A stretch of DNA of 64,000 bases from positions 1 to 64,000 of the forward strand of contig VBDR01000028.1 of assembly GCA_005882135.1 (NCBI GenBank). Direction: 5' to 3'. Positions within the stretch are counted from its first letter, which is position 1. The number at the start of each line of letters is the position of its first letter. This document shows positions 1 through 64,000 of the stretch, piece after piece. The translations under genes were made by a program, and so were the position numbers. The notes under the pieces are model-generated. The model saw only the letters and a program-made list of their open reading frames with translations. It was not told the origin of the DNA and ran no database searches. This stretch comes from Chloroflexota bacterium. Its GTDB lineage: Bacteria; Chloroflexota; Dormibacteria; Dormibacterales; Dormibacteraceae.

Positions 1-676
1 CTGAAGCTGATGCCCTTTTCGTGTCAGGGCCTGATCCAGCAGCTGAGTTCGCCGGCGGGTGACAAGTTCACAGTCGCTCAGGCCACTTATGGGGCGCACC
101 AAGCAGGAGCTTGCTAGCGGGGACCGCTGGCGATCGGACAGAAGAAAGCCGAGAGGCGGCTAGACCTCGAGCTGAGCCAGGGGCTCGCTGTGTAGCCGCT
201 CGAGGACCTGGGCGTTGACTGGCCGGGGCAGGCTCACGGCTTTCAGGAGCGCGCCAGAACCACATGGAAAAGAGCGGGTACTGGCGCCGGCCAGAGCTAC
301 GCGACGCTTGGCGCGATGAGTGTGCTCGCGCCGGATGGATGGGGCCGGTACGGCTTGGCCCGATTCGTCGTGATGACAACAAGGTCCTGCCAAGCGCCAC
401 GCGGTTCTAGGTGGGACACGGCGGCAAAGAACCTCTCCCGCGCCGCGTGGCCCGTGGCTGGCAACTCGGTAAACAAAGGACTACCGGCAATGAACATAGA
501 AAAGCAGTCAGCGAGCGAGGCCCCTCCCAAACGGGCGATTTGGAAACCTTAAGCGAAACCAGCTGGCCAACTAGTCGGAAAACCCACAAGGATGACGGCC
601 AAAACCGCAAACGGTTTTCTAAACCGTTTGCCGCCCCCGGCGCGTCGCGCGCCTCCTACCTATGTGACGGGAGGCT
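1..676. other. No supportable gene
   Basis: Several short open frames exist on both strands but overlap one another, show no family motif I recognise and have no convincing ribosome binding site. The stretch may be decayed coding DNA, as relics are common in the next 11 kb, but I could not match any part to a family. Confidence 0.5.
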
Positions 677-1276
677 CTATCCGGGTGACGCCGGTTGATG
701 AGCCTTTAGCCAAGCGGCCCGACTAAGCCGATAGAGAACATGGCGGCGGAGTCGGTGATGTTCAGGGAGGCGCGGATGATCGAAGTCGTCGGCTGAGTTA
801 CGTGTCATTCCTAGTCGCTCCATCACCCGAATCGACCTCATGTTTGCTGGCGTCGTGAAGGAAACGATTTCGGCAAGCCCAACGCGTTCGAAGCCGTCAG
901 CGACTGCCGCGTGCCCTGCCTCCGTTGCGAACCCGCGCCCCCAATACGCCTTGTCGATGCGCCATCCAACTTCTACGGCAGGCATGAAAGGTGCATCGAA
1001 GCTCGGAACCGAAAGGCCGACAAAGCCGATGAAGTTAGCTTCCCCGGGAACCTCCACCGCCCAAAGCCCATAGCCGTGATCCTTGAAATGAGCATCGATT
1101 CGGGCTGCGAAGGAATCGGACTCAGCCCAGCTGAGGACACCAGGGAAGTGCTCCATGACGACCGGATCAGCATTCAGTCGGGCAAAGGGCTCTCTATCTC
1201 CATTTTGCCAACTCCGCAAAACCAGTCGTTCAGTTTCAAGCCTCAGGTCAGAAGAAGTCACCGTCGGCACATCCAA
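677..1276 (-). CDS. GNAT N-acetyltransferase (RimJ/RimL type)
   Basis: A protein of about 199 residues with the layout of RimJ/RimL-like GNAT enzymes, which move an acetyl group from acetyl-CoA to an amine. The N-terminus has the typical LETERLVLRSW strand, residues about 100-125 carry VGWRIDKAYWGRGFATEA (strand 4 and the acetyl-CoA loop, with the Q/RxxGxA-like GRGFATEA), and the C-terminal half has SIRVMERLGM. The start is a TTG at 1276 or the in-frame GTG two codons later; the family begins close to the first conserved strand, so either fits. It stands alone on the minus strand beside a tRNA fragment. The substrate cannot be read from sequence; peptide N-termini or small amines are both known in the family. 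Confidence 0.85.
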   Translation of the reverse strand: MDVPTVTSSDLRLETERLVLRSWQNGDREPFARLNADPVVMEHFPGVLSWAESDSFAARIDAHFKDHGYGLWAVEVPGEANFIGFVGLSVPSFDAPFMPAVEVGWRIDKAYWGRGFATEAGHAAVADGFERVGLAEIVSFTTPANMRSIRVMERLGMTRNSADDFDHPRLPEHHRLRRHVLYRLSRAAWLKAHQPASPG

Positions 1277-1328
1277 GGATGATTGTGCTTCAGCGCTGTC
1301 GGGCGGCGCGCTACAAGTCCGACCGCGA

Positions 1329-1373
1329 TGGTGCTCGCGCAGGGAGTCGAACCCTGAACCTTGAGATCAAGAG
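1329..1373 (-). tRNA. 3' half of a tRNA-Lys(CTT), fragment
   Basis: Read on the minus strand, this is a clean tRNA right half: anticodon loop CTCTTGA (anticodon CTT), the 3' anticodon stem TCTCA, a 5-nt variable loop, a perfect T arm (CAGGG-TTCGACT-CCCTG), the 3' acceptor strand CGCGAGC, discriminator A and an encoded CCA. The left half is absent: the sequence 5' of the anticodon loop does not pair with TCTCA, and no GCTCGCG partner for the acceptor lies upstream. Homology stops sharply at the anticodon loop. Integrases commonly recombine at this point, so this may be an att remnant, or it may be a decayed gene. It cannot give a functional tRNA. Confidence 0.7.
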
Positions 1374-1588
1374 TGGCAAGGCGAACCTGCTCGGTCACGG
1401 CGCTCTGTATCGGGTGACGCTGTCATCATCAACCGTCGCCAATTGCGCGTCGGGAGAGACTGTCTCGAAAATGTGGACCGCAACACGACGCAGGCATGAT
1501 AGGCCTAGGCTCGCAGACGGTTGTTGACAGCCGGAGGCCCTCCGAGTCGGGTTGTGGGTGTTGGAACTCACACCGAAAGGAGGCCATC

Positions 1589-1669
1589 ATGGCGGTTGCC
1601 AACGAACTCGCTCCTACAGCCAACATGAGAGCCACACGGGATGTCAAGGCACTTGACCTGACCCCATAG
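1589..1669 (+). CDS. Possible 26-residue small ORF
   Basis: An ATG sits five bases after a full AAGGAGG Shine-Dalgarno sequence (1577-1583), the strongest binding site in this part of the window. It opens a 26-codon frame ending in TAG at 1667. The peptide begins MAVANELAPTANMRA and matches no family I know. It ends inside the promoter of the MerR-peroxiredoxin gene. It could be a leader peptide, a truncated gene start or chance; only the ribosome binding site supports it. Confidence 0.3.
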   Translation: MAVANELAPTANMRATRDVKALDLTP

Positions 1670-1683
1670 GTGCAGGTTTATCG
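1653..1683 (+). promoter_or_regulatory. MerR-type promoter and operator
   Basis: A -35-like TTGACC (1653-1658) and a -10-like TTATCG (1678-1683) are separated by 19 bases, the long spacer typical of MerR-family promoters. The spacer holds an inverted repeat, ACCTG (1656-1660) and CAGGT (1673-1677), 12 bases apart. It lies just upstream of the MerR-peroxiredoxin start at 1700, so autoregulation is the simplest reading. Confidence 0.55.
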
Positions 1684-1699
1684 TCTGAGCGAGGGAAAT

Positions 1700-2674
1700 A
1701 TGAACGTCAAGCAAGCTGCCGCCATGGCCGGCGTGACCGTCAAAGCACTGAAGTATTACGAGTCAATCCGGCTGGTTCAGCCGGCCCGGTCCCCCAATGG
1801 GTATCGGGACTTTAGCGCTCAGGACATCGATCTCATCAAGCAGGTCAAGGAACTCACGGCGGTCGGGCTGTCGGTTAATGGAACGAGGCCGTTCATCGAA
1901 TGTCTCCGGCAAGGTCACCTGCATGGCGACGACTGCCCGGAATCGCTCGCGGCGTATCACGCCGAAATCAATCGACTCGATGGCCTTGTCATGGAGTTGG
2001 CTTCGCGACGTCAGATGTTGCACGCGCGACTTGTTTCCGCCGCTTCGCGAGGCTTCCCTGTACCCGGAGTAGAGGAGAGCATCACGCCCGTGGTGGAGCG
2101 CTATGGACTGCCAGACAACCTCCCGGTGCCGGTCGACGATGGAAGTGCCGAGCACCTTGCCGGCCGAACGCTGCCCGCGCTGTCGCTCCCAGCCTCTGAC
2201 GGCACGGTGGTCCAGCTGGACCAGGTCAGTGATGGACGATGGTTGATCTTCGTCTATCCCACGACCGGCATTCCGGGACAAGACTTGCCGCTGGGTTGGG
2301 ATCAAATCCCCGGTGCGCGAGGCTGTACGCCTGAAGCGTGCGGCTTTCGGGACAACTTCGCGGATCTGCTCGACGCGGGGCTGGATGCCATCTATGGCCT
2401 TTCGAGTCAGCAATCGCGTTATCAGCATGAGCTTGTGGAGAGGCTTCGCCTTCCTTATCCGATGCTCTCCGACCGTTCATTTGCGCTGGAACAGAGCCTG
2501 GGCCTGCCGACATTCGAAGTTGGTGCGTCGACGTTCTATAAGCGCCTAACGATGGTGATCCGAAAAACGACGATCGAGCATGTCTTCTACCCGATCTTTC
2601 CCCCGAACGAGCACGCCCGCGATGTCCTGGCTTGGATCCATGACCACACGTCCGGCGTATCCAAGGAGGACTGA
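1700..2674 (+). CDS. MerR regulator fused to a PrxQ/BCP-type peroxiredoxin
   Basis: A 324-residue protein starting at an ATG after GAGGGAA. Residues 1-75 are a MerR helix-turn-helix (KQAAAMAGVTVKALKYYE, then PNGYRDFS). Residues about 80-125 form the usual dimerisation helix, with further cysteines at 68 and 79. Residues about 155-315 are a thioredoxin-fold peroxiredoxin: a beta strand WLIFVYP, then GCTPEACGFRD with cysteines 209 and 214. A peroxidatic and a resolving cysteine four residues apart is the PrxQ/BCP layout. The likely role is a transcription factor that senses peroxide or disulfide stress through its own peroxidase domain; that is inference. The promoter upstream has MerR geometry. 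A pdxS relic begins directly after its stop codon. Confidence 0.85.
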   Translation: MNVKQAAAMAGVTVKALKYYESIRLVQPARSPNGYRDFSAQDIDLIKQVKELTAVGLSVNGTRPFIECLRQGHLHGDDCPESLAAYHAEINRLDGLVMELASRRQMLHARLVSAASRGFPVPGVEESITPVVERYGLPDNLPVPVDDGSAEHLAGRTLPALSLPASDGTVVQLDQVSDGRWLIFVYPTTGIPGQDLPLGWDQIPGARGCTPEACGFRDNFADLLDAGLDAIYGLSSQQSRYQHELVERLRLPYPMLSDRSFALEQSLGLPTFEVGASTFYKRLTMVIRKTTIEHVFYPIFPPNEHARDVLAWIHDHTSGVSKED

Positions 2675-2877
2675 TGCGCGGAAGGCATATTTGTCGGGTC
2701 GGGCATATTCAAGTCCGAAGACCCCTTGAAACGAGCCAAAGCGATCGTCGCAGCGACTACGTACTTCGACCAGCCAGACGTAATAGCGAAAGCCAGCGAA
2801 GCGCTGGGTCCCCAATGCGAGGGATCGAAATCCCGAGTCTCACCAAGGAGGAGCGCCTGGCGGCCCGTGGTTGGTGA
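2675..2877 (+). pseudogene. pdxS: C-terminal relic of pdxS (PLP synthase lyase subunit)
   Basis: Beginning at the base after the previous stop, the translation reads [16 protein letters not shown], then [18 protein letters not shown]. After a one-base loss near 2812 it resumes as [19 protein letters not shown] and a stop. This is the conserved C-terminal third of PdxS, which with PdxT makes pyridoxal 5'-phosphate. The first two thirds are missing, there is no start codon, and the frame is broken, so the piece is dead. It suggests a rearrangement joined the MerR-peroxiredoxin gene to the end of a pdxS gene. Confidence 0.8.
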
Positions 2878-3019
2878 CCAGCTCACATCACTTTCCGCTG
2901 CAAGATTCGTCCGCCGTCCTCGACGTAGACCCAGATGGCCGCCAGTAGGCGACCTTTACGAATGACATCGGGAGACAGATGAGGTGGAGAGGCCACAGTC
3001 CGGCAACGGTGGCCATGGA

Positions 3020-3496
3020 ATGATTCAACGGCTCGAAGTGCGAAAGACATCCGCCCATGAACTTGGTGAGTGGGCCGCAATGCGCGCCGAAATGATGCTC
3101 GAGATAGGTCTTATTGGCGCAACTGAGGTGGATTCTTTCCGAACGACGGTGACAAATTGGCTAGCCGAAGTCGGACGAGATAGCGGGTCCCAGTTCATCG
3201 GATTGATCGGTCTAGTTGCCGGTAGTCCCGTAGCGACCTCGGGCGTAACCATCTATACCTCCCCGCCGCATCCGCGCTACGAGGGACGCGAGGCGTACCT
3301 GATGTCGATGTTCGTAAGGCCCGCGTTTCGCCATCAAGGGATTGGCACGGCAATCCTGATCGCAAGCATAAAGGCGGCGAAAATTGCGGGGGCCAGGAAT
3401 ATTTGGCTGCTTGCGACCGATGCCAGCGCGCCCCTGTATCGACGACATGGTTTCGAGTCGCGCTCTGAATACATGGCTCTGGTCGCAAACCGCTGA
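3020..3496 (+). CDS. GNAT N-acetyltransferase
   Basis: A protein of about 158 residues with the GNAT fold. The core is EAYLMSMFVRPAFRHQGIGTAIL, where RHQGIGTA is the Q/RxxGxG/A acetyl-CoA pyrophosphate loop. The C-terminal ASAPLYRRHGFESRSEYM is the usual closing motif. I chose the ATG at 3020 (MIQRLEV), which places the first strand at the N-terminus; an upstream GTG at 2984 adds 12 residues without conservation. The substrate is unknown. It is not closely similar to the GNAT at 677-1276. Confidence 0.85.
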   Translation: MIQRLEVRKTSAHELGEWAAMRAEMMLEIGLIGATEVDSFRTTVTNWLAEVGRDSGSQFIGLIGLVAGSPVATSGVTIYTSPPHPRYEGREAYLMSMFVRPAFRHQGIGTAILIASIKAAKIAGARNIWLLATDASAPLYRRHGFESRSEYMALVANR

Positions 3497-3603
3497 GCCT
3501 CGATGCGACGCCGAGTCCAGGAATTCGTGGCTCGCGCACCATAGGACCTGAGTAGCAGATTTTGAGCCTAATTTCCTGCGGGCGCCAGAGGCAGTGAGAG
3601 CTG

Positions 3604-4767
3604 ATGGTTAAGTTCGACTTCGATGATCTGTCTCTGGAACGGCTTCGCAAACGGCGAGGCTCCAAGTGGGCTAAGTACGGCCCCGACGTCCTGCCTTCGT
3701 GGGTGGCGGAGATGGACTTTGCGCTTGCACCCAGCGTCCATCGAGCTCTACAAGAGGCGATCGAACTTGGCGACTGTGGTTACGCGCATGAGGGCGAGAT
3801 CCGCCAATCATTCGCTCGATTTGCGAAGCGGAAGTTCGACTGGGGAGTCAATTCAGAGGCTCTGGTACTTATGCCAGACGTCATGTCGGGGGTGGCAGAA
3901 GTCCTTCGGGCGTTCACGTCCGCGGGGGAGGGCGTCGTCATCAACCCCCCGGTGTATCCACCTTTCTACACCGCGATTCGCAGTGCCGAAAGACGGATTG
4001 TGACCGTGCCGTTGCAGGATGCGGCAGACGGTTGGCAACTGGATCTGCAGCGTCTCGAGGCGGCATTCGAGCAGGGAGCTCGTGCCTACCTGCTGTGCAA
4101 CCCTCACAATCCGACGGGACGCGTCTTCAGCCGTGCTGAGCTGGAGGCCGTGGCGAGACTTGCTCTGCACTTCAACGTGCTGGTGATCTCTGACGAAGTC
4201 CACGGGCCACTTGTCATGCCCGAGAAATCGCATGTGCCATACGTCTCGACTTCAGACGCGCAACGATCATTGGCATTCACGATCATCTCGACAAGCAAGG
4301 GTTGGAACATTCCGGCATTGAAATGCGCGGTGCTGGTCCCCAGCTCGGACGTTGTCGGCCGGCAGGCAGCCCAACGCTTTCCGCACGACATGATCGACCG
4401 GGTAAGTCAGCTTGGCATCGTCGCTTCGGTTGCCGCATTCGCCGAAGACGGACTCCAATGGCTGGACCAACTCGTGGCGTACCTCGACGGCAACAGGCAG
4501 CGGCTGGGCGCGTTACTCGCGGCCGAATTACCCGGCGTCGGATATCACATCCCCGATGCCGGGTACCTGGCGTGGCTCGATTGCCGCGCTCTAGGCCTGG
4601 GAAGTAATCCTGCTGACGAATTTCTTGACCGTGGCCGTGTCGCGCTTTACAGCGGCTCCGACTTCGGCCCTGAAGGGGAGGGATATGTGCGCCTGAATTT
4701 TGGAACCTCTTTCGACCTGGTCCAGGAAGCAATCAGACGAATGAAAGTGACCGTAAGCCGCCGCTGA
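3604..4767 (+). CDS. PatB/MalY family PLP-dependent C-S beta-lyase
   Basis: A 387-residue fold-type I aminotransferase-like enzyme. The N-terminus (LRKRRGSKWAKYGPDVLPSWVAEMDF) is the hallmark of MalY/PatB, which cleave cystathionine or cysteine conjugates to a thiol, pyruvate and ammonia. LLCNPHNPTGR (about 160), VISDEVHGPL (about 195) and STSKGWNIPALKCA (about 230), whose lysine should bind PLP, are all intact. Length matches the family. It is followed 29 bases later by an MBL-fold hydrolase gene on the same strand, possibly co-transcribed. Its exact substrate cannot be told; full aminotransferase activity is less likely. Confidence 0.9.
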   Translation: MVKFDFDDLSLERLRKRRGSKWAKYGPDVLPSWVAEMDFALAPSVHRALQEAIELGDCGYAHEGEIRQSFARFAKRKFDWGVNSEALVLMPDVMSGVAEVLRAFTSAGEGVVINPPVYPPFYTAIRSAERRIVTVPLQDAADGWQLDLQRLEAAFEQGARAYLLCNPHNPTGRVFSRAELEAVARLALHFNVLVISDEVHGPLVMPEKSHVPYVSTSDAQRSLAFTIISTSKGWNIPALKCAVLVPSSDVVGRQAAQRFPHDMIDRVSQLGIVASVAAFAEDGLQWLDQLVAYLDGNRQRLGALLAAELPGVGYHIPDAGYLAWLDCRALGLGSNPADEFLDRGRVALYSGSDFGPEGEGYVRLNFGTSFDLVQEAIRRMKVTVSRR

Positions 4768-4796
4768 GGGCGTCTTGCCGCGAATCCGATGAACAC

Positions 4797-5378
4797 ATGA
4801 ACCACCAGAGGGCAATCGTCGACCTGCTGTATGAGGGCTACGCGGGCCGGAAAGATCATCGCGTGGCTCCTACGGTTGGGCTCATCCGTGACCGGGGTGT
4901 CGTCGTTGTCGTGGATCCAGGTATGGTGCCGAGCCCAGCGGCAATCCTCGACCCTCTATCGGCGCTGGGGCTGGCTGCCGAAGATGTAACCGACGTGGTC
5001 TTTTCTCACCATCACCCGGACCACACGCTCAGCGCAGCTTTGTTTGTGCATGCCGCCTTCCACGACCACTGGGCAACATACCGCCACGACGTGTGGCAAG
5101 ACCGTGACGCCGAGGGCTTCAAGATTTCAGCGAATGTCAGCTTGATCCGAGTCCCAGGCCACTCGAACGAGGACATCGCGACACTGGCGTCGACCGAGGA
5201 CGGGCTGGTCGTTTTCACCCATGCGTGGTGGACTGCCGCCGGTCCGGCCCGTGACCCATATGCGTCTGACACCGAAGCGCTGAGCAGGAGCCGCGTCCGT
5301 ATCCTGGGCCTCGCCCCGCGCCTGATAGTCCCAGGTCACGGACCATGGTTCGAACCCACGCGGGATACGCCTCTTTGA
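4797..5378 (+). CDS. Metallo-beta-lactamase-fold hydrolase
   Basis: A 193-residue MBL-fold protein. It has the metal signature SHHHPDHT near residue 76 (HxHxDH type, written here HHHPDH), a further conserved histidine in VPGHSNED, an Asp-region loop around VVFTHAWW, and a terminal VPGHGPWF. These supply a dinuclear metal site of the glyoxalase II/lactonase group. The frame starts at ATG 4797, 29 bases after the PatB/MalY gene, and the two probably share a transcript. It converges on the flavoprotein gene that follows. Lactonase, thioesterase or other hydrolase activity is possible. Confidence 0.85.
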   Translation: MNHQRAIVDLLYEGYAGRKDHRVAPTVGLIRDRGVVVVVDPGMVPSPAAILDPLSALGLAAEDVTDVVFSHHHPDHTLSAALFVHAAFHDHWATYRHDVWQDRDAEGFKISANVSLIRVPGHSNEDIATLASTEDGLVVFTHAWWTAAGPARDPYASDTEALSRSRVRILGLAPRLIVPGHGPWFEPTRDTPL

Positions 5379-5388
5379 ACTCCTGTCG

Positions 5389-6652
5389 TCATGAACCTAG
5401 GCGCCGCTTCTCAGTCGACGATCGAGCGTTGATTCGGCCAGTGTCAGCGGCCATCGATTCAGCCTTAGGCATCGCGACCGGGTACTGATCCTTGGGATCT
5501 AGGCACGAGAGTGCAAGCAGTGTTTCTCGTGCACCGTCTACTGGCGGATAGATGACTTCGGTATTGATCCACCTCTTGATCGCCTTTGCTTTGGAGCCGG
5601 TCCGCTCTACAACCCGATCCCAGCCACGGGTATAGACAGCACCCGCCCGGCCCAAATCGAGACAAGTGATGTACGGGGGCTGCACGTAATCGACCAGTGG
5701 CAGCCCAAGAAGATCGCGCGCCGCATTTTCACCGGCGAACCGGCCGAGCTGGAGCGCGTGCTGACACGACTGCAGAACAGGACGTCCGTCGCCAGTCCGC
5801 TGCCGCCGCGTCGCCTGCGACGAAAATCTCGCGTGCAGATCCCGCGCGCAATGATTGATCGACGACGATCCGGCCCTGTTCATCGTGCAAGCCTGGAACC
5901 TTTGCCGCGAACGGCGCCGCGACCATGCCGGTGGCCAAAACAACCGCGTCCGTGTTAAGGGCGCCGTCGGCAAAGGCCACCCGGGTCGGACCTAGCGCAG
6001 TTATTGTCTTGGCAAGCAGCAGCTCGACCCTATCCTTTGCGAGCGCGGCCTCGATTGCCGGTCGCGGACCGGATCCAAGCTGTCGACCGACGACATCGGC
6101 GCGGTCGATGAGGATGATGCGGGCGTGTTCGGCCTGCACCGCTGTGCCGTGCCGAGCGATCCGGTCCCTCAGCACCAAGGCAAGTTCGATGCCGGTAAAG
6201 CCTGCGCCGACGACGGCGATCGTCGGTTGCGGGGAAGTTCGCACGACCTGAGCCAACCGCTCGTCGAAAACGATCGCCTCGTGCTGAGTATCGATCGAGT
6301 GCGCCAACTCGGCTCCGGGCACTCTCGGGCGGCGCATCGTGCTGCCGGTGGCCACCACGAGCCGCGCGTAGAAAATGGCGTTGCCGGTGCGGAGTCGGAT
6401 CCTTCGATGGGAAACGTCCACGGTCGAGACATCCCCGGCCACGAATTCGACGCCAACTGTCTCTAGGAGCGGCAACAGGTCAACCGCCAGATCCTTCGGT
6501 TCGGCCTCGTACAGGCGAGGACGGATCTGCAGCGCCGGTTCTCGCGACACGAGCGTGATCGAGAGCTTTGCCCCCGCAATCCGCCGTGCAGCGACCGCCG
6601 CCCAAAAGCCCGCGAAGCCACCCCCGACGACAACGATCCCCTCCGCCTCCAC
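5389..6652 (-). pseudogene. NDH-2-like FAD/NAD(P) oxidoreductase, frameshifted
   Basis: A flavoprotein of the type II NADH dehydrogenase group read from GTG 6652. It has the N-terminal FAD loop VVVGGGFAGFWAA, the internal NAD loop VVGAGFTGIELA and the FAD-binding IFVAGDAAA. At about 5812 one extra base shifts the frame: the first frame runs off into DWRRTSC, while the next frame continues the family exactly (RTGDGRPVLQSCQHALQLG) to a stop at 5389, with the expected C-terminal membrane-association region. Joined, the two parts make about 420 residues, normal for NDH-2. This is either a recent pseudogene or a sequencing error. A palindrome and a G10 tract lie upstream, followed by an Rrf2 gene on the same strand. 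Confidence 0.75.
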
Positions 6653-6655
6653 ATA

Positions 6656-6678
6656 ACTAAGTCTATAATCGTCTTAGT
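6656..6678. promoter_or_regulatory. 23-bp palindrome, probable Rrf2 operator
   Basis: Arms ACTAAG and CTTAGT are separated by 11 bases, the dyad size bound by Rrf2 dimers. The centre holds TATAAT on the plus strand (6664-6669) and a TATAGA on the minus strand. The minus-strand box lies only about 8-9 bases before the GTG of the flavoprotein, so that transcript would be leaderless or nearly so. Location between the Rrf2 gene and its likely target supports an operator role. Confidence 0.5.
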
Positions 6679-6682
6679 TAGC

Positions 6683-6692
6683 GGGGGGGGGG
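6683..6692. repeat. G10 homopolymer tract
   Basis: Ten consecutive G (C10 on the flavoprotein strand) lie 31-40 bases upstream of the flavoprotein start and next to the palindrome. Tracts of this length slip during replication and could alter promoter spacing. It is also a place where read errors gather. Confidence 0.6.
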
Positions 6693-6736
6693 CGACCTCG
6701 CTCGCAGTCGGTGTCAAATCAACCGGAGGCGGCGGC

Positions 6737-7270
6737 CTAGGCCGAGCGGCGGCGCCGGCGTTTGTAACGGTCCGCGAACCACGACTCCACGTCCGCTCGC
6801 CATGCGCGCGAAGACTTCGCGCGCACGCGAGCATTCAAGTCCGCAAGCGTGTGCGAAGCGAGTTCCCGCCGCATCGCCGCACCGGCGGCAATCATGACCG
6901 CGTGGATCGAACAAACGCCGGTCACGGCCTGCCGCGGCGGGTCGCTCCTTGGCCACAGTGCGCAGCGCGCCCGAATTTCTTGACACTGGAACAGAGGACC
7001 CTCGTTGCCACGTGCTGCTTCAGCTATCTCGAGCACCGAAATCGAGTTTGGATCACGCGCGAGGCGCCATCCGCCACGCACACCCTCGGTCGCTGTGACC
7101 AATCCAGACTTCTCGAGCTGTGTCAACAGCTTGCGGACGTACATGAGGGGCAGATGCTGGAACTCGGCAAGCTCGGTTGCGCTCGGTGCCGCCCCGGCAT
7201 GGACTAGGCTGAGGTTCAAGAGCGTGTGAAGCGCGTACTCGACGCGAGCGCTGTAGAACGCAGTGGTCAA
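6737..7270 (-). CDS. Rrf2 family regulator with Fe-S-type cysteines
   Basis: A protein of about 177 residues. The first 85 residues are a winged helix of the Rrf2 family: FYSARVEYALHTLLNL, then LMYVRKLLTQLEKSGLVTATEGVRGGWRLARDP. The following region has three cysteines (FQCQEIRARC and GVC), the pattern that holds a 2Fe-2S or 4Fe-4S cluster in IscR, NsrR and RirA. I propose the TTG at 7270, which puts the start just before the conserved FYSARVEYA; no ATG or GTG fits, and longer versions have no family support. An arginine-rich tail (KRRRRR) ends it. The next gene downstream is the NDH-2-like flavoprotein, with a palindrome between, so redox or NO control of respiration is a fair guess. Confidence 0.85.
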   Translation of the reverse strand: MTTAFYSARVEYALHTLLNLSLVHAGAAPSATELAEFQHLPLMYVRKLLTQLEKSGLVTATEGVRGGWRLARDPNSISVLEIAEAARGNEGPLFQCQEIRARCALWPRSDPPRQAVTGVCSIHAVMIAAGAAMRRELASHTLADLNARVRAKSSRAWRADVESWFADRYKRRRRRSA

Positions 7271-7611
7271 ACTTCTACCAATTCTAACGCAGTTATGTTC
7301 GGGTGCTCGCAGATCACCGGTTGCGTTCACGTCACAACAACTGGCGGCTACAGTCGTCTTTCGCGCGAGCGTCGTCGCACATTTCGGGAAAGATTCGCGT
7401 AGGGGGTCTGAGCCTTCAGGAGTCGTTGACTTCGCCTGTGTGCAGGCGCACGATGTAGCCACCTGGCATCGGTGACAGGGCCACGCTGTGGGCCTTGGTT
7501 CAAGGGGGAGTAGCCGACCCGCCGCTTGGTCAGCAGCAACACAGGGATCACTAGCTCGCCCGCGCATAGTCGTGGGCTGGGGGCCGCCGGCTGAAAAAGG
7601 GGGACCAAGAG
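7271..7611. other. Intergenic region between Rrf2 and exported-protein genes
   Basis: About 340 bases without a convincing gene. A TTGACT box (7425-7430) is followed at 7433-7448 by a small inverted repeat, CGCCTG-TGTG-CAGGCG. The 3' end holds AAAGGGGG, a good ribosome binding site for the gene at 7612. It should contain the promoters for both neighbours. Confidence 0.4.
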
Positions 7612-8277
7612 ATGGACCAAAGGAAACTGAGCCGCAGGCAACTGCTTAAGGCTGCGGGTGTGCTCGGGGCCACCGCTGCCGTGTTCGACCCAACCAAAGT
7701 CTTCGCCGATGAAAACGAAGGCAACGGCCGCGTAACCTGGGACCTCGTCAACGTCAACTTCGTCAACGGCAGCCCCACGCACATAACGCGCGGCGGTACG
7801 TCGAAGGCGATGTCGACTGATCAAAACCACGCTGTCACCGCCGAGATAACTATGACCGGGCATGGGACTTTTCCGAACAGGGACAAGTGCTCCAAGAACG
7901 TGACCGGAGGCGGGACCTGGTCGGTAACTACAGCCGCGGCCGCCCCTAATCCGTGCTTCCCTGGAAGCGGAAACTATAGGGTGATCGAGCTGCTGTCCTG
8001 GCACCCTGCGCCGGGCACGCTGCCCCTCCCCGACGACACCGGCGACAAGGGCACACCAAGCTCCGGTCTCGCAACGCTTCGAGTGCTTTACGACAACGGA
8101 CGTCGGGGAACGCTCACGGTGAGTTGCCACCTACCCGCCGGCCCCACTCCGGCGTGCACCTTCGAGGGAATCACCGCCTCGATGGACTATGAAGACTTCT
8201 GGCAGAATGAGGCGCCCGGACCAGCTGAGGGAAACCGAACCCTCTTCCACGTCAGCACCGAGGACGGGGGCGACTGA
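7612..8277 (+). CDS. Tat-exported protein of unknown function
   Basis: A 221-residue protein whose N-terminus carries a twin-arginine signal: LSRRQLLKAAGVLGA, then a short hydrophobic stretch and a likely cleavage site after VFADE or nearby. The mature part is rich in Gly, Thr and Pro, with scattered cysteines (DKCSKNV, NPCFPG, VSCHL, PACTFEG) that could form disulfides after folding in the cytoplasm. I recognise no domain. It starts at ATG 7612 after AAAGGGGGACC and overlaps the next gene by one base, so the two are co-translated. A haloperoxidase with its own Tat signal follows. Confidence 0.75.
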   Translation: MDQRKLSRRQLLKAAGVLGATAAVFDPTKVFADENEGNGRVTWDLVNVNFVNGSPTHITRGGTSKAMSTDQNHAVTAEITMTGHGTFPNRDKCSKNVTGGGTWSVTTAAAAPNPCFPGSGNYRVIELLSWHPAPGTLPLPDDTGDKGTPSSGLATLRVLYDNGRRGTLTVSCHLPAGPTPACTFEGITASMDYEDFWQNEAPGPAEGNRTLFHVSTEDGGD

Positions 8278-8723
8278 TGAAAGCGGCTTTGGCCAGTGGC
8301 GTGGCGATGTTGCTGATGGTGGCGGCGGCGCCGGTATCGGCGGCATCCACCTTCCACCTCATTGGCGGTGGCACGGCAACGATCTCGCAGGTCGCGTTCA
8401 ACGTGACCGTCGAAGGCGGCGGCGCCGCTTCCGGCAGCTTCAACTGCCTGATGGCGGGGCGCTCGGCCTTTGTGCTGCCGGCGTTTGGGCTGGCGCATTT
8501 GATGAAGGTGCAGGCACAACCAACCACCGCAACGATGAATGCGAACGGTTCCGTCGTCAAATTCTCAGGCCCCGGTTTCCTGATCATGGACGGCAAAAAC
8601 AAGCAGTCAGTTCTAGTCAACGTCTGGGCCGATGTAGCCAACCAGCAGTTCCAATTGACGGTGGTCGGGGTCGGGACAATGCCGATCGAGAATATGCTGA
8701 CCGGTCGTTTCAGGCTGCGCTGA
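8277..8723 (+). CDS. Sec-exported small protein, unknown function
   Basis: A 148-residue protein with a classical Sec signal peptide: MKAALASGVAMLLMVAAAPVSAAS, cleavage expected after VSA. The mature chain is about 125 residues, beta-rich by composition, with one cysteine. I recognise no family. The ATG overlaps the stop of the preceding Tat-exported protein, so the pair probably acts together outside the membrane. A strong hairpin at 8739-8761 follows 16 bases after its stop. Confidence 0.75.
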   Translation: MKAALASGVAMLLMVAAAPVSAASTFHLIGGGTATISQVAFNVTVEGGGAASGSFNCLMAGRSAFVLPAFGLAHLMKVQAQPTTATMNANGSVVKFSGPGFLIMDGKNKQSVLVNVWADVANQQFQLTVVGVGTMPIENMLTGRFRLR

Positions 8724-8738
8724 TCCAGGCCGAAGTTG

Positions 8739-8761
8739 GGGGGCCACACCGTGTGGCCCCC
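8739..8761. terminator. Perfect GC hairpin, possible terminator
   Basis: GGGGGCCACAC (8739-8749) and GTGTGGCCCCC (8751-8761) are perfect complements separated by one base, so a stem of about 9-10 pairs with a small loop is expected. No T tract follows, so it would be an atypical intrinsic terminator, or it may limit translation of the haloperoxidase whose possible GTG start (8753) lies within it. Confidence 0.5.
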
Positions 8762-10321
8762 AACCGCCACAGACCATTTGGGATCCGGGCAGCCGCCCTA
8801 TCCCGACGCGAATTTCTTGTGCGTGCCGGCGCCGGTGCCGCAGCACTGTTTGTGCCTTCGATCCAGCCCATGTCGCTCTCGCGTCTACTCGGCGAGGTCG
8901 TCCGTCCGAGTCCTCATGCAGATGACAGCGTTGTTGTGCGATGGAATGAAGCCGCGCTGCAGGGGGTGCGCGAGTCGAAGCTCGGTCCACCGATGGTTGC
9001 GCGCGCACTTGCCATCGTGAACACTGCCGCATTTGATGCCTGGGCGGCTTATGACCATCGTGCCGTCGGGACTTGTCTTGGCCCAGCACTCCGGCGCGCG
9101 CCCAGGGAGCGGACCCTGGCGAACAAGGAGATCGCCGTAAGCTACGCCGCCTATCGAGCGGCGGTTGACCTCTTCCCCGGAAGTACAACAACGGTCTTCG
9201 ATCCGCTGATGCGCAATCTTGGCCTTGATCCAAACAACAGAAACACCGACCTTACAAGCCCGGTCGGTGTGGGTAACGTGGCCGCGGCCGCTCTGCTCGA
9301 CTTCCGGCACAGCGATGGCGCAAACCAGCTCGGCGGCTACTCCGATTACACCGGCTATAACTCCCCCAACGACCCGATGGACATCAGGCTCCCATTCGAA
9401 CCGAAGGGAGTTCACGATCCCAACGCCTGGCAGCCATTGCGTTATGCCGACAAATCCGGGAGCACGGTGACGCCGAACTTTGTTGGGGCTCACTGGCAGC
9501 ACGTGACGCCATTCGCACTTTCGTCATCGTCCCAATTGCGATCTACGACCGGACCGGCCAGGTTCGGCTCGTTTGAATATCTAGCCCAGGCCCGCGCACT
9601 GGTCGAACTGAGCGGCGGTCTTACCGACGAGCACAAGATGATCGCGGAATACTGGGCGGACGGGCCGAACTCCGAGCTGCCGCCCGGACATTGGGATTTG
9701 TTCGCACAGTTCGTCGCTCGTCGAGACAATCACGGCGACGGCGAGCGTGGAGTCGATGCTGACATCAAGCTGTTCTTTGCTCTCACCAACGCTATCTTCG
9801 ACGCCAGCGTTTGCTGCTGGGATAACAAGCGGATGTTTGCCTCCGTGCGGCCAATCACCGCCATCCGCTACCTCTTCATCGGTCAGCGGGTTCGCGCATG
9901 GGGCGGGCCTTACCGTGATACGCAGTTCATCGATGGCGCGACCTGGTTTCCTTACGAACCCACATGGTTCCCCACGCCGCCGTTTCCGGAGTACAGCTCC
10001 GGACACAGCACCTTCAGTGCGGCTGGCGCGGAGGTGTTGCGGCTCTTCACCCAGAGCGACAGGTTCGGCCTCTCGGCAACCTTCCCGGCAGGAACCTCAA
10101 AGATCGAGCCGGGAACGGTGCCCGCAAGCGATCTGACTCTGAGCTGGGCTACGTTCTCTGAGGCCGCGGACCAAGCGGGGATGTCCCGTCGCTATGGCGG
10201 CATCCACTTCGAGCAGGCTGATCTGGACGCGAGGAACGCGGGGCGCTTGGTCGCACGGCAGGCATGGGCCAAGGCGCAAAGCTACTTCGCTGGTGGGAAG
10301 GCGGTGGAGAGATGGACATGA
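8753..10321 (+). CDS. Tat-exported vanadium-dependent haloperoxidase / PAP2-like
   Basis: A protein of about 520 residues. SRREFLVRAGAGAAALF near the N-terminus is a Tat signal. The C-terminal half has the vanadate/phosphate pocket of vanadium haloperoxidases: KRMFASVRPITAIRY (motif 1, K and R), EYSSGHSTFSAAGAEV (motif 2, SGH), and a final RRYGGIHFEQADLDARNAG (motif 3, R and H). These enzymes oxidise halide with peroxide; some relatives are phosphatases. The start is uncertain: GTG 8753 falls inside a strong hairpin, and an in-frame ATC at 8783 would give a tidier signal peptide. It follows two exported-protein genes. A TPR-regulator relic begins at its stop. Confidence 0.85.
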   Translation: MAPNRHRPFGIRAAALSRREFLVRAGAGAAALFVPSIQPMSLSRLLGEVVRPSPHADDSVVVRWNEAALQGVRESKLGPPMVARALAIVNTAAFDAWAAYDHRAVGTCLGPALRRAPRERTLANKEIAVSYAAYRAAVDLFPGSTTTVFDPLMRNLGLDPNNRNTDLTSPVGVGNVAAAALLDFRHSDGANQLGGYSDYTGYNSPNDPMDIRLPFEPKGVHDPNAWQPLRYADKSGSTVTPNFVGAHWQHVTPFALSSSSQLRSTTGPARFGSFEYLAQARALVELSGGLTDEHKMIAEYWADGPNSELPPGHWDLFAQFVARRDNHGDGERGVDADIKLFFALTNAIFDASVCCWDNKRMFASVRPITAIRYLFIGQRVRAWGGPYRDTQFIDGATWFPYEPTWFPTPPFPEYSSGHSTFSAAGAEVLRLFTQSDRFGLSATFPAGTSKIEPGTVPASDLTLSWATFSEAADQAGMSRRYGGIHFEQADLDARNAGRLVARQAWAKAQSYFAGGKAVERWT

Positions 10322-10690
10322 TCGTGGCACGGGCCCTCCATAACCAGGGGCACGTCGCGCTCCGTGTTGAATGACCGCTCGACGGCGGTCGCACAATTCC
10401 GGGGAAGTCTCCTGCGGCGGTGCCGATTTGGGGCCCGGAGCCGACATGGCCGCCGGCCTCGCCGGTATGGCCGGGGTCGCGTCGCGAGGGCGAGCTCACC
10501 GAAGGGATGCGGTTGTTCGGGGCGGTGGACCGCATGCTGCAAGCGGAACAGCGGTTGCTTGCGCCTGCCGACGAGCAGGTTCGTCGCGACGAGCTTGCCG
10601 CAATTGCGCCCGCGAGTGGACTCCCAGGCCTTTGATCGGGTATTCCGCGAAGCCCAGGCTGCGTAGCTCGATGACCTCGAGGTGATGGCC
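10322..10690 (+). pseudogene. Relic of the TPR C-terminus of an AfsR/LuxR-type regulator
   Basis: The stretch translates piecewise into the usual TPR tail of large ATPase regulators: ARALHNQGHVALRV, then NDRSTAVAQFRGSL in another frame, then ADMAAGLAGMAGVASR, then GELTEGMRLFGAVDRML and QAFDRVFREAQAA followed by an in-frame stop. The order and spacing match the family pattern (ALxNLGxVAL... SLAxxRELG... LAGLAAVA... RLFGAAEALREA... AFxxAxAEGRA). At least three frameshifts and a stop make it dead. The N-terminal ATPase part is absent. Confidence 0.6.
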
Positions 10691-10739
10691 GCCAGCGTTG
10701 TTTTGGCAGGGTCGTGACCGCTTCTGGGCGGTAGAACTG

Positions 10740-11744
10740 ATGCCACAGGAACTCACCGATGTCCGACAAATCTCCCGGATCGCGTATGGATTCATGGGGT
10801 CAAAGGCGCTTTTCGCAGCGCTCGATCTTGGTCTCTTTGACATCATCGCCGCGCAGCCCGCGACGCTAGACCAGATATCGGAGAAGACGGCGGTTGCGAA
10901 GAACAGGATGGCAACACTGCTATCCGCGCTAGTTGCGTTGGGCTTCCTGGTGCGGGTGGAGAAGTCTTATACCAACGCGCGGGCGACGCAGCGGTATCTG
11001 GTGAGAGGCAGCGATGTCTTCGTTGGCGATTACTACCGACTGCAGATCGACAAGCTCATCTTTCCAAGCCTGCTTGGTCTAACTGATGGTCTACTGGGCA
11101 AAGCCACTCAATCGATGCAACAGATGTTGGCCGACCCTGATGATGCCGCCCTATTCTCCGAAGCACAACACCAGGGCTCAATGGGCCCGGCGGTCCTTTT
11201 GTCCCGCCGGCTCAATCTAACCGGATGCACGTCGCTACTGGATGTAGCTGGCGGCAGCGGCGCCTTTTCCATTGTTCTGTGCAGGCGGTATCCAGGGCTG
11301 AGTTCCATAATTCTCGACTTCCCTAGCGTGATTGAGGTCTCACGGCGATACGTCGAGGCGTCTCAGTTGAACTCGAGGATCGCTCTGATCGGCGGTGACG
11401 CTCTCGAAGACGATTGGCCGGACCACCAAGACGTAGTGTTGATGTCGTACCTGCTCAGCGCGGTCGGCGAATCCAGCATTCCAACTTTGCTCGACCGCGC
11501 TTGGCACGCACTGAGCCCGGGAGGCCTGCTCGTTCTCCACGACTTCATGCTTGACGTGAACCGTGACGGACCGCGCGAAGCTGCGCTCTGGTTTCTGTTC
11601 TACACAGTTCAGCGCAGCGATAGCTCATCATTCACAGCGGGTGACCTGGTGGAGCAACTTGACCACCGTGGGTTCACTGAAATCAATTCAGACGAATTGA
11701 TTCCGGACCTAACCGGCTTGGTGCTGGCACGCAAGCCGGCCTGA
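10740..11744 (+). CDS. SAM-dependent O-methyltransferase
   Basis: A 334-residue methyltransferase of the type found in polyketide and plant phenolic pathways. Residues about 10-90 are a winged-helix dimerisation domain (AYGFMGSKALFAALDLGLFDII, then KTAVAKNRMATLLSALVALGFL). Residues about 165-330 are the Rossmann domain with SLLDVAGGSGAFSIVL (motif I, SAM loop), IILDFPSVIEVSRRY, and a late GGLLVLHDFMLD. I chose ATG 10740, which begins MPQELTDVRQIS; a GTG... start 14 codons upstream lacks conservation. It transfers a methyl from SAM to a hydroxyl on a small molecule. No biosynthetic enzymes that would supply the substrate are next to it. Confidence 0.88.
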   Translation: MPQELTDVRQISRIAYGFMGSKALFAALDLGLFDIIAAQPATLDQISEKTAVAKNRMATLLSALVALGFLVRVEKSYTNARATQRYLVRGSDVFVGDYYRLQIDKLIFPSLLGLTDGLLGKATQSMQQMLADPDDAALFSEAQHQGSMGPAVLLSRRLNLTGCTSLLDVAGGSGAFSIVLCRRYPGLSSIILDFPSVIEVSRRYVEASQLNSRIALIGGDALEDDWPDHQDVVLMSYLLSAVGESSIPTLLDRAWHALSPGGLLVLHDFMLDVNRDGPREAALWFLFYTVQRSDSSSFTAGDLVEQLDHRGFTEINSDELIPDLTGLVLARKPA

Positions 11745-11860
11745 GTGGGTCGGAGTGACCTGGGCTATGCGGTGGCGAGTCGCGTTCCTGGCGCCAACCT
11801 CGAACTTGCGAGGGGCTCCCACAGGTAGAGGCGGTCGGTCATCAGTTTGAAGGAGGCCCC

Positions 11861-12706
11861 ATGAACGGCAAGATCGCGATCGTCACGGGAGCCAGCGCTG
11901 GGATGGGCCGGCAGATCTCGCTCGAGCTGGCGCGGGCGGGTGTCACGGTGGTGATGGTCTGCCGGAACCGAGAGCGAGGCCAGGCCGCGGTTGCCGACGT
12001 GAGGGAGCGCAGCGGCAACGCGGGGCCCGAGCTGCTGCTCGCGGACCTCTCCTCACAGCAGTCGATCCGCTCAGCAGTCAGCGAGTTCCAGAGCCACCAT
12101 CAACAGCTGCACCTGCTCGTCAACAACGTTGGAGTGAGCGTGCCGAGAAGGACGGAAACAGTCGACGGCATCGAAACCGTGCTCGCGACCAATCACCTGG
12201 CGCCGTTTCTGGTCACCAACCTCCTCCTCGCCACGCTCAAGGCGAGCGCCCCGTCCCGGATCGTGACCGTCTCGTCTGGGGGCCAGGCCATGGCACGACT
12301 CAATCTGGACGACCTTCAGAGCTCTCGGAGCTACAGCGAGATCGCCGCGTACAACCAGACCAAGCTGCTCAATCTGATGTTCACGTACGAGCTTGCGCGC
12401 CGCCTGGAGGGGACCGGCGTGACGGCGAACGCGGTCGAGCCGGGTTTCGTCAGGACGAACATGAAGGTTCCGTTCCCCTTCAGCTTCTTCTCCTTCATGA
12501 GGGTCCCGGTGGAGAAGGGGGCGTTGCCGACCGTGCACGTCGCCACCTCACCTGCACTCGATGGGGTGAGCGGAAAGTTCTTCAGCAAGAGCGGCGTGGA
12601 AATCAAGTCGGCCAAGATCTCCTACGACGAGGATGCCGCCCGGCGCCTCTGGCTGATCAGCGCCGAGCTGACGCACCTCCCGGCGGAGACGCCGCGCCGA
12701 ACCTAG
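11861..12706 (+). CDS. Short-chain dehydrogenase/reductase
   Basis: A 281-residue classical SDR. It has the nucleotide loop VTGASAGMGRQIS near residue 8, LLVNNVGVS (the NNAG-like motif), a serine in TVSSGGQ, and the catalytic YNQTK. The C-terminal part is longer than the smallest SDRs, as in retinol dehydrogenase-like members. AAGGAGG precedes the ATG at 11861 by a few bases. It should reduce or oxidise a carbonyl/alcohol with NAD(P)(H); the substrate is unknown. It converges on the L,D-transpeptidase gene. Confidence 0.9.
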   Translation: MNGKIAIVTGASAGMGRQISLELARAGVTVVMVCRNRERGQAAVADVRERSGNAGPELLLADLSSQQSIRSAVSEFQSHHQQLHLLVNNVGVSVPRRTETVDGIETVLATNHLAPFLVTNLLLATLKASAPSRIVTVSSGGQAMARLNLDDLQSSRSYSEIAAYNQTKLLNLMFTYELARRLEGTGVTANAVEPGFVRTNMKVPFPFSFFSFMRVPVEKGALPTVHVATSPALDGVSGKFFSKSGVEIKSAKISYDEDAARRLWLISAELTHLPAETPRRT

Positions 12707-12732
12707 CGGCTGCTCCACCTGGGCGGTTGTCA

Positions 12733-13371
12733 TCAGCTCTGCACCACAACCAGGTCGTCAATGCGAGCCCAGTGATAAACCGTTGACATCTCGGCCGTCG
12801 GCACGTTGACGCATCCATGACTGCCGGCCCGGACGTTGGCGCCGTAGGCCCAATCGCTGCGCCACGGAGCGTCGTGGATGAAGTAGCCATCTGATTGGTA
12901 CTCCATCGCATAGCTGGACCACAAGGGTGCGTAGTAATACGGACTGCCTTTCGGCCACGGCGAGACGAACCTGTAGGGCGAATATTTGGTCCGGATATGG
13001 AAACTTCCGGTCGGCGTTGGCAGCTCCGGTCGGCCGGTGACCACGACTGACTCAGCAACGAGGCGACCGTGCTCGTAAGCCCACAAGTGCTGTTCCGAGA
13101 CGCTGACGACGATCTCTCGATCCGCGCCTCGAGCGACGCCTGAGCTCCTCATCGAGGCCGAGCTGGAGATCGGACCCGGAAGGGGAGTTGGGATCGGGGA
13201 GGGGGACGGATCCGCGCTGGCTGGAGGCCTGGAGATGGCGAGTTGCGTCGGGGCTGGCGCCGATTCCGTGGCCGGCTCGTTCACCCGACCCCAGGCGCCT
13301 CCAACCGCAACCGCCGTCACGGCAAGGCAGGTCATGAACAGGATCGAGAAGGCGCGGGAGAGGCAGCTCAT
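12733..13371 (-). CDS. L,D-transpeptidase (YkuD)
   Basis: A 212-residue protein starting at ATG 13371. The N-terminus (SRAFSILFMTCLAVTAVAVGG) is a membrane anchor or signal peptide, then a Pro/Ser-rich linker (about 30-75). The YkuD domain follows: IVVSVSEQHLWAYEHGRLV, GYFIHDAPWRS and the catalytic GSHGCVNVP. It forms 3-3 cross-links in peptidoglycan or attaches proteins to it, outside the membrane. It is divergent from the ECF sigma gene, with 27 bases between starts, so both promoters must lie inside the opposing coding regions or in that gap. A role as part of the sigma factor's envelope-stress response is a reasonable guess. Confidence 0.92.
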   Translation of the reverse strand: MSCLSRAFSILFMTCLAVTAVAVGGAWGRVNEPATESAPAPTQLAISRPPASADPSPSPIPTPLPGPISSSASMRSSGVARGADREIVVSVSEQHLWAYEHGRLVAESVVVTGRPELPTPTGSFHIRTKYSPYRFVSPWPKGSPYYYAPLWSSYAMEYQSDGYFIHDAPWRSDWAYGANVRAGSHGCVNVPTAEMSTVYHWARIDDLVVVQS

Positions 13372-13398
13372 ATCGGTCAGACGCTCCCGCCAGGCGAA

Positions 13399-13962
13399 AT
13401 GTCGCGCCGGTTGCGGCCCGATGCGACAAAGGCGGCAGAACTGGCGTCCTATCACCAGATGACGTCGGGAGCGGCGCCGGCCGGGAGCTTCGACGAGTTG
13501 CTGGGGGCGCTTCTCGAGCCCGCCTACCTTCTGGCCGTCGCGATGTTGGGAGATCGAAGTTTGGCTGAAGACGCGGTCCAGGAGGCTTCCATCAAGGCCT
13601 GGCGCGGGATCCACACGGTCCGCGACACGAACTCCCTGAGGTCCTGGTTTCTTTCCATCGTGGCCAACCAGTGCCGAAGCCTGCGCCGGGCACGCTGGTG
13701 GTCGATCAGACCGCTGTTATCGGATGTCGCTTCGGTCAAATCCTCGCCGGAGAACGTTGTCGTCGGAGGCGTTGACCTGACCCGGGCCTTGAACCGCCTG
13801 CCGGCCGAAGACCGCGCCGTGCTGCTGCTCCACTTTTACTACGACCTCACTTACGACGAAGTCGGACGCTGTATGGGCCTGTCGATGACCGCGGCGCGAT
13901 CCCGAATCCACCGCGCGGCGCATCGCCTGAGACCTGGCCTGGAGCTATCCGACATTGGCTGA
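13399..13962 (+). CDS. ECF RNA polymerase sigma factor
   Basis: A 187-residue extracytoplasmic-function sigma factor. Region 2 is at about 28-95 (YLLAVAMLGDRSLAEDAVQEASIKAWRG, then LRSWFLSIVANQCRSLRR). Region 4 is at about 130-180 (LPAEDRAVLLLHFYYDLTYDEVGRCMGLSMTAARSRIHRAAHRL). There is no region 1 or 3. ATG 13399 is used here; ATG 13459 would give a shorter protein that still holds region 2. The stop lies inside the next gene (overlap of 8 bases), the common arrangement for a sigma and its anti-sigma. Confidence 0.9.
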   Translation: MSRRLRPDATKAAELASYHQMTSGAAPAGSFDELLGALLEPAYLLAVAMLGDRSLAEDAVQEASIKAWRGIHTVRDTNSLRSWFLSIVANQCRSLRRARWWSIRPLLSDVASVKSSPENVVVGGVDLTRALNRLPAEDRAVLLLHFYYDLTYDEVGRCMGLSMTAARSRIHRAAHRLRPGLELSDIG

Positions 13963-15121
13963 CGCGCGTGAGGAAATGCGGCATGTGATGGCTGAGTACG
14001 CGCGAGCGATGCGGCCCGATCCCGGGTTGCGGGCGCGAGTTGGGGTCCAGGTCGAGAACCGGGGGCGCCGCCGCGAGCCCGCGCGGTGGGCGCCGCTCGC
14101 GGCGGCGGTGGTGGCCCTCCTGCTGATCACCACTTTCATGCTGGTCCGCCAATCGACCAACCGTCAGCCCGCCGCGACGCCGACCTTCACAAGCTTCACC
14201 ACCCCTAGCCGAGGCTCGATGCCGGCGGCCATCGTCGCCGGCCCGGATGGGGCGATGTGGTTCGCAGAAACGTCGGTGGCCAGGATCGGTCGCATTGACG
14301 ACGGCGGGACCGCGAGCGAATACCCGCTGTCGAACCCAAATGCGGCGCCGACCTCGATTGCCGCGGGCCCGGATGGTGCGCTGTGGTTCACCGAGTCCGG
14401 CGCCAACCAGATCGGCAGGATCGGGGTCGACGGCCACATCACCGAGTTCAGGATCCCGACTCCAAACGCGATCCCGCAGTCGATCACCGCCGGCCGGGAC
14501 GGGAATTTGTGGTTCACGGAGCTGGCCGGCAACAAGATCGGCCGGCTGACCGTGAGAGGGGACATAACCGAATTCGAATTGCCGCAGCGGCAAGGCGCCC
14601 AGTGCGGGTACCTGTGCCCGTACGGCATCGCGTCGGCTTCGGACGGCGCGCTGTGGTTTACAGAGTCGCAGCTCAGCCCGGGCGGAGGCAACCGGATCGG
14701 CCGCCTTACGACCGACGGCAAGCTGACCGAGTACGAGATCCCCACCCTGAACGCGGTCCCGACCTGCATCGTGGCGGTAGGCGACCGCATCTACGCTTGC
14801 GAATCCAGAGCCGGCAAGTTGGCGGAGGTCACGGTGACCGGGCGGATCACCGAGCATTCGGTCCCGGGTGCCGCGGAGGGAGCAGCCCCGGTCGCGGCGG
14901 CGGCCGGCTCCGGCGGCAGTGTCTGGTTTCTTGTCGGCAAGCAGTTCCCCGGCGCGGCCGGTGGGGGTCAGCAGCTCGCGCGGGCGAAGGCTGATGGATC
15001 GATCGACCTTTTCGCGCTGCCTGATTCCGATACGGTCGGGGCCGGCGTCGCGGTCGACCGTTCGGGCTCCGTGTGGCTGCTCGCGGGTACCGACCGCATC
15101 CTCCGGTTTCAGCTCAAGTAG
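13955..15121 (+). CDS. Membrane-anchored Vgb-like beta-propeller, probable anti-sigma/sensor
   Basis: A 388-residue protein. Residues 1-45 are charged and cytoplasmic (begins MADAREEMRHVMAEYARAM), 46-66 a single transmembrane helix (PLAAAVVALLLITTFMLV), and 80-385 a six- or seven-bladed propeller of virginiamycin B lyase type. Its repeats read GPDGAMWFAET, GPDGALWFTES, GRDGNLWFTEL and SDGALWFTES, each followed by N-IGR. The lyase acts on streptogramins, but this copy is tethered outside the membrane behind a short cytoplasmic tail that overlaps the ECF sigma gene. That position is typical for anti-sigma factors, though no zinc-binding HxxxCxxC is seen. I infer a sensor/anti-sigma role. Confidence 0.75.
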   Translation: MADAREEMRHVMAEYARAMRPDPGLRARVGVQVENRGRRREPARWAPLAAAVVALLLITTFMLVRQSTNRQPAATPTFTSFTTPSRGSMPAAIVAGPDGAMWFAETSVARIGRIDDGGTASEYPLSNPNAAPTSIAAGPDGALWFTESGANQIGRIGVDGHITEFRIPTPNAIPQSITAGRDGNLWFTELAGNKIGRLTVRGDITEFELPQRQGAQCGYLCPYGIASASDGALWFTESQLSPGGGNRIGRLTTDGKLTEYEIPTLNAVPTCIVAVGDRIYACESRAGKLAEVTVTGRITEHSVPGAAEGAAPVAAAAGSGGSVWFLVGKQFPGAAGGGQQLARAKADGSIDLFALPDSDTVGAGVAVDRSGSVWLLAGTDRILRFQLK

Positions 15122-15177
15122 CTGCCGGTCGGCCAGGTTTGCTCGCGCCTAGGCTTGACCAGGAAGCAACCAAGTTG

Positions 15178-15537
15178 GTGACGATCGACGACGTCCGGGC
15201 TGTTGCCGCCCCGCTGCCACGGAGCTATGAGGTCGTGGTCGGTGGCCGGGTGAAGTTTCGCGTCGGCCGCATTGTCTATCTCTCCTTTTCGCGCGACGAG
15301 ACCTTGATGGGCTTTGCGTTCCCCAAGGAAGAGCGGGAATGGCTGATCGGCGGCTCGCCCGAAAAGTTCCTGCATCCATCCCGCTCCGACCTCCGCTACC
15401 ACTGGGTCCTCGCGCGCCTGGCGGCCCTGGAGGAGAAGGAGATGCGTGAGCTGGTCGTCGATGCGTGGCGGATGGTGGTGCCAAAGTCAGTCGCGGCCGC
15501 GTACGACCCCGATGCCGCCCCCAGCTCGCAGTCGTAA
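15178..15537 (+). CDS. MmcQ/YjbR family protein
   Basis: A protein of about 119 residues of the YjbR (double-wing DNA-binding fold) family: it opens with VTIDDVRAVAAPLPRSYE, then VKFRVGRIVYLSFSRDETLMGFAFPKEEREWLI, a conserved core seen across bacteria. GTG 15178 puts the first family helix at the N-terminus after AGGAAG; a longer frame from 15073 would overlap the propeller gene and is not supported. The molecular role of the family is poorly known; DNA binding has been proposed from its fold. Confidence 0.85.
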   Translation: MTIDDVRAVAAPLPRSYEVVVGGRVKFRVGRIVYLSFSRDETLMGFAFPKEEREWLIGGSPEKFLHPSRSDLRYHWVLARLAALEEKEMRELVVDAWRMVVPKSVAAAYDPDAAPSSQS

Positions 15538-15580
15538 CCGGGTTCCGACCGCGGTCTTATTTGACACGCTATCCACTCCC

Positions 15581-16858
15581 GTGGCTCCGTCCTTTGAATG
15601 GCCCACAAAGCCCAACCGAACCATCAGCGGTCTCCATTGGGCCTACATCCTGGTCGGCACGGCCGACGGAACGGTCCTGCCCTTCGTTCCTCTCTACCTC
15701 TTCGACCGAGGCCTGACCGCGGCGTGGATCGGGCTGGTATTGGCTGTCGCGGCCGCGGCCTCCCTGGTCCTGGGCCTGGCCTGGGCTTACCTCGCCGATC
15801 GCAGATTCAGCCCTGAACGCATGGTGGTGGCAGCCAGCGTCGCCGCCTCAGCCGTAGCTTTGCTTCTGGCCCTGACCAGCGGTGCCCTCACCCTGGCCCT
15901 GGTGATCGTGGCGCTATCGGTGGCGCGATCTCCGATGATGCTGCTCGACCCGATCGCGCTGCGGAGGCTGCTGACCACCCGGCGGACCGACTACGCCCGC
16001 ATCCGGCTGCGGATGAGTGCCGGCTGGGCCGCCTCGGCGATTGGGTCCGGAGCCGTCTTTCAGACCCTTGGCCTGCGCCTGATTCCTTTCGTCTATGCGC
16101 CGCTTTCGGCGTTGGCCGGCCTGTGGGTGTGGCATGCGCTCAAGCCCGCAACCGAGTCACAGCCCCCGGAGTCTGGATCGGAACGCGACCCCTCGGGACG
16201 ACGCGCGACGATCCCAATTGGCCTGGTGGGATTTCTTGTGAGCTGCTTCCTTCTCGGTGCCTCACTGGCTGCGACCCAGAACTTTCTGACCCTGCAGATC
16301 AACGTCCTCGGCGGGGGCGCCGTTCTCGTCGGCGCGGCGGCTGCATTCCAGGCGCTGACCGAGATTCCCACCATGGGCTACACCCATGTGCTGCGGAGAT
16401 ACCTGAGCCATCGCGTGCTCTTCGCGATTGGATGCGGGGTCTATCTCGTCATCTTCGTCGCCTGGGCTTTCGCGTCCGATGCTCTGACGGCGGCTTTGCT
16501 GAAGCTGGCCGCCGGAGTGGGATTCGCGCTGACCTATGTCGCGGCGGTGATGATCGCCAACGATGTTTCCCCGGTGCGGCTGCGGGCGACCGGCCAGGCG
16601 CTGGTCAAGTCGGTGTTGTTCGGGCTGGCGCCGATCGCCGGCACCCTGTCCGGCGGCCTTCTCTATGGAGCGTTCGGGCCCCGGGTCATGTTCCTCGCCT
16701 CGACCGCCGTTGTGGCCGCAGCCGGGCTGATCGCCTTGTTCGCGATTCGTGGGTCAGGCCGGCGAAGCGAGCCCCGGCGGCGCGACCAGCTGGCCCTCCC
16801 AGCTGGAGGAATCTTGTTAAGCGAGGGCAGCGCCCACCCGGGCGAACATACTAAATAA
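15581..16858 (+). CDS. MFS transporter
   Basis: A membrane protein of about 425 residues with 12 predicted helices, beginning GLHWAYILVGTADGTVLPFVPLYLF, of the MFS_1-like group that includes LacY-type sugar and nucleoside permeases. The loop after helix 2 (AWAYLADRRFSPERM) is the family's D-R-rich motif A variant. The start is uncertain: GTG 15581 is placed just before the first helix, ATG 15512 would overlap the YjbR gene; neither has a clear binding site. The substrate is unknown. It converges with the response regulator gene at 16872. Confidence 0.82.
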   Translation: MAPSFEWPTKPNRTISGLHWAYILVGTADGTVLPFVPLYLFDRGLTAAWIGLVLAVAAAASLVLGLAWAYLADRRFSPERMVVAASVAASAVALLLALTSGALTLALVIVALSVARSPMMLLDPIALRRLLTTRRTDYARIRLRMSAGWAASAIGSGAVFQTLGLRLIPFVYAPLSALAGLWVWHALKPATESQPPESGSERDPSGRRATIPIGLVGFLVSCFLLGASLAATQNFLTLQINVLGGGAVLVGAAAAFQALTEIPTMGYTHVLRRYLSHRVLFAIGCGVYLVIFVAWAFASDALTAALLKLAAGVGFALTYVAAVMIANDVSPVRLRATGQALVKSVLFGLAPIAGTLSGGLLYGAFGPRVMFLASTAVVAAAGLIALFAIRGSGRRSEPRRRDQLALPAGGILLSEGSAHPGEHTK

Positions 16859-16871
16859 GAACCCGTGGCGC

Positions 16872-17537
16872 TTAGGCGCGGCGCTGGTCGGAGACCGTGT
16901 GCGGGCGGCCGTTGGCCTGGGCGTCGACCGCGACCACGGCCTGGGCCCGGGTCCGGACGTGGAGTTTCTTAAGGACCTGCTGGACGTGTTTGTTGATCGT
17001 GGTGAGAGAGACCCCCAGCCGGGCCGCGATCTCCTTGTTCGTCCGGCCCCTCCGTAGCTCGGAGAGGACCTGCTGCTCACGGCGCGTGAGTCCGCGTACC
17101 AGGGCGATCTGCGTGGGCTTGCGGCTGGTGCCGTTGCTCAGCAAGTCGCTGAAACCGAAGCGACCGAAATAAGGTGACGAGAGGCCCCGGATGGCTGCCA
17201 GCATGTCAGCGATTGGAAGGTCTTTGGGCAGGTAGCCGCTGGCCCCGGCGGCGCGCGAAGCGGCCGCCCATTCGAAGTCGAGCGAGCCCGAGATGATGAT
17301 CACCTTGACCGACTCGTACTTCTCTTTGATCGCCCTTGTGGCGGCCAGAGCGTCCTGGTCCGGGCCGAGGATGAGGTCGATCAGGATGACGTCGACCGGA
17401 TATTTTTCGAGCATTTCGTCGAGCTGATCAAGCGAGTCGAGCTCCCACAGTATCGACACGTCGATTTCCCGCTCGAAGAGGCGGATCAATCCCAGTCTGA
17501 AGACTGGATGATCGTCGACGACAGCAAGACGGATCAG
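16872..17537 (-). CDS. NarL-type response regulator, non-canonical start
   Basis: A protein of about 221 residues: receiver domain (1-120) with IRLAVVDDHPVFRLGL, phospho-acceptor in VDVILIDLILGPD and a SGS/YLPKD lysine region; LuxR-type HTH (150-210) with LTRREQQVLSELRRGRTNKEIAARLGVSLTTINKHVQQVLKKL. The conserved receiver start needs codons upstream of the first TTG (17489). In frame there, after GGAGGGGG, stand a CTG at 17537 and an ATC at 17534; a TGA lies just before. Starting at TTG 17489 would lose the acidic pair DD. The partner kinase is not adjacent; the NarX-type kinase at 18459 is divergent. Confidence 0.8.
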   Translation of the reverse strand: MIRLAVVDDHPVFRLGLIRLFEREIDVSILWELDSLDQLDEMLEKYPVDVILIDLILGPDQDALAATRAIKEKYESVKVIIISGSLDFEWAAASRAAGASGYLPKDLPIADMLAAIRGLSSPYFGRFGFSDLLSNGTSRKPTQIALVRGLTRREQQVLSELRRGRTNKEIAARLGVSLTTINKHVQQVLKKLHVRTRAQAVVAVDAQANGRPHTVSDQRRA

Positions 17538-17673
17538 CGGGCCCCCTCCGGTTCATGCCGAGTCAACGCTCGGAATGCTGCGGCTGAAGATACACCCGCC
17601 AGGGTGCCAAAACACGGTTTAGAGCGGTTAAGGGCGCCTGATTTTCAGGAAGGCTTTGTTAAGCGAGCGGCTC

Positions 17674-18024
17674 CTATCCGGGTCCCTGGCTCGGCACGAC
17701 CTCGTCCAGGGATCTCTGCAACCGCTGCAGGGATTCTGCCGACACCTGCATTTCCTCGAGCCAGCGAAAGATGGCGTCGGCCATCTGCCGCCACACGACG
17801 ATCTGCCGGCTCATGGCGCGGCCCCAGTAGGACCTTGACCACGCTGTCGCGGCCAGGACGCCGGCGATCACGCAGCAAAACGCACCGGTGGCGATCTCGA
17901 GCCATCCCAGCCAGTCGTAGGGTTTCAGATAGCTCAGGATCACCAGGCCCAGGGTCAGGTTGATGCCGACCGCTACCGGCAAAAAGCCCATGTAGAACAG
18001 CCGTCTCGTCGCTCTCAATGACAT
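17674..18024 (-). CDS. Small two-helix membrane protein
   Basis: A 116-residue protein starting at ATG 18024 after GAGGAA. Residues about 10-30 (FLPVAVGINLTLGLVIL) and 42-65 (IATGAFCCVIAGVLAATA) are transmembrane helices. The cytoplasmic C-terminus is helical and amphipathic (about 75-110, with WRQMADAIFRWLEEMQ, then LQRLQRSLDEVV). No family recognised. Lying between two sets of two-component genes, it may be an accessory membrane partner; that is guesswork from position. Confidence 0.65.
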   Translation of the reverse strand: MSLRATRRLFYMGFLPVAVGINLTLGLVILSYLKPYDWLGWLEIATGAFCCVIAGVLAATAWSRSYWGRAMSRQIVVWRQMADAIFRWLEEMQVSAESLQRLQRSLDEVVPSQGPG

Positions 18025-18458
18025 TTCATGTTCCTCGGGCGAGCGTGATTGGATTTCGCGTCCAGCCGGGAGCGTGGCACGAGTCGGGGCCGCGAGCCAA
18101 TGAGGCGAATGTCCCAGCGGCCATGGCATCTCGGACTCTCCGAGCACCTGGCTTGGCGGCCGCAGCGGAGCCTTGCGGCTCCTCGATGTTCGGGGCGGGG
18201 GGGCGATTCCAGTTCGGGCGAGGTCGCCGGGAGCGACCGGGACAATGGCCCGCGGCCTGGGCGTTGGTCCCGCTCTGAACGCTTGCTTACAAAAAATGGT
18301 CAGTTCTGCCCATTGACTTGGGATTTCAGGAACGACTTAAGTTCATGTGCGGCCTTTTGTAGGCAAAGGGCCCGGGATGATGGGGCAACGACCAGGGATT
18401 TTCCAAGCCCTCCGTGGGCGTTGCGGCAGCAGTTTCTGAAGGGAGAGAGGTAACTAGG
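18025..18458. promoter_or_regulatory. Intergenic region with a probable promoter for the kinase gene
   Basis: About 430 bases with no credible gene. TTGACT (18313-18318) and TTAAGT (18337-18342), 18 bases apart, form a plausible sigma70-like promoter for the gene starting at 18459. The rest is GC-rich without clear repeats. Confidence 0.4.
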
Positions 18459-19130
18459 GTGGCGGTGCCCAGGTCGCGTGTCGTGTCGTACGAGGACGAC
18501 ACACGCCTCGCTGATGGCATACGGCGGGACCTCGCCCGCGAGCTGCATGATCGCGTCACCCAGACCCTGACCACGATGCTGATCGAGCTCGAGAACTTCA
18601 AGGTCGAGCAAACTGGCCGGCAGAGCGTCCTCCGCCAGCTCGACGGGCTCCAGGGCTCGACGCGGGAAGTGCTGAACAACCTGCGCACGGTCCTGTATGA
18701 CCTGCGCGGCGAAGAAGGCATCGAAGAGGCCTTCATCGAATCAGTGCGCGGCCTGCTGGCTAAATTTGAGGAGCGGACCCAAGTCATCGCGTCGCTTTCG
18801 GTCGCACCGACCTGGCCGACGAGCCTTCGCGCGCCGGCGGCCCTCAACATCTACAGGATCATCGAAGAAGCGCTGACCAACGTGAGGCTACACAGTGGGG
18901 CGCGCCTGGTCGAGGTTGCGCTGGGCGCCATTTCGGGCGGCAAGCTGGCCGTGGAGGTCAGAGACGACGGCAGGGGTGGGGCGGCCGATGGCCAAAGCAA
19001 CAAGCCCGGGCTTGGGGTCATGGGAATGTATGAACGGGCGGTTCTTCTCGGCGGCCAGCTCGAAGTCAAGAGCGCGGACGGAAAGGGAACCATAGTCAGG
19101 GCCATTCTGCCCAGGGAGCAATTGATTTGA
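18459..19130 (+). CDS. NarX/DegS-type sensor histidine kinase
   Basis: A 223-residue HisKA_3 kinase without a transmembrane segment or sensor domain. Residues about 22-45 hold the phosphorylated histidine in RRDLARELHDRVTQTLT. The ATPase domain has the N-box (IYRIIEEALTNVRLHS), G1 (VEVRDDGRGG) and G2 (GLGVMGMYERAVLLGGQ). GTG 18459 is chosen because GGGAGAGAGG lies 8 bases before it. It overlaps the response regulator by four bases and should phosphorylate it. Being soluble and sensor-less, it must take its signal from another protein or from redox or nucleotide state. Confidence 0.9.
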   Translation: MAVPRSRVVSYEDDTRLADGIRRDLARELHDRVTQTLTTMLIELENFKVEQTGRQSVLRQLDGLQGSTREVLNNLRTVLYDLRGEEGIEEAFIESVRGLLAKFEERTQVIASLSVAPTWPTSLRAPAALNIYRIIEEALTNVRLHSGARLVEVALGAISGGKLAVEVRDDGRGGAADGQSNKPGLGVMGMYERAVLLGGQLEVKSADGKGTIVRAILPREQLI

Positions 19131-19813
19131 GCACTATCACGCAAACGTCCGGCCACGTCTCCGCGCCCGCGCGCCCCGCTCGCGTCCTCATCGCGGATGA
19201 CCAGACGCTTTTCCGGTCGGGTCTCGGCCGCCTCCTCGACTCCGACGATCGCGTGACCGTGATTGGAGAAGCGGTTGACGGCGCCGATGCTGTGAAGTTG
19301 GCGCTGAGCCTGAAGCCGGACGTCGTGCTCATGGACATCAAGATGCCGAACGTGGACGGGATCGAAGCCACCCGGAGGATCGTGGCCGAGAATCCCAAGA
19401 TCAAGGTTCTGATGCTGACTACCTTCGAGGCCGACAACCACGTGATCCAGGCCCTCAAGGCGGGCGCCAGCGGCTATGTCCTCAAGGACTCGCAGGCGAG
19501 CGCGATCGTGTCCAGCATCCTGGCGGTGGTCGCCGGCGAGCGCGTGATGGCAAGCGCTGTGGCCAACCGAGTCCTCGAGATGCTCACCGGGGCCACCACG
19601 CCCAAAGAGTTCTACGACGGCCTCACCGTGCGGGAGGTCGAGATCCTGCGGATGCTCGCCACCGGGATGGCGAACAAGCAGATCGCTTTCAAGCTGAAGA
19701 TCAGCGAGAAGACAGTCCGGAACCACGTGAGCAACATGTACGAGAAGCTCGGCATCTTCGACCGCGCCCAGGCCGTTCTCTACGCCGTGCGGAAGGGTTT
19801 GGTGGAAATCTGA
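19127..19813 (+). CDS. NarL-type response regulator
   Basis: A 228-residue regulator. Receiver at about 18-135: VLIADDQTLFRSGL, phospho-acceptor in VVLMDIKMPNVDG, switch Thr in MLTTFE and YVLKD lysine. HTH at about 160-220: LTVREVEILRMLATGMANKQIAFKLKISEKTVRNHVSNMYEKL. The TTG start overlaps the kinase stop codon, so the two form a translationally coupled pair. All catalytic residues are present. The spacing between domains and the clean LuxR-type helix suggest ordinary phosphorylation-dependent DNA binding. Confidence 0.92.
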   Translation: MSTITQTSGHVSAPARPARVLIADDQTLFRSGLGRLLDSDDRVTVIGEAVDGADAVKLALSLKPDVVLMDIKMPNVDGIEATRRIVAENPKIKVLMLTTFEADNHVIQALKAGASGYVLKDSQASAIVSSILAVVAGERVMASAVANRVLEMLTGATTPKEFYDGLTVREVEILRMLATGMANKQIAFKLKISEKTVRNHVSNMYEKLGIFDRAQAVLYAVRKGLVEI

Positions 19814-19909
19814 CGCTTTAGTCCCGGGACGCTGGGCCCATGCACTTGAGCCAACTAGTACGACGATCCCATTAAATGACTGATCACCGAGACCTACAGT
19901 CCGGACATA

Positions 19910-20614
19910 TTGGTCGTTGTTCCCCGTCGCGGCGCTACGCCCGCGTTATCTGTCGAGGCCGAGGCGGGGACAGGGCCATCCGTCTTGCTGATCGATCGCC
20001 AGCCCCTGTTCCTCGCCGCGCTCGGCAGCCTGCTGAGCCCGCCCCCAGTCAGGGCGCGAATCCAATTTGCGTACGACACGGAGGCCGGCCTGGGGATGGC
20101 GCAAACGGGCGACCTTCACCTTGTCTTCTGCGAGGTGAGGGCCGGACCGATACCTGCGGTCGAGGTTGCGGCGCGGCTTGCCGAGCGCGCGCCGAAGGTG
20201 CCTTTGATCCTGCTTGGAGAGCCCGACGACGAGCAGCTGATGGCTTCGGCCCTGAACACGTGCGTGGCGGGCATGTTCACCAAGGACGCGAGCCTCGACG
20301 AGTTCCTGGCCGGGGTCAAGGCTGTGCTTTCAGGCCATCGGGCCGTGGGTTCCAACCTGATGGGCCGGGTCATCGCGCGCCTCGACCAGAATTCATCGCC
20401 CCACCGCAGGACCGCCAGCCAACTCTCCGTGACGGAGCTCGACATCCTGACGATGATCGGGGAAGCCAAGTCGATACCGGCCATCGCCGCAAGCCGAGGT
20501 ATCAGCCACAAGACCGTGCGCAACCATCTCGCGAACATCTACCGCAAGCTCGACCTGCGGAGCCGGACCGAGGCCATGCTGGTCGCGGCACGAATGGGGC
20601 TGACCAGCGGCTAA
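19910..20614 (+). CDS. NarL-like regulator with degenerate receiver
   Basis: A 234-residue protein with the layout of the preceding regulator, but the receiver (about 22-140) is atypical. LLIDRQPLFLAALG keeps one of the two acidic residues, the phosphoacceptor strand reads LVFCEVRAGP (Glu or Cys where Asp is needed), and the Thr strand is LILLGEP. Only the late FTKD lysine is kept. The HTH is intact (LSVTELDILTMIGEAKSIPAIAASRGISHKTVRNHLANIYRKL). Phosphorylation is unlikely, so control may come from a ligand, a partner or expression level; Glu may also mimic the phosphorylated state. A TTG start at 19910. It directly precedes the pilus operon. Confidence 0.82.
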   Translation: MVVVPRRGATPALSVEAEAGTGPSVLLIDRQPLFLAALGSLLSPPPVRARIQFAYDTEAGLGMAQTGDLHLVFCEVRAGPIPAVEVAARLAERAPKVPLILLGEPDDEQLMASALNTCVAGMFTKDASLDEFLAGVKAVLSGHRAVGSNLMGRVIARLDQNSSPHRRTASQLSVTELDILTMIGEAKSIPAIAASRGISHKTVRNHLANIYRKLDLRSRTEAMLVAARMGLTSG

Positions 20615-20708
20615 GCGCACCGCCTCCTCACGCCGGTCGGGACAAACGACCCAGGCGGTCGGGCAATTCCCATTCTCAGGCGGCCTGGATGACGGCACCA
20701 TCGCAGCG

Positions 20709-22433
20709 ATGACCGCCAGCCAGGCGCAGGCGTTTTCGCCGGCACAGGAAACCGGGCCGCGGCTGGGCGAGCGCCTCCTTGCCAAGCGGGTGATCACCGA
20801 GGCGCAACTGCGCCACGCACTGCAGATCCAGCCACAAAGCGCGCGGCCGCTCGGCAGGGTTTTGGTCGAGCTAGGCGTGCTCGATGAAGACAGGCTCACC
20901 GCCGTGCTGGGCGAACACCTCGACGTTCCTGTCGTGAACCTGGGCCGCCAGGAGGTCGACGCCGAGGCTGCGCGCCTCGTGCCTGAAGAGTTCGCCCGCC
21001 GTCACGTGGTGCTACCGATCAGCCGGGAGAACGGTGACCTCGGCGTGGCGATGGCGGACCCCGCCAACCTGCACCTGATCAATGACCTGCGTCTGATCAC
21101 AGGGCTTGGGATCGTCCCTCACATCGCCGGCCGGTCGGACATTCTGGCCAACCTCAGCCGCATCCACAGCATGGGCCCGCGCATCCATGAGGCGGCGCGG
21201 TCGCTGGAGGAGAGCCGTCCGCGGCTGGCCAATGGGCGGCCAACGATTTTCGAGCTCTCGAATATCACGGCGAGCTCGCCTGCCATCGACATCGTCAACA
21301 TGATGATCACCCAGGGCCTGCGCGACCGTGCCTCGGACATCCACATCGAGCCGCAAAAGGAGTACCTGCGCATCAGGTTCCGGATCGACGGCGTGCTGCA
21401 GGACGTCGCGCACCTGCCAATCGCCACCGGGGCGGCCCTCTCCTCGCGAATCAAGATCATGGCCGACATGAACATCGTCGAGCGTCGCCGGGCTCAGGAC
21501 GGACAGATCAGCCTGAACGTCGACGGCCGGGAGCTCGACATCCGGGTGGCCACCATCGAAACCATCTGGGGTGAAAAGCTGGTCATGCGGCTGCTGGACC
21601 GCGGACGGTCGTTGATCACCCTCGAGCAGCTCGGCTTCTCGCGCAGCGCCTACGAGCGGTTTCAGACGATGCTGCATTCGCCCTACGGGATGATCATCGT
21701 CTCGGGACCGACCGGCAGCGGCAAGACCACCACCCTCTACGCATCGATCCACCAGCTCGACCAGCAGGTCCGCAACATCATGACGATCGAGGACCCTGTC
21801 GAGTACACGTTCGACAACATCAACCAGAGCCAGATCAACAAGCTGGCGGACATCAGTTTCGCGAACGGCCTGCGTGCGATCCTGCGCCAGGATCCGGACA
21901 TCATCCTGGTCGGTGAGATCCGCGACCGGGAGACGGCCGAGATCGCCGTGCAATCCGCACTGACCGGCCACCTGGTGCTCTCGTCACTGCACGCGACGGA
22001 TGCGGTCGGCGCCCTGCTGCGGTTCATCGACATGGGAATCGAGGGCTTTCTGATCGCGTCGTCGGTGATCGCGATCGTCGCCCAGCGCCTGGTCCGGAAG
22101 GTTTGCGATGGCTGCAAGACCCCCCATGCGCCCACGGTTGAAGAGGTCGAGTTCGCGGCGTCGCTGGGACGGCCGGTCCCGGCGCAGCTCTTCCACGGAG
22201 TCGGCTGCGGCCGCTGCAACCACACCGGGTACTACGACCGGCTCGGCGTTTTCGAGGTGCTCACCATGAGCGATGAGCTGAAGCGGCTGGTCATCACCAA
22301 GGCGAGCCACCGCGAGATCATGGCCGCCGCCGTCGCGGGTGGTGTGGTGCCGCTCCGGATCGATGCGTGGGAAAAGGCCTCGGCCGGCGTGACCACCGTG
22401 GCCGAAGTGCTGCGCAGCGTCTACATCATCTGA
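20709..22433 (+). CDS. pilB: Type IV pilus extension ATPase PilB
   Basis: A 574-residue secretion ATPase. The N-terminal about 150 residues are an MshEN/T2SSE-N domain (LGERLLAKRVITEAQLRHAL), able to bind cyclic di-GMP in some members. The ATPase core has GPTGSGKTTTLY (Walker A), the Asp box with IEDPVEYTF, ILVGEIRDRETAEIAV (Walker B) and LVLSSLHATDA (His box). The four-cysteine zinc site is CDGCKTP and GCGRCNHTGY. It powers pilin extrusion at the inner membrane. ATG 20709 is the first in frame; the pilC gene follows 15 bases later. Confidence 0.96.
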   Translation: MTASQAQAFSPAQETGPRLGERLLAKRVITEAQLRHALQIQPQSARPLGRVLVELGVLDEDRLTAVLGEHLDVPVVNLGRQEVDAEAARLVPEEFARRHVVLPISRENGDLGVAMADPANLHLINDLRLITGLGIVPHIAGRSDILANLSRIHSMGPRIHEAARSLEESRPRLANGRPTIFELSNITASSPAIDIVNMMITQGLRDRASDIHIEPQKEYLRIRFRIDGVLQDVAHLPIATGAALSSRIKIMADMNIVERRRAQDGQISLNVDGRELDIRVATIETIWGEKLVMRLLDRGRSLITLEQLGFSRSAYERFQTMLHSPYGMIIVSGPTGSGKTTTLYASIHQLDQQVRNIMTIEDPVEYTFDNINQSQINKLADISFANGLRAILRQDPDIILVGEIRDRETAEIAVQSALTGHLVLSSLHATDAVGALLRFIDMGIEGFLIASSVIAIVAQRLVRKVCDGCKTPHAPTVEEVEFAASLGRPVPAQLFHGVGCGRCNHTGYYDRLGVFEVLTMSDELKRLVITKASHREIMAAAVAGGVVPLRIDAWEKASAGVTTVAEVLRSVYII

Positions 22434-22448
22434 GCCGGAGGCCAAGAC

Positions 22449-23663
22449 ATCAGCAAGTTTCAGTACCGGGCCTATAACGCCAAGGGCGCGCTCGAAGACA
22501 AGGTGATCGAGGGCGAGTCAGCCGCCGCGGTGCACGCCGAGCTGACGCGGCGAGGCTATCGGGTGGTCGGGCTGCGGCCGGCCCGAGGCGGCTGGAGCTG
22601 GGTTTACCGCGAGCTGCCGACGTTTTTCGGCGTCAGCACCGCCGACCTGGTGTTGTTTTCACGCCAGCTCTCGACCTTCCTCAAGGTCGGCGTGCCGATC
22701 ACTGACGCGATCCGGCTGCTCAGGAGCGGGGCCCGCTCCGGTGCGTTCAAGGCTGCCCTCGACGACGTCAACGATGATCTCGATGAGGGGGAGTCCTTCT
22801 CCGTCGCCATCTCGCACCACCCGAAGGTGTTCAACCAGCTGTACGTGGACATGGTTCGCGCCGCGGAGTACAGCGGCAGCCTGGACAAGGTCCTTATCCA
22901 GATTGCGAGCTACCTGCAACGGCAGGACACGGCCCTGAAGAAGATCCGCAGCGCGATGATCTACCCGGCGGTGATCCTCACGCTTGCCGTCGTGGTCTGC
23001 GGCGTGCTCATCGTGGTCGTGCTGCCGAACTTTGTGTCTTTGTTCGATGAGTTTCACGCCCAGCTCCCGCTGCCGACAAAGATCCTGATCGTGCTCGGTT
23101 CATTCGCGCAGGCGTGGCGCTGGGAGATCCTCGCGGCAATGGTCCTCATCGTCCTGGCCGCATTCTTCGGCTTGCAGACCCGGCGAGGACGCGTCTTCTG
23201 GGACCACACGCTGATCCGGCTCCCGGTGCTCGGCACCATCGTCGTGTTCGCCATCGTCGAGCGATTCACACGAACGCTGGCGACCATGTTGAAAGCCGGC
23301 ATCCCGATCAGCCAGACCTTCGATGTCGCCATCGCCTCGGCTGGAAACATTCGCTATCGGCGTGGCCTCGAGGCGGTGCGCCAGCGAATGGTCACGGGGG
23401 ACGGATTCTCGGAACCGCTCGCAGCGACCGGCCTATTCGCACCGATGGTGCTGCGCATGGTCAGGGTCGGTGAGGAGACCGGCACGCTCGACCAGAGCCT
23501 GGAGCAGATCGCAGATTTCCTCGCCGAGGAGATGGACTACAAGGTGCGCAACATGATCGCGCTCATGGAGCCGTCTCTGATCATCGCCGTGGGAGGCGCG
23601 GTCGGCTTCGTGGCGGTGTCAGTGATCCTGCCCATGTACGGTCTCCTCAAAGCCGTCCACTGA
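22449..23663 (+). CDS. pilC: Type IV pilus platform protein PilC, ATC start
   Basis: A protein of about 404 residues with two T2SSF domains and three main transmembrane helices (about 190-215, 235-255 and at the C-terminal VGFVAVSVILPMYGLL). The conserved start (SKFQYRAYNAKGALEDK) is in frame from ATC 22449, 7 bases after GGAGG, with the PilB stop in the same frame just before. The first usual start codon is GTG 22503, which would drop 18 conserved residues. It forms the inner-membrane platform that PilB turns. Either ATC initiates or a base of an ATG has changed. Its stop overlaps the next prepilin gene by one base. Confidence 0.92.
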   Translation: MSKFQYRAYNAKGALEDKVIEGESAAAVHAELTRRGYRVVGLRPARGGWSWVYRELPTFFGVSTADLVLFSRQLSTFLKVGVPITDAIRLLRSGARSGAFKAALDDVNDDLDEGESFSVAISHHPKVFNQLYVDMVRAAEYSGSLDKVLIQIASYLQRQDTALKKIRSAMIYPAVILTLAVVVCGVLIVVVLPNFVSLFDEFHAQLPLPTKILIVLGSFAQAWRWEILAAMVLIVLAAFFGLQTRRGRVFWDHTLIRLPVLGTIVVFAIVERFTRTLATMLKAGIPISQTFDVAIASAGNIRYRRGLEAVRQRMVTGDGFSEPLAATGLFAPMVLRMVRVGEETGTLDQSLEQIADFLAEEMDYKVRNMIALMEPSLIIAVGGAVGFVAVSVILPMYGLLKAVH

Positions 23664-24094
23664 TGGCAGGCCGCAAGCTGCGGCATCGCGGGCAGGCCGG
23701 CACCACGCTGGTGGAGCTTGTTGTGAGTGTCGTGATCATCGGACTCGCACTGACCCTGCTCGTCGGCGCGTTCAGCACCGGCGTGATCCAGTCCACGCTC
23801 GTCAAGCGGAACACGGCCGTTGAGAGCGCCATGGAATCTGAGCTCGAGCGGATCGCAGGCGCCACGTACGACAGCACCCCCGAGCCCTATTCGGAATGCT
23901 TTGCGGTCGACAACGCGATCGCTCCGACGTTGGTCGCATATCAGGCTAGTTGTCCCGCACGCACGAGCCTGCGTGCGGATGTCACTGAGTCTGACGTACC
24001 GCCAGGAGCGCAGCAGTGGACGGTCCAGGTTGTGACATATCCCGCGCCTGGGGCGGTGGGTTCGCCGGTTTCCATCTACAAGATCCAGCGATGA
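23663..24094 (+). CDS. Minor prepilin (PilV-like)
   Basis: A 143-residue prepilin-like protein. After a basic leader, GQAGTTLVELVVSVVIIGLAL is a type III prepilin signal with Gly at -1 and Glu at +5 and the hydrophobic helix. The globular remainder has two or three cysteines (YSECF, ASCPA) and a beta-rich C-terminus. It overlaps pilC and the following gene by a few bases, so it is co-translated with both. Minor pilins prime assembly and cap the fibre. It needs a prepilin peptidase for processing. Confidence 0.85.
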   Translation: MAGRKLRHRGQAGTTLVELVVSVVIIGLALTLLVGAFSTGVIQSTLVKRNTAVESAMESELERIAGATYDSTPEPYSECFAVDNAIAPTLVAYQASCPARTSLRADVTESDVPPGAQQWTVQVVTYPAPGAVGSPVSIYKIQR

Positions 24095-24639
24095 GCACGT
24101 CTCGGCGCCGGCGTCAGGCCGGCTACACCCTGGTGGAGCTGATCGTGGCGACGGCGATCGGGACGCTGGTCCTCGGCGCGCTCACATCCATAGTGCTGAC
24201 AACCGCGCTCACTACGAACGTGGCGACCAGCCGCATCGACGCCAGCGGCCAGATCCGCACATTCCAGCTCACGGCGTATGACGACATGACGCTCAGCAAT
24301 GTGCCGGCCCCTACCGGCTGCGGTACGCAGGCCAACCCGTGCACGTCCCAGCCGATGGTGTTGCAAGGCCAGCGGATGCCGAATGTGGCAACGCCTACGC
24401 CGCCGGCGCAGTACATCGTGACCTACACATGGGATCCTGCCCAGCAGATCGTCACCAGACAGGCCGGCGGCGCCGGTCGGACGGTTGCGCAGGACGTCAG
24501 CGTTTACAGCTGGTACATCGACGGCAACGGTGCTCACCCGGCAGTCGTGGTCAGCATGACGGTGACCGTCAACAGATACAACGCTTCCTACAGCGAGAGC
24601 CAGAGCTTTCGGTTCGTGCCCAGGGCGGCCGCGCAGTGA
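24091..24639 (+). CDS. Minor prepilin (PilW-like)
   Basis: A 182-residue protein with a basic leader and prepilin motif RQAGYTLVELIVATAIGTLVLGAL, Gly at -1 and Glu at +5. The globular part has a cysteine pair in GCGTQANPCTS and an ordinary pilin-like beta-rich tail. I moved the start to ATG 24091, which overlaps the previous stop (ATGA) and gives the usual short basic leader. The next gene begins inside its stop codon. Confidence 0.85.
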   Translation: MSTSRRRRQAGYTLVELIVATAIGTLVLGALTSIVLTTALTTNVATSRIDASGQIRTFQLTAYDDMTLSNVPAPTGCGTQANPCTSQPMVLQGQRMPNVATPTPPAQYIVTYTWDPAQQIVTRQAGGAGRTVAQDVSVYSWYIDGNGAHPAVVVSMTVTVNRYNASYSESQSFRFVPRAAAQ

Positions 24640-26336
24640 GCAGGATTCACGACGTGCTCGCTGATCGCAGGCGACGCCAGAGGGGCAGCGTGCTGAGCGG
24701 CGTGCTGATCATCGTCGCGATGCTGGCCATCCTCATCGGCGCCCTGATGACCCAGCTCTCAAGTGCCTTCCAGCTATCGCGGATCGCCGCCACGAGGGTT
24801 GCGACTGAGGCGACTGTGAACTCGGCTGTCGAGCTCGGAATCGAAAACCTTCAGAACAGCAGCGTGCCGCCGGTTTGCGTTCGCGACGGACGCGGTCCCT
24901 GGTATTTGACCCTCAACGGTAAACCTGCCGCCGTCACCCAAACGTGCAACGCCATCGTCCCCGACCTTGCGACGAGCCTGGTATCGGGGAGCTTCACCGT
25001 CGATGGCATGCATGAGACCCTCTCGGGGATCAACGATTTCGTCGTCGGCGACCAGAGCGGCCGGCTCCGCGCGTACGCCTTCGGGACTTCGAACCTCCGC
25101 TGGTCAATCAATGCCGGCGGTGCGATCACGGCGGCTGGTTTCGCATGGCCCGACGAGGACAACCCAGGACACGCGTCCCTCCTCGTGCCGAACGCCGGCA
25201 CAAGGCCGACATGCGGGGGGCACTGCGTCACGCTTTACGACCAGTCGGCCGGGACCCCCTCCTACCAGTGCGATATGCCGGCGGGCGGAACGGTGACTGC
25301 CACGCCGGCGGCTGAGCTCTCGCCGTCCGGCTACCAACCCAATTTTCCCGGCTATGCCTTTTTTGGCGACTCGAGTGGCCTCATTTCCGTATACGACGCC
25401 GACACGACGCTGAACTGTCCGGTGCTGGCTCAGCAGACGGACCTCTCGGGGGGGGCTATCGTCGGGCAGCCGCTGGTTTTCACCGGCATCGTCACCACCA
25501 AGCAAGGCAGCACGACGTCTGTCGCCGACATCTTCGTGGTGACCTCGAACGCCGTGAACACCTGGCTCGAGCACTGGAAGTACACCGAGACGGACGGCAG
25601 CTCCGGCGTCCTCGCCGCGATCTCGAACCTGCCGCTCGTGGTCGGCGGCACCGCCGTGGTCTCGCGGCCAAACCTGCCTGTACTCAACCTCAACACAAAG
25701 ATCTCCCAGGTCGTGGCCGGGCGCTCCGGCGCACTGGAGATCGTCACGATCAACGCCAGCAAGAACAGCCCGACATATACGATGGCGTCCGGACCAACCG
25801 GGACCGCGCCCTCTAACGTCACCCGGGCTCCCTTCTGGTGCGTTTGCCCCGGCGGCGATCTGATTGGCGTTGGGAGCACCAGCGGCGCATTGCAACTGCT
25901 CAATAGTTCACTTAGCGTGCAATGGACCTATCCCGGCCAGGCGCCAATCAACACAACGCCGGTTGCGGACAGCAACGGGGATTGGTATTTCGGGGCCGAC
26001 GACGGCTATGTGCACGACGTCGAGATGCCCGCCTCTGGATCGCAGCTGTTCCAGGCGGCCAAGTTTGGGCCGGGCGGTCAAATCCAGAGCTCACCTGTCG
26101 AGGCGGGCTGCAGCACAGGACCGTGTATGTACTTTGGGTCCTCGACGTCGGGGGCTTACTTCGTCCTGCTCGGCAAGACGCGCGTGAGCGACCTGCGCGC
26201 CTGCATCAGCGCGACTCCCGACTGCGCAGGCGCTCCCAACCCGCGACTCTGGGCGCGGGTTACCGTCGGCCCACCTTCGGTCGTTGGCGGCATGGGAATC
26301 TCAGTACAGGGCTGGTCGTATTACTCTCCTCCATAA
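24636..26336 (+). CDS. Pilin-like beta-propeller protein (PilX/PilY1-like role)
   Basis: A 566-residue protein starting at GTG 24636, overlapping the previous stop. Residues 20-45 are basic then hydrophobic (RRRQRGSVLSGVLIIVAMLAILIGALM), resembling PilX-type prepilin signals, which lack the usual Glu +5 pattern. After a helical stalk (about 50-80) comes a large extracellular part with propeller-like blades (GDQSGRLRAYAFGTSNLRWSINA, then FFGDSSGLISVYDADT, SGALQLLNSSLSVQW, YFGADDGYVHDVEM), each about 60-100 residues apart, the style of PQQ-type or quinoprotein repeats. This could be a tip adhesin fused to a minor pilin, similar in concept to PilY1 although not homologous in sequence as far as I can see. 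Confidence 0.75.
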   Translation: MSRIHDVLADRRRRQRGSVLSGVLIIVAMLAILIGALMTQLSSAFQLSRIAATRVATEATVNSAVELGIENLQNSSVPPVCVRDGRGPWYLTLNGKPAAVTQTCNAIVPDLATSLVSGSFTVDGMHETLSGINDFVVGDQSGRLRAYAFGTSNLRWSINAGGAITAAGFAWPDEDNPGHASLLVPNAGTRPTCGGHCVTLYDQSAGTPSYQCDMPAGGTVTATPAAELSPSGYQPNFPGYAFFGDSSGLISVYDADTTLNCPVLAQQTDLSGGAIVGQPLVFTGIVTTKQGSTTSVADIFVVTSNAVNTWLEHWKYTETDGSSGVLAAISNLPLVVGGTAVVSRPNLPVLNLNTKISQVVAGRSGALEIVTINASKNSPTYTMASGPTGTAPSNVTRAPFWCVCPGGDLIGVGSTSGALQLLNSSLSVQWTYPGQAPINTTPVADSNGDWYFGADDGYVHDVEMPASGSQLFQAAKFGPGGQIQSSPVEAGCSTGPCMYFGSSTSGAYFVLLGKTRVSDLRACISATPDCAGAPNPRLWARVTVGPPSVVGGMGISVQGWSYYSPP

Positions 26337-26339
26337 CCA

Positions 26340-27191
26340 GTGCCCGCCTCCCGGCTCGCCGTCGATCTGTCCGGAACCACCCTGCGCGTCCTCGAAGGCA
26401 CGCCCGGCGGCGTGATGCGTTGTGGGGAGGGCGCCCCGCCGCCAGGATCGATGGATCACGGCCGGGTCGTTGATCCCACCCTGCTGGGGCAGGCGCTGCG
26501 CCAGCTGGTGGCCCGGACGGAGATCAGCGGCAACCGCGCCCTGATCGCGGCGAGCGATGCTATCGCCAGCTTCAGGGTCCTGAACTTTTCAACGGGCACC
26601 GCGGACGAGGACATCGAGGCCGAGCTCAAGCGTCAGCTTCCGCAGCAGTCGGACCGGATGTCCCTTCGCCGCACCGACGTGCTTCCCGGTCGCGGCCTGC
26701 GCACCATCTACGCCGTGATCTGGGACCGCGGCCAAGTCCAGGCGATGGCGGAAACGGCGCGTCACGCGGGACTCGAGCCGGCGGTCGTCGAGCTGAAGTC
26801 GCTATGCGTTGCACGCGCCATCGCAGCGCCGTCCTGCATCCTCCTCGACATGACCGGCGAGCCGTGCGAGGCGGTGCTGATCGACGAGCACGTCCCGCGG
26901 GTCTCGCACGTCTTCACGATCGGATCGGGCGGCGACCTCCCGACGGAGCTGGCCGCCGGACTGAGGCCGGTCCTGACCTTCTACCGGCAGTCGACCGGCG
27001 CCGAGTTCCCCGCTGAATCGCCGATCTTGGTCCGCGCCGACCAGATGCTGCCCACGCTGACGGCCACCCGCCTCGAAGGCATGATCGGCCACCCGGTCGG
27101 ACCCCTGCCCCAACCCCCGCGCGTCCGGCCCGAGGTCCGCTTTGTGCCGTTCCTGACCTGCATCGGGCTGGTCATGAGGCGGCGCCAGTGA
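26340..27191 (+). CDS. pilM: PilM-like actin-fold pilus assembly protein
   Basis: A protein of about 283 residues beginning at GTG 26340. LAVDLSGTTLRVLEG is the first phosphate motif of the actin/FtsA/PilM fold, followed by IAASDAIASFRVLNF and, later, CILLDMTGEPCEAVLI (phosphate 2) and FTIGSGGDLPTEL (adenosine part). It lies in the position PilM occupies, after the pilins. PilM links cytoplasmic and periplasmic alignment proteins (PilN, PilO). No PilN or PilO is recognisable here; a 61-residue membrane protein follows instead. Confidence 0.75.
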   Translation: MPASRLAVDLSGTTLRVLEGTPGGVMRCGEGAPPPGSMDHGRVVDPTLLGQALRQLVARTEISGNRALIAASDAIASFRVLNFSTGTADEDIEAELKRQLPQQSDRMSLRRTDVLPGRGLRTIYAVIWDRGQVQAMAETARHAGLEPAVVELKSLCVARAIAAPSCILLDMTGEPCEAVLIDEHVPRVSHVFTIGSGGDLPTELAAGLRPVLTFYRQSTGAEFPAESPILVRADQMLPTLTATRLEGMIGHPVGPLPQPPRVRPEVRFVPFLTCIGLVMRRRQ

Positions 27192-27373
27192 AGAAGAAGT
27201 CCGACTCCCGCCGCGACGAGCGCCGCCGGGACAGGGTCGAGATGAACCTGCTGGCGGAAGTCGAAGCGGGGCGGAGCGGGCCCGGGAAGACGCGCCGCGG
27301 ATGCGTCCTGCCCTTCACGGGCATAGTCCTCCTCGCCGGCTCGCTCCACCTCCTGAACCTGCACCTGGGCTGA
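27188..27373 (+). CDS. Small single-helix membrane protein, pilus locus
   Basis: A 61-residue protein starting at GTG 27188, overlapping the pilM stop. The N-terminal half is strongly basic and charged (MKKKSDSRRDERRRDRVEMN), then a short hydrophobic stretch (LPFTGIVLLAGSLHLLNL) that spans the membrane once. PilN begins with a short cytoplasmic segment that binds PilM and then one helix; this could be a much reduced equivalent that lacks the periplasmic domain. That is inference from position and layout. Confidence 0.5.
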   Translation: MKKKSDSRRDERRRDRVEMNLLAEVEAGRSGPGKTRRGCVLPFTGIVLLAGSLHLLNLHLG

Positions 27374-27420
27374 CAGGAGATCCCGGGCCGTGTGCCCAAC
27401 CCGGCCCCGGACTGACGCCC

Positions 27421-27516
27421 AGAGGGTTGGGCCAAACCCTCTATTTAGGTTTGTACACCCCGTGCCTACTGTGGGTAGGCACAACCGGACGAGTCAAAGG
27501 CGAGACGCACACCGGT
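27421..27516 (+). promoter_or_regulatory. Structured leader upstream of pilA
   Basis: Three inverted repeats lie between the pilM operon and pilA: AGAGGGTT/AACCCTCT (27421-27442), a perfect GTGCCTAC-TGTGG-GTAGGCAC hairpin (27462-27482), and ACCGG/CCGGT (27484-27516) enclosing an unpaired purine-rich stretch. The first may terminate the upstream operon. The others belong to the pilA 5' leader and could be a regulatory RNA. No match to the cyclic di-GMP riboswitch core was seen. Confidence 0.4.
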
Positions 27517-27547
27517 GAGAGCGCAGCAATTAAGGAGTGAAGGGCGT

Positions 27548-27991
27548 ATGCAGAGTCTTTACCGTTATTTCGCCAGGAACATGCGCGGCAAGAAGGGGCA
27601 GTCAGGATTCACCCTGATCGAGCTCCTGGTCGTGGTCACGATCCTGGGGGTGCTTGCAGCCATCGTGACCCTGAGCCTGGTCGGGCTGACCACCAACGCT
27701 CAGGCCAAGGCCTGCGAGCAGGAATACAAGACTGTGCAGGCGGGTCTCGACGCCTACATGGCGAACAACAATGTGGACTCGGTGACGGGGACCGGCTTAG
27801 CCGGCACCGCCGACATGACCAACCCGGTGGTGCTCTACAACAAGACGCCGAGCGCTACATCGCCAACATACGTCCGCAACTCGCCGACGCATTGGGCGTA
27901 TGTCTGGGATGGCACCGGTAGGATCACGGCGATAAATCAGGCCTCGGGCGGACCCGCGGTTCCGCCAGGTTGCACAGTCTCGGGCGGATAG
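27548..27991 (+). CDS. pilA: Major type IV pilin PilA
   Basis: A 147-residue prepilin. The leader is basic (19 residues to GQSG), then GFTLIELLVVVTILGVLAAIV (Gly -1, Phe +1, Glu +5, hydrophobic helix). The globular part keeps the two cysteines (ACEQE early, GCTVSGG at the end) seen in many pilins that close a disulfide loop. AAGGAG precedes ATG 27548. It has its own terminator, consistent with high expression. It is flanked by the pilM operon and the prepilin peptidase fragment. Confidence 0.93.
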   Translation: MQSLYRYFARNMRGKKGQSGFTLIELLVVVTILGVLAAIVTLSLVGLTTNAQAKACEQEYKTVQAGLDAYMANNNVDSVTGTGLAGTADMTNPVVLYNKTPSATSPTYVRNSPTHWAYVWDGTGRITAINQASGGPAVPPGCTVSGG

Positions 27992-28009
27992 GACGGAGAG
28001 CCAAGAGGA

Positions 28010-28040
28010 GGGCGCCGCACGTCGGCGCCCTTTTCTTTTT
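28010..28040 (+). terminator. Rho-independent terminator after pilA
   Basis: A perfect 8-bp stem (GGGCGCCG/CGGCGCCC, loop CACGT) followed by a T-rich tract (TTTTCTTTTT) 19 bases after the pilA stop. It ends the pilA transcript. Confidence 0.93.
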
Positions 28041-28054
28041 GGAGGCGTGAACGC

Positions 28055-28456
28055 TTGAACCCGGCAACCATAATCGAGCTCGCGGTCGGGGTCTACTTGG
28101 TGGTCGTCGCGCTGCTGTTTGGCAGCTTCATCAACCTTGCTGCCGACCGCTTGCCCCGCGGTGAGTCATTGGTGCATCCACGATCGCACTGCCGGTCGTG
28201 CGGCCGGCAGCTGGACCTGCTCGACCTGGTTCCGGTTGGCGGCTACCTGCTTCGGCGGGGTCGCTGCGCGAGCTGCGGCGCCGCCATCGGCGTGTCTTCC
28301 CTGGCCGTCGAGGCGGCGTGCGGGGTGGTGATGTTGGTGCCGCTGCTCCGGCTCGGGCTTGGGGGCGGATTCCTGCTCGGATCCGCGCTTGTGCTCGCGG
28401 TCGGCGTGGTGGCGGTCGGCCGCGCCCTTGGGCAGCGGCGACCTGAGGAGCTCTAG
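28055..28456 (+). CDS. Prepilin peptidase N-terminal domain only
   Basis: A 133-residue protein from TTG 28055. It has the N-terminal part of PilD-type prepilin peptidases: helix 1 with LLFGSFINLAADRLPRGESL, then the four-cysteine zinc motif CRSCGRQ and CASCGAAIG, then two helices. The catalytic A24 half, with its two aspartates (GxGD), is absent: the frame ends in a basic tail (GRALGQRRPEEL) that overlaps the convergent pilT stop codon. Full enzymes have 250-290 residues. Either a separate A24 protein elsewhere completes it or this is a truncated gene. Confidence 0.8.
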   Translation: MNPATIIELAVGVYLVVVALLFGSFINLAADRLPRGESLVHPRSHCRSCGRQLDLLDLVPVGGYLLRRGRCASCGAAIGVSSLAVEAACGVVMLVPLLRLGLGGGFLLGSALVLAVGVVAVGRALGQRRPEEL

Positions 28457-29502
28457 GCCCGAAACGCGGCCGGGTTGCTCAAGTTCGTCCGCGCGTCGTG
28501 CTCGCTGATCAGGCCGGCTCGCACCAGCTGGTTCAGGGAGCGCTCGAGGGTTTGGGATCCCTCCCGCAAGCCGGTCTGCAGCACGCTGCGGATCTGGTCG
28601 GTGCGGCCCTCCTTGATCATCGAGCGCACCGCCGTGTTGGCGATCAAGACCTCGAATGCGGCCACCCGACCGCCGCCGACAGCAGGCACCAGCTGCTGGT
28701 AGATGACGCCCGCCAGGCAGCCCGCCAGCTGGATCCTGACCTGCTGCTGCTGCGCGCCCAGGTAGCTGTCGATGATGCGGTCCAGAGCCTGGGGAGCGTC
28801 GTTGGTGTGCAAGGTCGCCAGCACCAGGTGACCGGACTCCGCGATGGTGACCGCGGCCGAGATCGTCTCCAGGTCGCGCATCTCCCCGATGAGGATGACG
28901 TCGGGGTCCTCGCGGAATGCGGCCCGCAGGCCTTCCGCGAAGGACGGCGTGTCCTCCCCGACCTGGCGCTGGTCGACGATCGACATCCGGTGCTTGTGGA
29001 CGTATTCGATCGGGTCCTCGACGGTGATGATGTGAAACGGCCGGGTCGCATTGATGTGATCGATCATCGCGGCCTGGGTCGTCGACTTCCCGGAGCCGGT
29101 AGGCCCGGTAACCAGGATCAGCCCGTGCTGCCGCTCGAGCAGCCGATGCACCGCCTCCGGAATGCCGAGCATGTCGAAGCTCGGGATCTTGAGCGGCAGC
29201 AGGCGGAACGCCGCCGCGATCGAGTTGCGCTGGAAGTAGGCATTGCCGCGGATGCGGGCCTTTTCGCGCCAGGTGAACGAAAAGTCCACGTGGCGCTTTC
29301 TCTCGAGCTCCCGCCACTGTTTCACGTCCAGCACATCGCGCATCATTCGCTGGGTGTCGCTGGGCTGGAGGACCTTGGAGTCCTCGCCCTCGAGCGACTC
29401 GAGGTTGCCGTCCTTGCGGATTCGCGCTTTGGTCCCGCAGCTGAGCAGCAGGTCCGAGCCGGCGAATTCGAGGAGCCGGTCCAGCGCTTCGTCGATTGTC
29501 AT
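28453..29502 (-). CDS. pilT: Type IV pilus retraction ATPase PilT
   Basis: A 349-residue ATPase. ATP site: GPTGSGKSTTQ (Walker A), ITVEDPIEYVH (Asp box), VILIGEMRDLETISAAV (Walker B), HLVLATLHTNDA (His box). The N-terminal PAS-like part begins LDRLLEFAGSDLLLSCG, the common GSDLHL changed to GSDLLL. It pulls the pilus back for twitching or DNA uptake. Its stop overlaps the convergent prepilin peptidase fragment. It is divergent from the fusion gene at 29675. Confidence 0.95.
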   Translation of the reverse strand: MTIDEALDRLLEFAGSDLLLSCGTKARIRKDGNLESLEGEDSKVLQPSDTQRMMRDVLDVKQWRELERKRHVDFSFTWREKARIRGNAYFQRNSIAAAFRLLPLKIPSFDMLGIPEAVHRLLERQHGLILVTGPTGSGKSTTQAAMIDHINATRPFHIITVEDPIEYVHKHRMSIVDQRQVGEDTPSFAEGLRAAFREDPDVILIGEMRDLETISAAVTIAESGHLVLATLHTNDAPQALDRIIDSYLGAQQQQVRIQLAGCLAGVIYQQLVPAVGGGRVAAFEVLIANTAVRSMIKEGRTDQIRSVLQTGLREGSQTLERSLNQLVRAGLISEHDARTNLSNPAAFRA

Positions 29503-29674
29503 CCTCTGTCATTTCACCTGACGCGGCCGGGCTCCGAAATCGGCTCGGGCGGCGACCCACCCGCGCTGTCCCAGCCGCGCTTGGGCGATCGTCCTAGGTG
29601 CGAAGGCCCACTCCAACCTCGGCTTACGACAATCCCATTGACGGTGGCATGGGTCGGGGGCGATTGTCGGAGGA

Positions 29675-32600
29675 GTGCCGCCATTTCCGACCCACGACCT
29701 CCTCGCCGACTTCGGCGAGCTTCGCCACCGGCTGAGCCTGATCCTCGAAGATGAGTCGCGGGCCTCCAGGGCGGATCTGGTCGATGCCTTTCTCCTCGCC
29801 TGCGGGCTGAACCAGATCCTCGAGGACTACATGGGTGACGGCGGCGCCATGCTTGCTGCCGCGGCGCGGGTGGTCAGAGACGGCGCCCCACGAGGGCTCA
29901 ATCGACTTTCACGTCCTCTTGGCGGGACAGCTCGATGGATGCAGCGCCGGCGGGACGGCGGTCAGCTCAGATCTCTCCAGCGCCAGCTCGCACTTGTGGT
30001 CGATTCTCTCGCCGATGACATGGTGCGTGGAGTGGAAGCCTTTGGCACGCCCGAGATTACTTGCCGGGAGGTTCTCACTCACCGCTTGGAGGGGCTGAGC
30101 GAGCTTCATGCGGACGTGCAGTCTCGAGTCATCCGCCTTCCGACCTGTTTTCGAAGCCTCGATCAAGACCCTAGGGACTTCGGCCGGCTGGTCGATCGGT
30201 TTGCCGAGCTCCAGCCTGACCGTGTCCGTCCCATCCTGACAGTCGGTCTGCGATCGTCTGGCAGTTATACCGCTCCCCTGTGCGCGGCCTACCTTCGCGC
30301 CGCCGGCTACCAGCCGGTAGACACAATCACGATCCGACCCCGGCAGCGATGGTTGCCGGGTGAGGTCGAACGCCTCCGCACGGCCGTGAGCACCTCCGCC
30401 ACGATCATGTTGAGCGATGACCCCCCGAGCACGGGGAACTCGCTCCGGGAGGTCGCTCGCAACCTGGAGGCGATGGGAGTTGACCGAGATCGCATTGTGA
30501 TCGCAGTCGCTTCGACGAGCGATCAGTTGCCTGAGTCGATTGCGGAGTATCGGCACGCGGTCCTGCCGGCCAGCCACTGGGCCATCCACGATCGGCTTTC
30601 GGACGACGCCATACGCCAAACGCTGTCGGAACTGCTTGCCGGGGTGACGATCGACGTCAGTTCGACTGATGGTCGCACAACTCAGGTGAGAGTCACGGGG
30701 ATTCGCTCTGTGACCCGCATCAACCTGCCACCGACCATGGATCCGAGCTTGGGTTCCGTGTCCCGCCGTCACGCTCGGGCGCTGTTCAGCGTCGAGCTGG
30801 TCGATGAGGCCGAAGTAGCCCACCGGCATCTCATTTATGCCAAGGGAACCGGGCTTGGGTACCTGGGCGACCACTCGCTTGCTGTCAGTACGCCCCTTCA
30901 CGAGTACCTCCCGGCCATCTACGGTCTCCGCGAAGGTTTGATGTTCCGGGCGTGGCTTCCGGACGAATGGAATGTTGCCCGCGGCCAAGGCCTTGACCTG
31001 CGGATCCTCACCCGACGGATAGCGCGTTACGTCCTGGCCCGGCGCGATGCCCTCGCCACGGGCTCGGACATCACTGACCGGCTTGCCGGTGAAGGCCCCT
31101 CGTGGAAGCAAGCGTCGCTCCTGCTTCGCCGCGGCTTTGGAATGCTCCGCCTGCTGGCGTTACCGATCGCCGATCACGTGGCGCTGCGGCTTCTAAGACC
31201 CAGCCAACCCTCGGTGATCGACGGCAGCATGGCGCTCAAGGAGTGGTTTGCCCAACCCGGGGCCGGCGAGGCCGGCATCCGAAAAGTGGACTTTGACGAG
31301 CGTGCTTTCTGCAACCAGGATCTGATCAAGAACCTTCACTGCTATGACGCGATCTATGACCTGGCCAGCGCGGTTGTCGAATACGAGCAACGCACCAGCG
31401 AGCGCGATCGAAGTGATGAGTTTGTCGAATCTCTGAGGTGCGAATACGAGCGGGCCCTTGGATCTTCCACGACTGAGGAGCGCTGGCTGCTGCATCAACT
31501 TGTTCACAACGTGACCGATCAAATATTCATTACGCAGGAGCTTGCGGATCGCAAGGGAGCGAGCGATCCCCAAATCGCACAAGCACTCACCGCCTCCCAG
31601 CGAAGTTCGTCCCGAGCGGCGCAGCGCTATTACCGTGCCCGGTTCTTTCTCGACATCCAGGTTCCCGCGCACGGTCCGCTGTGCGCCATCGATATCGACG
31701 GTGTTTTGGAGAGCGATCAAATGGGCTTTCCATCGGTGACCCCGGCGGGAGCACTTGCTCTACGCGCGCTGCACATCCATGGTTTTCGTCCGGTCCTGGT
31801 CACTGGCCGGTCACTCGATGAGGTGCGCGAGCGGTGCCGCGCCTACTCCCTGCCAGGTGGGGTGGCGGAGTACGGAGCCACCGTCTACGCCCGCAACCCC
31901 GAACGTACCGTGCAGCTGTCGGGCGACGACGCAGCCGAACGCCTCGGCCAGCTGCGCGCGCGTCTGGCCCTGGAGGCCGGCGTCCACCTTGACGAGACTT
32001 ACCGGGGCATCGTCCGCGCCTATCGCTTCGACCTCAAGGGCAGGCGGCGCCACCTCGAGCCTGCCACCTTGAAGCTGCTCGCGCCGGACGTGGAGCGGTT
32101 GCGCCTGCGCCAGGTCGACGGCGCCTACCAGACGGACTTCGTTCCGGAGGAGGTCGACAAAGGCAAAGGTCTCAACCGCCTCCGGGACATGCTGGGCGGC
32201 GCCGACATCCCTGTAGCGCTTGCAGTCGGCGATAGTCCGGAGGACCTCGCCACCTTCCCGATCGCGGTCAAGGGATTCGCGCCGGGCAACGCCCAGGACG
32301 ACGTCCGCAAGGCAGCTCGAGAGCTGCCCAACCTTCATCTGACCCGCCGGCGGGCACAGGTGGGCCTGGCGGAGGCAGCGGCTTCGGTCATCGGACATCG
32401 GCCGGGCGAGTGCGCTTCCTGCGCCCGGCCCGACGTGGACGCAGAGGGGAGGCTGCTCCTCACCGTCATGTCCGCACCGGACGGTCGCAAGGTTCACAAG
32501 CTTTTCACCATCGCGTCGGCGGGGCTGCAACTGATGCTGCCTTGGGGGGCGTGCGGCAACTCGGTCCTGGGCGTGGCTCGCGAAGCGGGTCGGCGGATCC

Positions 32601-33895
32601 TGAAGGGCGACGGTTTGGTCGGCTCGTCCGGGCTGCTTTTCACCGGCAATCTCATTGCGCGCGCGATCGGCCTGCTTTTCGTCGTGGCGGCGGCTCGTTT
32701 CCTGGGTCCCGCCAACTACGGCTTGATGGCTTTCGCGCTGGTGATCGCCAGCTTCGGCACGGTCCTGATCAGCAATGCACCGGCGGGCATGTCCGGATTC
32801 CTGGCCCGCAACGCGGGTGACCGAGGCCAGCAGGACAAGTACTTCAGCAACTGGGTGCTCGCGGTGGCGGTGGTGCTCGCCGTGAGCCTGATCGCAATCG
32901 TCCCGATCGGCCTCATCGCCGGCTTGCGTGGATGGATGATCCCCGCTCTCATGACCAACCTGCTGGGGATCGCCATTTTCGAGACCTATCGCAACACTCA
33001 GCGCGGATTGGCCAACTTCGGGGCCATGACCGCCTTCTACATCCTGGCCAACGTCGTGCAGTTTTGTGCCGTGATGATCCTGGGACTGGCCGGATTCCAT
33101 AGCGCCACCATCTTCGTGGCGGTCTATGGACTCACCAACGTGGCTGCGCTCGTGGTCCTGCAGCTGCTGAGCCCGCTTCCGCTGACCTTTGCCTTCCGCG
33201 CCGTGCGGCTGGCGCTCGCCCGTAGGATCGCCCTCATCTCGGCGCCCCTGCTGGTGCAGAGCGCGCTCTTTGCGATCTGGTTCGGGGCTGACCTGATCAT
33301 GGTCCGCTTCTTCCTTCCAGCCACCAACACCGGCGATTACGCAGCGTCCAAGACCCTCGTCAACCTCATTGCTCTGCCTGCGGGCGCCATCGGCAGCGCG
33401 CTTGTCCCGCGAATCGCGACCCTCACCGGACCACCATTCAGGCGGCAGCTGGTCAAAGCGCTGCTCCTGGCGGCTGCGCTCGCCGTCCCGGCTCTGGTTG
33501 TCCTCGTCGCGCTCGGCAAGCCGATCGTTGCGCTCGTCTTCGGCGCCAGGTATCCGCATGCGGTGGAGGCGCTGCCGTGGCTCGCTGCGGGGATGTGCGC
33601 CTACGCCTTCTACGTCGTGCTCGAAAGCGTCTGGGTCGGTTTGGGCCGCCCCTTGATCGACGCCGTCGCCACCGCATGCGGCATGGTGATGACGATCGCG
33701 ATCGGGTTGGTGCTGATTTCAGGGACCGGCCTTCCCGGCGCCGGCGCTGCGTTTGCCCTGGGAGCCCTCACCCAGCTCGCGGTGATCGGCGCGTTCACCC
33801 TCATCGTGTACATGCGATCGACCCACGCTGGACGTCCGATCGGCCGGCCCGCCAGCCTCGAAGCCGCGCCGGCCGTGAACGTCGGGGCGGTCTGA
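29675..33895 (+). CDS. Fusion: PRTase-like + kinase-like + HAD phosphatase + Wzx-like flippase
   Basis: A single 1406-residue reading frame. Residues about 180-300 look like a type I phosphoribosyltransferase: ILTVGLRSSGSYTAPLCAAYL, then IMLSDDPPSTGNSLREV in place of the PRPP loop. About 350-650 is a poorly defined region with faint kinase-like traits (YAKGTGLGYLGDHSL, AIYDLASAVVEYE). About 668-905 is a HAD phosphatase: AIDIDGVL, LVTGRS, a DKGKGLNRL lysine region and GDSPEDLATF. About 905-960 is a cysteine-bearing linker. About 975-1395 is a polysaccharide flippase of the Wzx type (GNLIARAIGLLFVVAAARFLGPANYG; about 12 helices). I infer ribose-phosphate transfer to a lipid-linked glycan, dephosphorylation and export in one protein. 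GTG 29675 is the likely start, after a weak site. Confidence 0.8.
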   Translation: MPPFPTHDLLADFGELRHRLSLILEDESRASRADLVDAFLLACGLNQILEDYMGDGGAMLAAAARVVRDGAPRGLNRLSRPLGGTARWMQRRRDGGQLRSLQRQLALVVDSLADDMVRGVEAFGTPEITCREVLTHRLEGLSELHADVQSRVIRLPTCFRSLDQDPRDFGRLVDRFAELQPDRVRPILTVGLRSSGSYTAPLCAAYLRAAGYQPVDTITIRPRQRWLPGEVERLRTAVSTSATIMLSDDPPSTGNSLREVARNLEAMGVDRDRIVIAVASTSDQLPESIAEYRHAVLPASHWAIHDRLSDDAIRQTLSELLAGVTIDVSSTDGRTTQVRVTGIRSVTRINLPPTMDPSLGSVSRRHARALFSVELVDEAEVAHRHLIYAKGTGLGYLGDHSLAVSTPLHEYLPAIYGLREGLMFRAWLPDEWNVARGQGLDLRILTRRIARYVLARRDALATGSDITDRLAGEGPSWKQASLLLRRGFGMLRLLALPIADHVALRLLRPSQPSVIDGSMALKEWFAQPGAGEAGIRKVDFDERAFCNQDLIKNLHCYDAIYDLASAVVEYEQRTSERDRSDEFVESLRCEYERALGSSTTEERWLLHQLVHNVTDQIFITQELADRKGASDPQIAQALTASQRSSSRAAQRYYRARFFLDIQVPAHGPLCAIDIDGVLESDQMGFPSVTPAGALALRALHIHGFRPVLVTGRSLDEVRERCRAYSLPGGVAEYGATVYARNPERTVQLSGDDAAERLGQLRARLALEAGVHLDETYRGIVRAYRFDLKGRRRHLEPATLKLLAPDVERLRLRQVDGAYQTDFVPEEVDKGKGLNRLRDMLGGADIPVALAVGDSPEDLATFPIAVKGFAPGNAQDDVRKAARELPNLHLTRRRAQVGLAEAAASVIGHRPGECASCARPDVDAEGRLLLTVMSAPDGRKVHKLFTIASAGLQLMLPWGACGNSVLGVAREAGRRILKGDGLVGSSGLLFTGNLIARAIGLLFVVAAARFLGPANYGLMAFALVIASFGTVLISNAPAGMSGFLARNAGDRGQQDKYFSNWVLAVAVVLAVSLIAIVPIGLIAGLRGWMIPALMTNLLGIAIFETYRNTQRGLANFGAMTAFYILANVVQFCAVMILGLAGFHSATIFVAVYGLTNVAALVVLQLLSPLPLTFAFRAVRLALARRIALISAPLLVQSALFAIWFGADLIMVRFFLPATNTGDYAASKTLVNLIALPAGAIGSALVPRIATLTGPPFRRQLVKALLLAAALAVPALVVLVALGKPIVALVFGARYPHAVEALPWLAAGMCAYAFYVVLESVWVGLGRPLIDAVATACGMVMTIAIGLVLISGTGLPGAGAAFALGALTQLAVIGAFTLIVYMRSTHAGRPIGRPASLEAAPAVNVGAV

Positions 33896-33901
33896 GAGTT
33901 G

Positions 33902-34834
33902 ATGAATCCGCTGCGCGCCACGGTCGTCATCCCGACCCGCAACCGCCGTGCCCTATTGATGCGAACGCTCGACTCGCTGGAGCAGCAGGAGGCGCCCGCG
34001 GACGAATACGACGTGCTGGTGGTCCTCGACGGGACTGAAGATGATTCCGAAGCATGGCTCCAGCGGCGCCGGCCGGAGCATGCGCTCCGCTGGGTTAGCC
34101 AGCGGCAGGGCGGTCTGGCCGACGCGCGCAATACCGGCGCCAGGCATGCCGCGCATGACGTCCTTCTCTTTTACGACGACGACATGCTTGCGGATCGGGC
34201 CCTGGTTCTAGCTCATCTGAGCGCGCACCGCACGCACGCCGACGTTCTCGTCCAGGGTTACTACCCGATGGCGCCCGCATATTTGAAAGGTGGCGCTGCA
34301 ATCGCTTATGACCGGTCGCACCGCGGCGCGATCGCCGCCATGGAGGCGTCGCCTGGTGGGGGCGCCACCATCTGGGGCGGCAACATCTCGATTCGCAAGT
34401 CGACCTTCAACCGCATCGGCGGCTTTGACCCGAAGAACTTCCGCGAATACGGCGGGGAGGACGCCGACTTCGGACTGAAGGCGATTGCGGCGGGCGTGCC
34501 GGTCGTTCTGGCCAAGGAGGCGTTGGCGCTCCACATGCGCAGAGTCACCTACGCCAGCCACCGGCGGCAAGGGTTTGCCGAGGGCGTATCGCTGGCCAAC
34601 CTCGAAAGGGTGCACGGCACGCGGGTGGAGGCAATCAACGGTGGTGGCGTCGGCGGGGCCTTCGACCGCGTAGCAGGCGCGCTCTGGTCACTCCCGCGCA
34701 TCGCGGACGGCGTCGGACACCTGCTCTCAGGCGGGATGTGGCTCGTGGACCGGGGAATGCCGGCGCCGGTGCAGCTGCGAATGGCGCGTGTCGTCCATAG
34801 GTTCTACAAGGTTGGCGGGCTCCTGCACCGCTAG
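33902..34834 (+). CDS. Family 2 glycosyltransferase
   Basis: A protein of about 310 residues with the GT-A fold. The N-terminus has VVIPTRNRRALLMRTLDSLEQQ, then ADARNTGARHAAHDVLLFYDDDM, the metal-binding DDD (DxD). A later GGNISIRKSTFNRIGGFDPKNFREYGGEDADFGLK carries the catalytic acidic region (ED) of GT2. The tail has one or two hydrophobic stretches. It should add one sugar to a lipid-linked intermediate in the cytoplasm. It starts 6 bases after the fusion protein gene, and its final residues overlap the convergent deacetylase-like gene by four bases. TTG 33899 immediately before is possible. Confidence 0.92.
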   Translation: MNPLRATVVIPTRNRRALLMRTLDSLEQQEAPADEYDVLVVLDGTEDDSEAWLQRRRPEHALRWVSQRQGGLADARNTGARHAAHDVLLFYDDDMLADRALVLAHLSAHRTHADVLVQGYYPMAPAYLKGGAAIAYDRSHRGAIAAMEASPGGGATIWGGNISIRKSTFNRIGGFDPKNFREYGGEDADFGLKAIAAGVPVVLAKEALALHMRRVTYASHRRQGFAEGVSLANLERVHGTRVEAINGGGVGGAFDRVAGALWSLPRIADGVGHLLSGGMWLVDRGMPAPVQLRMARVVHRFYKVGGLLHR

Positions 34835-36663
34835 GCGACATGCCCGACCGCGCACGGCCTGTCCTCCATGGGGTCGGGGAGGGTTTCCGCACCCGGACGC
34901 GCAACCCTTACCAGCGCCGTTGCTCCGGGCGTGACCTCCAGCTCGAGATCGGAACCATGGGCTACATCCGCGCCGCTTGTCAGAGCGCCCCCGCTCGGAA
35001 GGTAGGGACGATGCACGCGATAGCGTCGGATCGCGGTGCTTGGGTTGTGAAGGCAGGCGAGATTGGCGGTCATCAGCACGTCCCAGGCCTCAACGTTGGG
35101 ACGGCGCCTCTGGACGTAACCGTGTCGCGTTATCTCTTCGAGCCCAAGCCAGCTGACGCCCGAGATCGCCACCTGGTTAACGCGCCGCGCCAGCGCGCGC
35201 ACTGGTTCAAAGTCGTCACCAACGTTGCTCCGGTGCCCGAAGTACAGCACCGGTCGTCCAAGCATCAGGTCGAACGGAAAGGTCTCATCAGCCAGGTTGC
35301 GGCGCCATAGCAGTGGGAAGCCGTCCCACGCGAGGTCAGCCGGTCGCATGCCCGCGTCCTCGTCATCGGGTCGCGATGCGCCCAGCGGGTAGCGGTCGAG
35401 CCAGTTCGAGGTCGCGAGGAAGCCACACGCGCCGAGCTCCCCGATCACGCTCGCCGGGCCGAGGCCGTGGGGAAAAACCATCACCCTGTCGAGCGCATGA
35501 CCGGTGCGGCGCGCGAACTCGCGGCCGCGGGCGGCCGCTTCCCTGATCGCGCCGCGCTGTCGCTCCAGAGGCCGGCTTCGGAACCGGCTGTGCCCGTTGT
35601 CGGAGGCAAAGAACTCGTAACCGTCGTGGTCGTTGCCGTGATAGCAGGCGCTGATGCGGCCGTGATTGTTTGCAAGCAGGGCGACCGTCGACCGATCTGC
35701 GAGGCGCAGCTCCCGGGGGACGGTCGCGACCGTGAGGTGAAAGTTGCCCGCGGATGCGGCGGCGAGGGCCGCCCCGAAATCGAGGCCGAGCAAACCCTGA
35801 CGCAGCATTGGATCGTCGATCGTGAAGTTGGCCATCGCGAACGGGCTGTGCCAGGCCGCCTCCCCGTAGAGAGAACGGACGATCAGGAATGCCGGCAGGA
35901 CGCCCAATGCATGCTCCGGTTGCAGGAGGTCGACCGCCCTGCCCTCGCCCGGCGACGGCCCGACGGCCAGCACCAGCCTGCCGCCGGCGACGCCTATCTG
36001 CACGACGGCCGGCAGCAGATCAGCATCCGCGTTCAACCAGGCAATCGGGGTCGCGGCCGGAGAGGCCTCGAAGAAGCAATCGCCTTCGTCGTTCTGGATC
36101 TCCAGGCCGCTCATCTCGGCCGTGATCTCCGGCCGGAGAGCGGAGAACCTCAGCGCGGCGGCCCTCTGCGCCAGAGGCCGGGAGCGAGGCAGCTCCACGC
36201 CCAGCTCTCGGGCCAGGGCCTGCAGCCAGGCGTCGGCCGCCGGCGTGATCTCGCCGATGAAGATGGTGCCGCCGGCCCGGAGGTAGCTCAGCACGTCCGC
36301 GCCGCGGACGGTGGGCCCGGCATCCGCCGTGACGGCGACCAGCGGCCATTGCTCGGTGGTCGCGCGCCTGAAGATCGATGGCCCGTCACCAGTTCGCAGG
36401 TCGATGCCGAAATGAGCCGCCGCCAGGCTGAAGGCCGACCGGGCGGACGCGCTGAGGAGCCCCGCGGTAGCGGCCCTGGGAGCCGCGGATTTCGTGCCGG
36501 CTAGGTTGCGGGGTGTGACCATGCGGACGCGGGCGCGCGAAACCGAACGCTTGGCGAAACCGAGCTGGTCTTTGCCCAGGGCAGAACGCAGCGATTCTTC
36601 CAAGCTCCACACGCGGTGGCGGAATGCTTCGGGCAGCACGCCGATCGAGCTCAGCCTGGACAT
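34831..36663 (-). CDS. NodB-like polysaccharide deacetylase family protein
   Basis: A protein of about 610 residues. The N-terminal about 300 residues have an unassigned alpha/beta region with GGTIFIGEI. The C-terminal half has the metal triad of carbohydrate esterase 4: FTIDDPMLRQG (DD), YHGNDHDG (HxxxH) and a later FPHGLGP. The usual substrate is an N-acetyl sugar in a polymer. ATG 36663 gives the start MSRLSSIGV; an ATG at 36783 exists but lies before an unconserved stretch. It is the only minus-strand gene inside a plus-strand block. It is a paralogue, by motif pattern, of the gene at 40629. Confidence 0.75.
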   Translation of the reverse strand: MSRLSSIGVLPEAFRHRVWSLEESLRSALGKDQLGFAKRSVSRARVRMVTPRNLAGTKSAAPRAATAGLLSASARSAFSLAAAHFGIDLRTGDGPSIFRRATTEQWPLVAVTADAGPTVRGADVLSYLRAGGTIFIGEITPAADAWLQALARELGVELPRSRPLAQRAAALRFSALRPEITAEMSGLEIQNDEGDCFFEASPAATPIAWLNADADLLPAVVQIGVAGGRLVLAVGPSPGEGRAVDLLQPEHALGVLPAFLIVRSLYGEAAWHSPFAMANFTIDDPMLRQGLLGLDFGAALAAASAGNFHLTVATVPRELRLADRSTVALLANNHGRISACYHGNDHDGYEFFASDNGHSRFRSRPLERQRGAIREAAARGREFARRTGHALDRVMVFPHGLGPASVIGELGACGFLATSNWLDRYPLGASRPDDEDAGMRPADLAWDGFPLLWRRNLADETFPFDLMLGRPVLYFGHRSNVGDDFEPVRALARRVNQVAISGVSWLGLEEITRHGYVQRRRPNVEAWDVLMTANLACLHNPSTAIRRYRVHRPYLPSGGALTSGADVAHGSDLELEVTPGATALVRVARPGAETLPDPMEDRPCAVGHVA

Positions 36664-36823
36664 CCGGTAGCCAATTCCACTCCATCGAATAGTGTGCAAT
36701 CGCGCCCGTCGGCCGGCGCCGTGCATGAACAGAAGCCGGGCGGGACAAATGCCTAACCACTGTCCAGGCCGAAGGCAAATCAAACCATTGATCGTCCTGG
36801 CGGCTGATTGCTAGGCTCGCCCC

Positions 36824-37414
36824 ATGGCTCAAGCGTCAAGAATTCACCGCACGGCGGATGTATCGGTGTCCGCATCTGTCGGCGACGCCACCCAGATCTG
36901 GAACGAGGTGCAGGTGAGAGACGGCGCCCGCATTGGCTCTGAATGCGTTTTGGGGAAGGGCGTTTACGTCGACGTCGGCGTTGTCATCGGAGACCGTGTC
37001 AAGCTCGAGAACCGGGTCTCGGTATTCAGGGGCGCGCGGCTGGCGAGCGGCGTTTTCGTAGGACCGCACACCTGTCTCCTCAATGACAAGCGGCCCCGAG
37101 CAGTCACCCCCGACGGCAGGCCCAAGGGCGCGGAAGACTGGACGGTCAGCGGGGTCAGCATCAAGGAAGGCGCTGCTGTCGGCGGCGGCTGCACGATCCT
37201 GCCTGGCGTCACCGTGGGCCGGTTTGCGATGGTGGGAGCCGGATCGGTGGTCACCCGGGACGTCCCCGATCACGGCCTCGTGGTGGGCAATCCGGCGCGC
37301 CTCATCGGCTACGTTTGCGAGTGCGGTGGCCGGCTGCAAGTGGACGGCGTGTGCACCGTCTGCTCCCGAATCCATCGAGGCGGCTTCGAACAGTTGGCCA
37401 GGGCAGCCTCATGA
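36824..37414 (+). CDS. WlbB/FdtC-like hexapeptide-repeat acyltransferase
   Basis: A 196-residue left-handed beta-helix enzyme. Hexapeptide turns (VGDATQIW, IGSECVLGKGVYVDVGVVIG, VSIKEGAAVGGGCTILPGVTVG) match the WlbB/FdtC/PglD-like group that acylates an amino group on a nucleotide sugar with acetyl-CoA or an acyl-ACP. A C-terminal zinc-ribbon-like CECGG...CTVC extends it by about 30 residues, unusual for the family. The gene overlaps the DegT aminotransferase gene by four bases, the common pairing of the two enzymes. Confidence 0.88.
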   Translation: MAQASRIHRTADVSVSASVGDATQIWNEVQVRDGARIGSECVLGKGVYVDVGVVIGDRVKLENRVSVFRGARLASGVFVGPHTCLLNDKRPRAVTPDGRPKGAEDWTVSGVSIKEGAAVGGGCTILPGVTVGRFAMVGAGSVVTRDVPDHGLVVGNPARLIGYVCECGGRLQVDGVCTVCSRIHRGGFEQLARAAS

Positions 37415-38490
37415 TCCCGATCGCGAAGCCGTTTCTGGGCGTCGAGGAAGAGGCCGCCGTCGTCGAGGTGATGCGCTCTGGTGCCCTCGCCCAGGGCGAG
37501 AAGGTGCGCGCCTTCGAGCTCGCGTTTGCTGACGCCATGGGGGCGCGCTTTGCGGTCGCCACCTCGAACGGGACGACGGCGCTCTACCTCGCACTGCTGG
37601 CCCACGGCATCGGCCCCGGCGACGAGGTGATCACAAGCCCGCTGACATTCATCGCAACGGCAAATGCGATCGCGCAAACCGGGGCCAGGCCGGTGCTCGC
37701 CGACATCGACGATTCGCTGAACCTCGACCCGCAGGCTGCGGCGGAGCTGATCGGTCCCCGCACCAAGGCGATCATGCCTGTCCACCTCCACGGCAATCCG
37801 TGCGATATGCCCGCATTTCTCGCCCTCGCGGACGAGCACGGGCTCGCCCTGATCCAGGACGCCTGCCAGGCTGTCGGCGCAACCATCGCCGGCACGCCCC
37901 TCGGCGTCTTCGGCACGGCGGCCTACTCGCTCTACGCAACCAAGAACATCACCACTGGCGAAGGCGGGATGGTGATCACAAACGATCCCCGGGTGGCACA
38001 GACGTGCGCGAGCCTCAGGCACCAGGCGTATTCGAACCAGGCTTACGTCCATGAGGTCATCGGCTACAACTTCCGCATGACGGAGATGCAGGCTGCCATC
38101 GGGCTGGTTCAGCTAGGGCGGCTGAAAGTGATCACGGAAAGGCGTCGCGACCATGCGCGTTACTACGACGCGCACATCACATCTGAGCGGTTTCTACGCC
38201 CGCGCGTGGCTCCGGGTCATCGCCACGTCTACCACCAGTACACGCTTCGAGCTCCACGGCCCGGTGGCCTGTCTCGAGATGAGATTCGCACCAGGCTGGA
38301 GCAGGCGGGAGTCGGCACCGGCGTCTACTACCCGGTCCCTGTGCACAGGCAGCCGGCCTACCGCCACCACGCGAACCCGTCCTGCCCTCGGGCCGAGGCC
38401 GCCGCGACGGACATCTTCTCGATTCCGGTCCACCCCGGGGTGTCGGACGCTGAGCGGAAGGTGGTCGCCGAGGCCGTCAACGCCCTCTGA
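37411..38490 (+). CDS. DegT/DnrJ/EryC1-family sugar aminotransferase
   Basis: A 359-residue PLP enzyme that installs an amino group on a keto-sugar nucleotide. It starts at ATG 37411 (MIPIAKPFLG), overlapping the acyltransferase stop. ATSNGTTALYLALLA is the cofactor region, QDACQAVGA the conserved Asp/aromatic region, and SLYATKNITTGEGGM carries the PLP lysine. With the acyltransferase before it and the Gfo/Idh oxidoreductase at 44433-45623, it could make a 3-amino-3-deoxy or 2,3-diamino sugar in the manner of WlbA-WlbC-WlbB. The following gene is an ACP. Confidence 0.93.
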   Translation: MIPIAKPFLGVEEEAAVVEVMRSGALAQGEKVRAFELAFADAMGARFAVATSNGTTALYLALLAHGIGPGDEVITSPLTFIATANAIAQTGARPVLADIDDSLNLDPQAAAELIGPRTKAIMPVHLHGNPCDMPAFLALADEHGLALIQDACQAVGATIAGTPLGVFGTAAYSLYATKNITTGEGGMVITNDPRVAQTCASLRHQAYSNQAYVHEVIGYNFRMTEMQAAIGLVQLGRLKVITERRRDHARYYDAHITSERFLRPRVAPGHRHVYHQYTLRAPRPGGLSRDEIRTRLEQAGVGTGVYYPVPVHRQPAYRHHANPSCPRAEAAATDIFSIPVHPGVSDAERKVVAEAVNAL

Positions 38491-38491
38491 C

Positions 38492-38746
38492 ATGATCGCC
38501 GAGCAGCCGCTTGAGGACCTGTTGCGAACGCTTTTCTCGCTGCCAGACCTGGAGCTCGGACCCGAAACTGGTTTCGCCGAGATCCCCGGCTGGGATTCGC
38601 TGTCCCACGTCAACGTGATCTTCGAGGTCGAGCGGCGCTTTGGCGTGCGCTTCAGCGATCAGGAGCTGGACCGCTTGCAGGAGCTGGCCACAATCGGTGA
38701 GCTGCAGTCGTTCATCGACGAGAAGCCGCACCCCGCCGGTTCGTGA
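38492..38746 (+). CDS. Acyl carrier protein
   Basis: An 84-residue ACP. Serine 36 in IPGWDSLSHVN is the phosphopantetheine attachment site (usual DSL). Helices around it are acidic as expected (VIFEVERRFGVRF, EELD-like DQELDRLQELATIGEL). ATG 38492 lies one base after the aminotransferase stop codon. It overlaps the next gene (FkbH-like) by four bases. It would be loaded by the FkbH-like enzyme with a three-carbon unit and activated by the phosphopantetheinyl transferase at 42158-42823. Confidence 0.88.
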   Translation: MIAEQPLEDLLRTLFSLPDLELGPETGFAEIPGWDSLSHVNVIFEVERRFGVRFSDQELDRLQELATIGELQSFIDEKPHPAGS

Positions 38747-40644
38747 TGGTCGTCACGGGGACGGGCCTCGAGGCTGATCTTGAAGCCGCACTGGATGCCG
38801 AGCGGCCGGATGCCCGCCTGTGCCTGAGGATCGCCGAGGAATATCACCGCCGCGGCGACCGGCAGCAAGCCTTCAGGTGGCTCGCGCGCGTGGTCGATGC
38901 CTCCGACCAGTTCGTCGAGTGGTCCGGGGCGGCAAGCATGCTGGCGCGACTGGCCGCCGAGGAGCGGCCCCTGGCCCGGCGCCAGGCGAGAATCGCGCTG
39001 ACCGGGAGCTACACGCTCAAGCCGTTTGGGGCCCTGCTCCGACTCGCCGCCCTCCGGGAGGGGATCGACGTCGTCCTCCACGAGAGCGGTTACGACCAGT
39101 ACCGGCAGGAGCTGCTCGACGGGGCCAGCCCGCTCTACCGGTTCGAGCCCAGCCACATCGTCATCGCGCCGCATGCGGGGGAGCTGAGATTCTCCGACCC
39201 GGGCGAGGAGCCTTCGCTGCGGCTGTCCAGGGAAGTCGAGCGCTGGAGTGCCCTGTGGGGCGCAGCCAGGCTGCATTCCAATGCGACGGTGGTGCAGCAT
39301 CTCTTCGTCCTGCGTCCCGAGGAATCGCTCGGTCACCTCAGTGCAAGGTTGCAGGGCAGCCGCTATTCCCTCACGCGCGAGCTCAATCGCGCGCTGGCTC
39401 AGGACGCGCCCGAAGGGGTGTTGGTCGTGGACCTCGAGCGGATCGCGGCGGACTTCGGCAAGCGTCAGTGGTTTGACGATCGCTACTGGCACATGACCAA
39501 GCAAGCCGTCGCGCTGGACGCCCTGCCTCTCATCGCCCGCCACACCGCCGCGGTGCTGGCTGCGTCCCTCGGCCTGAGCCGCAAGTGCCTCGTCCTCGAC
39601 CTCGACGGGACGCTGTGGGGGGGGGTGGTCGGTGATGATGGGCTGCCGGGAATCCGGCTTGGGACCGGCGCCGACGGGGAGGCGTTCGTCGCGTTCCAGG
39701 AGTACGTGCTCGAGCTCAAATCCCGCGGCATCGTTCTCGCCGTCGTCTCCAAGAACGACGACGCGGTGGCGCGCCTCCCGTTCGAGCGACATCCCGACAT
39801 GCGGATCAAGCTCGACGACATCGCGGTTTTCCGCGCCAACTGGGACGACAAGGCGACCAACCTCACGGCGATCGCGCAGTCGCTGGGCATCGGCCTCGAT
39901 GCACTCACGTTCGTCGACGACAACGTCCTGGAGCGACAGCTCGTGCGCCGCATGCTGCCGGAGGTTGACGTCGTCGACCTGCCGGAGGATCCCTCCGCGT
40001 ATGTGCGCCGGATGGCCGACTACCTGAGGTTCGAGACCGTCTCCCTCACCGACGAGGACCTGAATCGGACCGAGCAGTACCGCGCCAGGAACGCCGTGGA
40101 GGCGCTCCGCCAGTCGACCGTCAGCCTGGACGAGTTTCTGGCCAGCCTGAAGATGGCCGCTTACGTCGCCCCATTCGACGAGCTGCACCTGCCGCGCATC
40201 GCACAGCTGATGGGCAAGACCAACCAGTTCAACCTGACCGGCTTGAGATGCAGCGAGGACGAGCTTCGCCGGCTGATGGGCGACCCGGATGCCGTCCATC
40301 TGTACCTCAGGCTGAAAGACCGGTTCACCGACCACGGCCTGGTGGCGGTTCTCATTGGCCGGCGAGAGGGCTCCTTGATGCTTATCGAGAGCTGGCTGAT
40401 GAGCTGCCGGGTCATCGGCCGGGCCGTCGAGGAGTGGATGCTCGAGGAGCTGTGCCTGCGCGCCACCGCGATCGGCTGCGCAAGGCTGAGAGGGAGTTAC
40501 ATCCCCTCGGGCCGCAACGAGCTGGTGCGCGACCTGTACCCGCGTCTTGGCTTTGTCCAGGCCGGCGAGGGCGCCTGGGAGCTGGATCTGCAGGACCGGA
40601 CGCCGGCCGCCAGGTCACACATCGGCACATGGGACGGAAAGTAG
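38743..40644 (+). CDS. FkbH-like HAD-IIIC enzyme (glyceroyl-ACP forming)
   Basis: A 633-residue protein with the FkbH layout. Residues 1-270 are an N-terminal extension found in the longer FkbH proteins (SGNH-like, with HIVIAPHAGELRF). About 285-430 is the HAD-IIIC domain (KCLVLDLDGTLWGGVVGDDG, VVSKNDDAVA, TFVDDNVLERQLVR). About 450-625 is a GNAT-like domain (LMGKTNQFNLTG, LIESWLMSCRVIGRAVEEWML). FkbH enzymes take 1,3-bisphosphoglycerate and load a glyceroyl unit on an ACP. GTG 38743 or ATG 38746 are both possible starts. The gene overlaps the ACP and is followed by a deacetylase-like gene. Confidence 0.88.
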   Translation: MMVVTGTGLEADLEAALDAERPDARLCLRIAEEYHRRGDRQQAFRWLARVVDASDQFVEWSGAASMLARLAAEERPLARRQARIALTGSYTLKPFGALLRLAALREGIDVVLHESGYDQYRQELLDGASPLYRFEPSHIVIAPHAGELRFSDPGEEPSLRLSREVERWSALWGAARLHSNATVVQHLFVLRPEESLGHLSARLQGSRYSLTRELNRALAQDAPEGVLVVDLERIAADFGKRQWFDDRYWHMTKQAVALDALPLIARHTAAVLAASLGLSRKCLVLDLDGTLWGGVVGDDGLPGIRLGTGADGEAFVAFQEYVLELKSRGIVLAVVSKNDDAVARLPFERHPDMRIKLDDIAVFRANWDDKATNLTAIAQSLGIGLDALTFVDDNVLERQLVRRMLPEVDVVDLPEDPSAYVRRMADYLRFETVSLTDEDLNRTEQYRARNAVEALRQSTVSLDEFLASLKMAAYVAPFDELHLPRIAQLMGKTNQFNLTGLRCSEDELRRLMGDPDAVHLYLRLKDRFTDHGLVAVLIGRREGSLMLIESWLMSCRVIGRAVEEWMLEELCLRATAIGCARLRGSYIPSGRNELVRDLYPRLGFVQAGEGAWELDLQDRTPAARSHIGTWDGK

Positions 40645-42167
40645 GGGTCGTTCCAGCCCGTGAGCTGGCGCGGCGCGCCAACCTGTTCCGCGCCCTGGGC
40701 GCCGCCTTCGACATCACATTTGAAGGACGCGAAGCCGCGGCGACCGCCGGCCTGGATGGCGTGATCGCCTTCCCCGGAGCCCACCCCAAGCCGGGACCGT
40801 TCGCAATATTGCACGTGATCGGACCTGTCGCCAAAGATGGAGAAGCCGAGGTGCGGTTTGGCGGCGACGCGCCGGTTGACCGTGTGCTGCGCGGCCGGAC
40901 GATGATCGAGTCAAGGGCGCCGGCCGGCTCACTCGCGGCCCAGCCACAGGGCATCGTGCTCGCATCGTGCAACGGCCGACCCGTATGGCTGGCTCACGGC
41001 TTGGGCCCGAATCAAAGCTTCTCGGTCCTGCTGGCGCCCGAAGAGCTGGCCCGCGGCGAGCCGCTCGCCGACCGCCTACGCCCCGGGCGTTTCCTCGCCC
41101 TGCTCCCGCTGATCGAGTTCTTGAGAAACATTGACGGGGGCTGGACACAGCCGCCGCTGCGGGCGGCCTTCATCTTCGACGATCCAAATCTCCACTCCGG
41201 GTCCTACGGCCACATCGACTACCGGCGATTGGCCGCCCAGGCGCGCCGCTCTGGTTTCCACGCCGTGATGGCGACCATCCCCCACGATCTGACGTTCGCG
41301 TCACGCCCGGTGGTGGAGCTGTTCATCCGGGAAAGGGAGCTCCTTTCGCTCACCATCCACGGCAATGACCATGTCTCGCAGGAGCTGCTGCGCGAGAGGA
41401 CTGAAAACGAAAGCCTCGCGCTGGCCGCGCAGGCGCTGGTCCGAACCGTGCGCTTCGAGAAACGAACGGGCCTCGAGGTTTCGCGCGTCATGTGTGCCCC
41501 GTTCGAGGTCTGCAGCGAACAGACGATGCGGGCCGTGTTCCGAACCGGATTTGAGGCGCTCGCCATCGAGCAGGTCCAGCTGAGGGCGGCGATGGCCGAG
41601 CTGGATTCCCTTCTTGGCTTTCTTCCGGCGGACCGCGCGAACAACGGGCTGCCGGTCGTGCCTCGGCATCGGCTCGACACCCCGGTAGATCAGCTCGTCT
41701 TGTCTGCCTTTCTGCGCCGGCCGCTGTTTCTGTACGGCCATCATGCGGACGTGGCCCGCGGCTACGAGCGCCTGGCCGGCATCGCCGATCTCGTCAACTC
41801 TTTCGGCGACGTGTCCTGGGCCCCACTCTCGGCGGCCGCTCGCGGGAGCTACGCGTGGCGGCTGGACGACGGGGTGATGACCGTGCGCCTGCACGGTCGC
41901 GTCGCGTCAATCGAAACTCCGGAGCCGGTTGGGCGAGTCGTGGTCAGGCTGCCGGGCTCGGGCATGCCGGCCGGTCTCGATGTGGCCACTGAGATCACCT
42001 CGTTGGCTGACGCCCATCGAGTTAGAGTCGAGGTGCGGCCGCGGGATCCGGTGGACGCCGCTTTGGTCGCGGCTCCGCGCTGGAGCCCGTGGCCCACGCT
42101 GCGCAGGACCGCGACCGAGCTGCGGGACCGAGCCTCGGCGGCGGCCGTGGGGAACCTGTGGAGGTAG
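40629..42167 (+). CDS. NodB-like deacetylase family protein (second copy)
   Basis: A 512-residue protein from ATG 40629, which overlaps the FkbH-like gene by 16 bases. The first 180 residues are a globular region without a recognised family. The C-terminal region has the metal triad FIFDDPNLHSG (DD) and TIHGNDH (HxxxH), then VMCAPFEV, and a later LYGHHADVARGY. The pattern mirrors the protein at 34831-36663 (FTIDDPMLRQG, HGNDH). Two related enzymes flanking an amino-sugar and acyl module suggest de-N-acylation, O-deacylation or polymer trimming. The next gene overlaps by 10 bases. Confidence 0.75.
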   Translation: MGRKVGVVPARELARRANLFRALGAAFDITFEGREAAATAGLDGVIAFPGAHPKPGPFAILHVIGPVAKDGEAEVRFGGDAPVDRVLRGRTMIESRAPAGSLAAQPQGIVLASCNGRPVWLAHGLGPNQSFSVLLAPEELARGEPLADRLRPGRFLALLPLIEFLRNIDGGWTQPPLRAAFIFDDPNLHSGSYGHIDYRRLAAQARRSGFHAVMATIPHDLTFASRPVVELFIRERELLSLTIHGNDHVSQELLRERTENESLALAAQALVRTVRFEKRTGLEVSRVMCAPFEVCSEQTMRAVFRTGFEALAIEQVQLRAAMAELDSLLGFLPADRANNGLPVVPRHRLDTPVDQLVLSAFLRRPLFLYGHHADVARGYERLAGIADLVNSFGDVSWAPLSAAARGSYAWRLDDGVMTVRLHGRVASIETPEPVGRVVVRLPGSGMPAGLDVATEITSLADAHRVRVEVRPRDPVDAALVAAPRWSPWPTLRRTATELRDRASAAAVGNLWR

Positions 42168-42823
42168 TCCAGCTGCGACCCGAGCACGCGATCAGGCTTC
42201 CAGCGTCCGCACAGCTGCGCCCGGGACAGTTTCGACTGGTCGCGGCGCCCCTTGACCTTCCCGCGGACGAGATGGCCGCGCTGTCCGCGACCCTCTCCAG
42301 GGACGAGTGGGACAGGGCTCGTCGGCGCCCCCAAGATCGCCGCTGGATCGCTTCGCGGGGTTGGCTGCGCTGCCTGCTCTCGAGCGAGCTCGACTGCCCG
42401 CCGGCCGCGATCCAGCTCGAGACCGACGAACATGGGAAGCCGGCCGTCTCGGGTTGTGAGATCGACTTCAACCTTTCGCATTCCGCAGGCCTGGCGCTTT
42501 ATGCCGTCGGCAGGCAAGTATCAATCGGCGTCGACGTCGAGTCTCTGAGCCGCCGCCTGCTGTGGTCAGATCTCGCAGGACGTTTCTACTCGGCCGAGGA
42601 AGCAACCTTTATCAGCTCGCTCGGCGAAGAGGTTCGGCCCCTGGCCTTCCTCTCCATCTGGACGCTGAAGGAGGCGTACGCGAAAGGCGTTGGGCGCGGA
42701 CTGGCCGCGGTCCTGAATCCGGGCGTCAGCGGCGATGAACAAAGCGGCTGGACCACCATCAGCCTGACGCCGGCGGCCGGCTACATCGGCGCGGTGGCGG
42801 TCCGGCTGCGAGAAGTCGCCTAG
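42158..42823 (+). CDS. 4'-phosphopantetheinyl transferase (Sfp/HetI type)
   Basis: A protein of about 221 residues with the Sfp-type motifs: DFNLSHSAGLALYAV, SIGVDVE (Mg-binding D and E), and WTLKEAYAKGVGRGL. It transfers the phosphopantetheine arm from CoA to a carrier protein serine. GTG 42158 overlaps the deacetylase-like gene by 10 bases. The only carrier protein visible nearby is the ACP at 38492, so it likely activates that ACP. Its stop overlaps the minus-strand acyltransferase that follows. Confidence 0.92.
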   Translation: MEVVQLRPEHAIRLPASAQLRPGQFRLVAAPLDLPADEMAALSATLSRDEWDRARRRPQDRRWIASRGWLRCLLSSELDCPPAAIQLETDEHGKPAVSGCEIDFNLSHSAGLALYAVGRQVSIGVDVESLSRRLLWSDLAGRFYSAEEATFISSLGEEVRPLAFLSIWTLKEAYAKGVGRGLAAVLNPGVSGDEQSGWTTISLTPAAGYIGAVAVRLREVA

Positions 42824-43347
42824 GCGCGCGTGACCTCTTCGCTGGAGCGGAGCGGCTTCAGCCGCCGGTAGAACTCGGTCGCGGACGACTGCGAGCCAAG
42901 CGGTACCTCGCAGCGGGCGATGGGCCGCGCGGGATTGCCCTGGACGACGACCATCGCGGGCACCGAGCCTGAGACCACGCTGCCCGCGGTCACCACCGAG
43001 CCCCGGCCGATGGTGACGCCAGGCAGGATGATCGCGCCCGGACCGATCCACACGTCGTCCTCGATGGAGACCGAGTATCGACGCGTGCCCAGGATCTGCC
43101 TCGTGAGGTCGTTGAAATGGGCGATGATCGTGCTCCGGACACCAAGGACGACGTTGTCCCCGATCGACACCAGCTCCGGATGCGCCGTCTCGACGATGAC
43201 GTCGGTGCTGATGAAAACCCGCTGGCCGATGCGGACGCCGCGCCAGCGGTGCAAAGCGACCCGCACGCCGGTCGCGCCGGGCGCAAATTGCGCCAGGGCC
43301 TGCAGGAATCGGATCTTCAGGTCATGGAGGAGCGACACGCTGACCAA
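42820..43347 (-). CDS. Hexapeptide-repeat acyltransferase
   Basis: A 175-residue LbH enzyme of the O-acetyltransferase type used on polysaccharides. Turns read VRIGQRVFISTDVIVE, VSIEDDVWIGPGAIILPGVTIG and SVVTAGSVVSGSVPAMVVVQGNPARPI (the standard C-terminal cap). The family adds acetyl groups to sugar hydroxyls. It begins with a TTG at 43347 after a weak site. It converges with the phosphopantetheinyl transferase and is otherwise alone on the minus strand here. No clear regulator. Confidence 0.85.
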   Translation of the reverse strand: MVSVSLLHDLKIRFLQALAQFAPGATGVRVALHRWRGVRIGQRVFISTDVIVETAHPELVSIGDNVVLGVRSTIIAHFNDLTRQILGTRRYSVSIEDDVWIGPGAIILPGVTIGRGSVVTAGSVVSGSVPAMVVVQGNPARPIARCEVPLGSQSSATEFYRRLKPLRSSEEVTRA

Positions 43348-43602
43348 CTCAGGTTAGTTGCGATCAGGGTGGTGCATAAGGGGCGCCAGCGGACCCTGCC
43401 AGGCTGTTGTCCTAGCCCCCCGGCTGGGACTGGAGAACAGGCACCGGGACTCTTGCCCATTCCTTCCAGCCAGATACCCACTTACGCTGCCACTGTGCTG
43501 GGCGCCTACAACCAGAGCGGACCACAACTGAGTGCTCACGAAATCGGTGAGCGGGTCGGCTCCAGCGGGGTCGCCGATCATTCTGCTGCCGACGCGGGCG
43601 CG

Positions 43603-44460
43603 ATGCGATTGCAGCCCTACCGTGACGACAGCACGCAGCTTTCGACGCTCAGAACGATGCGCCGCACCTTTGAGCAGTGGTTTCCGGCGCTTTTCCTGCG
43701 CTTTTTGGCTCACCGTCTGGAACGTGTCTTTCCCGCGCTTGCACGCCGGCTGTACGTCCACCGCATGAGGCTGCGGGTCAGGAATGGACCCGAGATGCTC
43801 GTCCGGGTCTGCGATCTGGAGGGGCCGATGCATGTATTCGGGCTGAGCGAGTACGACTTCAACGTGATCGATTGGAATCGTGTACACACTGTCATCGACG
43901 CCGGGGCCCATGTCGGATCGTTCAGCCTGTGGGCTGGGCTCCGCGCTCACTGCCAGATTTACGCGCTGGAGCCGAACCCCGAAGTCTTCCGAATGCTCGT
44001 CGAGAACCTCGATCGCGCCGGCATCTCGCCTCGCGTGGTCGTTCGAAGCGCCGCGTTGGCCGGCAGCAGCCGGGTAGCCACCCTGAGCTCACCGACGCGA
44101 GCCTCGCATGGGGCCTCGATAGTCAGTGACAAAGGGGGCGCGGAGATTGCTGTCCAGACCATGACTCTCGTCGAGGCAATTGCGGATGCGGGCTACGAGT
44201 CGGTCGACTTTCTCAAGCTCGACATCGAAGGCGCAGAGTACGAGCTGTTCGCCACCGCGTCTCTCAGCCTGCTCAGCCAGGCGAGGTTGATCGTGATCGA
44301 ATGCCACCCCGTGGAGGGGGCGACCGCTCAGCAGCTTATCGACAAGCTGCATATGGCGGGATTCGCCGTAGCTTCAGAGCTGACCACGTCTGGGCTCGTG
44401 CTGGCCTGGCACGAACCGCGTTGGTCGCGTGATCAGGAAGCCGAAGCCAGCCCCAGCTGA
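43603..44460 (+). CDS. FkbM-family methyltransferase
   Basis: A protein of about 285 residues. The Rossmann motif is VIDAGAHVGSFSLWA, followed by IYALEPNPEVFRMLVENL and a later VDFLKLDIEGAEYELF, which is the FkbM pattern. These transfer a methyl from SAM to a sugar hydroxyl or related group. The start is not certain; ATG 43603 is before the first hydrophobic segment, with ATG 43657 an alternative. It likely O-methylates the repeat unit. About 250 bases upstream carry no credible gene. It overlaps the minus-strand oxidoreductase by 28 bases at the 3' end. Confidence 0.82.
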   Translation: MRLQPYRDDSTQLSTLRTMRRTFEQWFPALFLRFLAHRLERVFPALARRLYVHRMRLRVRNGPEMLVRVCDLEGPMHVFGLSEYDFNVIDWNRVHTVIDAGAHVGSFSLWAGLRAHCQIYALEPNPEVFRMLVENLDRAGISPRVVVRSAALAGSSRVATLSSPTRASHGASIVSDKGGAEIAVQTMTLVEAIADAGYESVDFLKLDIEGAEYELFATASLSLLSQARLIVIECHPVEGATAQQLIDKLHMAGFAVASELTTSGLVLAWHEPRWSRDQEAEASPS

Positions 44461-45623
44461 GCGGGAGTGAGCCGGCTGACCTCAGGCGCCGGGGTTGGCT
44501 TGGCCAGCACCGGCAGCTCGATCGGCACCCGGCGACCGCCGTGGCGTAGCGACTCCGTCGCCGCCTCGAGAGCGGAGACCACCGCGAGGCCCTGCATGGC
44601 ATCCGTCCGGGGGTCGGCCCCGGTGCGCACGCAGTCGACGAAGTGCTCGCACTCCAGGCGCAGGGGCTCCTGCCAGGTGATGTACGGGATGGTGACCTGG
44701 CCATGCCGGTATGAAAGCTGGAACTCGCCGAAGTTGTTTGTCATCGGCGTTCCGACGCCAGTGTCGTAGACGCGGATCTTTTCGACCAGCGAGACGTCGT
44801 TGTACACGGCCATCTGGCGGTCGCCGACGACCGTGATCCGTCTTACCTTGGCGGGATCCAGCCAGCTGACGTGGACGTGCGCGCTGACGCCGCTCTCGAA
44901 GATCAGCTCGAGGTAGGCCACATCGTGGACGTCGTCCTGAACGCAGGCGCTGCCGCGGGCGCTGACCGCGACGGGCGCCATTCCCAGCACATATATAAGG
45001 ATCGAGATGTCGTGGGGCGCCAGGTCCCAGATGACGTCGGCCCGGCGCTGAAACTGCCCGAGGTTGAGCCGCGCGGCGTCGACGTAGTAGATGCGGCCGA
45101 GGTCCCCATCCCCGACCAGGCGGCGGAGCTCCTGCACGGCGGGGTTGTAGATGAAAGTGTGGCCGACCATGACCACACGGCCGGTCGACTGGCCCAGGCC
45201 GATGAGGTCGATGGCTTCGCTCGTGCTGGCCGCAAGTGGTTTCTCGATCAGCACGTGCTTGCCGGCCCGCAGCGCATCCGAGGCAATCGCGTGATGGGTG
45301 TGGATGGGGGTCGAGATGACGACCGCTTCGACGTCCGACTCGAGCAGCTCCGTGTGGCTTCCGAAGAGCGAGACTTCAGGGTAGCGGGCCCCGATGTTCT
45401 GCAATCTTTCCGGCTTGCTGTCCGCCACAGCGACCAGCTCGACGTTGGGCATCTCGTGCAGGTTGCGGACCAGCTGAGGTCCCCAGTAACCGCAGCCGAT
45501 GACGCCGACCCTGGTCCGATGTCGATCGGGACCGGCGACGTCGCGCTCGTCGTCCTTGTGGATGATCGCTTTGCTTGAGCCATTGGCGTCTGAACCATTG
45601 CTGCCACGAATCGCTACTGCCAT
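44433..45623 (-). CDS. Gfo/Idh/MocA-family sugar-nucleotide dehydrogenase
   Basis: A 396-residue NAD(P)-dependent oxidoreductase. The N-terminal Rossmann fold has VGVIGCGYWGPQLVRNL, then PEVSLFG, VVISTPIHTHHAIASDALRAGKHVLIEKPLA (the EKP catalytic motif) and the C-terminal sheet domain. It resembles WlbA/WbpB, which oxidise C3 of UDP-GlcNAc(A). Product would feed the DegT aminotransferase and WlbB-like acyltransferase upstream. ATG 45623 follows a possible TTG. The 5' flank has a 12-bp palindrome shared with the divergent hydrolase gene. Confidence 0.85.
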   Translation of the reverse strand: MAVAIRGSNGSDANGSSKAIIHKDDERDVAGPDRHRTRVGVIGCGYWGPQLVRNLHEMPNVELVAVADSKPERLQNIGARYPEVSLFGSHTELLESDVEAVVISTPIHTHHAIASDALRAGKHVLIEKPLAASTSEAIDLIGLGQSTGRVVMVGHTFIYNPAVQELRRLVGDGDLGRIYYVDAARLNLGQFQRRADVIWDLAPHDISILIYVLGMAPVAVSARGSACVQDDVHDVAYLELIFESGVSAHVHVSWLDPAKVRRITVVGDRQMAVYNDVSLVEKIRVYDTGVGTPMTNNFGEFQLSYRHGQVTIPYITWQEPLRLECEHFVDCVRTGADPRTDAMQGLAVVSALEAATESLRHGGRRVPIELPVLAKPTPAPEVSRLTPAQLGLASAS

Positions 45624-45662
45624 CAATACTCTCTCCGAACCCAGGGGGCCCTTGTTTAGCTA

Positions 45663-45674
45663 ACCGTTAACGGT
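45663..45674. promoter_or_regulatory. 12-bp perfect palindrome in a divergent promoter region
   Basis: ACCGTTAACGGT, a perfect palindrome, lies in the 116-base gap between the divergent oxidoreductase (45623) and glycoside hydrolase (45740) genes, so it could serve as an operator for both. It may also be chance. Confidence 0.35.
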
Positions 45675-45739
45675 CTTTGAGTTTCGGTTCGCGGATGAGC
45701 GCCGACAATGGGCGATGACGAAAAGACAGGGACAAGCCG

Positions 45740-46960
45740 ATGGGTGGGATGCCACGGGGATTCAGGACATCGGTGATCGATCCTTGGGCACCGGCGCGGC
45801 GCGGGCAGGCCGGGACCAATGACCTATATGCCCAGCATCGACCGCCGCCTAGCGTCCTTATCGTGCGCTCCTGGCGTGCTCGCATTGCGGCCGCGGTCTC
45901 GCTGATCGCCCTGATTGCGCTTGCGGTCGGCGTCTGGGCCTGGCGAACGGGGATCCCGTCTCGGTCCGCGCCGATGATCGCCGCCCCCTCGATGGCCGGC
46001 CTCAACTACGGCGTCCCGCGCACGGTGAGCGGTGAGTGGGTCGGAACACAGTGGCTTCGCTCCGAGTCGAGCGGCGGATACTGGGAGTCGACCCGCCCCG
46101 CCCTCCAGGCAGACCTGGATTTCATCCAGCAGCACCGCCTGGGCAAGGTGATGCGCGTCTTTGTCGGCCTCGACGAGGCAATGTCCTGGGATCCAGCGAC
46201 GGGTTTCAAGGGATTCGAGCAGTCGGCGCTCCAGAACTTCAGCGCGGCGCTCGACATGTTCGACGCACACGGCATGCGCGTCCTGGCCGTGCTGTACGAC
46301 CAGCAGGAGACAGGAAGCAGCGGCAACTTTCACTTCGAGGCGCTCGACGGCGCCCACCCGGCAATGCGCCAGGGCTACCTGCGGGCGGCGGATCAGTTCC
46401 TGGGTCGCTTCGGCGCCCGGCACACAGTCATCGGCTGGGACCTCTTCAACGAGCCTTACAACAGCCTGGCCCAGGATGGACACTTGCCTGCCCCGCCGCA
46501 CGACAATCCGGTCAGTCCCAATTTTTCCGACCAGACAGTCCACGACTGGATGCGCGACCTCTACCGAACCGCCAAAGCCGCCTCGCCCACCGCGCTGTTC
46601 ACCTTCTCGGATACCACCGAGCTCTACTGGAACCCCCTCCCCGACCTGGCGAAATACTCGGACGCGGTGGACTTCTACGACATCCACGTGTACGACGACC
46701 ACCCCAGCTACCCCAACTGGAGATGGATTCTCAACAAGCCGTACGTCGTCGGCGAGGCAGGCGCCTCGACCACCGACAGCCACTACGAGAACCAGGCTCT
46801 CAACAGCTCGGCGGTGGCGTATCTGCTCGACCACGAGGCGGCGGCGGGCGTCAGCTTCGTGCTGGCCCAAGGTCCGGCATTTTCGGAGGCGACCGGCTTT
46901 TTGACTCCGACCGGAGCTGCGGTGGCGACGTTTCTGACCAAGAACCCGACCAAGAGCTAG
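45740..46960 (+). CDS. Glycoside hydrolase (GH5-like, clan A fold), membrane-anchored
   Basis: A 406-residue protein. Residues about 40-70 (ARIAAAVSLIALIALAVGVWAW) form a signal anchor; the catalytic part is outside. It is a TIM-barrel hydrolase with GWDLFNEPYNS (acid/base Glu) and YVVGEAGAS (nucleophile Glu), with VDFYDIHVYDDHPSY between. These resemble GH5 cellulases and related enzymes; the specific polymer cannot be told. Within an exopolysaccharide locus it may trim the glycan or release it, as PslG does in other systems. The first 40 residues before the anchor may reflect an early start codon. Confidence 0.8.
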   Translation: MGGMPRGFRTSVIDPWAPARRGQAGTNDLYAQHRPPPSVLIVRSWRARIAAAVSLIALIALAVGVWAWRTGIPSRSAPMIAAPSMAGLNYGVPRTVSGEWVGTQWLRSESSGGYWESTRPALQADLDFIQQHRLGKVMRVFVGLDEAMSWDPATGFKGFEQSALQNFSAALDMFDAHGMRVLAVLYDQQETGSSGNFHFEALDGAHPAMRQGYLRAADQFLGRFGARHTVIGWDLFNEPYNSLAQDGHLPAPPHDNPVSPNFSDQTVHDWMRDLYRTAKAASPTALFTFSDTTELYWNPLPDLAKYSDAVDFYDIHVYDDHPSYPNWRWILNKPYVVGEAGASTTDSHYENQALNSSAVAYLLDHEAAAGVSFVLAQGPAFSEATGFLTPTGAAVATFLTKNPTKS

Positions 46961-47129
46961 CCAGTCCCGGCGCCGGCATCTCCTGTCCCCGCGACATAGG
47001 ACCTTTGCCTATTTACGCTTGGAAACTCCGCACCTAGCCTGCGTGCGTGGGGTGCACCTGGACCTAGCGGACGCGTGCCCGCCGGGATCCGATCGGGATG
47101 CGATCGATCAATACAGCTCGACAGAGCGT

Positions 47130-47762
47130 ATGGCGGTCGCCCGTCAGCGGCAGGTTTCGTGGAAGAGACCGTTCGATCTGGTGGTCGGCGTGAGCGCGAC
47201 GCTTTTGCTGCTGCCGCTTCTCGCCGTGCTGGCCGTGCTGGTGAAGGCGGACAGCCCAGGACCCATCCTCTTTCGGCAGGAGCGCGTGGGATTGCACGGC
47301 GCGCGATTCAAGATGTGGAAGTTCCGCTCCATGCGCCATAACAGCGACGAGCGCACACATCGGGCCTCGGCGATCGCGTGGTTCGCCGGGGAGACCGCGG
47401 CCGGCCCCTACAAGTCTCTCGCCGATTCTCGGGTGACCCGTGTCGGCAGGTTCCTGCGCCGCACGAGCCTCGACGAGCTGCCCCAGCTCTTCAACGTCCT
47501 CCGCGGGGACATGAGCCTGGTCGGTCCGCGACCGGCGATCGCGTACGAGCTGGAGCACTACCTGCCCTGGTACTTCGAGCGCCAGATGGTCAAGCCTGGA
47601 ATGACCGGGCTGTGGCAGGTCTCCGGCCGGACCGAGCTCTCGGCCGGAGAGATGATGGCGCTCGACGTGCGCTACGTCCGCGAGGCTGGGCTGGGGCTCG
47701 ACCTCAAGATCCTCGCTCTCACCGTGCCTGCCCTGTTGGGCCTGTCTTCGGCAGGCGCATAG
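47130..47762 (+). CDS. Priming bacterial sugar transferase
   Basis: A 210-residue polyprenyl-phosphate hexose-1-phosphate transferase. One N-terminal helix ([25 protein letters not shown]) is followed by the catalytic core ([59 protein letters not shown]). It adds the first sugar phosphate to undecaprenyl phosphate to start repeat-unit synthesis. I chose ATG 47130, which gives the usual family length; an earlier start at 47019 adds an unconserved stretch. It heads a run of co-oriented genes to 52804. Confidence 0.93.
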
Positions 47763-47766
47763 AAGA

Positions 47767-49272
47767 ATGGACGAGCGGGCCGCCTTCAAGACGATCGGGC
47801 ACGCGATCCGGCACAGGTTTTACGTGTTGATCGCCATCCTTGCACTCTTCCTGATTGGCGCCGGGGTGGCGTCGGTCATCAGGCCGCCTGTCTACCAGGG
47901 CACCGCCGTGCTCCGGGTCGACGAGCGAATAAACGCCTCGCAGGGATTTGACCTGGCGCTGCAGGCGGGCGAGCTCCTGAGCGCGCATTTCATCCAGAGC
48001 GCGACGAGCCAGCCCGTCCTACAGCGAGCGTGCTCCGGTCCCAACCTGGCCAAGACACCACTGCCGAGCCTGACCTGCACGGCCACGAGCCTGGCTCTGC
48101 GCGTGAGCGCGAACACCACTCGGGGCGGGGCCAACTGGATAGCCGTCAGCGTCACCGCCTCCTCAGCCGCCGACGCGGCCGCGCTGGCCGACGCAGTCGC
48201 TTACGCGATGATGGATCAGAACGCGGCCGACATCGACCAGCTGATTGCCCCGACCCGCGAGTACCTGCAGAACGAGCTCACGCGTATCAACACCGAGATC
48301 GCGACCGTGCAGGCCAACCTCGCCAAGGTGCCGCCGAGTCCACTGACCTCGCCTGCGACCACGGCGGAACAGACGCACCTCACCCTCCTGCAAAGTGAAT
48401 ACGGCTCGACGTATGACAAGTTGCAGGCGCTTGCGACTGAGCAACAGCGCCTGTCGGGAAGCCTGACGTTGGTGCAGACCGCGTCGCCGCCGGTCAAGCC
48501 GATCGACCCCGACCCGCTGCGCTACCTGGCCATCGCTCTGGTGGCCGGGCTGTGCATCGGGCTCGCCGCGGTGGTGTTGCTGGACCGGTTCGACGACCGG
48601 CTGTTCGAAACTGAGGCTCTGTCCCAGGCCGCCGGCACGCGGCTTGTCATCGCCGTCTCCCACAAGGATGCGTTGACCGCGCGCGCGGAGCCTTACGCGT
48701 TGGCCCGCGCCAACCTGCTCGCGCAGCACCCTCACATGCGCAAGCTGCTCGTCGTCGCCGCCTCGCGGCGCGACCTGGTGAGGCCGATCGCGGCTGGTCT
48801 CGGGCTGGCCGGGGTCAAGGCGGGCCAGAAGGTGCTTGTCGTCGACGCCGACGCCAACACGTACGTGATGCAGCAGCAGCATGGCATGAACGGCTCGCGG
48901 ATGACGATCGTGAGCGCGCCGCCCGACCCGGACGTGCGCATCGCCAACGAAGCCGCCGGCCAAGAGGACGACAAGTACGACCTGACGATCATGTCCGCTC
49001 CGAGTCCGGACCGCGATTCGACGGCGGTGTCCCTGGCGCGGACGGTGGATCTCGCGATTGTGGTCGCCACCGCGAAGACCACGCGGTCCTCCGATGTCAG
49101 GCGCACCGCAGAAGCCCTGCGGCTCGCCGGCATCCAGGTCGTGGCGAGCATCTTCGCGACCGATGCCGCGAAGGAGGCGCCCGCGGAGCCGGAAACGCCG
49201 GCGAAGGAGGTTTACGAGGTGGCGGCCAACCAGTACCGCCTCCCGACGTGGCGCGGCCCGACTGGATCGTGA
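47767..49272 (+). CDS. Wzz/BY-kinase-like chain-length regulator with degenerate P-loop
   Basis: A 501-residue protein. The N-terminal Wzz-type part (1-280) has transmembrane helices at about 18-38 and 256-275 and a coiled-coil (about 175-225, LQNELTRINTEIATVQANL). The C-terminal part (about 310-490) aligns with the kinase domain of bacterial tyrosine kinases: LLVVAASRRDLVRPIAAGLGLAGVKAGQKVLVVDADAN. It lacks the Walker A GxGK(T/S), and no tyrosine-rich tail is seen. It probably sets polymer length without kinase activity. The gene is followed by a glycosyltransferase overlapping by 25 bases. Confidence 0.8.
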   Translation: MDERAAFKTIGHAIRHRFYVLIAILALFLIGAGVASVIRPPVYQGTAVLRVDERINASQGFDLALQAGELLSAHFIQSATSQPVLQRACSGPNLAKTPLPSLTCTATSLALRVSANTTRGGANWIAVSVTASSAADAAALADAVAYAMMDQNAADIDQLIAPTREYLQNELTRINTEIATVQANLAKVPPSPLTSPATTAEQTHLTLLQSEYGSTYDKLQALATEQQRLSGSLTLVQTASPPVKPIDPDPLRYLAIALVAGLCIGLAAVVLLDRFDDRLFETEALSQAAGTRLVIAVSHKDALTARAEPYALARANLLAQHPHMRKLLVVAASRRDLVRPIAAGLGLAGVKAGQKVLVVDADANTYVMQQQHGMNGSRMTIVSAPPDPDVRIANEAAGQEDDKYDLTIMSAPSPDRDSTAVSLARTVDLAIVVATAKTTRSSDVRRTAEALRLAGIQVVASIFATDAAKEAPAEPETPAKEVYEVAANQYRLPTWRGPTGS

Positions 49273-50282
49273 ACCAACCCCTGCTGTCGGCGGTCGCGTG
49301 GACCAAATTCCAGGGCCGGACCAACGCTCTGGCCGCCGCTCTTGGAGGCCAGGCCCGGTTTTTTGGGGATGGCTTCACCGGGCATCGCCTGGCTGCCCGT
49401 CCCCTGGCCTATGTCATGAAGTCGTTTCAGACCTGGAACACACTGAGCCGCGACAATCCGCGGACCGTCCTCGTCATCACGCCTCCGGTTTTTGCCCCGC
49501 TGGTGGCCTGGCTCTGGTGTCTGGTCCACCGCCGGCCGTTGGTGGTGGACTGCCATACCGGCGCCTTCCATTCCCCCAAGTGGGTGTGGGCGAGGCCCAT
49601 TCACAGGTGGCTGCTCCGTCGCGTCCGCGTCGTCCTCCTGCACACGGCGGAGCTCGAAGCGCTGGCCGGCTCGTGGGGAGCGCGAGCCTTGATGGTGCCC
49701 GACGACCTGCCGCAGGCCGGCGACGCGCAAGCCGTTCCTCCCGCCGAGCGCCGGCGGGTTCTGATCGCGGGCAGCATGGACTCCAACGAGCCCGTGGTCG
49801 AGGCGATCGAGGCCGCGCGACTGCTGCCCGACATCGAATTCCATATCACCGGCGACCCCGAGCTGCTCATGGCCAAGGTGCGCTCGGGCGCGCCTCGCAA
49901 TGTGCTCTTCACGGGATTTCTCGCCTACCCGCTATTTCTCGGCGAGATGCTTGCCGCCGACGTGGTCGGCGTCTTCAGCACCGACCCGCGGATCATGAAT
50001 CGGGCCGCCTTCGAGGCGGTTGGACTGGGCCGCTCACTGGTGCTCTCGGACCTGCCCGCTCTGAAGGAGCGATTTGATGGCGCCGCGCTCTTCTGCTCGA
50101 ACGAACCTGACGCGATGGCCCAGACGCTGCTGCAGGGGATTCGAGACCGAGCCGAGATGGAGCGTAGGAGCGTCGCGCTGCAAGCGAGGCTGAGGGCGCA
50201 GCGCGATGAAGCCATCGCTCGACTGCAGTCGATCATTGACGAAGAAGGGGTGGTCATGTGGCGGCATCTCAGCGCGTCCTGA
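49248..50282 (+). CDS. Glycosyltransferase, GT-B type (GT4-like)
   Basis: A 344-residue GT-B enzyme from GTG 49248, overlapping the Wzz-like gene by 25 bases. PLVVDCHTGAFHSPKW and VLLHTAELEAL mark the acceptor domain; VLIAGSMDSNEPVVEAIEAARLLPDIEFHITGD and LFTGFLAYPLFLGEMLAADVVGVFSTDPRIMNRAAFEAVGLGR form the nucleotide-sugar domain, with a late E residue typical of retaining GT4. It would add a sugar to a lipid-linked intermediate. The C-terminal end overlaps the next gene by 25 bases. Confidence 0.85.
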   Translation: MARPDWIVNQPLLSAVAWTKFQGRTNALAAALGGQARFFGDGFTGHRLAARPLAYVMKSFQTWNTLSRDNPRTVLVITPPVFAPLVAWLWCLVHRRPLVVDCHTGAFHSPKWVWARPIHRWLLRRVRVVLLHTAELEALAGSWGARALMVPDDLPQAGDAQAVPPAERRRVLIAGSMDSNEPVVEAIEAARLLPDIEFHITGDPELLMAKVRSGAPRNVLFTGFLAYPLFLGEMLAADVVGVFSTDPRIMNRAAFEAVGLGRSLVLSDLPALKERFDGAALFCSNEPDAMAQTLLQGIRDRAEMERRSVALQARLRAQRDEAIARLQSIIDEEGVVMWRHLSAS

Positions 50283-51436
50283 TCGTCAGCGAACACCCTT
50301 ACCCGTCCCACGCGACGCTTCGGCGCAACGTGGCTCAGCTCCTGGACCTCGGGGTTCGAGTTGATCTTCTGTGCATCGCGAGCACGAAGGGGGATCACCC
50401 TCACCTGAGGATCTTTTCGCTGCCGATGCAGCACAAGCGAACGGGTGCGGCCAGGTATCTGGAGGAATACGTGGTCTTCTTCGTCTGGGCGGTCACCCTG
50501 GCGCTGGGGCTCTCGATTCGACATCGATACGACGCCGTGCTCGTCGACAACCCACAGGATTTTCTGATCTTCACCACCCTGCCGGCCCGCCTACGTGGTG
50601 CGCGGGTTGTGCTCGAGATGTTCGAGCTCACGCCAGAGCTCACCGCGGCGCGCATGAGGATCAGCCGGCGTCATCCCATCGTTCAACTGACCCGCTGGAT
50701 CGAGCGAATCGCGTTCACTTTGGCCGATCACGTGATCGTGGTCAGCCAGAAGAACCAGGACTTACTGACCCAACGAGGCCTCGACGCTCGCAAGGTCTCG
50801 ATCCTTCCCAACACCATTCCGGTCGCCATTCTGCCCGCGTCGCCAAACCACGCCGGCAGCCCGACCTTCATCGTCACGCACTGCTCGCTCATCGAGAGAT
50901 ATGGGGTCCAGGTCGCGATTCGTGCGTTCGCCTTGCTTCATCCGCGCTGGCCGGAGCTCCGCCTGCGGGTGCTCGGCGAAGGTGAGCTCAAGCCTGCGCT
51001 GGTGCGTCTCACGGGGGAGCTTGGGCTCGATGACCGGGTCGTCTTCCGGGGCTTCCGGCCGTGGGACGAGGCGATGGCCGAGATCAGCCAGGCAGCCGTG
51101 GGGGTGGTGGCCATCGTCGCCGACGGTTACGGCGAGCTGTTGTTTCCAACCAAGCTCCTCGAGTACGTCCAGCACGATGTGCCGGTCGCATGCGCGCGCC
51201 TGCCCACCATCGCGGATTACTTTGCCGACGACTCGCTGGCCTTTTTCGAGCCGGGCGACCCTGCCGACCTGGCGCGTCAGATCGAAGGCTTGTTGAAGGA
51301 CGGCGAAGCGGCTCGCGGGCAGGCCCGCCGGGCGAAGGTGGCGTTGAGCGCGATCAGCTGGGACGTCCTCGCTCCGCGGTACATCGCAGCTCTGGGCCTG
51401 GACACGAGGTCGCCGGCGGCCGTCGAGGCGTGTTGA
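50258..51436 (+). CDS. Glycosyltransferase family 4
   Basis: A 392-residue GT4 enzyme from GTG 50258, overlapping the previous gene by 25 bases. N-terminal Rossmann domain: VLIVSEHPYPSHATLRRNVAQLL; a membrane-associated helix about residues 70-90 (YVVFFVWAVTLALGLSI); linker with ADHVIVVSQKNQDLLTQRG; C-terminal domain with LRVLGEGEL, VVFRGFRPWDEAMAEISQAAVGVV and LLFPTKLLEYVQHDVPV. The EX7E-like signature is GELLFPTKLLEY. It adds a further sugar to the repeat unit. Confidence 0.92.
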   Translation: MAASQRVLIVSEHPYPSHATLRRNVAQLLDLGVRVDLLCIASTKGDHPHLRIFSLPMQHKRTGAARYLEEYVVFFVWAVTLALGLSIRHRYDAVLVDNPQDFLIFTTLPARLRGARVVLEMFELTPELTAARMRISRRHPIVQLTRWIERIAFTLADHVIVVSQKNQDLLTQRGLDARKVSILPNTIPVAILPASPNHAGSPTFIVTHCSLIERYGVQVAIRAFALLHPRWPELRLRVLGEGELKPALVRLTGELGLDDRVVFRGFRPWDEAMAEISQAAVGVVAIVADGYGELLFPTKLLEYVQHDVPVACARLPTIADYFADDSLAFFEPGDPADLARQIEGLLKDGEAARGQARRAKVALSAISWDVLAPRYIAALGLDTRSPAAVEAC

Positions 51437-51454
51437 GGCGCTCGGCGAGCTGAG

Positions 51455-52804
51455 ATGAACGTGGTCGTCGCCGCCGTCGGAGGCGTGGCTGCGCTCGGGC
51501 TGCTCGCGCTCACCATCAGGCGTCCGATCTTCGGATGCGCGGTCCTCGTCTTGACAGTCCCGCTCACGGCGGGGCTGACGCGCGGGGCGGTCATCCCGGT
51601 GCTGAAGGCCAGCGAAGTGATCCTGCTCGTCGTCCTCGCGGGCGTCGTCATTCACCAGGTGACCACCAGGCGTTCGAGACCGGTGAGCGGCCTCGATATC
51701 GCCGTGGGCGCATACGTCATCGGCAGCATCGTCATCCCATGGACGGTCCTGCTCCTGTCGCATTGGTCGGCCGACCTGGACACGTGGCGAACCGTCCTCT
51801 CGCCGGCGCTCTTCCTGGGTGTCTACTACGTCTTCTCGCGAACGGCGCCCACGCATGACCGCCTGCGGATCGTCCTCAACTCAACGCTGGCGGCGGGCGT
51901 CATCGTGGGCCTGATCGCGGGCGCCGAGATCCTGAACCTGCCCGGGGTTCGTGACTTTTTCGCCACCTACTATCCCGGTCCGAGCCAGGCCTCGTATCGC
52001 GCGAACTCGACCCTGGGTCATTACAGCGCTGTCGGCGCTTTTGGCCTCCTCACCTTCATCCTGGCGCTGTCCCTCGCCGCCTTCCGACATCGAGACTTTC
52101 CCGGGTGGTGGCTGGCTGCGGTCATGGGGGCAAGCGCCCTGGGCATGCTGGCGAGCGGGACATGGGCCGCCTTGGCAACCTTGCCGGTGGCGACCGTGAT
52201 CGTGCTTTTCTACGCCCGCCGCGTCCCCCGCGAGCTGATCGTGACCGTCGCGTGCGCCGCCGTCCTGGTGGTGGTCCTCTGGCCCGAGATCAGCCAGCGC
52301 ATTGAGAGCCAGCAGCTGATCACGGCCCAGGGCTTTGCGCTCCCGGAAAGCATGCAGACGCGGATCCGCTACTGGACTGAGTTCATCATCCCCGCCCTCA
52401 GCGACCACCTGTGGGTCGGCACCGGCACGGTGATTCCCAGCACCGTCCCCGACCGGCTGACCAGCTTTGTCGACAACGAGTACCTGTGGGCTGCTTTTCG
52501 GGCCGGCCTGGTCGGCGTCGCGCTCCTGGTGGGGATGCTCTTGACGATCATGTCGGTCGCCTGGAAACAGCGCGGGGACATGGATCCTTCCCGACGCGTG
52601 ATAGGCGCTGCGTCCCTGGCCACCTGCGCCATGTTGCTGATGCTGGGAGCGACCGCACAGTACATCACGTTCGCGGGTCTCTCCCAGGAGATTGCGATGC
52701 TGGTCGGGGTCCTGGCCGGGCTGACGGCCGCTGTTGATGTGCGGAGACCGGCCGCAGTTGTGGTCGCGAACCCGAAGGAATCGACGGCCCTGGGGCTTGG
52801 GTAA
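51455..52804 (+). CDS. O-antigen ligase/polymerase family (Wzy/WaaL-like)
   Basis: A 449-residue membrane protein with about 12 helices. The large loop between later helices carries the family motif around YRANSTLGHYSAVGAFGLL and SMQTRIRYWTEFIIPALSDHLWVGTGTVIPST. It should polymerise repeat units (Wzy) or ligate the glycan to an acceptor (WaaL); in a Wzx-dependent locus the polymerase is the likelier role. ATG 51455 lies 19 bases after the previous stop. The operon ends here at a long hairpin. Confidence 0.85.
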   Translation: MNVVVAAVGGVAALGLLALTIRRPIFGCAVLVLTVPLTAGLTRGAVIPVLKASEVILLVVLAGVVIHQVTTRRSRPVSGLDIAVGAYVIGSIVIPWTVLLLSHWSADLDTWRTVLSPALFLGVYYVFSRTAPTHDRLRIVLNSTLAAGVIVGLIAGAEILNLPGVRDFFATYYPGPSQASYRANSTLGHYSAVGAFGLLTFILALSLAAFRHRDFPGWWLAAVMGASALGMLASGTWAALATLPVATVIVLFYARRVPRELIVTVACAAVLVVVLWPEISQRIESQQLITAQGFALPESMQTRIRYWTEFIIPALSDHLWVGTGTVIPSTVPDRLTSFVDNEYLWAAFRAGLVGVALLVGMLLTIMSVAWKQRGDMDPSRRVIGAASLATCAMLLMLGATAQYITFAGLSQEIAMLVGVLAGLTAAVDVRRPAAVVVANPKESTALGLG

Positions 52805-52849
52805 TTCGTCCCGGTCGGTCCCTGGCCAGGGGCCGGGATGGGGACGAAT
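52804..52849. terminator. Long hairpin at the end of the polysaccharide operon
   Basis: ATTCGTCCC (52804-52812) pairs with GGGACGAAT (52841-52849), and the interior GGTCCCTGGCCAGGGGCC is nearly self-complementary as well, so an extended stem is expected right after the ligase gene stop. No long T tract follows. It may end the polysaccharide transcript or protect its 3' end. Confidence 0.55.
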
Positions 52850-53026
52850 GACCTGTTGTGGCAACCCCCGACCGTGACTAAGTTGGGCCACAAGCCAGCA
52901 TCAGCCGGCGGGAGGTGATCACACGCCGACCAGGTTTGTCGTGTCCGCAGTCCTAGCGAACCGGATGCCGCCTTCAGGGGAGGCCGTTTTCGGACCTGAA
53001 GAAACGGTGTGCAGCGGCGTGCCCAG

Positions 53027-53575
53027 ATGATCCCGTCAGCCCGGCTGGCTCGACTGCCGGCGGTGAAGACGGAGGTGGCTTACGCCGGGTTCTGGCGGCG
53101 ACTGCTCGCCTACCTGATCGATGCCCTGGTTCTCGGAGCTATCGAGTTCACGCTGGGAGTGGGGGCATACCTCATCGCCCCGGGAGATATCAGGGCCTTT
53201 GCCAATGTAGCCCCGGTTTCCGCTGCGGTGGCGTGGGCCTATTTCGCGTTGCTCGAGAGCTCGCCGGCGCGGGGCACGTTGGGAAAGATTGCGCTCGAGC
53301 TCTACGTCGGCGACGCACACGGCGATCCGATCACCTTCCGGCGGGCGACCGCGCGATACCTGTTGAAGACGCTGTCCACGCTGCTGCTCGGCACGGGCTG
53401 GCTCATGGCCGCATTCACACCCCGCAAGCAGGCGTTGCATGACGTGCTCGCAGGAACCCTGGTGCTCAGAAGGGTGCACCTCCTTGTCATCGGACCAGAG
53501 CCGCCATCCGAACCCGGCGACTACTGGGACGGCAGCCGCTGGGTGGCCTCGGTGCCACCCCTGGAGAGGACATAA
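53027..53575 (+). CDS. RDD-family membrane protein
   Basis: A protein of about 182 residues. The first conserved helix has FWRRLLAYLIDALVLGAIEFTLG (Arg and Asp pattern of the RDD family), followed by two more helices (VAPVSAAVAWAYFALLES and LKTLSTLLLGTGWLMAAF). The short ARGTLGKIALELYVGD is also typical. The tail includes YWDGSRWV, a short motif often seen in such proteins. RDD proteins may move ions. ATG 53027 is preferred over GTG 53009. It lies 4 bases before the first Tad gene, so it belongs to this operon. Confidence 0.82.
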   Translation: MIPSARLARLPAVKTEVAYAGFWRRLLAYLIDALVLGAIEFTLGVGAYLIAPGDIRAFANVAPVSAAVAWAYFALLESSPARGTLGKIALELYVGDAHGDPITFRRATARYLLKTLSTLLLGTGWLMAAFTPRKQALHDVLAGTLVLRRVHLLVIGPEPPSEPGDYWDGSRWVASVPPLERT

Positions 53576-53578
53576 AGA

Positions 53579-54397
53579 TTGGCAGCGATAACTCAGACCC
53601 GGCCGGCGCGGACCGGCATTCGCACACCCCTCTTCGTGGTTGGTGTGGCGCTGGCCTTGCTGGCGTTCCTTTTGATGTTTGCGTTCGGCATCGTGTTCGT
53701 GAATCGATCGCAGGCGCCCGGCCAGGTTCGGGTCGTCGTCGCGGCCAGGGATATCGATTCCCGGGAGCCGATCACCGCCGACATGATCACGTTGAGCCCG
53801 GTGCCTGTGAATGCACTGCCACCGAAGGCTTACCTCAAGTTGAGCGACCTCACCGGCTACTCGGCGCTGGTGACGATTCCCAGGGGCCAGGCCCTCACGG
53901 CCAACATCGTGGCGTCGAATCCCGACCAGCTGGCGGCGGGGGTGGCATCGTCCTTCTTGCCCATACCGCAGGGCTACGTGGCGCTGACCCTTCCCACCGG
54001 GGAGCAGCAGGGAGTCGCCGGTTATATCGCCCAGGGCGACGACATCAACGTGATCGCGACCCTCAATACCGGGATCTTTTCGCCTGCCAGCCCTCGGATG
54101 GTCACGCGCACCGTGTTCACGAATGTGTACGTGATTCGGGTCGGCCCGCCCTCGGCCGCGCCCAAGCAGGGTCAGATGCAGGGCGTCGCGAGCAGCCTGA
54201 CGGTTGTGATGTCGCTGTGCGATGCGCAGTTCATGGACTGGCTGACCCTCAATGCGAACCTCAAATACGCGCTTCTCTCCTTTCACGATTACCAGAAGTC
54301 GGTCGCACCGGCAGATCCAACGTGCCCCTCCACCAACGAGCCCGGCATCATCGGCCCCGCCCAGGTCGAGGCGCGTTGGGGATTCACGAAGAGCTGA
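53579..54397 (+). CDS. CpaB/RcpC-like Tad pilus protein (SAF domain)
   Basis: A 272-residue protein starting at TTG 53579 after GGAGAGG. One N-terminal transmembrane helix (PLFVVGVALALLAFLLMFAFGIVFV), then an SAF domain (about 50-115: VVVAARDIDSREPITADMIT, VTIPRGQALTANIV), then a C-terminal beta region. CpaB helps assemble or stabilise the Tad/Flp pilus. It follows the RDD gene closely and leads into the ATPase fusion. In organisms with an outer membrane it supports the secretin; no secretin is visible here. Confidence 0.85.
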   Translation: MAAITQTRPARTGIRTPLFVVGVALALLAFLLMFAFGIVFVNRSQAPGQVRVVVAARDIDSREPITADMITLSPVPVNALPPKAYLKLSDLTGYSALVTIPRGQALTANIVASNPDQLAAGVASSFLPIPQGYVALTLPTGEQQGVAGYIAQGDDINVIATLNTGIFSPASPRMVTRTVFTNVYVIRVGPPSAAPKQGQMQGVASSLTVVMSLCDAQFMDWLTLNANLKYALLSFHDYQKSVAPADPTCPSTNEPGIIGPAQVEARWGFTKS

Positions 54398-54422
54398 TTC
54401 CCTCGATGGGTGACCGACGACG

Positions 54423-55802
54423 TTGAGGCCTGACGTCCAGATCAGCGGTCCTGAAAGCCCGTCGAACGGACGGCAGGCGCTCGCCCCCACAGCTCAGGAT
54501 TCTCGGCGGCCCGTTCTGCAGCGAAGCCCCGAAAACGGTTGGCCTCCGTATCAAGACATGCTCGCGCGGATGTGGGCTCTGCAGCAGGCCGCCGTGTTCT
54601 TCACGCTTCCCGAGGGCGTGCTCCGCGCTCTGGCCCGGCGTCTTCGACGCGTACGCATCGCCGCCGGCGAAATGATCGTCAACCAGGGCGAACCGGGCGA
54701 CAGCCTCTTTTTCATCGAGCGAGGCCGCTGCCGTGTCGTGGTCGAAAAACCGCCGGGCCTCGTGACTGTCGCCGTGCTGTCAGAAGGCGACTACCTGGGA
54801 GACGGAGCCTGCCTTTTGAACAGGCCTCAGCAGGCATCCGTGTACGCCCAGAGCGAGTGCATCGTGCTGACCCTGGACCGGCAGAGCCTCCATGCGGTCC
54901 TCGGGAGTCGCCATGCGTCGGTGATCGAAGAGCTGCGTAAGGTGGCTGATCAGCGCTTCAGGGCTTTCGCCGACACGACGTTGCAGGCGACGTGGGGAAC
55001 GCTCCTGCACGAGGCGACCGTGGTCGGCGTGTACTCGCCAAAGGGCGGCTCGGGCGGGACCTGCATCGCGCTCAACCTCGTCGGCTCCCTGTCCCGGCGG
55101 TATCCGGGCCAGGTCCTGCTCCTCGACCTCGACTTTCCTTACTCGCACTCGGCCCTGCTTGCGGGCCTGTTGCCGACGACCTGCCTGGCCCGCGTGGGCG
55201 GCGTCCCGCCGGAGTCCTTCGAAGAGGTCCTGCTGAGCACTGTGCTCTACCACGCCGGCGGGCCCATGATCCTGCCCGGCGCCCTCAAACCCGAGGAGGC
55301 CGATGAGGTCACTCCCGAGCTGATCAACAGGGCGATCAGCGTTCTGCGCAAAACGTTTCGGTACATCGTCGTCGACCTCGGGATCACCATCACGGACTCC
55401 ACGCTCGCGCTGTTCGACCTGACCCAGCACATAGTCCTGGTCGCGGCTCCCGAGCTGTCGGCGCTGAAGAGCGCGGCCGACGCGATCGACATCCTGCTGC
55501 AGCTCGGCACGCCTGATGACCGGCTTGCAGTGGTGCTCAACAACCGGACTCCGAAACCGGCGGTCTCTCGACCCGCCGTCGAGCGGAAGCTCAAGCGCCG
55601 CGTCGACATCGAGGTCGGTTTTGACGAGATGAGGCCTGAGCAGGCCGCGGTTGACGGCACGATCCTCAGCCTGACCAACCCGAAGAGTGAGATCACAAAG
55701 GGCACCGACTCGCTGACCACGCTCCTCGAGGCCTGGCACGGGCGCAGCAGCGCCGCGGCCCGCACAGGGGCGCGGTCGCGAAGTGTGAACGGCGCGAGAT
55801 AG
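54423..55802 (+). CDS. Cyclic-nucleotide-binding domain fused to a CpaE-like ATPase
   Basis: A 459-residue protein from TTG 54423. Residues about 45-175 form a cNMP-binding domain (FFTLPEGVLRALARRLRRVRIAAGEMIVNQGEPGDSLFFIERGRCRVVVE, GDYLGDGACLLNRPQQASVYAQS). Residues about 200-420 are a MinD/CpaE-type ATPase: VGVYSPKGGSGGTCIALNLVGSL, LLDLDFPYSHSALL, YIVVDLGITITDSTLALFD. The signature lysine (PKGG) is kept, but the P-loop lysine of GKT is Gly (GSGGTC), so ATP hydrolysis is doubtful. CpaE places Tad machinery at the pole. The cNMP domain suggests control by a cyclic nucleotide. It is followed by a HEAT gene. Confidence 0.82.
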   Translation: MRPDVQISGPESPSNGRQALAPTAQDSRRPVLQRSPENGWPPYQDMLARMWALQQAAVFFTLPEGVLRALARRLRRVRIAAGEMIVNQGEPGDSLFFIERGRCRVVVEKPPGLVTVAVLSEGDYLGDGACLLNRPQQASVYAQSECIVLTLDRQSLHAVLGSRHASVIEELRKVADQRFRAFADTTLQATWGTLLHEATVVGVYSPKGGSGGTCIALNLVGSLSRRYPGQVLLLDLDFPYSHSALLAGLLPTTCLARVGGVPPESFEEVLLSTVLYHAGGPMILPGALKPEEADEVTPELINRAISVLRKTFRYIVVDLGITITDSTLALFDLTQHIVLVAAPELSALKSAADAIDILLQLGTPDDRLAVVLNNRTPKPAVSRPAVERKLKRRVDIEVGFDEMRPEQAAVDGTILSLTNPKSEITKGTDSLTTLLEAWHGRSSAAARTGARSRSVNGAR

Positions 55803-55811
55803 GTGGGGGCC

Positions 55812-56714
55812 ATGGCCGTCGAGGCGCCACCGGGTCGGATGGAGCAAGCGCGCGCCGGCATGCGGCGCGCCGCCCTCAAGCGGCAGGTCGAGGCCGTGGC
55901 GGCCGGAAGCGGCGACCGCCTGCCGATCGACCTCGAAGACGGCGCATTCGATGTCGCAACTGTGGTTGCCGAGGTGGCTTGGCCTCTGCAGCCGCAGAGC
56001 GCTTCGCTGACCCGTCTGGTGGTTGCGCTGCACCGCTCGGGCGTCGCCGACGCCGTCGTCGCCGGCCTCGCCGAGGACGATCCACTGCAACTCGAGAGAT
56101 GCTGCCGCATCCTCGGCGCGCTGCGCCTGGAGCCGGCCGTGCCGTGGCTCGCTCCGCTGTTGCGCTCGGAGCATGTGGCGGTATCGGACCGCGCGGCGAG
56201 GGCGCTCGGGAGGATCGGAGGCATCCGGAGCGCTGAAGCGCTCCTCGCCGCCACCAGGCGGGCAGGCACGCGCCGCACCCTGGTCGTCGCTCTGGCGCGG
56301 GCTGCACCCGATCTGTTCATCGAGACCGTGCTCTCCAGTCGACGCCGCCCAGGGCTGCTGGGAGCCGCCGCGCTGGCGGCGGGCCTGCGTCGCCGGCACA
56401 CCGCTGTCGGACCACTGCTCGCGCTCCTGGATTCCGGCACCCGACGTCATCGCGCGATCAGCTGCCGCGCCCTCGGTTGGATGCGAGCCGGCACGGCCAT
56501 CCCGGCGCTGACGTCTGCCTTGAGCGACCCCGACTGGCGGGTGAGGATGGCCGCCGCCAAGGCTCTCGGCGAGCTCCATGCGCAGGCGCAGTTCAAAGAG
56601 CTGGACCTGTTGCTGACTGACCGCGATCCACGCGTGCGCAAGGCAGCGAAGCAATCGCTCCTGCGCCTGGGCAACGTGATGCTGTCGCGAGACTGGAGGT
56701 GGGCGTGGCGCTGA
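55812..56714 (+). CDS. HEAT-repeat protein in the Tad operon
   Basis: A protein of about 300 residues made largely of HEAT-like helical pairs (LEPAVPWLAPLLRSEHVAVSDRAARALGRIGG, AIPALTSALSDPDWRVRMAAAKALGEL, DLLLTDRDPRVRKAAKQSLLRLG). The N-terminal about 60 residues are different. ATG 55812 is preferred over GTG 55803. No catalytic motif is visible. HEAT proteins are protein-binding scaffolds; the position between cNMP-CpaE and CpaF suggests a link between the regulator and the ATPase. It overlaps the cpaF gene by 16 bases. Confidence 0.72.
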   Translation: MAVEAPPGRMEQARAGMRRAALKRQVEAVAAGSGDRLPIDLEDGAFDVATVVAEVAWPLQPQSASLTRLVVALHRSGVADAVVAGLAEDDPLQLERCCRILGALRLEPAVPWLAPLLRSEHVAVSDRAARALGRIGGIRSAEALLAATRRAGTRRTLVVALARAAPDLFIETVLSSRRRPGLLGAAALAAGLRRRHTAVGPLLALLDSGTRRHRAISCRALGWMRAGTAIPALTSALSDPDWRVRMAAAKALGELHAQAQFKELDLLLTDRDPRVRKAAKQSLLRLGNVMLSRDWRWAWR

Positions 56715-58144
56715 AGGATCGGCTCGAAGCGCGCAAGCACCCCGAGCTCAACAGCGCGGTCTCCGGCGATGGCGGTCTAAGCGTCATCGCGGGCACCCGC
56801 CCCGAGCCGCTTCCGGTGTCTGCCGACAACGATGCGGACGCCGTCGCGAGCAAGCCTCCGAGAATCACGTCATCCGTGGCGGCGGCCAAGGCCGCCATCC
56901 ACACCCTGCTCGTGGAGAGGCATGCCGACGAAGTCGACATCACCGACCGCGAAGGCGTTCGCTCTCAGATCGCCAGCCTGACCGAGGAGTACATCAAGAG
57001 CAGCGGGACCATCCTCAACCGGCTCGAGTACGGCCACATCGTCGACGCGCTCCTGGACGAGGTGCTCGGCCTGGGTCCGCTCCAACCTCTGCTCGAAGAT
57101 CCCGCCATCTCCGAGATCATGATCAACAACCCGCATCAGATCTATGTCGAGCGCGGCGGTCGCGTCAGCTTGAGCCCGGCATCGTTCGAGAGCGCGGCCC
57201 AGCTGCGACAGGTCATCGATCGCATCGTCAGCACGGTGGGTAGGCGCGTCGACGAGAGCTCGCCAATGTGCGACGCGCGGCTCCGCGACGGATCTCGTGT
57301 CAACGTGGTGCTGCCGCCGCTGTCGCTCGACGGCCCGTGCATGACGATCCGGAAGTTCTCCCGCGACAAGTTGCGGCCCGCCGACCTTCTCACCATGGGC
57401 ACCGCGACCGCAGAGATGATGCAGTTTCTTCGTGCCGCTGTTCGGAGCCGGTTGAGCGTTCTCGTCTCCGGCGGAACATCGTCCGGCAAGACGACGCTGC
57501 TCAACATCCTCTCCGGCTTCATCCCCTCCGGCGAGCGAATCGTCACCGTCGAAGATTCAGCCGAGCTGCAGCTGCGGCAGGATCATGTGATCCGCCTCGA
57601 ATCGCGGCCGCCCAATGTTGAAGGCAAAGGCGCGATCGAGATTCGCGACCTGGTCCGCAACGCGCTTCGCATGCGTCCGGATCGGATCATCGTCGGCGAG
57701 TGCCGGGGCGGTGAGGCCCTCGACATGCTGCAGGCGATGAACACGGGCCACGAAGGTTCGATGAGCACCGTCCACGCGAACAGCCCCTACGACGCGTTCG
57801 GCCGGCTCGAGACGATGGTTTTGATGGGTGGAGCCGACCTGCCGGCGCGCGCGATCCAGAAGCAGATCGCCTCCGCGATCGACATCGTCGTCCAGGCCGA
57901 GCGCGTGCGCGGGGGGGCCCGAAAGATCGTCAGCATCGCCGAGGTCACGGGTCTGGTCAACGGCGAGACCCAGTTCCAGGAGCTGTTCCAATTCCGGCAG
58001 ACCGGAGTCGACCCCGAGGGCAACGCCGTCGGCATGCACACCGCGGCCGGCAAGCCCTCCATACACCTCGACCATTTCCTGGAGCGGGGCGAGTCGGTGC
58101 CGCTGGCGATCTTCGAACCGTCCGGGGCGGGGACCCTGAGGTGA
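56699..58144 (+). CDS. Tad pilus ATPase CpaF/TadA
   Basis: A 481-residue ATPase. N-terminal about 90 residues are variable, then the CpaF core ([39 protein letters not shown]). ATP site: [18 protein letters not shown] (Walker A), [11 protein letters not shown] (Asp box), [32 protein letters not shown] (Walker B and His box). It powers assembly of the Flp pilus at the inner membrane. GTG 56699 or GTG 56705 may start it. A second, shorter homologue starts at 63278. Confidence 0.95.
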
Positions 58145-58145
58145 G

Positions 58146-59102
58146 ATGAGCAGCATCCTCCTGCTGTCGCTGATCGCTGCCGCCGGAGTCCTCCTCGCCG
58201 GCGTCGCCGTCGCGCTGCCGCCGGCCATCCGACGAGCTGAAACCTACGGCTGGGATGCGGGGGCCGGGAATCGTTCGCAGCCTGCCTCGCTTCGCGATCG
58301 CATCAACCAACCCTTCCAGGCGTTCGCGGAACGCTCCGGCCGCCAGCGCCGGCTCAACGGCGGCCTGACGCTTGCCGAGCACCTCGCCCGGGCCGACATC
58401 AAGCTCCGCAGCTCCGAATTCGTGATGATCCAGCTCGCGTTCCTGCTGGTCGGAGCCTTGCTTTCCTTGTGGCGCTTTGGCTTCGCTCCGCAATTTGTGA
58501 TCGCCGGAGTGGTTGCGTACCTGCTGCCGATGCGCTTTGTCAAGTTTCGGCAGCGCCGGCGCCTGAAGACCTTCAACGGCCGCCTGCCGGACATGGTCGG
58601 CTTGCTCGCCAACGCGCTCAAAGCGGGGTTGTCCCTGCCGCAGGCGATCGAGGCGGTGGCGCGCAACTCGACGCCGCCCATCTCCGACGAGCTGACGCGG
58701 GCCCTGCGCGAGATGAGCCTCGGAAGCTCGACGCCCCAGGCCCTGGTGAACATGGTCCGGCGCGTCGGCAGCGAGGACTTCGACCTGATCGTGACCGCGA
58801 TCACGATCCAGGCGTCTGTCGGTGGCAACCTGGCGCGCATTCTCGACGGTATCTCCCACACGATCCGCCAGCGGGTGCAGATGAAGGCTCAGATCTCCGC
58901 CTTGACCGCACAGATGCGGGCCTCGGGTTGGATCATCACCCTTCTGCCTTTCATCGTGGCGGGGATCCTGAACATCATCACCCCGAGCTACTTCGGTGTG
59001 ATGTTCACCGACCCGGGTGGTCGCGTCCTCCTCGTTTTGGCCGGCATCTCGATCTTCATCGGCAACATGCTCGTGAGACGGATCACGAACTTCCGCGTGT
59101 AA
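58146..59102 (+). CDS. TadB-like platform protein
   Basis: A 318-residue protein with N-terminal helix (LLLSLIAAAGVLLAGVAVAL), then a T2SSF domain with FNGRLPDMVGLLANALKAGLSLPQAIEAVA and ALREMSLGSSTPQALVNM, and C-terminal helices (WIITLLPFIVAGILNIITPSYF, VLLVLAGISIFIGNML). It forms one half of the Tad inner-membrane platform. It starts one base after the CpaF stop codon, with TadC directly behind. Confidence 0.92.
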   Translation: MSSILLLSLIAAAGVLLAGVAVALPPAIRRAETYGWDAGAGNRSQPASLRDRINQPFQAFAERSGRQRRLNGGLTLAEHLARADIKLRSSEFVMIQLAFLLVGALLSLWRFGFAPQFVIAGVVAYLLPMRFVKFRQRRRLKTFNGRLPDMVGLLANALKAGLSLPQAIEAVARNSTPPISDELTRALREMSLGSSTPQALVNMVRRVGSEDFDLIVTAITIQASVGGNLARILDGISHTIRQRVQMKAQISALTAQMRASGWIITLLPFIVAGILNIITPSYFGVMFTDPGGRVLLVLAGISIFIGNMLVRRITNFRV

Positions 59103-59105
59103 GCG

Positions 59106-60041
59106 ATGACCACGCTCTACGTTGCGATTGCGCTCGGGATGCTGGCCGCGGTGGGCGTGTTCGCGACGGTGATCAGCCTTTCGCCGGCCGCCCCCAGCAA
59201 CGCCGACGTGGTCGAGGGCCGTCTTCGGGTGTACGAGACCGGGGCGCCGCCCTCCATCGCCGAGATCGAGCTCCAGCAGCCGTTCGGCGAGCGCGTGGTG
59301 CGGCCCGCTCTGACGCGACTGGGTCGGTGGTTCGAGCATTCGATGCCGGAAAAGGCCCGCGAGCAGATCTACATGACGCTGCAGCTGGCCGGGCGGCCTG
59401 GCGGCATGACGCCGAGCTATTTCATCGCTGTTCGTTACGTCTTGACCGCCGCTCTGTGCAGCCTCGGCATCTTGATCGGTACCCTCGCCCACAACCAGAT
59501 CTTGCTCGCCATCCTCGCCACGGTTGGCGCAGTGATCGGCCTCTACGGGCCGATGTTCTGGCTGCGGCAGCGCGTCAGTGGTCGCCGCGCCGAGATCCTC
59601 TCCGACCTTCCTGACGTCATCGACGTGCTGGTGGTCTGCGTCGAGGCCGGACTCACCTTCGAGGCGGCGATCGAGCAGGTGGTGCAGAAATACGAGCACG
59701 CGCTTGCCAGCGAGTTCGGCCGGGTCATGCAGGAGGTCCGGCTCGGACGGCCCCGGCTGGAGGCGCTCAACGACATGGGCCAGCGCACCGGTGTCGAGGA
59801 GCTGAACAACTTCGTCCAGGCGATCATTCAATCGGAGCAGCTGGGGTCGGGCATGAGCCGGATCCTGAGGATCCAGTCCGACGAGATACGCAACAAACGT
59901 CTGCTGAGCGCACAGGAGCGCGGCGCGAAGGCTTCGTTGAAGATGCTCATCCCGATGCTCGGATGCATCTTCCCGACGCTGTGGGTGATCCTGCTTGGGC
60001 CGGCCGCGATCATGGCGTTCAAGATCCTGCGGGGCGGGTAA
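59106..60041 (+). CDS. TadC-like platform protein
   Basis: A 311-residue protein with an N-terminal helix (YVAIALGMLAAVGVFATVISL), a central hydrophobic pair (VLTAALCSLGILIG, ILATVGAVIGLYGPMFWL), the T2SSF domain (ILSDLPDVIDVLVVCVEAGLTFEAAIEQV, ELNNFVQAIIQSEQLGSGMSRILRIQSDEIRNKR), and a C-terminal helix. It pairs with TadB. It starts 3 bases after the TadB stop. Confidence 0.92.
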   Translation: MTTLYVAIALGMLAAVGVFATVISLSPAAPSNADVVEGRLRVYETGAPPSIAEIELQQPFGERVVRPALTRLGRWFEHSMPEKAREQIYMTLQLAGRPGGMTPSYFIAVRYVLTAALCSLGILIGTLAHNQILLAILATVGAVIGLYGPMFWLRQRVSGRRAEILSDLPDVIDVLVVCVEAGLTFEAAIEQVVQKYEHALASEFGRVMQEVRLGRPRLEALNDMGQRTGVEELNNFVQAIIQSEQLGSGMSRILRIQSDEIRNKRLLSAQERGAKASLKMLIPMLGCIFPTLWVILLGPAAIMAFKILRGG

Positions 60042-60045
60042 CTCG

Positions 60046-60612
60046 GTGGGCACAAAGCGTAATGCGACGCGTGGCCAGTCGAGTGTCGAGTTCGCCGCCT
60101 CGGCGCTCGTTCTCGCACTGCTGCTTTTCGGGATCATCGATCTGGGGCGAGCCTTCTACTTCGCAGTGGGTCTGACCGGCGCCGCGCGCGAAGGTGCGCG
60201 CGAGGCAAGCTGGTTCGATCCCAGCACAGGCACCAATCCATTTCTGTATGACGGTGCGATCAAGAGCTCGGTCGATGGCATCCTGACCCACTCTGGCCTG
60301 CCGACTTCGGTGCTCGCCAATGCAAGCGGAACCACATGTCCCTCGGTGGCTGACAGCAACAGCTCGTACAACCCGCCGTATGTAGATTCGGTTTATCCGA
60401 CCGACCTGAACCAACCGCTGCTCTATATCTGCTACTCCAACACGCCTGGTCTGGACCTGACCACCGCTCCCAACAACAACAGCTACAAGGGCACGGACAT
60501 CAACGTCGTCCTTGTGCTTAGCCTGGGCTTTGTCTCGGGATTTCTGTCCGGCCTGCTCGGCAACTCGGTCCACATCGTGGCCAACACCCACATGACGGTC
60601 GGCGGCTACTGA
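60046..60612 (+). CDS. TadE-like pseudopilin
   Basis: A protein of about 188 residues from GTG 60046. The N-terminal GQSSVEFAASALVLALLLFGIIDLGRAFYF is the TadE signal: a short basic leader, Gly, and a hydrophobic helix with Glu at +5. The rest is a short globular domain with two cysteines (TTCPSV, ICYSN). TadE proteins are minor pilins of the Tad system, cut by a prepilin peptidase. It lies 4 bases after TadC. No Flp major pilin is visible in the cluster. Confidence 0.9.
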   Translation: MGTKRNATRGQSSVEFAASALVLALLLFGIIDLGRAFYFAVGLTGAAREGAREASWFDPSTGTNPFLYDGAIKSSVDGILTHSGLPTSVLANASGTTCPSVADSNSSYNPPYVDSVYPTDLNQPLLYICYSNTPGLDLTTAPNNNSYKGTDINVVLVLSLGFVSGFLSGLLGNSVHIVANTHMTVGGY

Positions 60613-60613
60613 G

Positions 60614-61219
60614 GTGGGCAAGGTGCTTGCCGACCGGATTGCCAGCCAGCGGTCGCAGTCGATCGTCGAATTCGCGATCGTGGCCCCGGTTCTGCTCCTG
60701 CTCCTGTTCGGAGTCATCGACTTCGGTCGCGTCATCTACTTCTACGTGACGCTGAACCAGGCGGTCAACGAAGGGGCGCGAACCGCAATCCGCGCCTCGG
60801 CCCAGCTGCCCACGAATGCCGATGTCGAGACCTCGGTGAAACAGCACGCAGTCGATGTATCACTCGCCAACCCTTGCCCAAACGGGCCCGTGACCACAGC
60901 CACGCCTCCAGCCAACCAGGGTTGGATCTACATCACGCAGAAATTCGAGGGCGACACTCTCGCGTTCGAGCCGTTGTTGGTTAGAGCAGACGGTACATTG
61001 CTGGAGAACGCTCCGGGCGGAACGGCGTGGGCCACCCCGGGCGGTTCTGCCGGCCATCGGTCAAGCGCCGGCTGCAGCGCCACCAACCCTGCACACGAGC
61101 ACGCCGCACTTCAGGTGACGATTCGCTATAACTTCGTGCCGATCACGCCGCTCCTCCGGCAGGTGACCGCCAACAACCTGATCATCAGTGCGGCCGCCAC
61201 CTATCAGACGGAGTACTGA
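60614..61219 (+). CDS. TadE-like pseudopilin (second)
   Basis: A 201-residue protein from GTG 60614, one base after the previous stop codon. The N-terminal SQSIVEFAIVAPVLLLLLFGVIDFGRVIYFYVTLNQAVNEGARTA is a TadE signal and helix. The globular part has two cysteines (NPCPNG, AGCSATN). It is longer than the first copy. Two TadE-like proteins and one TadG-like protein would form the minor-pilin complex at the base or tip of the Flp pilus. Confidence 0.9.
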   Translation: MGKVLADRIASQRSQSIVEFAIVAPVLLLLLFGVIDFGRVIYFYVTLNQAVNEGARTAIRASAQLPTNADVETSVKQHAVDVSLANPCPNGPVTTATPPANQGWIYITQKFEGDTLAFEPLLVRADGTLLENAPGGTAWATPGGSAGHRSSAGCSATNPAHEHAALQVTIRYNFVPITPLLRQVTANNLIISAAATYQTEY

Positions 61220-61220
61220 C

Positions 61221-63281
61221 GTGGGCAAGGGTTCGCGGGTCCAGCGCGGCCAGGCGATTGTGATGATCGCGTTGATGCTGGTTGTGCTGTTCGGATTTCT
61301 GGGCCTCGCCCTCGATGGGGGTCGCGGCTACGTGGACCGGCGCCTCATGCAAGCGGCGGTCGATGCCGCCGCGCTGGCCGCCGCCTACGACTACATGAAC
61401 CAGACAGACTATGCGCAGGCAGAACAGGCCGCAACCAACCAGTTCGCCAACAACCAAAGACTCTACACAGCGCCGTCCTGTACGGGTTACGGGACTCTTT
61501 CAGCCTCTTGCGTCTTCGGTGACTCGACCAATCAGGTGCTCACTGTGGTGGCGGCCGACCATTCCCTGGCCGGGGTGACCTTCACGGCCACGGCGGTGCA
61601 CCAGGTTCCGGTCACCGTGATGCAGGTGCTCGGCTCGGGGCCCACCATGCGGGTGGGTGCCACGGCCACGGCGGTCGCTCGCAGGGCGGACACGAACGGT
61701 ACGGCGATCCTGACGTTGAGCCCGGACGGCTGTCCAGGCGGCAGCAACTCGCTCACCTTCCAGGGCAACTCGATCACAACTGTGACAGGTGACATCTGGT
61801 CCAACGGCAACATTTTCGACCAGAGCGGCGCCGCGGGAGGATCTGTCAACGGCAACGTGTTCGACATCTGCCCAGCGCCTCCGGCACCGCTCACACCACC
61901 GAAATGGTCGATCACCGGGGCTCAGGCCAACGGATTCAACATCCCGGATCCCAACTACGCGCTACCGCCGATCAACGCCACGTCTCAGACATGGAACTCG
62001 ACCACTCGCAGCGTGGAGCAGCCTGGCACCTACAACGCCGACCCGCACCTGTCAGGAGGGGCCGGTTGTTACTTCCTCGCGGCGGGCGTCTACAACTTCA
62101 AAGGCGGTCTAACCCAGCTCGGGGGGTTTATCAGCAACGAGCTGCGGCCTCCCGATGAACCCAACCTGACGTCGACCACCTCAGCTTTGACCGGCACGAT
62201 CACGTCAATTCCGGTGGTGGCGCTGCAGGTGGCGGTCCCGGGCAACTCGACTGTGACTGTGGGAGGGCAAGCGTTCACCGTGACCTCAGCGGGAGCGGCG
62301 ACGGGGGCAACCTCGATTCCGATTGCCAGCCAGACCGTGAGCGGGACCATCGCCACACGATCAGTCGTGGTGACGATGGCCCGGGCGCTGCGTCAGTTCT
62401 GGGACATGAACGGCGTCGGCTGTGGCAGCTCGTTCAGCCTGGCGGCGCTGGGCTCGACCGGATTTTCGAGCGGCGCCTACTCAGTCGAGGTGACAGCCGT
62501 GCGCTGGGAGGCCAACGGCGTGCCCAACTGCAGCGGTCCGGCCTCGCCTACTTGCTACGAGCGCGAAAGCGCGCCCTCGATGTGCAGGACGGTGACCCTG
62601 GCTAGCAGCGGCAACATCAAGGTGTCCGTGACCACCGATCCGGGGGCGGACGATTTCAAGGTCTACCTCGCCACGAACGCGACCTGCACCGGGCTGACCT
62701 ACTGCACGCACACCGGTACAGGCAACTCAAACGTGACGATCAGCTCTTGTCCGACGGGCCAGCCTTCGCCGCCGGACGTGCAGCGACCGCCGCTGGCGAG
62801 CACGCTCCCCAACACAAATCCCGTGGCGGCGACGCCGCCCCGAGGTGACCTGGCCAACGAAGGGCACTGCGTCGACACGAGCACCGGCAGCGACATCTCG
62901 TGTCCTGGGCCGTGGACGCCTGGAGCGGTCGTCCTGTACCTGCCAAGCGGTGGCTGCGTCGATCTGCACGGCGGAGGCGACAGCTACCTGTTCAGCGGAT
63001 ATCAGTACCAACGCGTCCTCCTGTACGAACCTGGACCCGAACAGTCCTCGCAACCCAACACGTGCTCGAACAACGTCAACGGAAACGGGTTCACGAGCCT
63101 GATCGGCATGTTCTATGTCCCGGCAGCCAGCGTAACGATCAACGGCAACAACACCTACCAGGCGACGATCGCCGGCGGCGTGGTCGCCTGGACCGCCGCC
63201 ATCACGGGCACCGGCGGAGTGGCAATCACCGCCGATCCAACTCTGCCGACATTTCCGTCCACAGTGAGGTTGATTCAATGA
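61221..63281 (+). CDS. Large TadG-like protein with beta-rich extracellular domain
   Basis: A 686-residue protein from GTG 61221. The N-terminus has RGQAIVMIALMLVVLFGFLGLALDGGRGYVDRRLMQAAVDAAALAAAYDY, the Tad/TadG signal and helix. The ectodomain (about 150-680) is rich in Ser, Thr, Gly and Asn and beta-prone (SLTFQGNSITTVTGDIWSNGNIF, GAGCYFLAAGVYNFKGG), with cysteines throughout. It carries no von Willebrand A domain, unlike many TadG proteins. It may be a large adhesin-like minor pilin at the tip of the pilus. The last codon overlaps the start of the second CpaF-like gene by four bases. Confidence 0.82.
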   Translation: MGKGSRVQRGQAIVMIALMLVVLFGFLGLALDGGRGYVDRRLMQAAVDAAALAAAYDYMNQTDYAQAEQAATNQFANNQRLYTAPSCTGYGTLSASCVFGDSTNQVLTVVAADHSLAGVTFTATAVHQVPVTVMQVLGSGPTMRVGATATAVARRADTNGTAILTLSPDGCPGGSNSLTFQGNSITTVTGDIWSNGNIFDQSGAAGGSVNGNVFDICPAPPAPLTPPKWSITGAQANGFNIPDPNYALPPINATSQTWNSTTRSVEQPGTYNADPHLSGGAGCYFLAAGVYNFKGGLTQLGGFISNELRPPDEPNLTSTTSALTGTITSIPVVALQVAVPGNSTVTVGGQAFTVTSAGAATGATSIPIASQTVSGTIATRSVVVTMARALRQFWDMNGVGCGSSFSLAALGSTGFSSGAYSVEVTAVRWEANGVPNCSGPASPTCYERESAPSMCRTVTLASSGNIKVSVTTDPGADDFKVYLATNATCTGLTYCTHTGTGNSNVTISSCPTGQPSPPDVQRPPLASTLPNTNPVAATPPRGDLANEGHCVDTSTGSDISCPGPWTPGAVVLYLPSGGCVDLHGGGDSYLFSGYQYQRVLLYEPGPEQSSQPNTCSNNVNGNGFTSLIGMFYVPAASVTINGNNTYQATIAGGVVAWTAAITGTGGVAITADPTLPTFPSTVRLIQ

Positions 63282-64000
63282 GCACAGCACAGCTGCCGCA
63301 GGTTCAAGCCCACGACTACTCGGAGTTGGGTCCGATCGCCCAGCTCGTCACCAATCCACAGGTGACAGAGATCATGGTCATGGGCGCGCGCGACATCTAC
63401 GTCGAGATCGGGGGCAAGATCCTGCTGACGCCCCTCAGCTTTGCCAGCGACGAGGAGCTGATGGTCGTGATCCGCCGCATCGTCGAGTCGGTGGGGAGAC
63501 GGATCGACGCCGAGAACCCGTTGTGCGACGCGCGCCTGGTTGACGGCTCACGTGTGCACGTCGCGATCCCGCCTGTCGCGGTTGACGGCCCCCTGCTCAA
63601 CATTCGCAAGTTCGTGCTCGGCCCTCTGACAATGGCTGACCTGATCCGGCTGGGCAGCTGCAGCGAGAGCGCCTTCGGCTTCCTCAAGGCCTGCGTTTCC
63701 GCACGCGCGAACATCATCGTCAGCGGTGGAACCGGCAGCGGCAAGACAACCCTGCTCAACGTGCTGTCGGGGTACATCCCGTCTGACGAGCGGATCGTGA
63801 CCATCGAAGACGCCGCCGAGCTGCAGCTGCGGCAGCGCCATGTCGCCAGGCTCGAGTCCCGACCAGCCGGTCCGGACGGAAAGGGGATCGCGATCCGCGA
63901 CCTCGTCATCTCATCGCTCCGCATGAGGCCGGACCGACTCGTGGTGGGCGAGGTCAGGGGGCCAGAAGCGCTGGACATGCTGCAGGCGATGAACACCGGC
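63278..64000 (+). CDS. Second CpaF-like ATPase, cut by the window end
   Basis: From ATG 63278 the frame stays open to the last base. It opens directly with the CpaF core (ELGPIAQLVTNPQVTEIMV, RDIYVEIGGKILL) and lacks the about 90-residue N-terminal extension of the copy at 56699. ATP site: [50 protein letters not shown]. It resembles the first copy in every catalytic motif but differs throughout, so it is an old duplication and not a recent repeat. It may drive a separate step, such as retraction or a second pilin set. Confidence 0.92.
   Translation, partial: MSTAQLPQVQAHDYSELGPIAQLVTNPQVTEIMVMGARDIYVEIGGKILLTPLSFASDEELMVVIRRIVESVGRRIDAENPLCDARLVDGSRVHVAIPPVAVDGPLLNIRKFVLGPLTMADLIRLGSCSESAFGFLKACVSARANIIVSGGTGSGKTTLLNVLSGYIPSDERIVTIEDAAELQLRQRHVARLESRPAGPDGKGIAIRDLVISSLRMRPDRLVVGEVRGPEALDMLQAMNTG

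What the first reader, a model, noticed from the sequence alone, without database searches (positions are those of the whole stretch)
29675..33895. PRTase-like, HAD phosphatase and Wzx-like flippase fused in one 1406-residue protein
One uninterrupted frame contains a phosphoribosyltransferase-like fold (SDDPPSTGNSL in the PRPP loop position), a kinase-like middle, a HAD phosphatase (AIDIDGVL, GDSPEDLATF) and a flippase with about 12 helices. Ribofuranose in some bacterial surface polysaccharides is known to be added from PRPP in two steps: phosphoribosyl transfer and then dephosphorylation by a HAD-family enzyme. This gene would combine both steps with export, as the first gene of the polysaccharide locus. 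I know of no described protein with this combination. The weak point is the PRTase call, which rests on one motif and fold-like sequence.
Basis: partly seen in the sequence, partly recalled or inferred. Interest (0 to 1): 0.85.

Follow-up and report, generated by a model that had tools for sequence, protein, structure and literature searches.

The report
Ribosylation-like enzyme fused to flippase
A bacterium known from a draft genome carries one long gene that joins a probable two-step ribose-adding enzyme, with a kinase-shaped domain in its middle, to the membrane protein that exports sugar units; the enzyme half is a real family found in several groups of bacteria, but the joining to the exporter has been seen in this one genome only.

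Summary
Residues 1-958 give a confident AlphaFold2 model (pLDDT 88.7, pTM 0.90). The weak PRTase call holds up: 11 of 20 family members, window included, match PF00156 at E<=0.1, two relatives exceed Pfam's cut-off, and the PRPP-loop DD is in 20 of 20. The middle has a choline-kinase/APH fold with variable catalytic positions. The HAD is type IIB with its catalytic residues kept. The C-terminus is the only PF01943 flippase on its contig. Residues 1-950 form a stand-alone family, also in Chloroflexi, Pseudonocardia, Rhodococcus and Solirubrobacterales; 12 of 19 named loci hold a flippase nearby. The fusion is seen only here (none in the 9 of 10 other family carriers whose end is on the contig; none in 19 named loci), so a lost stop or assembly error is not excluded. 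Best reading: PRPP-dependent phosphoribosyl transfer to a lipid-linked glycan, dephosphorylation, export. It works like gPRT-PRP ribofuranosyltransferases but differs in domain order, HAD cap and kinase-like insert. Ribose is untested.

The parts
29675..33895 (+). whole fused gene, 1406 aa, GTG start
29675..30124 (+). N-terminal helical region, residues 1-150
   Evidence: DSSP of AF2 model, helices 13-25, 32-70, 73-93, 96-118, 129-143
30143..30664 (+). type I phosphoribosyltransferase-like domain, residues 157-330
   Evidence: PF00156 in 11 of 20 family members at E<=0.1, over the cut-off in two relatives, below it in the window; PDB profile hits PyrR/UPRT/OPRT E 0.002-0.003; strand/helix order in model
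30245..30277 (+). conserved loop GLRSSGSYTAP, residues 191-201
   Evidence: G191, R193, S195, G196, P201 in 20 of 20
30416..30439 (+). PRPP-loop motif DDPPSTGN, residues 248-255
   Evidence: D248 D249 in 20 of 20; S/T253 19 of 20; G254 16 of 20
30686..31549 (+). choline-kinase/APH-fold domain, residues 338-625, probably divergent or inactive as a kinase
   Evidence: AF2 of residues 338-640 pLDDT 88.0; Foldseek best choline kinase 7nb2 E 4.8e-7, TM 0.49, rmsd 9.6
31667..32392 (+). HAD-IIB phosphatase domain, residues 665-906
   Evidence: TIGR01484/TIGR01482/TIGR00099 by E-value, below their curated cut-offs; Foldseek 1wr8 TM 0.82 by target; D673 D675 K829 D853 D857 in 20 of 20
32393..32542 (+). 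conserved tail of the enzyme family: H-x-P-G-x-C-x-x-C and two helices, residues 907-956
   Evidence: H908, C913, C916 each 19 of 20; helices 923-932, 939-954
32516..32626 (+). junction between enzyme and flippase, residues 948-984; ATG at 32534 would fit a stand-alone flippase start
   Evidence: relatives' enzyme ends and flippase starts fall here; start codons listed
32603..33874 (+). Wzx/MATE-type flippase, residues 977-1400
   Evidence: Polysacc_synt and Polysacc_synt_3 over cut-off; relatives; only PF01943 hit on this contig
33899..34834 (+). GT2 glycosyltransferase, next gene, 3 bases between stop and start
   Evidence: PF00535 E 1.6e-18
47019..47762 (+). initiating sugar-phosphate transferase of the locus
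   Evidence: Bac_transf E 7.2e-63
47767..49272 (+). Wzz-like chain length protein
   Evidence: Wzz E 6.2e-6
51455..52804 (+). Wzy/O-antigen-ligase-like membrane protein, separate from the flippase here
   Evidence: Wzy_C E 1.9e-9; 66% identical to the Wzy part of the Wzy-Wzx frames in L030 and L053

Best explanation
The gene encodes a cytoplasmic two-step sugar-adding enzyme tethered to the locus's flippase. Shown by computation: the folds, the conservation of the PRPP-loop aspartates and of the HAD catalytic residues, the single frame in the assembly, the polysaccharide locus, and the repeated neighbourhood with flippases. Inferred: the PRTase domain takes PRPP and moves ribose-5-phosphate onto a sugar of the undecaprenyl-pyrophosphate-linked repeat unit; the HAD domain removes the 5-phosphate, leaving ribofuranose; the choline-kinase-fold domain between them holds the acceptor or the two active sites rather than acting as a normal kinase; the flippase at the C-terminus, the only PF01943 protein on this contig, then turns the finished unit to the outside. 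The fusion would couple the last cytoplasmic step with export.
For: PRT: PF00156 in 11 of 20 members at E<=0.1, best 2.2e-6, 2 of 10 cut-out domains over the curated cut-off; profile hits to PyrR, UPRT, OPRT; DD 20 of 20. HAD: catalytic residues 20 of 20. PRT and HAD lie in one frame in the 20 rows aligned (L051, where the enzyme lies in two frames, was left out). Context by phmmer at E<=1e-5: GT2 in 10, deacetylase in 10, flippase in 12 of 19 named loci; the two flippase groups are related (hhalign 95.9%, 365 columns). The two-step logic is shown experimentally for Bcs3 and Cj1432 (passages). Only PF01943 protein on the contig. Relatives of the flippase are in one open frame with another protein of the pathway, Wzy, in 5 genomes, so fusion of this flippase is not odd.
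Against: The window's own PRT match to Pfam is below the cut-off (E 0.06 and 0.033). hhalign of the PRT profile against five PRTases of the same genome gave 33.3% probability, against 8.6% for the kinase-like profile as a control: in register, but weak. G of the PRPP loop is W or A in 4 of 20 members. No fold search of the PRT domain alone was made; the 50 listed matches of the whole model were filled by the HAD part. Nothing shows ribose or the acceptor. The fusion is in 1 of 11 family carriers and 0 of 19 named loci. HAD-IIB enzymes act on many sugar phosphates (recalled). Flippases are common in polysaccharide loci, so nearness is weak evidence.
Confidence: 0.5

Rival explanations
1. Three-component variant: the PRT/HAD protein makes undecaprenyl-phosphate-ribose, the flippase moves this lipid-linked single sugar out, and a membrane GT-C enzyme adds it outside, as in Citrobacter youngae O1.
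For: Recurrent nearness of the enzyme to a MATE-type flippase (12 of 19 loci); a 619-aa multi-helix membrane protein without Pfam match near it in L035, and similar frames in L041 and L045 (not scanned against Pfam); the described system has PRT+HAD, MATE flippase, GT-C.
Against: The described lipid-forming transferase is an integral membrane protein of the UbiA family (passage); here residues 1-958 have no hydrophobic segment by the simple count and a type I PRT. The fused flippase is the only PF01943 one on the contig of a Wzx/Wzy-type locus, which would leave the repeat unit without one. I did not identify a GT-C in the window, but did not search for one by profile.
Confidence: 0.2
2. The enzyme and the flippase are two genes; the single frame comes from a recent stop loss in this strain or from an assembly error, with the flippase made from its own start at 32534.
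For: Fusion seen once; draft genome of 91 contigs, 85% complete; the enzyme family ends and the flippases begin just where the junction lies; an ATG sits there, and TGA overlaps it in the +1 frame.
Against: The frame is open with high third-position G+C across the junction; the family's tail helix runs in frame up to residue 954, pLDDT 95 for residues 941-950 and 80 for 951-958; no strong ribosome-binding site is seen by eye before 32534; related flippases occur in Wzy-Wzx frames in 5 genomes.
Confidence: 0.35
3. The HAD and PRT folds serve another chemistry: for example a small nucleoside-like or phosphorylated decoration, with the kinase-fold domain as an active sugar kinase.
For: The kinase fold is in all 20 aligned rows, with D516 in 20 of 20 and K537 in 19 of 20; an APH domain is encoded nearby in 9 of 19 loci.
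Against: Neighbours are glycosyltransferases, deacetylases and flippases; candidate catalytic positions of the kinase fold vary (position 390: K in 4 of 20; position 539: D in 11 of 20).
Confidence: 0.15

Closest known systems
Bcs3 of the type b capsule of Haemophilus influenzae (CroT-CrpP-CriT; passages of PMC10299916)
   Same: one protein joins a HAD phosphatase with a PRTase-like domain that uses PRPP to add ribose-5-phosphate to a glycan; helical bundles flank the PRT core
   Different: order there is GT-B, HAD, PRT; here PRT, kinase fold, HAD, flippase. No entry of that name is among the best 60 of 62 PDB profile hits shown; I did not check that it is in that library
Cj1432 of Campylobacter jejuni HS:2 (passages of PMC12096443)
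   Same: PRPP-dependent ribose-5-phosphate transfer, then HAD dephosphorylation in one polypeptide
   Different: GT4-HAD-PRT order plus a C-terminal four-helix bundle, 1031 aa; no kinase fold or flippase is described in those passages
gPRT-PRP ribofuranosyltransferases (Kelly 2022, not held, recalled; described in PMC11127046, introduction and passages)
   Same: PRT plus HAD, two-step logic
   Different: a passage describes an alpha-helical HAD cap, for ORF15 and by its wording for the PRP domains; here the cap is alpha/beta and the HAD is type IIB
Three-component pentofuranose system of Citrobacter youngae O1/O2 (PMC11127046; outline and abstract, introduction, discussion part 1 of 2 and passages seen)
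   Same: PRT + HAD in one protein that works with a MATE-family flippase
   Different: there a UbiA-type membrane transferase, a separate flippase gene and a GT136 enzyme outside
Choline kinase / APH / macrolide phosphotransferase fold
   Same: fold of residues 338-640
   Different: no sequence match by profile; candidate catalytic positions not all kept

Membership tests
Type I phosphoribosyltransferase (PF00156) | profile match over Pfam cut-off | tested here: inconclusive
   Window copy below it (13.1 to 13.9 against 26.3 bits). Of 10 relatives submitted (of 19 rows of the PRT alignment), two are over it: L037 29.0, L046 28.6
Type I phosphoribosyltransferase (PF00156) | PRPP loop with two acidic residues, then T/S and G | tested here: met
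   window DDPPSTG; DD 20 of 20, T/S 19 of 20, G 16 of 20; the motif rule itself is recalled
Type I phosphoribosyltransferase (PF00156) | use of PRPP | not testable with these tools
   needs an assay
HAD superfamily, subclass IIB | motifs DxD, T/S-G-R, K, GDxxxD and alpha/beta cap between motifs II and III | tested here: met
   NCBIfam TIGR01484 E 3.3e-8 but 33.8 bits against a cut-off of 41.8; motif rule recalled
gPRT-PRP ribofuranosyltransferase | PRT and HAD in one polypeptide | tested here: met
   the 20 rows aligned, chosen as one-frame members; L051 has the enzyme in two frames
gPRT-PRP ribofuranosyltransferase | HAD (PRP) domain with alpha-helical cap | tested here: not met
   cap residues 736-815 hold strands and helices; the 50 listed matches (of 79 at E<=0.001) are HAD-type or hypothetical proteins by title, among them sucrose- and trehalose-phosphate phosphatases; PRP cap as described in the passage
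gPRT-PRP ribofuranosyltransferase | transfer of ribose to a glycan | not testable with these tools
   needs assay or sugar analysis
Choline kinase/APH kinases | fold | tested here: met
   Foldseek E 4.8e-7, probability 1.00, TM 0.49 by query, rmsd 9.6
Choline kinase/APH kinases | conserved catalytic and metal-binding residues | tested here: inconclusive
   D516 20 of 20, but positions 390 and 539 vary; equivalences inferred by eye, no superposition made
Wzx/MATE-type polysaccharide flippase | Polysacc_synt profile and multi-helix membrane protein | tested here: met
Three-component pentofuranose system | UbiA-type membrane polyprenyl-phosphate phosphoribosyltransferase | tested here: not met
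   no hydrophobic segment in residues 1-958, type I PRT instead; definition from a passage

The most novel reading that the evidence does not exclude
A new family of PRPP-dependent glycan ribosyltransferases (type I PRT, kinase-fold scaffold, HAD-IIB), independent of gPRT-PRP, that works hand in hand with a flippase and in this organism is physically joined to it, so that one molecule makes the last sugar and exports the unit.
Probability: 0.35. Interest if true: 0.75.

Novelty: new variant of a known kind. Interest (0 to 1): 0.6.

Why it matters
Ribofuranose entry into bacterial glycans was explained only recently, by the enzyme types named above. A further arrangement, spread over several phyla and present in Pseudonocardia asaccharolytica DSM 44247 and Rhodococcus spelaei, would widen that set, would give a marker for ribose-containing polysaccharides in uncultured bacteria, and, through the fusion, would name the flippase partner of the enzyme. 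A soluble sugar-adding enzyme joined to a Wzx would also make coupling of synthesis and export directly testable.

Tried and rejected
Single-protein searches gave nothing firm for the PRT and kinase parts; the PADLOC scan gave no match, so a defence role has no support there. Profile of the kinase-like part against PDB sequences: two hits, E 1.6 and 2; hhalign against the neighbouring APH domains: no link. The kinship to kinases rests on the fold alone. hhalign of the PRT profile against own PRTases was weak (33.3%; controls: against APH 0.2%; kinase-like part against PRTases 8.6%). I considered that a shift of frame just before the junction makes the fusion (TGA overlapping ATG in the +1 frame) and hold it less likely, because the family's tail helix runs in frame up to residue 954. 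A flippase tree did not place the window's flippase inside a Wzy-fused group (long end branch of 1.03, no well-supported set holds it, 5 of 14 inner branches drawn open), so the idea that it was moved from a Wzy-Wzx fusion is open. Of 394 genomes of the class of Rhodococcus spelaei (drawn evenly, two candidates scored per genome in the rows shown) only that genome itself carries the enzyme at E<=1e-40, though one search found other carriers titled Pseudonocardia. The tally, 234 of 400, is mostly short HAD-only matches and was not used as a count of carriers; long matches there (E below 1e-90) are in 11 genomes, with no frame over 1127 aa besides the window's. Rows dropped before counts: L051 from the 20-row alignment (enzyme in two frames), one of two L048 rows from the PRT alignment (gap in the domain). 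The literature searches listed no description of this architecture; the library holds open papers only.
Full report
Observation. One frame without stops runs from 29675 to 33895 on the plus strand. The next gene on the same strand, a GT2 glycosyltransferase, follows with 3 bases between stop and start. The gene before it lies on the other strand and is a T2SSE-type ATPase, so this is the first gene of the plus-strand run. Further down are an initiating sugar-phosphate transferase, a Wzz-like protein, two GT1/GT4-type transferases and a Wzy-like protein. The contig holds no other PF01943 flippase; the genome has four more on other contigs. Other flippase families were not searched.

Relatives. 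In 61 genomes (the window's own and 60 relatives), and then in the 42 held genomes of its family, residues 1 to about 950 and residues about 970 to 1400 are found as separate genes. At E<=1e-20, 11 of 42 family genomes have the enzyme part, the window included. In G017 the enzyme runs off the contig before its C-terminal end, so a fusion there cannot be judged; in G021 it is cut at its N-terminal end; in G420 it lies in two pieces, the later one in a frame of 375 aa, too short for a flippase. The remaining carriers end without a flippase. A scan of one genome per species found 19 named loci: MAGs titled Dormibacterota, Chloroflexi, Anaerolineales, Solirubrobacterales, Nocardiopsaceae and others, Pseudonocardia (including P. 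asaccharolytica DSM 44247) and Rhodococcus spelaei. In none of the 19 does the enzyme's frame go on into a flippase; it ends within 63 residues of the last aligned residue.

PRTase part. The window's own copy gives PF00156 only at E 0.06 or 0.033, below the cut-off. Among 20 aligned members, 11 match at E<=0.1, best 2.2e-6. Of ten cut-out domains (of 19 rows), nine match at E<=0.1 and two pass the curated cut-off. The family profile finds PyrR, uracil and orotate phosphoribosyltransferases among solved structures at E 0.002 to 0.003; a chain named OT3 scored slightly better, E 0.0006, with no stretch passing on its own. Against five PRTases of the own genome hhalign gave 33.3%, with the PRPP loops in register; the kinase-like part as a control gave 8.6%. 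The two aspartates of DDPP are in 20 of 20, S/T follows in 19 of 20 and G in 16 of 20; three members have W and one A at that place. The model shows the alternating strands and helices of the fold with DD at the end of a strand. I take the PRTase fold as well supported and PRPP use as likely.

Kinase-like part. No sequence match was found, but a separate model of residues 338-640 (pLDDT 88.0, pTM 0.87) matches choline kinase, macrolide and aminoglycoside phosphotransferases and maltokinase: 39 matches have E<=0.001, and the 50 listed are kinases or kinase-like by title; the superposition is loose (best row TM 0.49, rmsd 9.6). D516 and D558 are in 20 of 20, K537 in 19 of 20, but the strand position where a lysine might be expected (390) is K in 4 of 20 and position 539 is D in 11 of 20. 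My mapping of these positions on the kinase fold is by eye. I think it is a scaffold or acceptor-binding domain.

HAD part. HAD-IIB by NCBIfam E-values (below their cut-offs) and by fold (best 1wr8, TM 0.82 by target; sucrose-phosphate and trehalose-phosphate phosphatases among the listed), with D673, D675, G711-R712, K829, D853 and D857 in 20 of 20. These relatives dephosphorylate sugar phosphates, some of them disaccharide phosphates (recalled). A passage on the published PRP domains describes an alpha-helical cap; here the cap is alpha/beta. A conserved tail with H908, C913 and C916, each in 19 of 20, follows.

Flippase and fusion. By phmmer at E<=1e-5, 12 of the 19 named loci hold a flippase near the enzyme: three of the window's type, nine of a second type. 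The second type is in one open frame with an APH-like kinase domain in seven loci; an APH-like domain is nearby in 9 of 19, GT2 in 10 and a deacetylase in 10. Some contigs are short, so these are lower bounds. The two flippase types are related. Flippases occur in most polysaccharide loci (recalled), so nearness alone is weak evidence; the fusion in the window is the stronger hint. Relatives of the window's flippase stand in one open frame behind a Wzy-like protein in G017, G420, G038, G027 and G036; Pfam confirmed both halves in L030 (G017), and in L055 (G036) it matched the flippase and a glycosyltransferase but no Wzy_C, the Wzy part resting on 45% identity to the window's Wzy. These are stop-to-stop frames; starts were not examined. 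The window's separate Wzy is 66% identical to the Wzy part of two of them. So this flippase appears joined to different partners of the pathway. Whether the window's join is natural cannot be settled: it is seen once, in a draft genome of 91 contigs and 85% completeness, and an ATG at 32534 would serve as a start of a separate flippase.

How it likely works. Inference from the two-step enzymes Bcs3 and Cj1432 (passages): ribose-5-phosphate from PRPP is put on a sugar of the lipid-linked unit, the HAD domain takes the phosphate off, and the flippase turns the unit over. The three-component alternative remains open. Ribose, acceptor and linkage are untested.

Verdict. Observation confirmed; interpretation partly supported. 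The listings of six literature searches showed no description of this architecture (open papers only). It is best called a new variant of a known kind of two-step PRPP-dependent glycan modification, and not filed as a member of the gPRT-PRP family.

Noticed in passing
L030:7434-10232 (+), L053:1-2778 (+), L031:15553-18393 (+), L059 and L025 (-), L055 (-): Wzy/O-antigen-ligase-like protein and Wzx flippase in one open frame in five genomes; in G036 a glycosyltransferase domain follows in the same frame by Pfam, in G027 by eye.
   Followed up: partly
L035, L040, L041, L045, L049, L050, L051: A second MATE-type flippase in one open frame with an APH-like kinase domain, near the PRT-HAD gene; Pfam APH was confirmed in L035 only, and H-G-D...N is invariant in the five APH rows aligned. 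A flippase with a small-molecule-kinase domain looks unusual.
   Followed up: partly
38743-44460 (+): FkbH-like protein, 4'-phosphopantetheinyl transferase and FkbM methyltransferase inside the polysaccharide locus; may mean an ACP-bound glyceryl or similar decoration.
   Followed up: no
34831-36783 (-) and 40248-42167 (+): Two proteins without Pfam match at E<=0.01 that share by eye IDDP/FDDP and HGNDH motifs, like a very divergent polysaccharide deacetylase; a similar protein lies in L034 (8893-11556, -).
   Followed up: no
L038, L039, L043 (PRPP-loop position 254): The glycine of the PRPP loop is W in three family members (DDPPRTW/DDPPRSW), which would be odd for an active PRTase.
   Followed up: no
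L048 (9911-12622 + and 16824-19652 -): Two divergent copies of the PRT-kinase-HAD protein in one locus of a Chloroflexi MAG.
   Followed up: no
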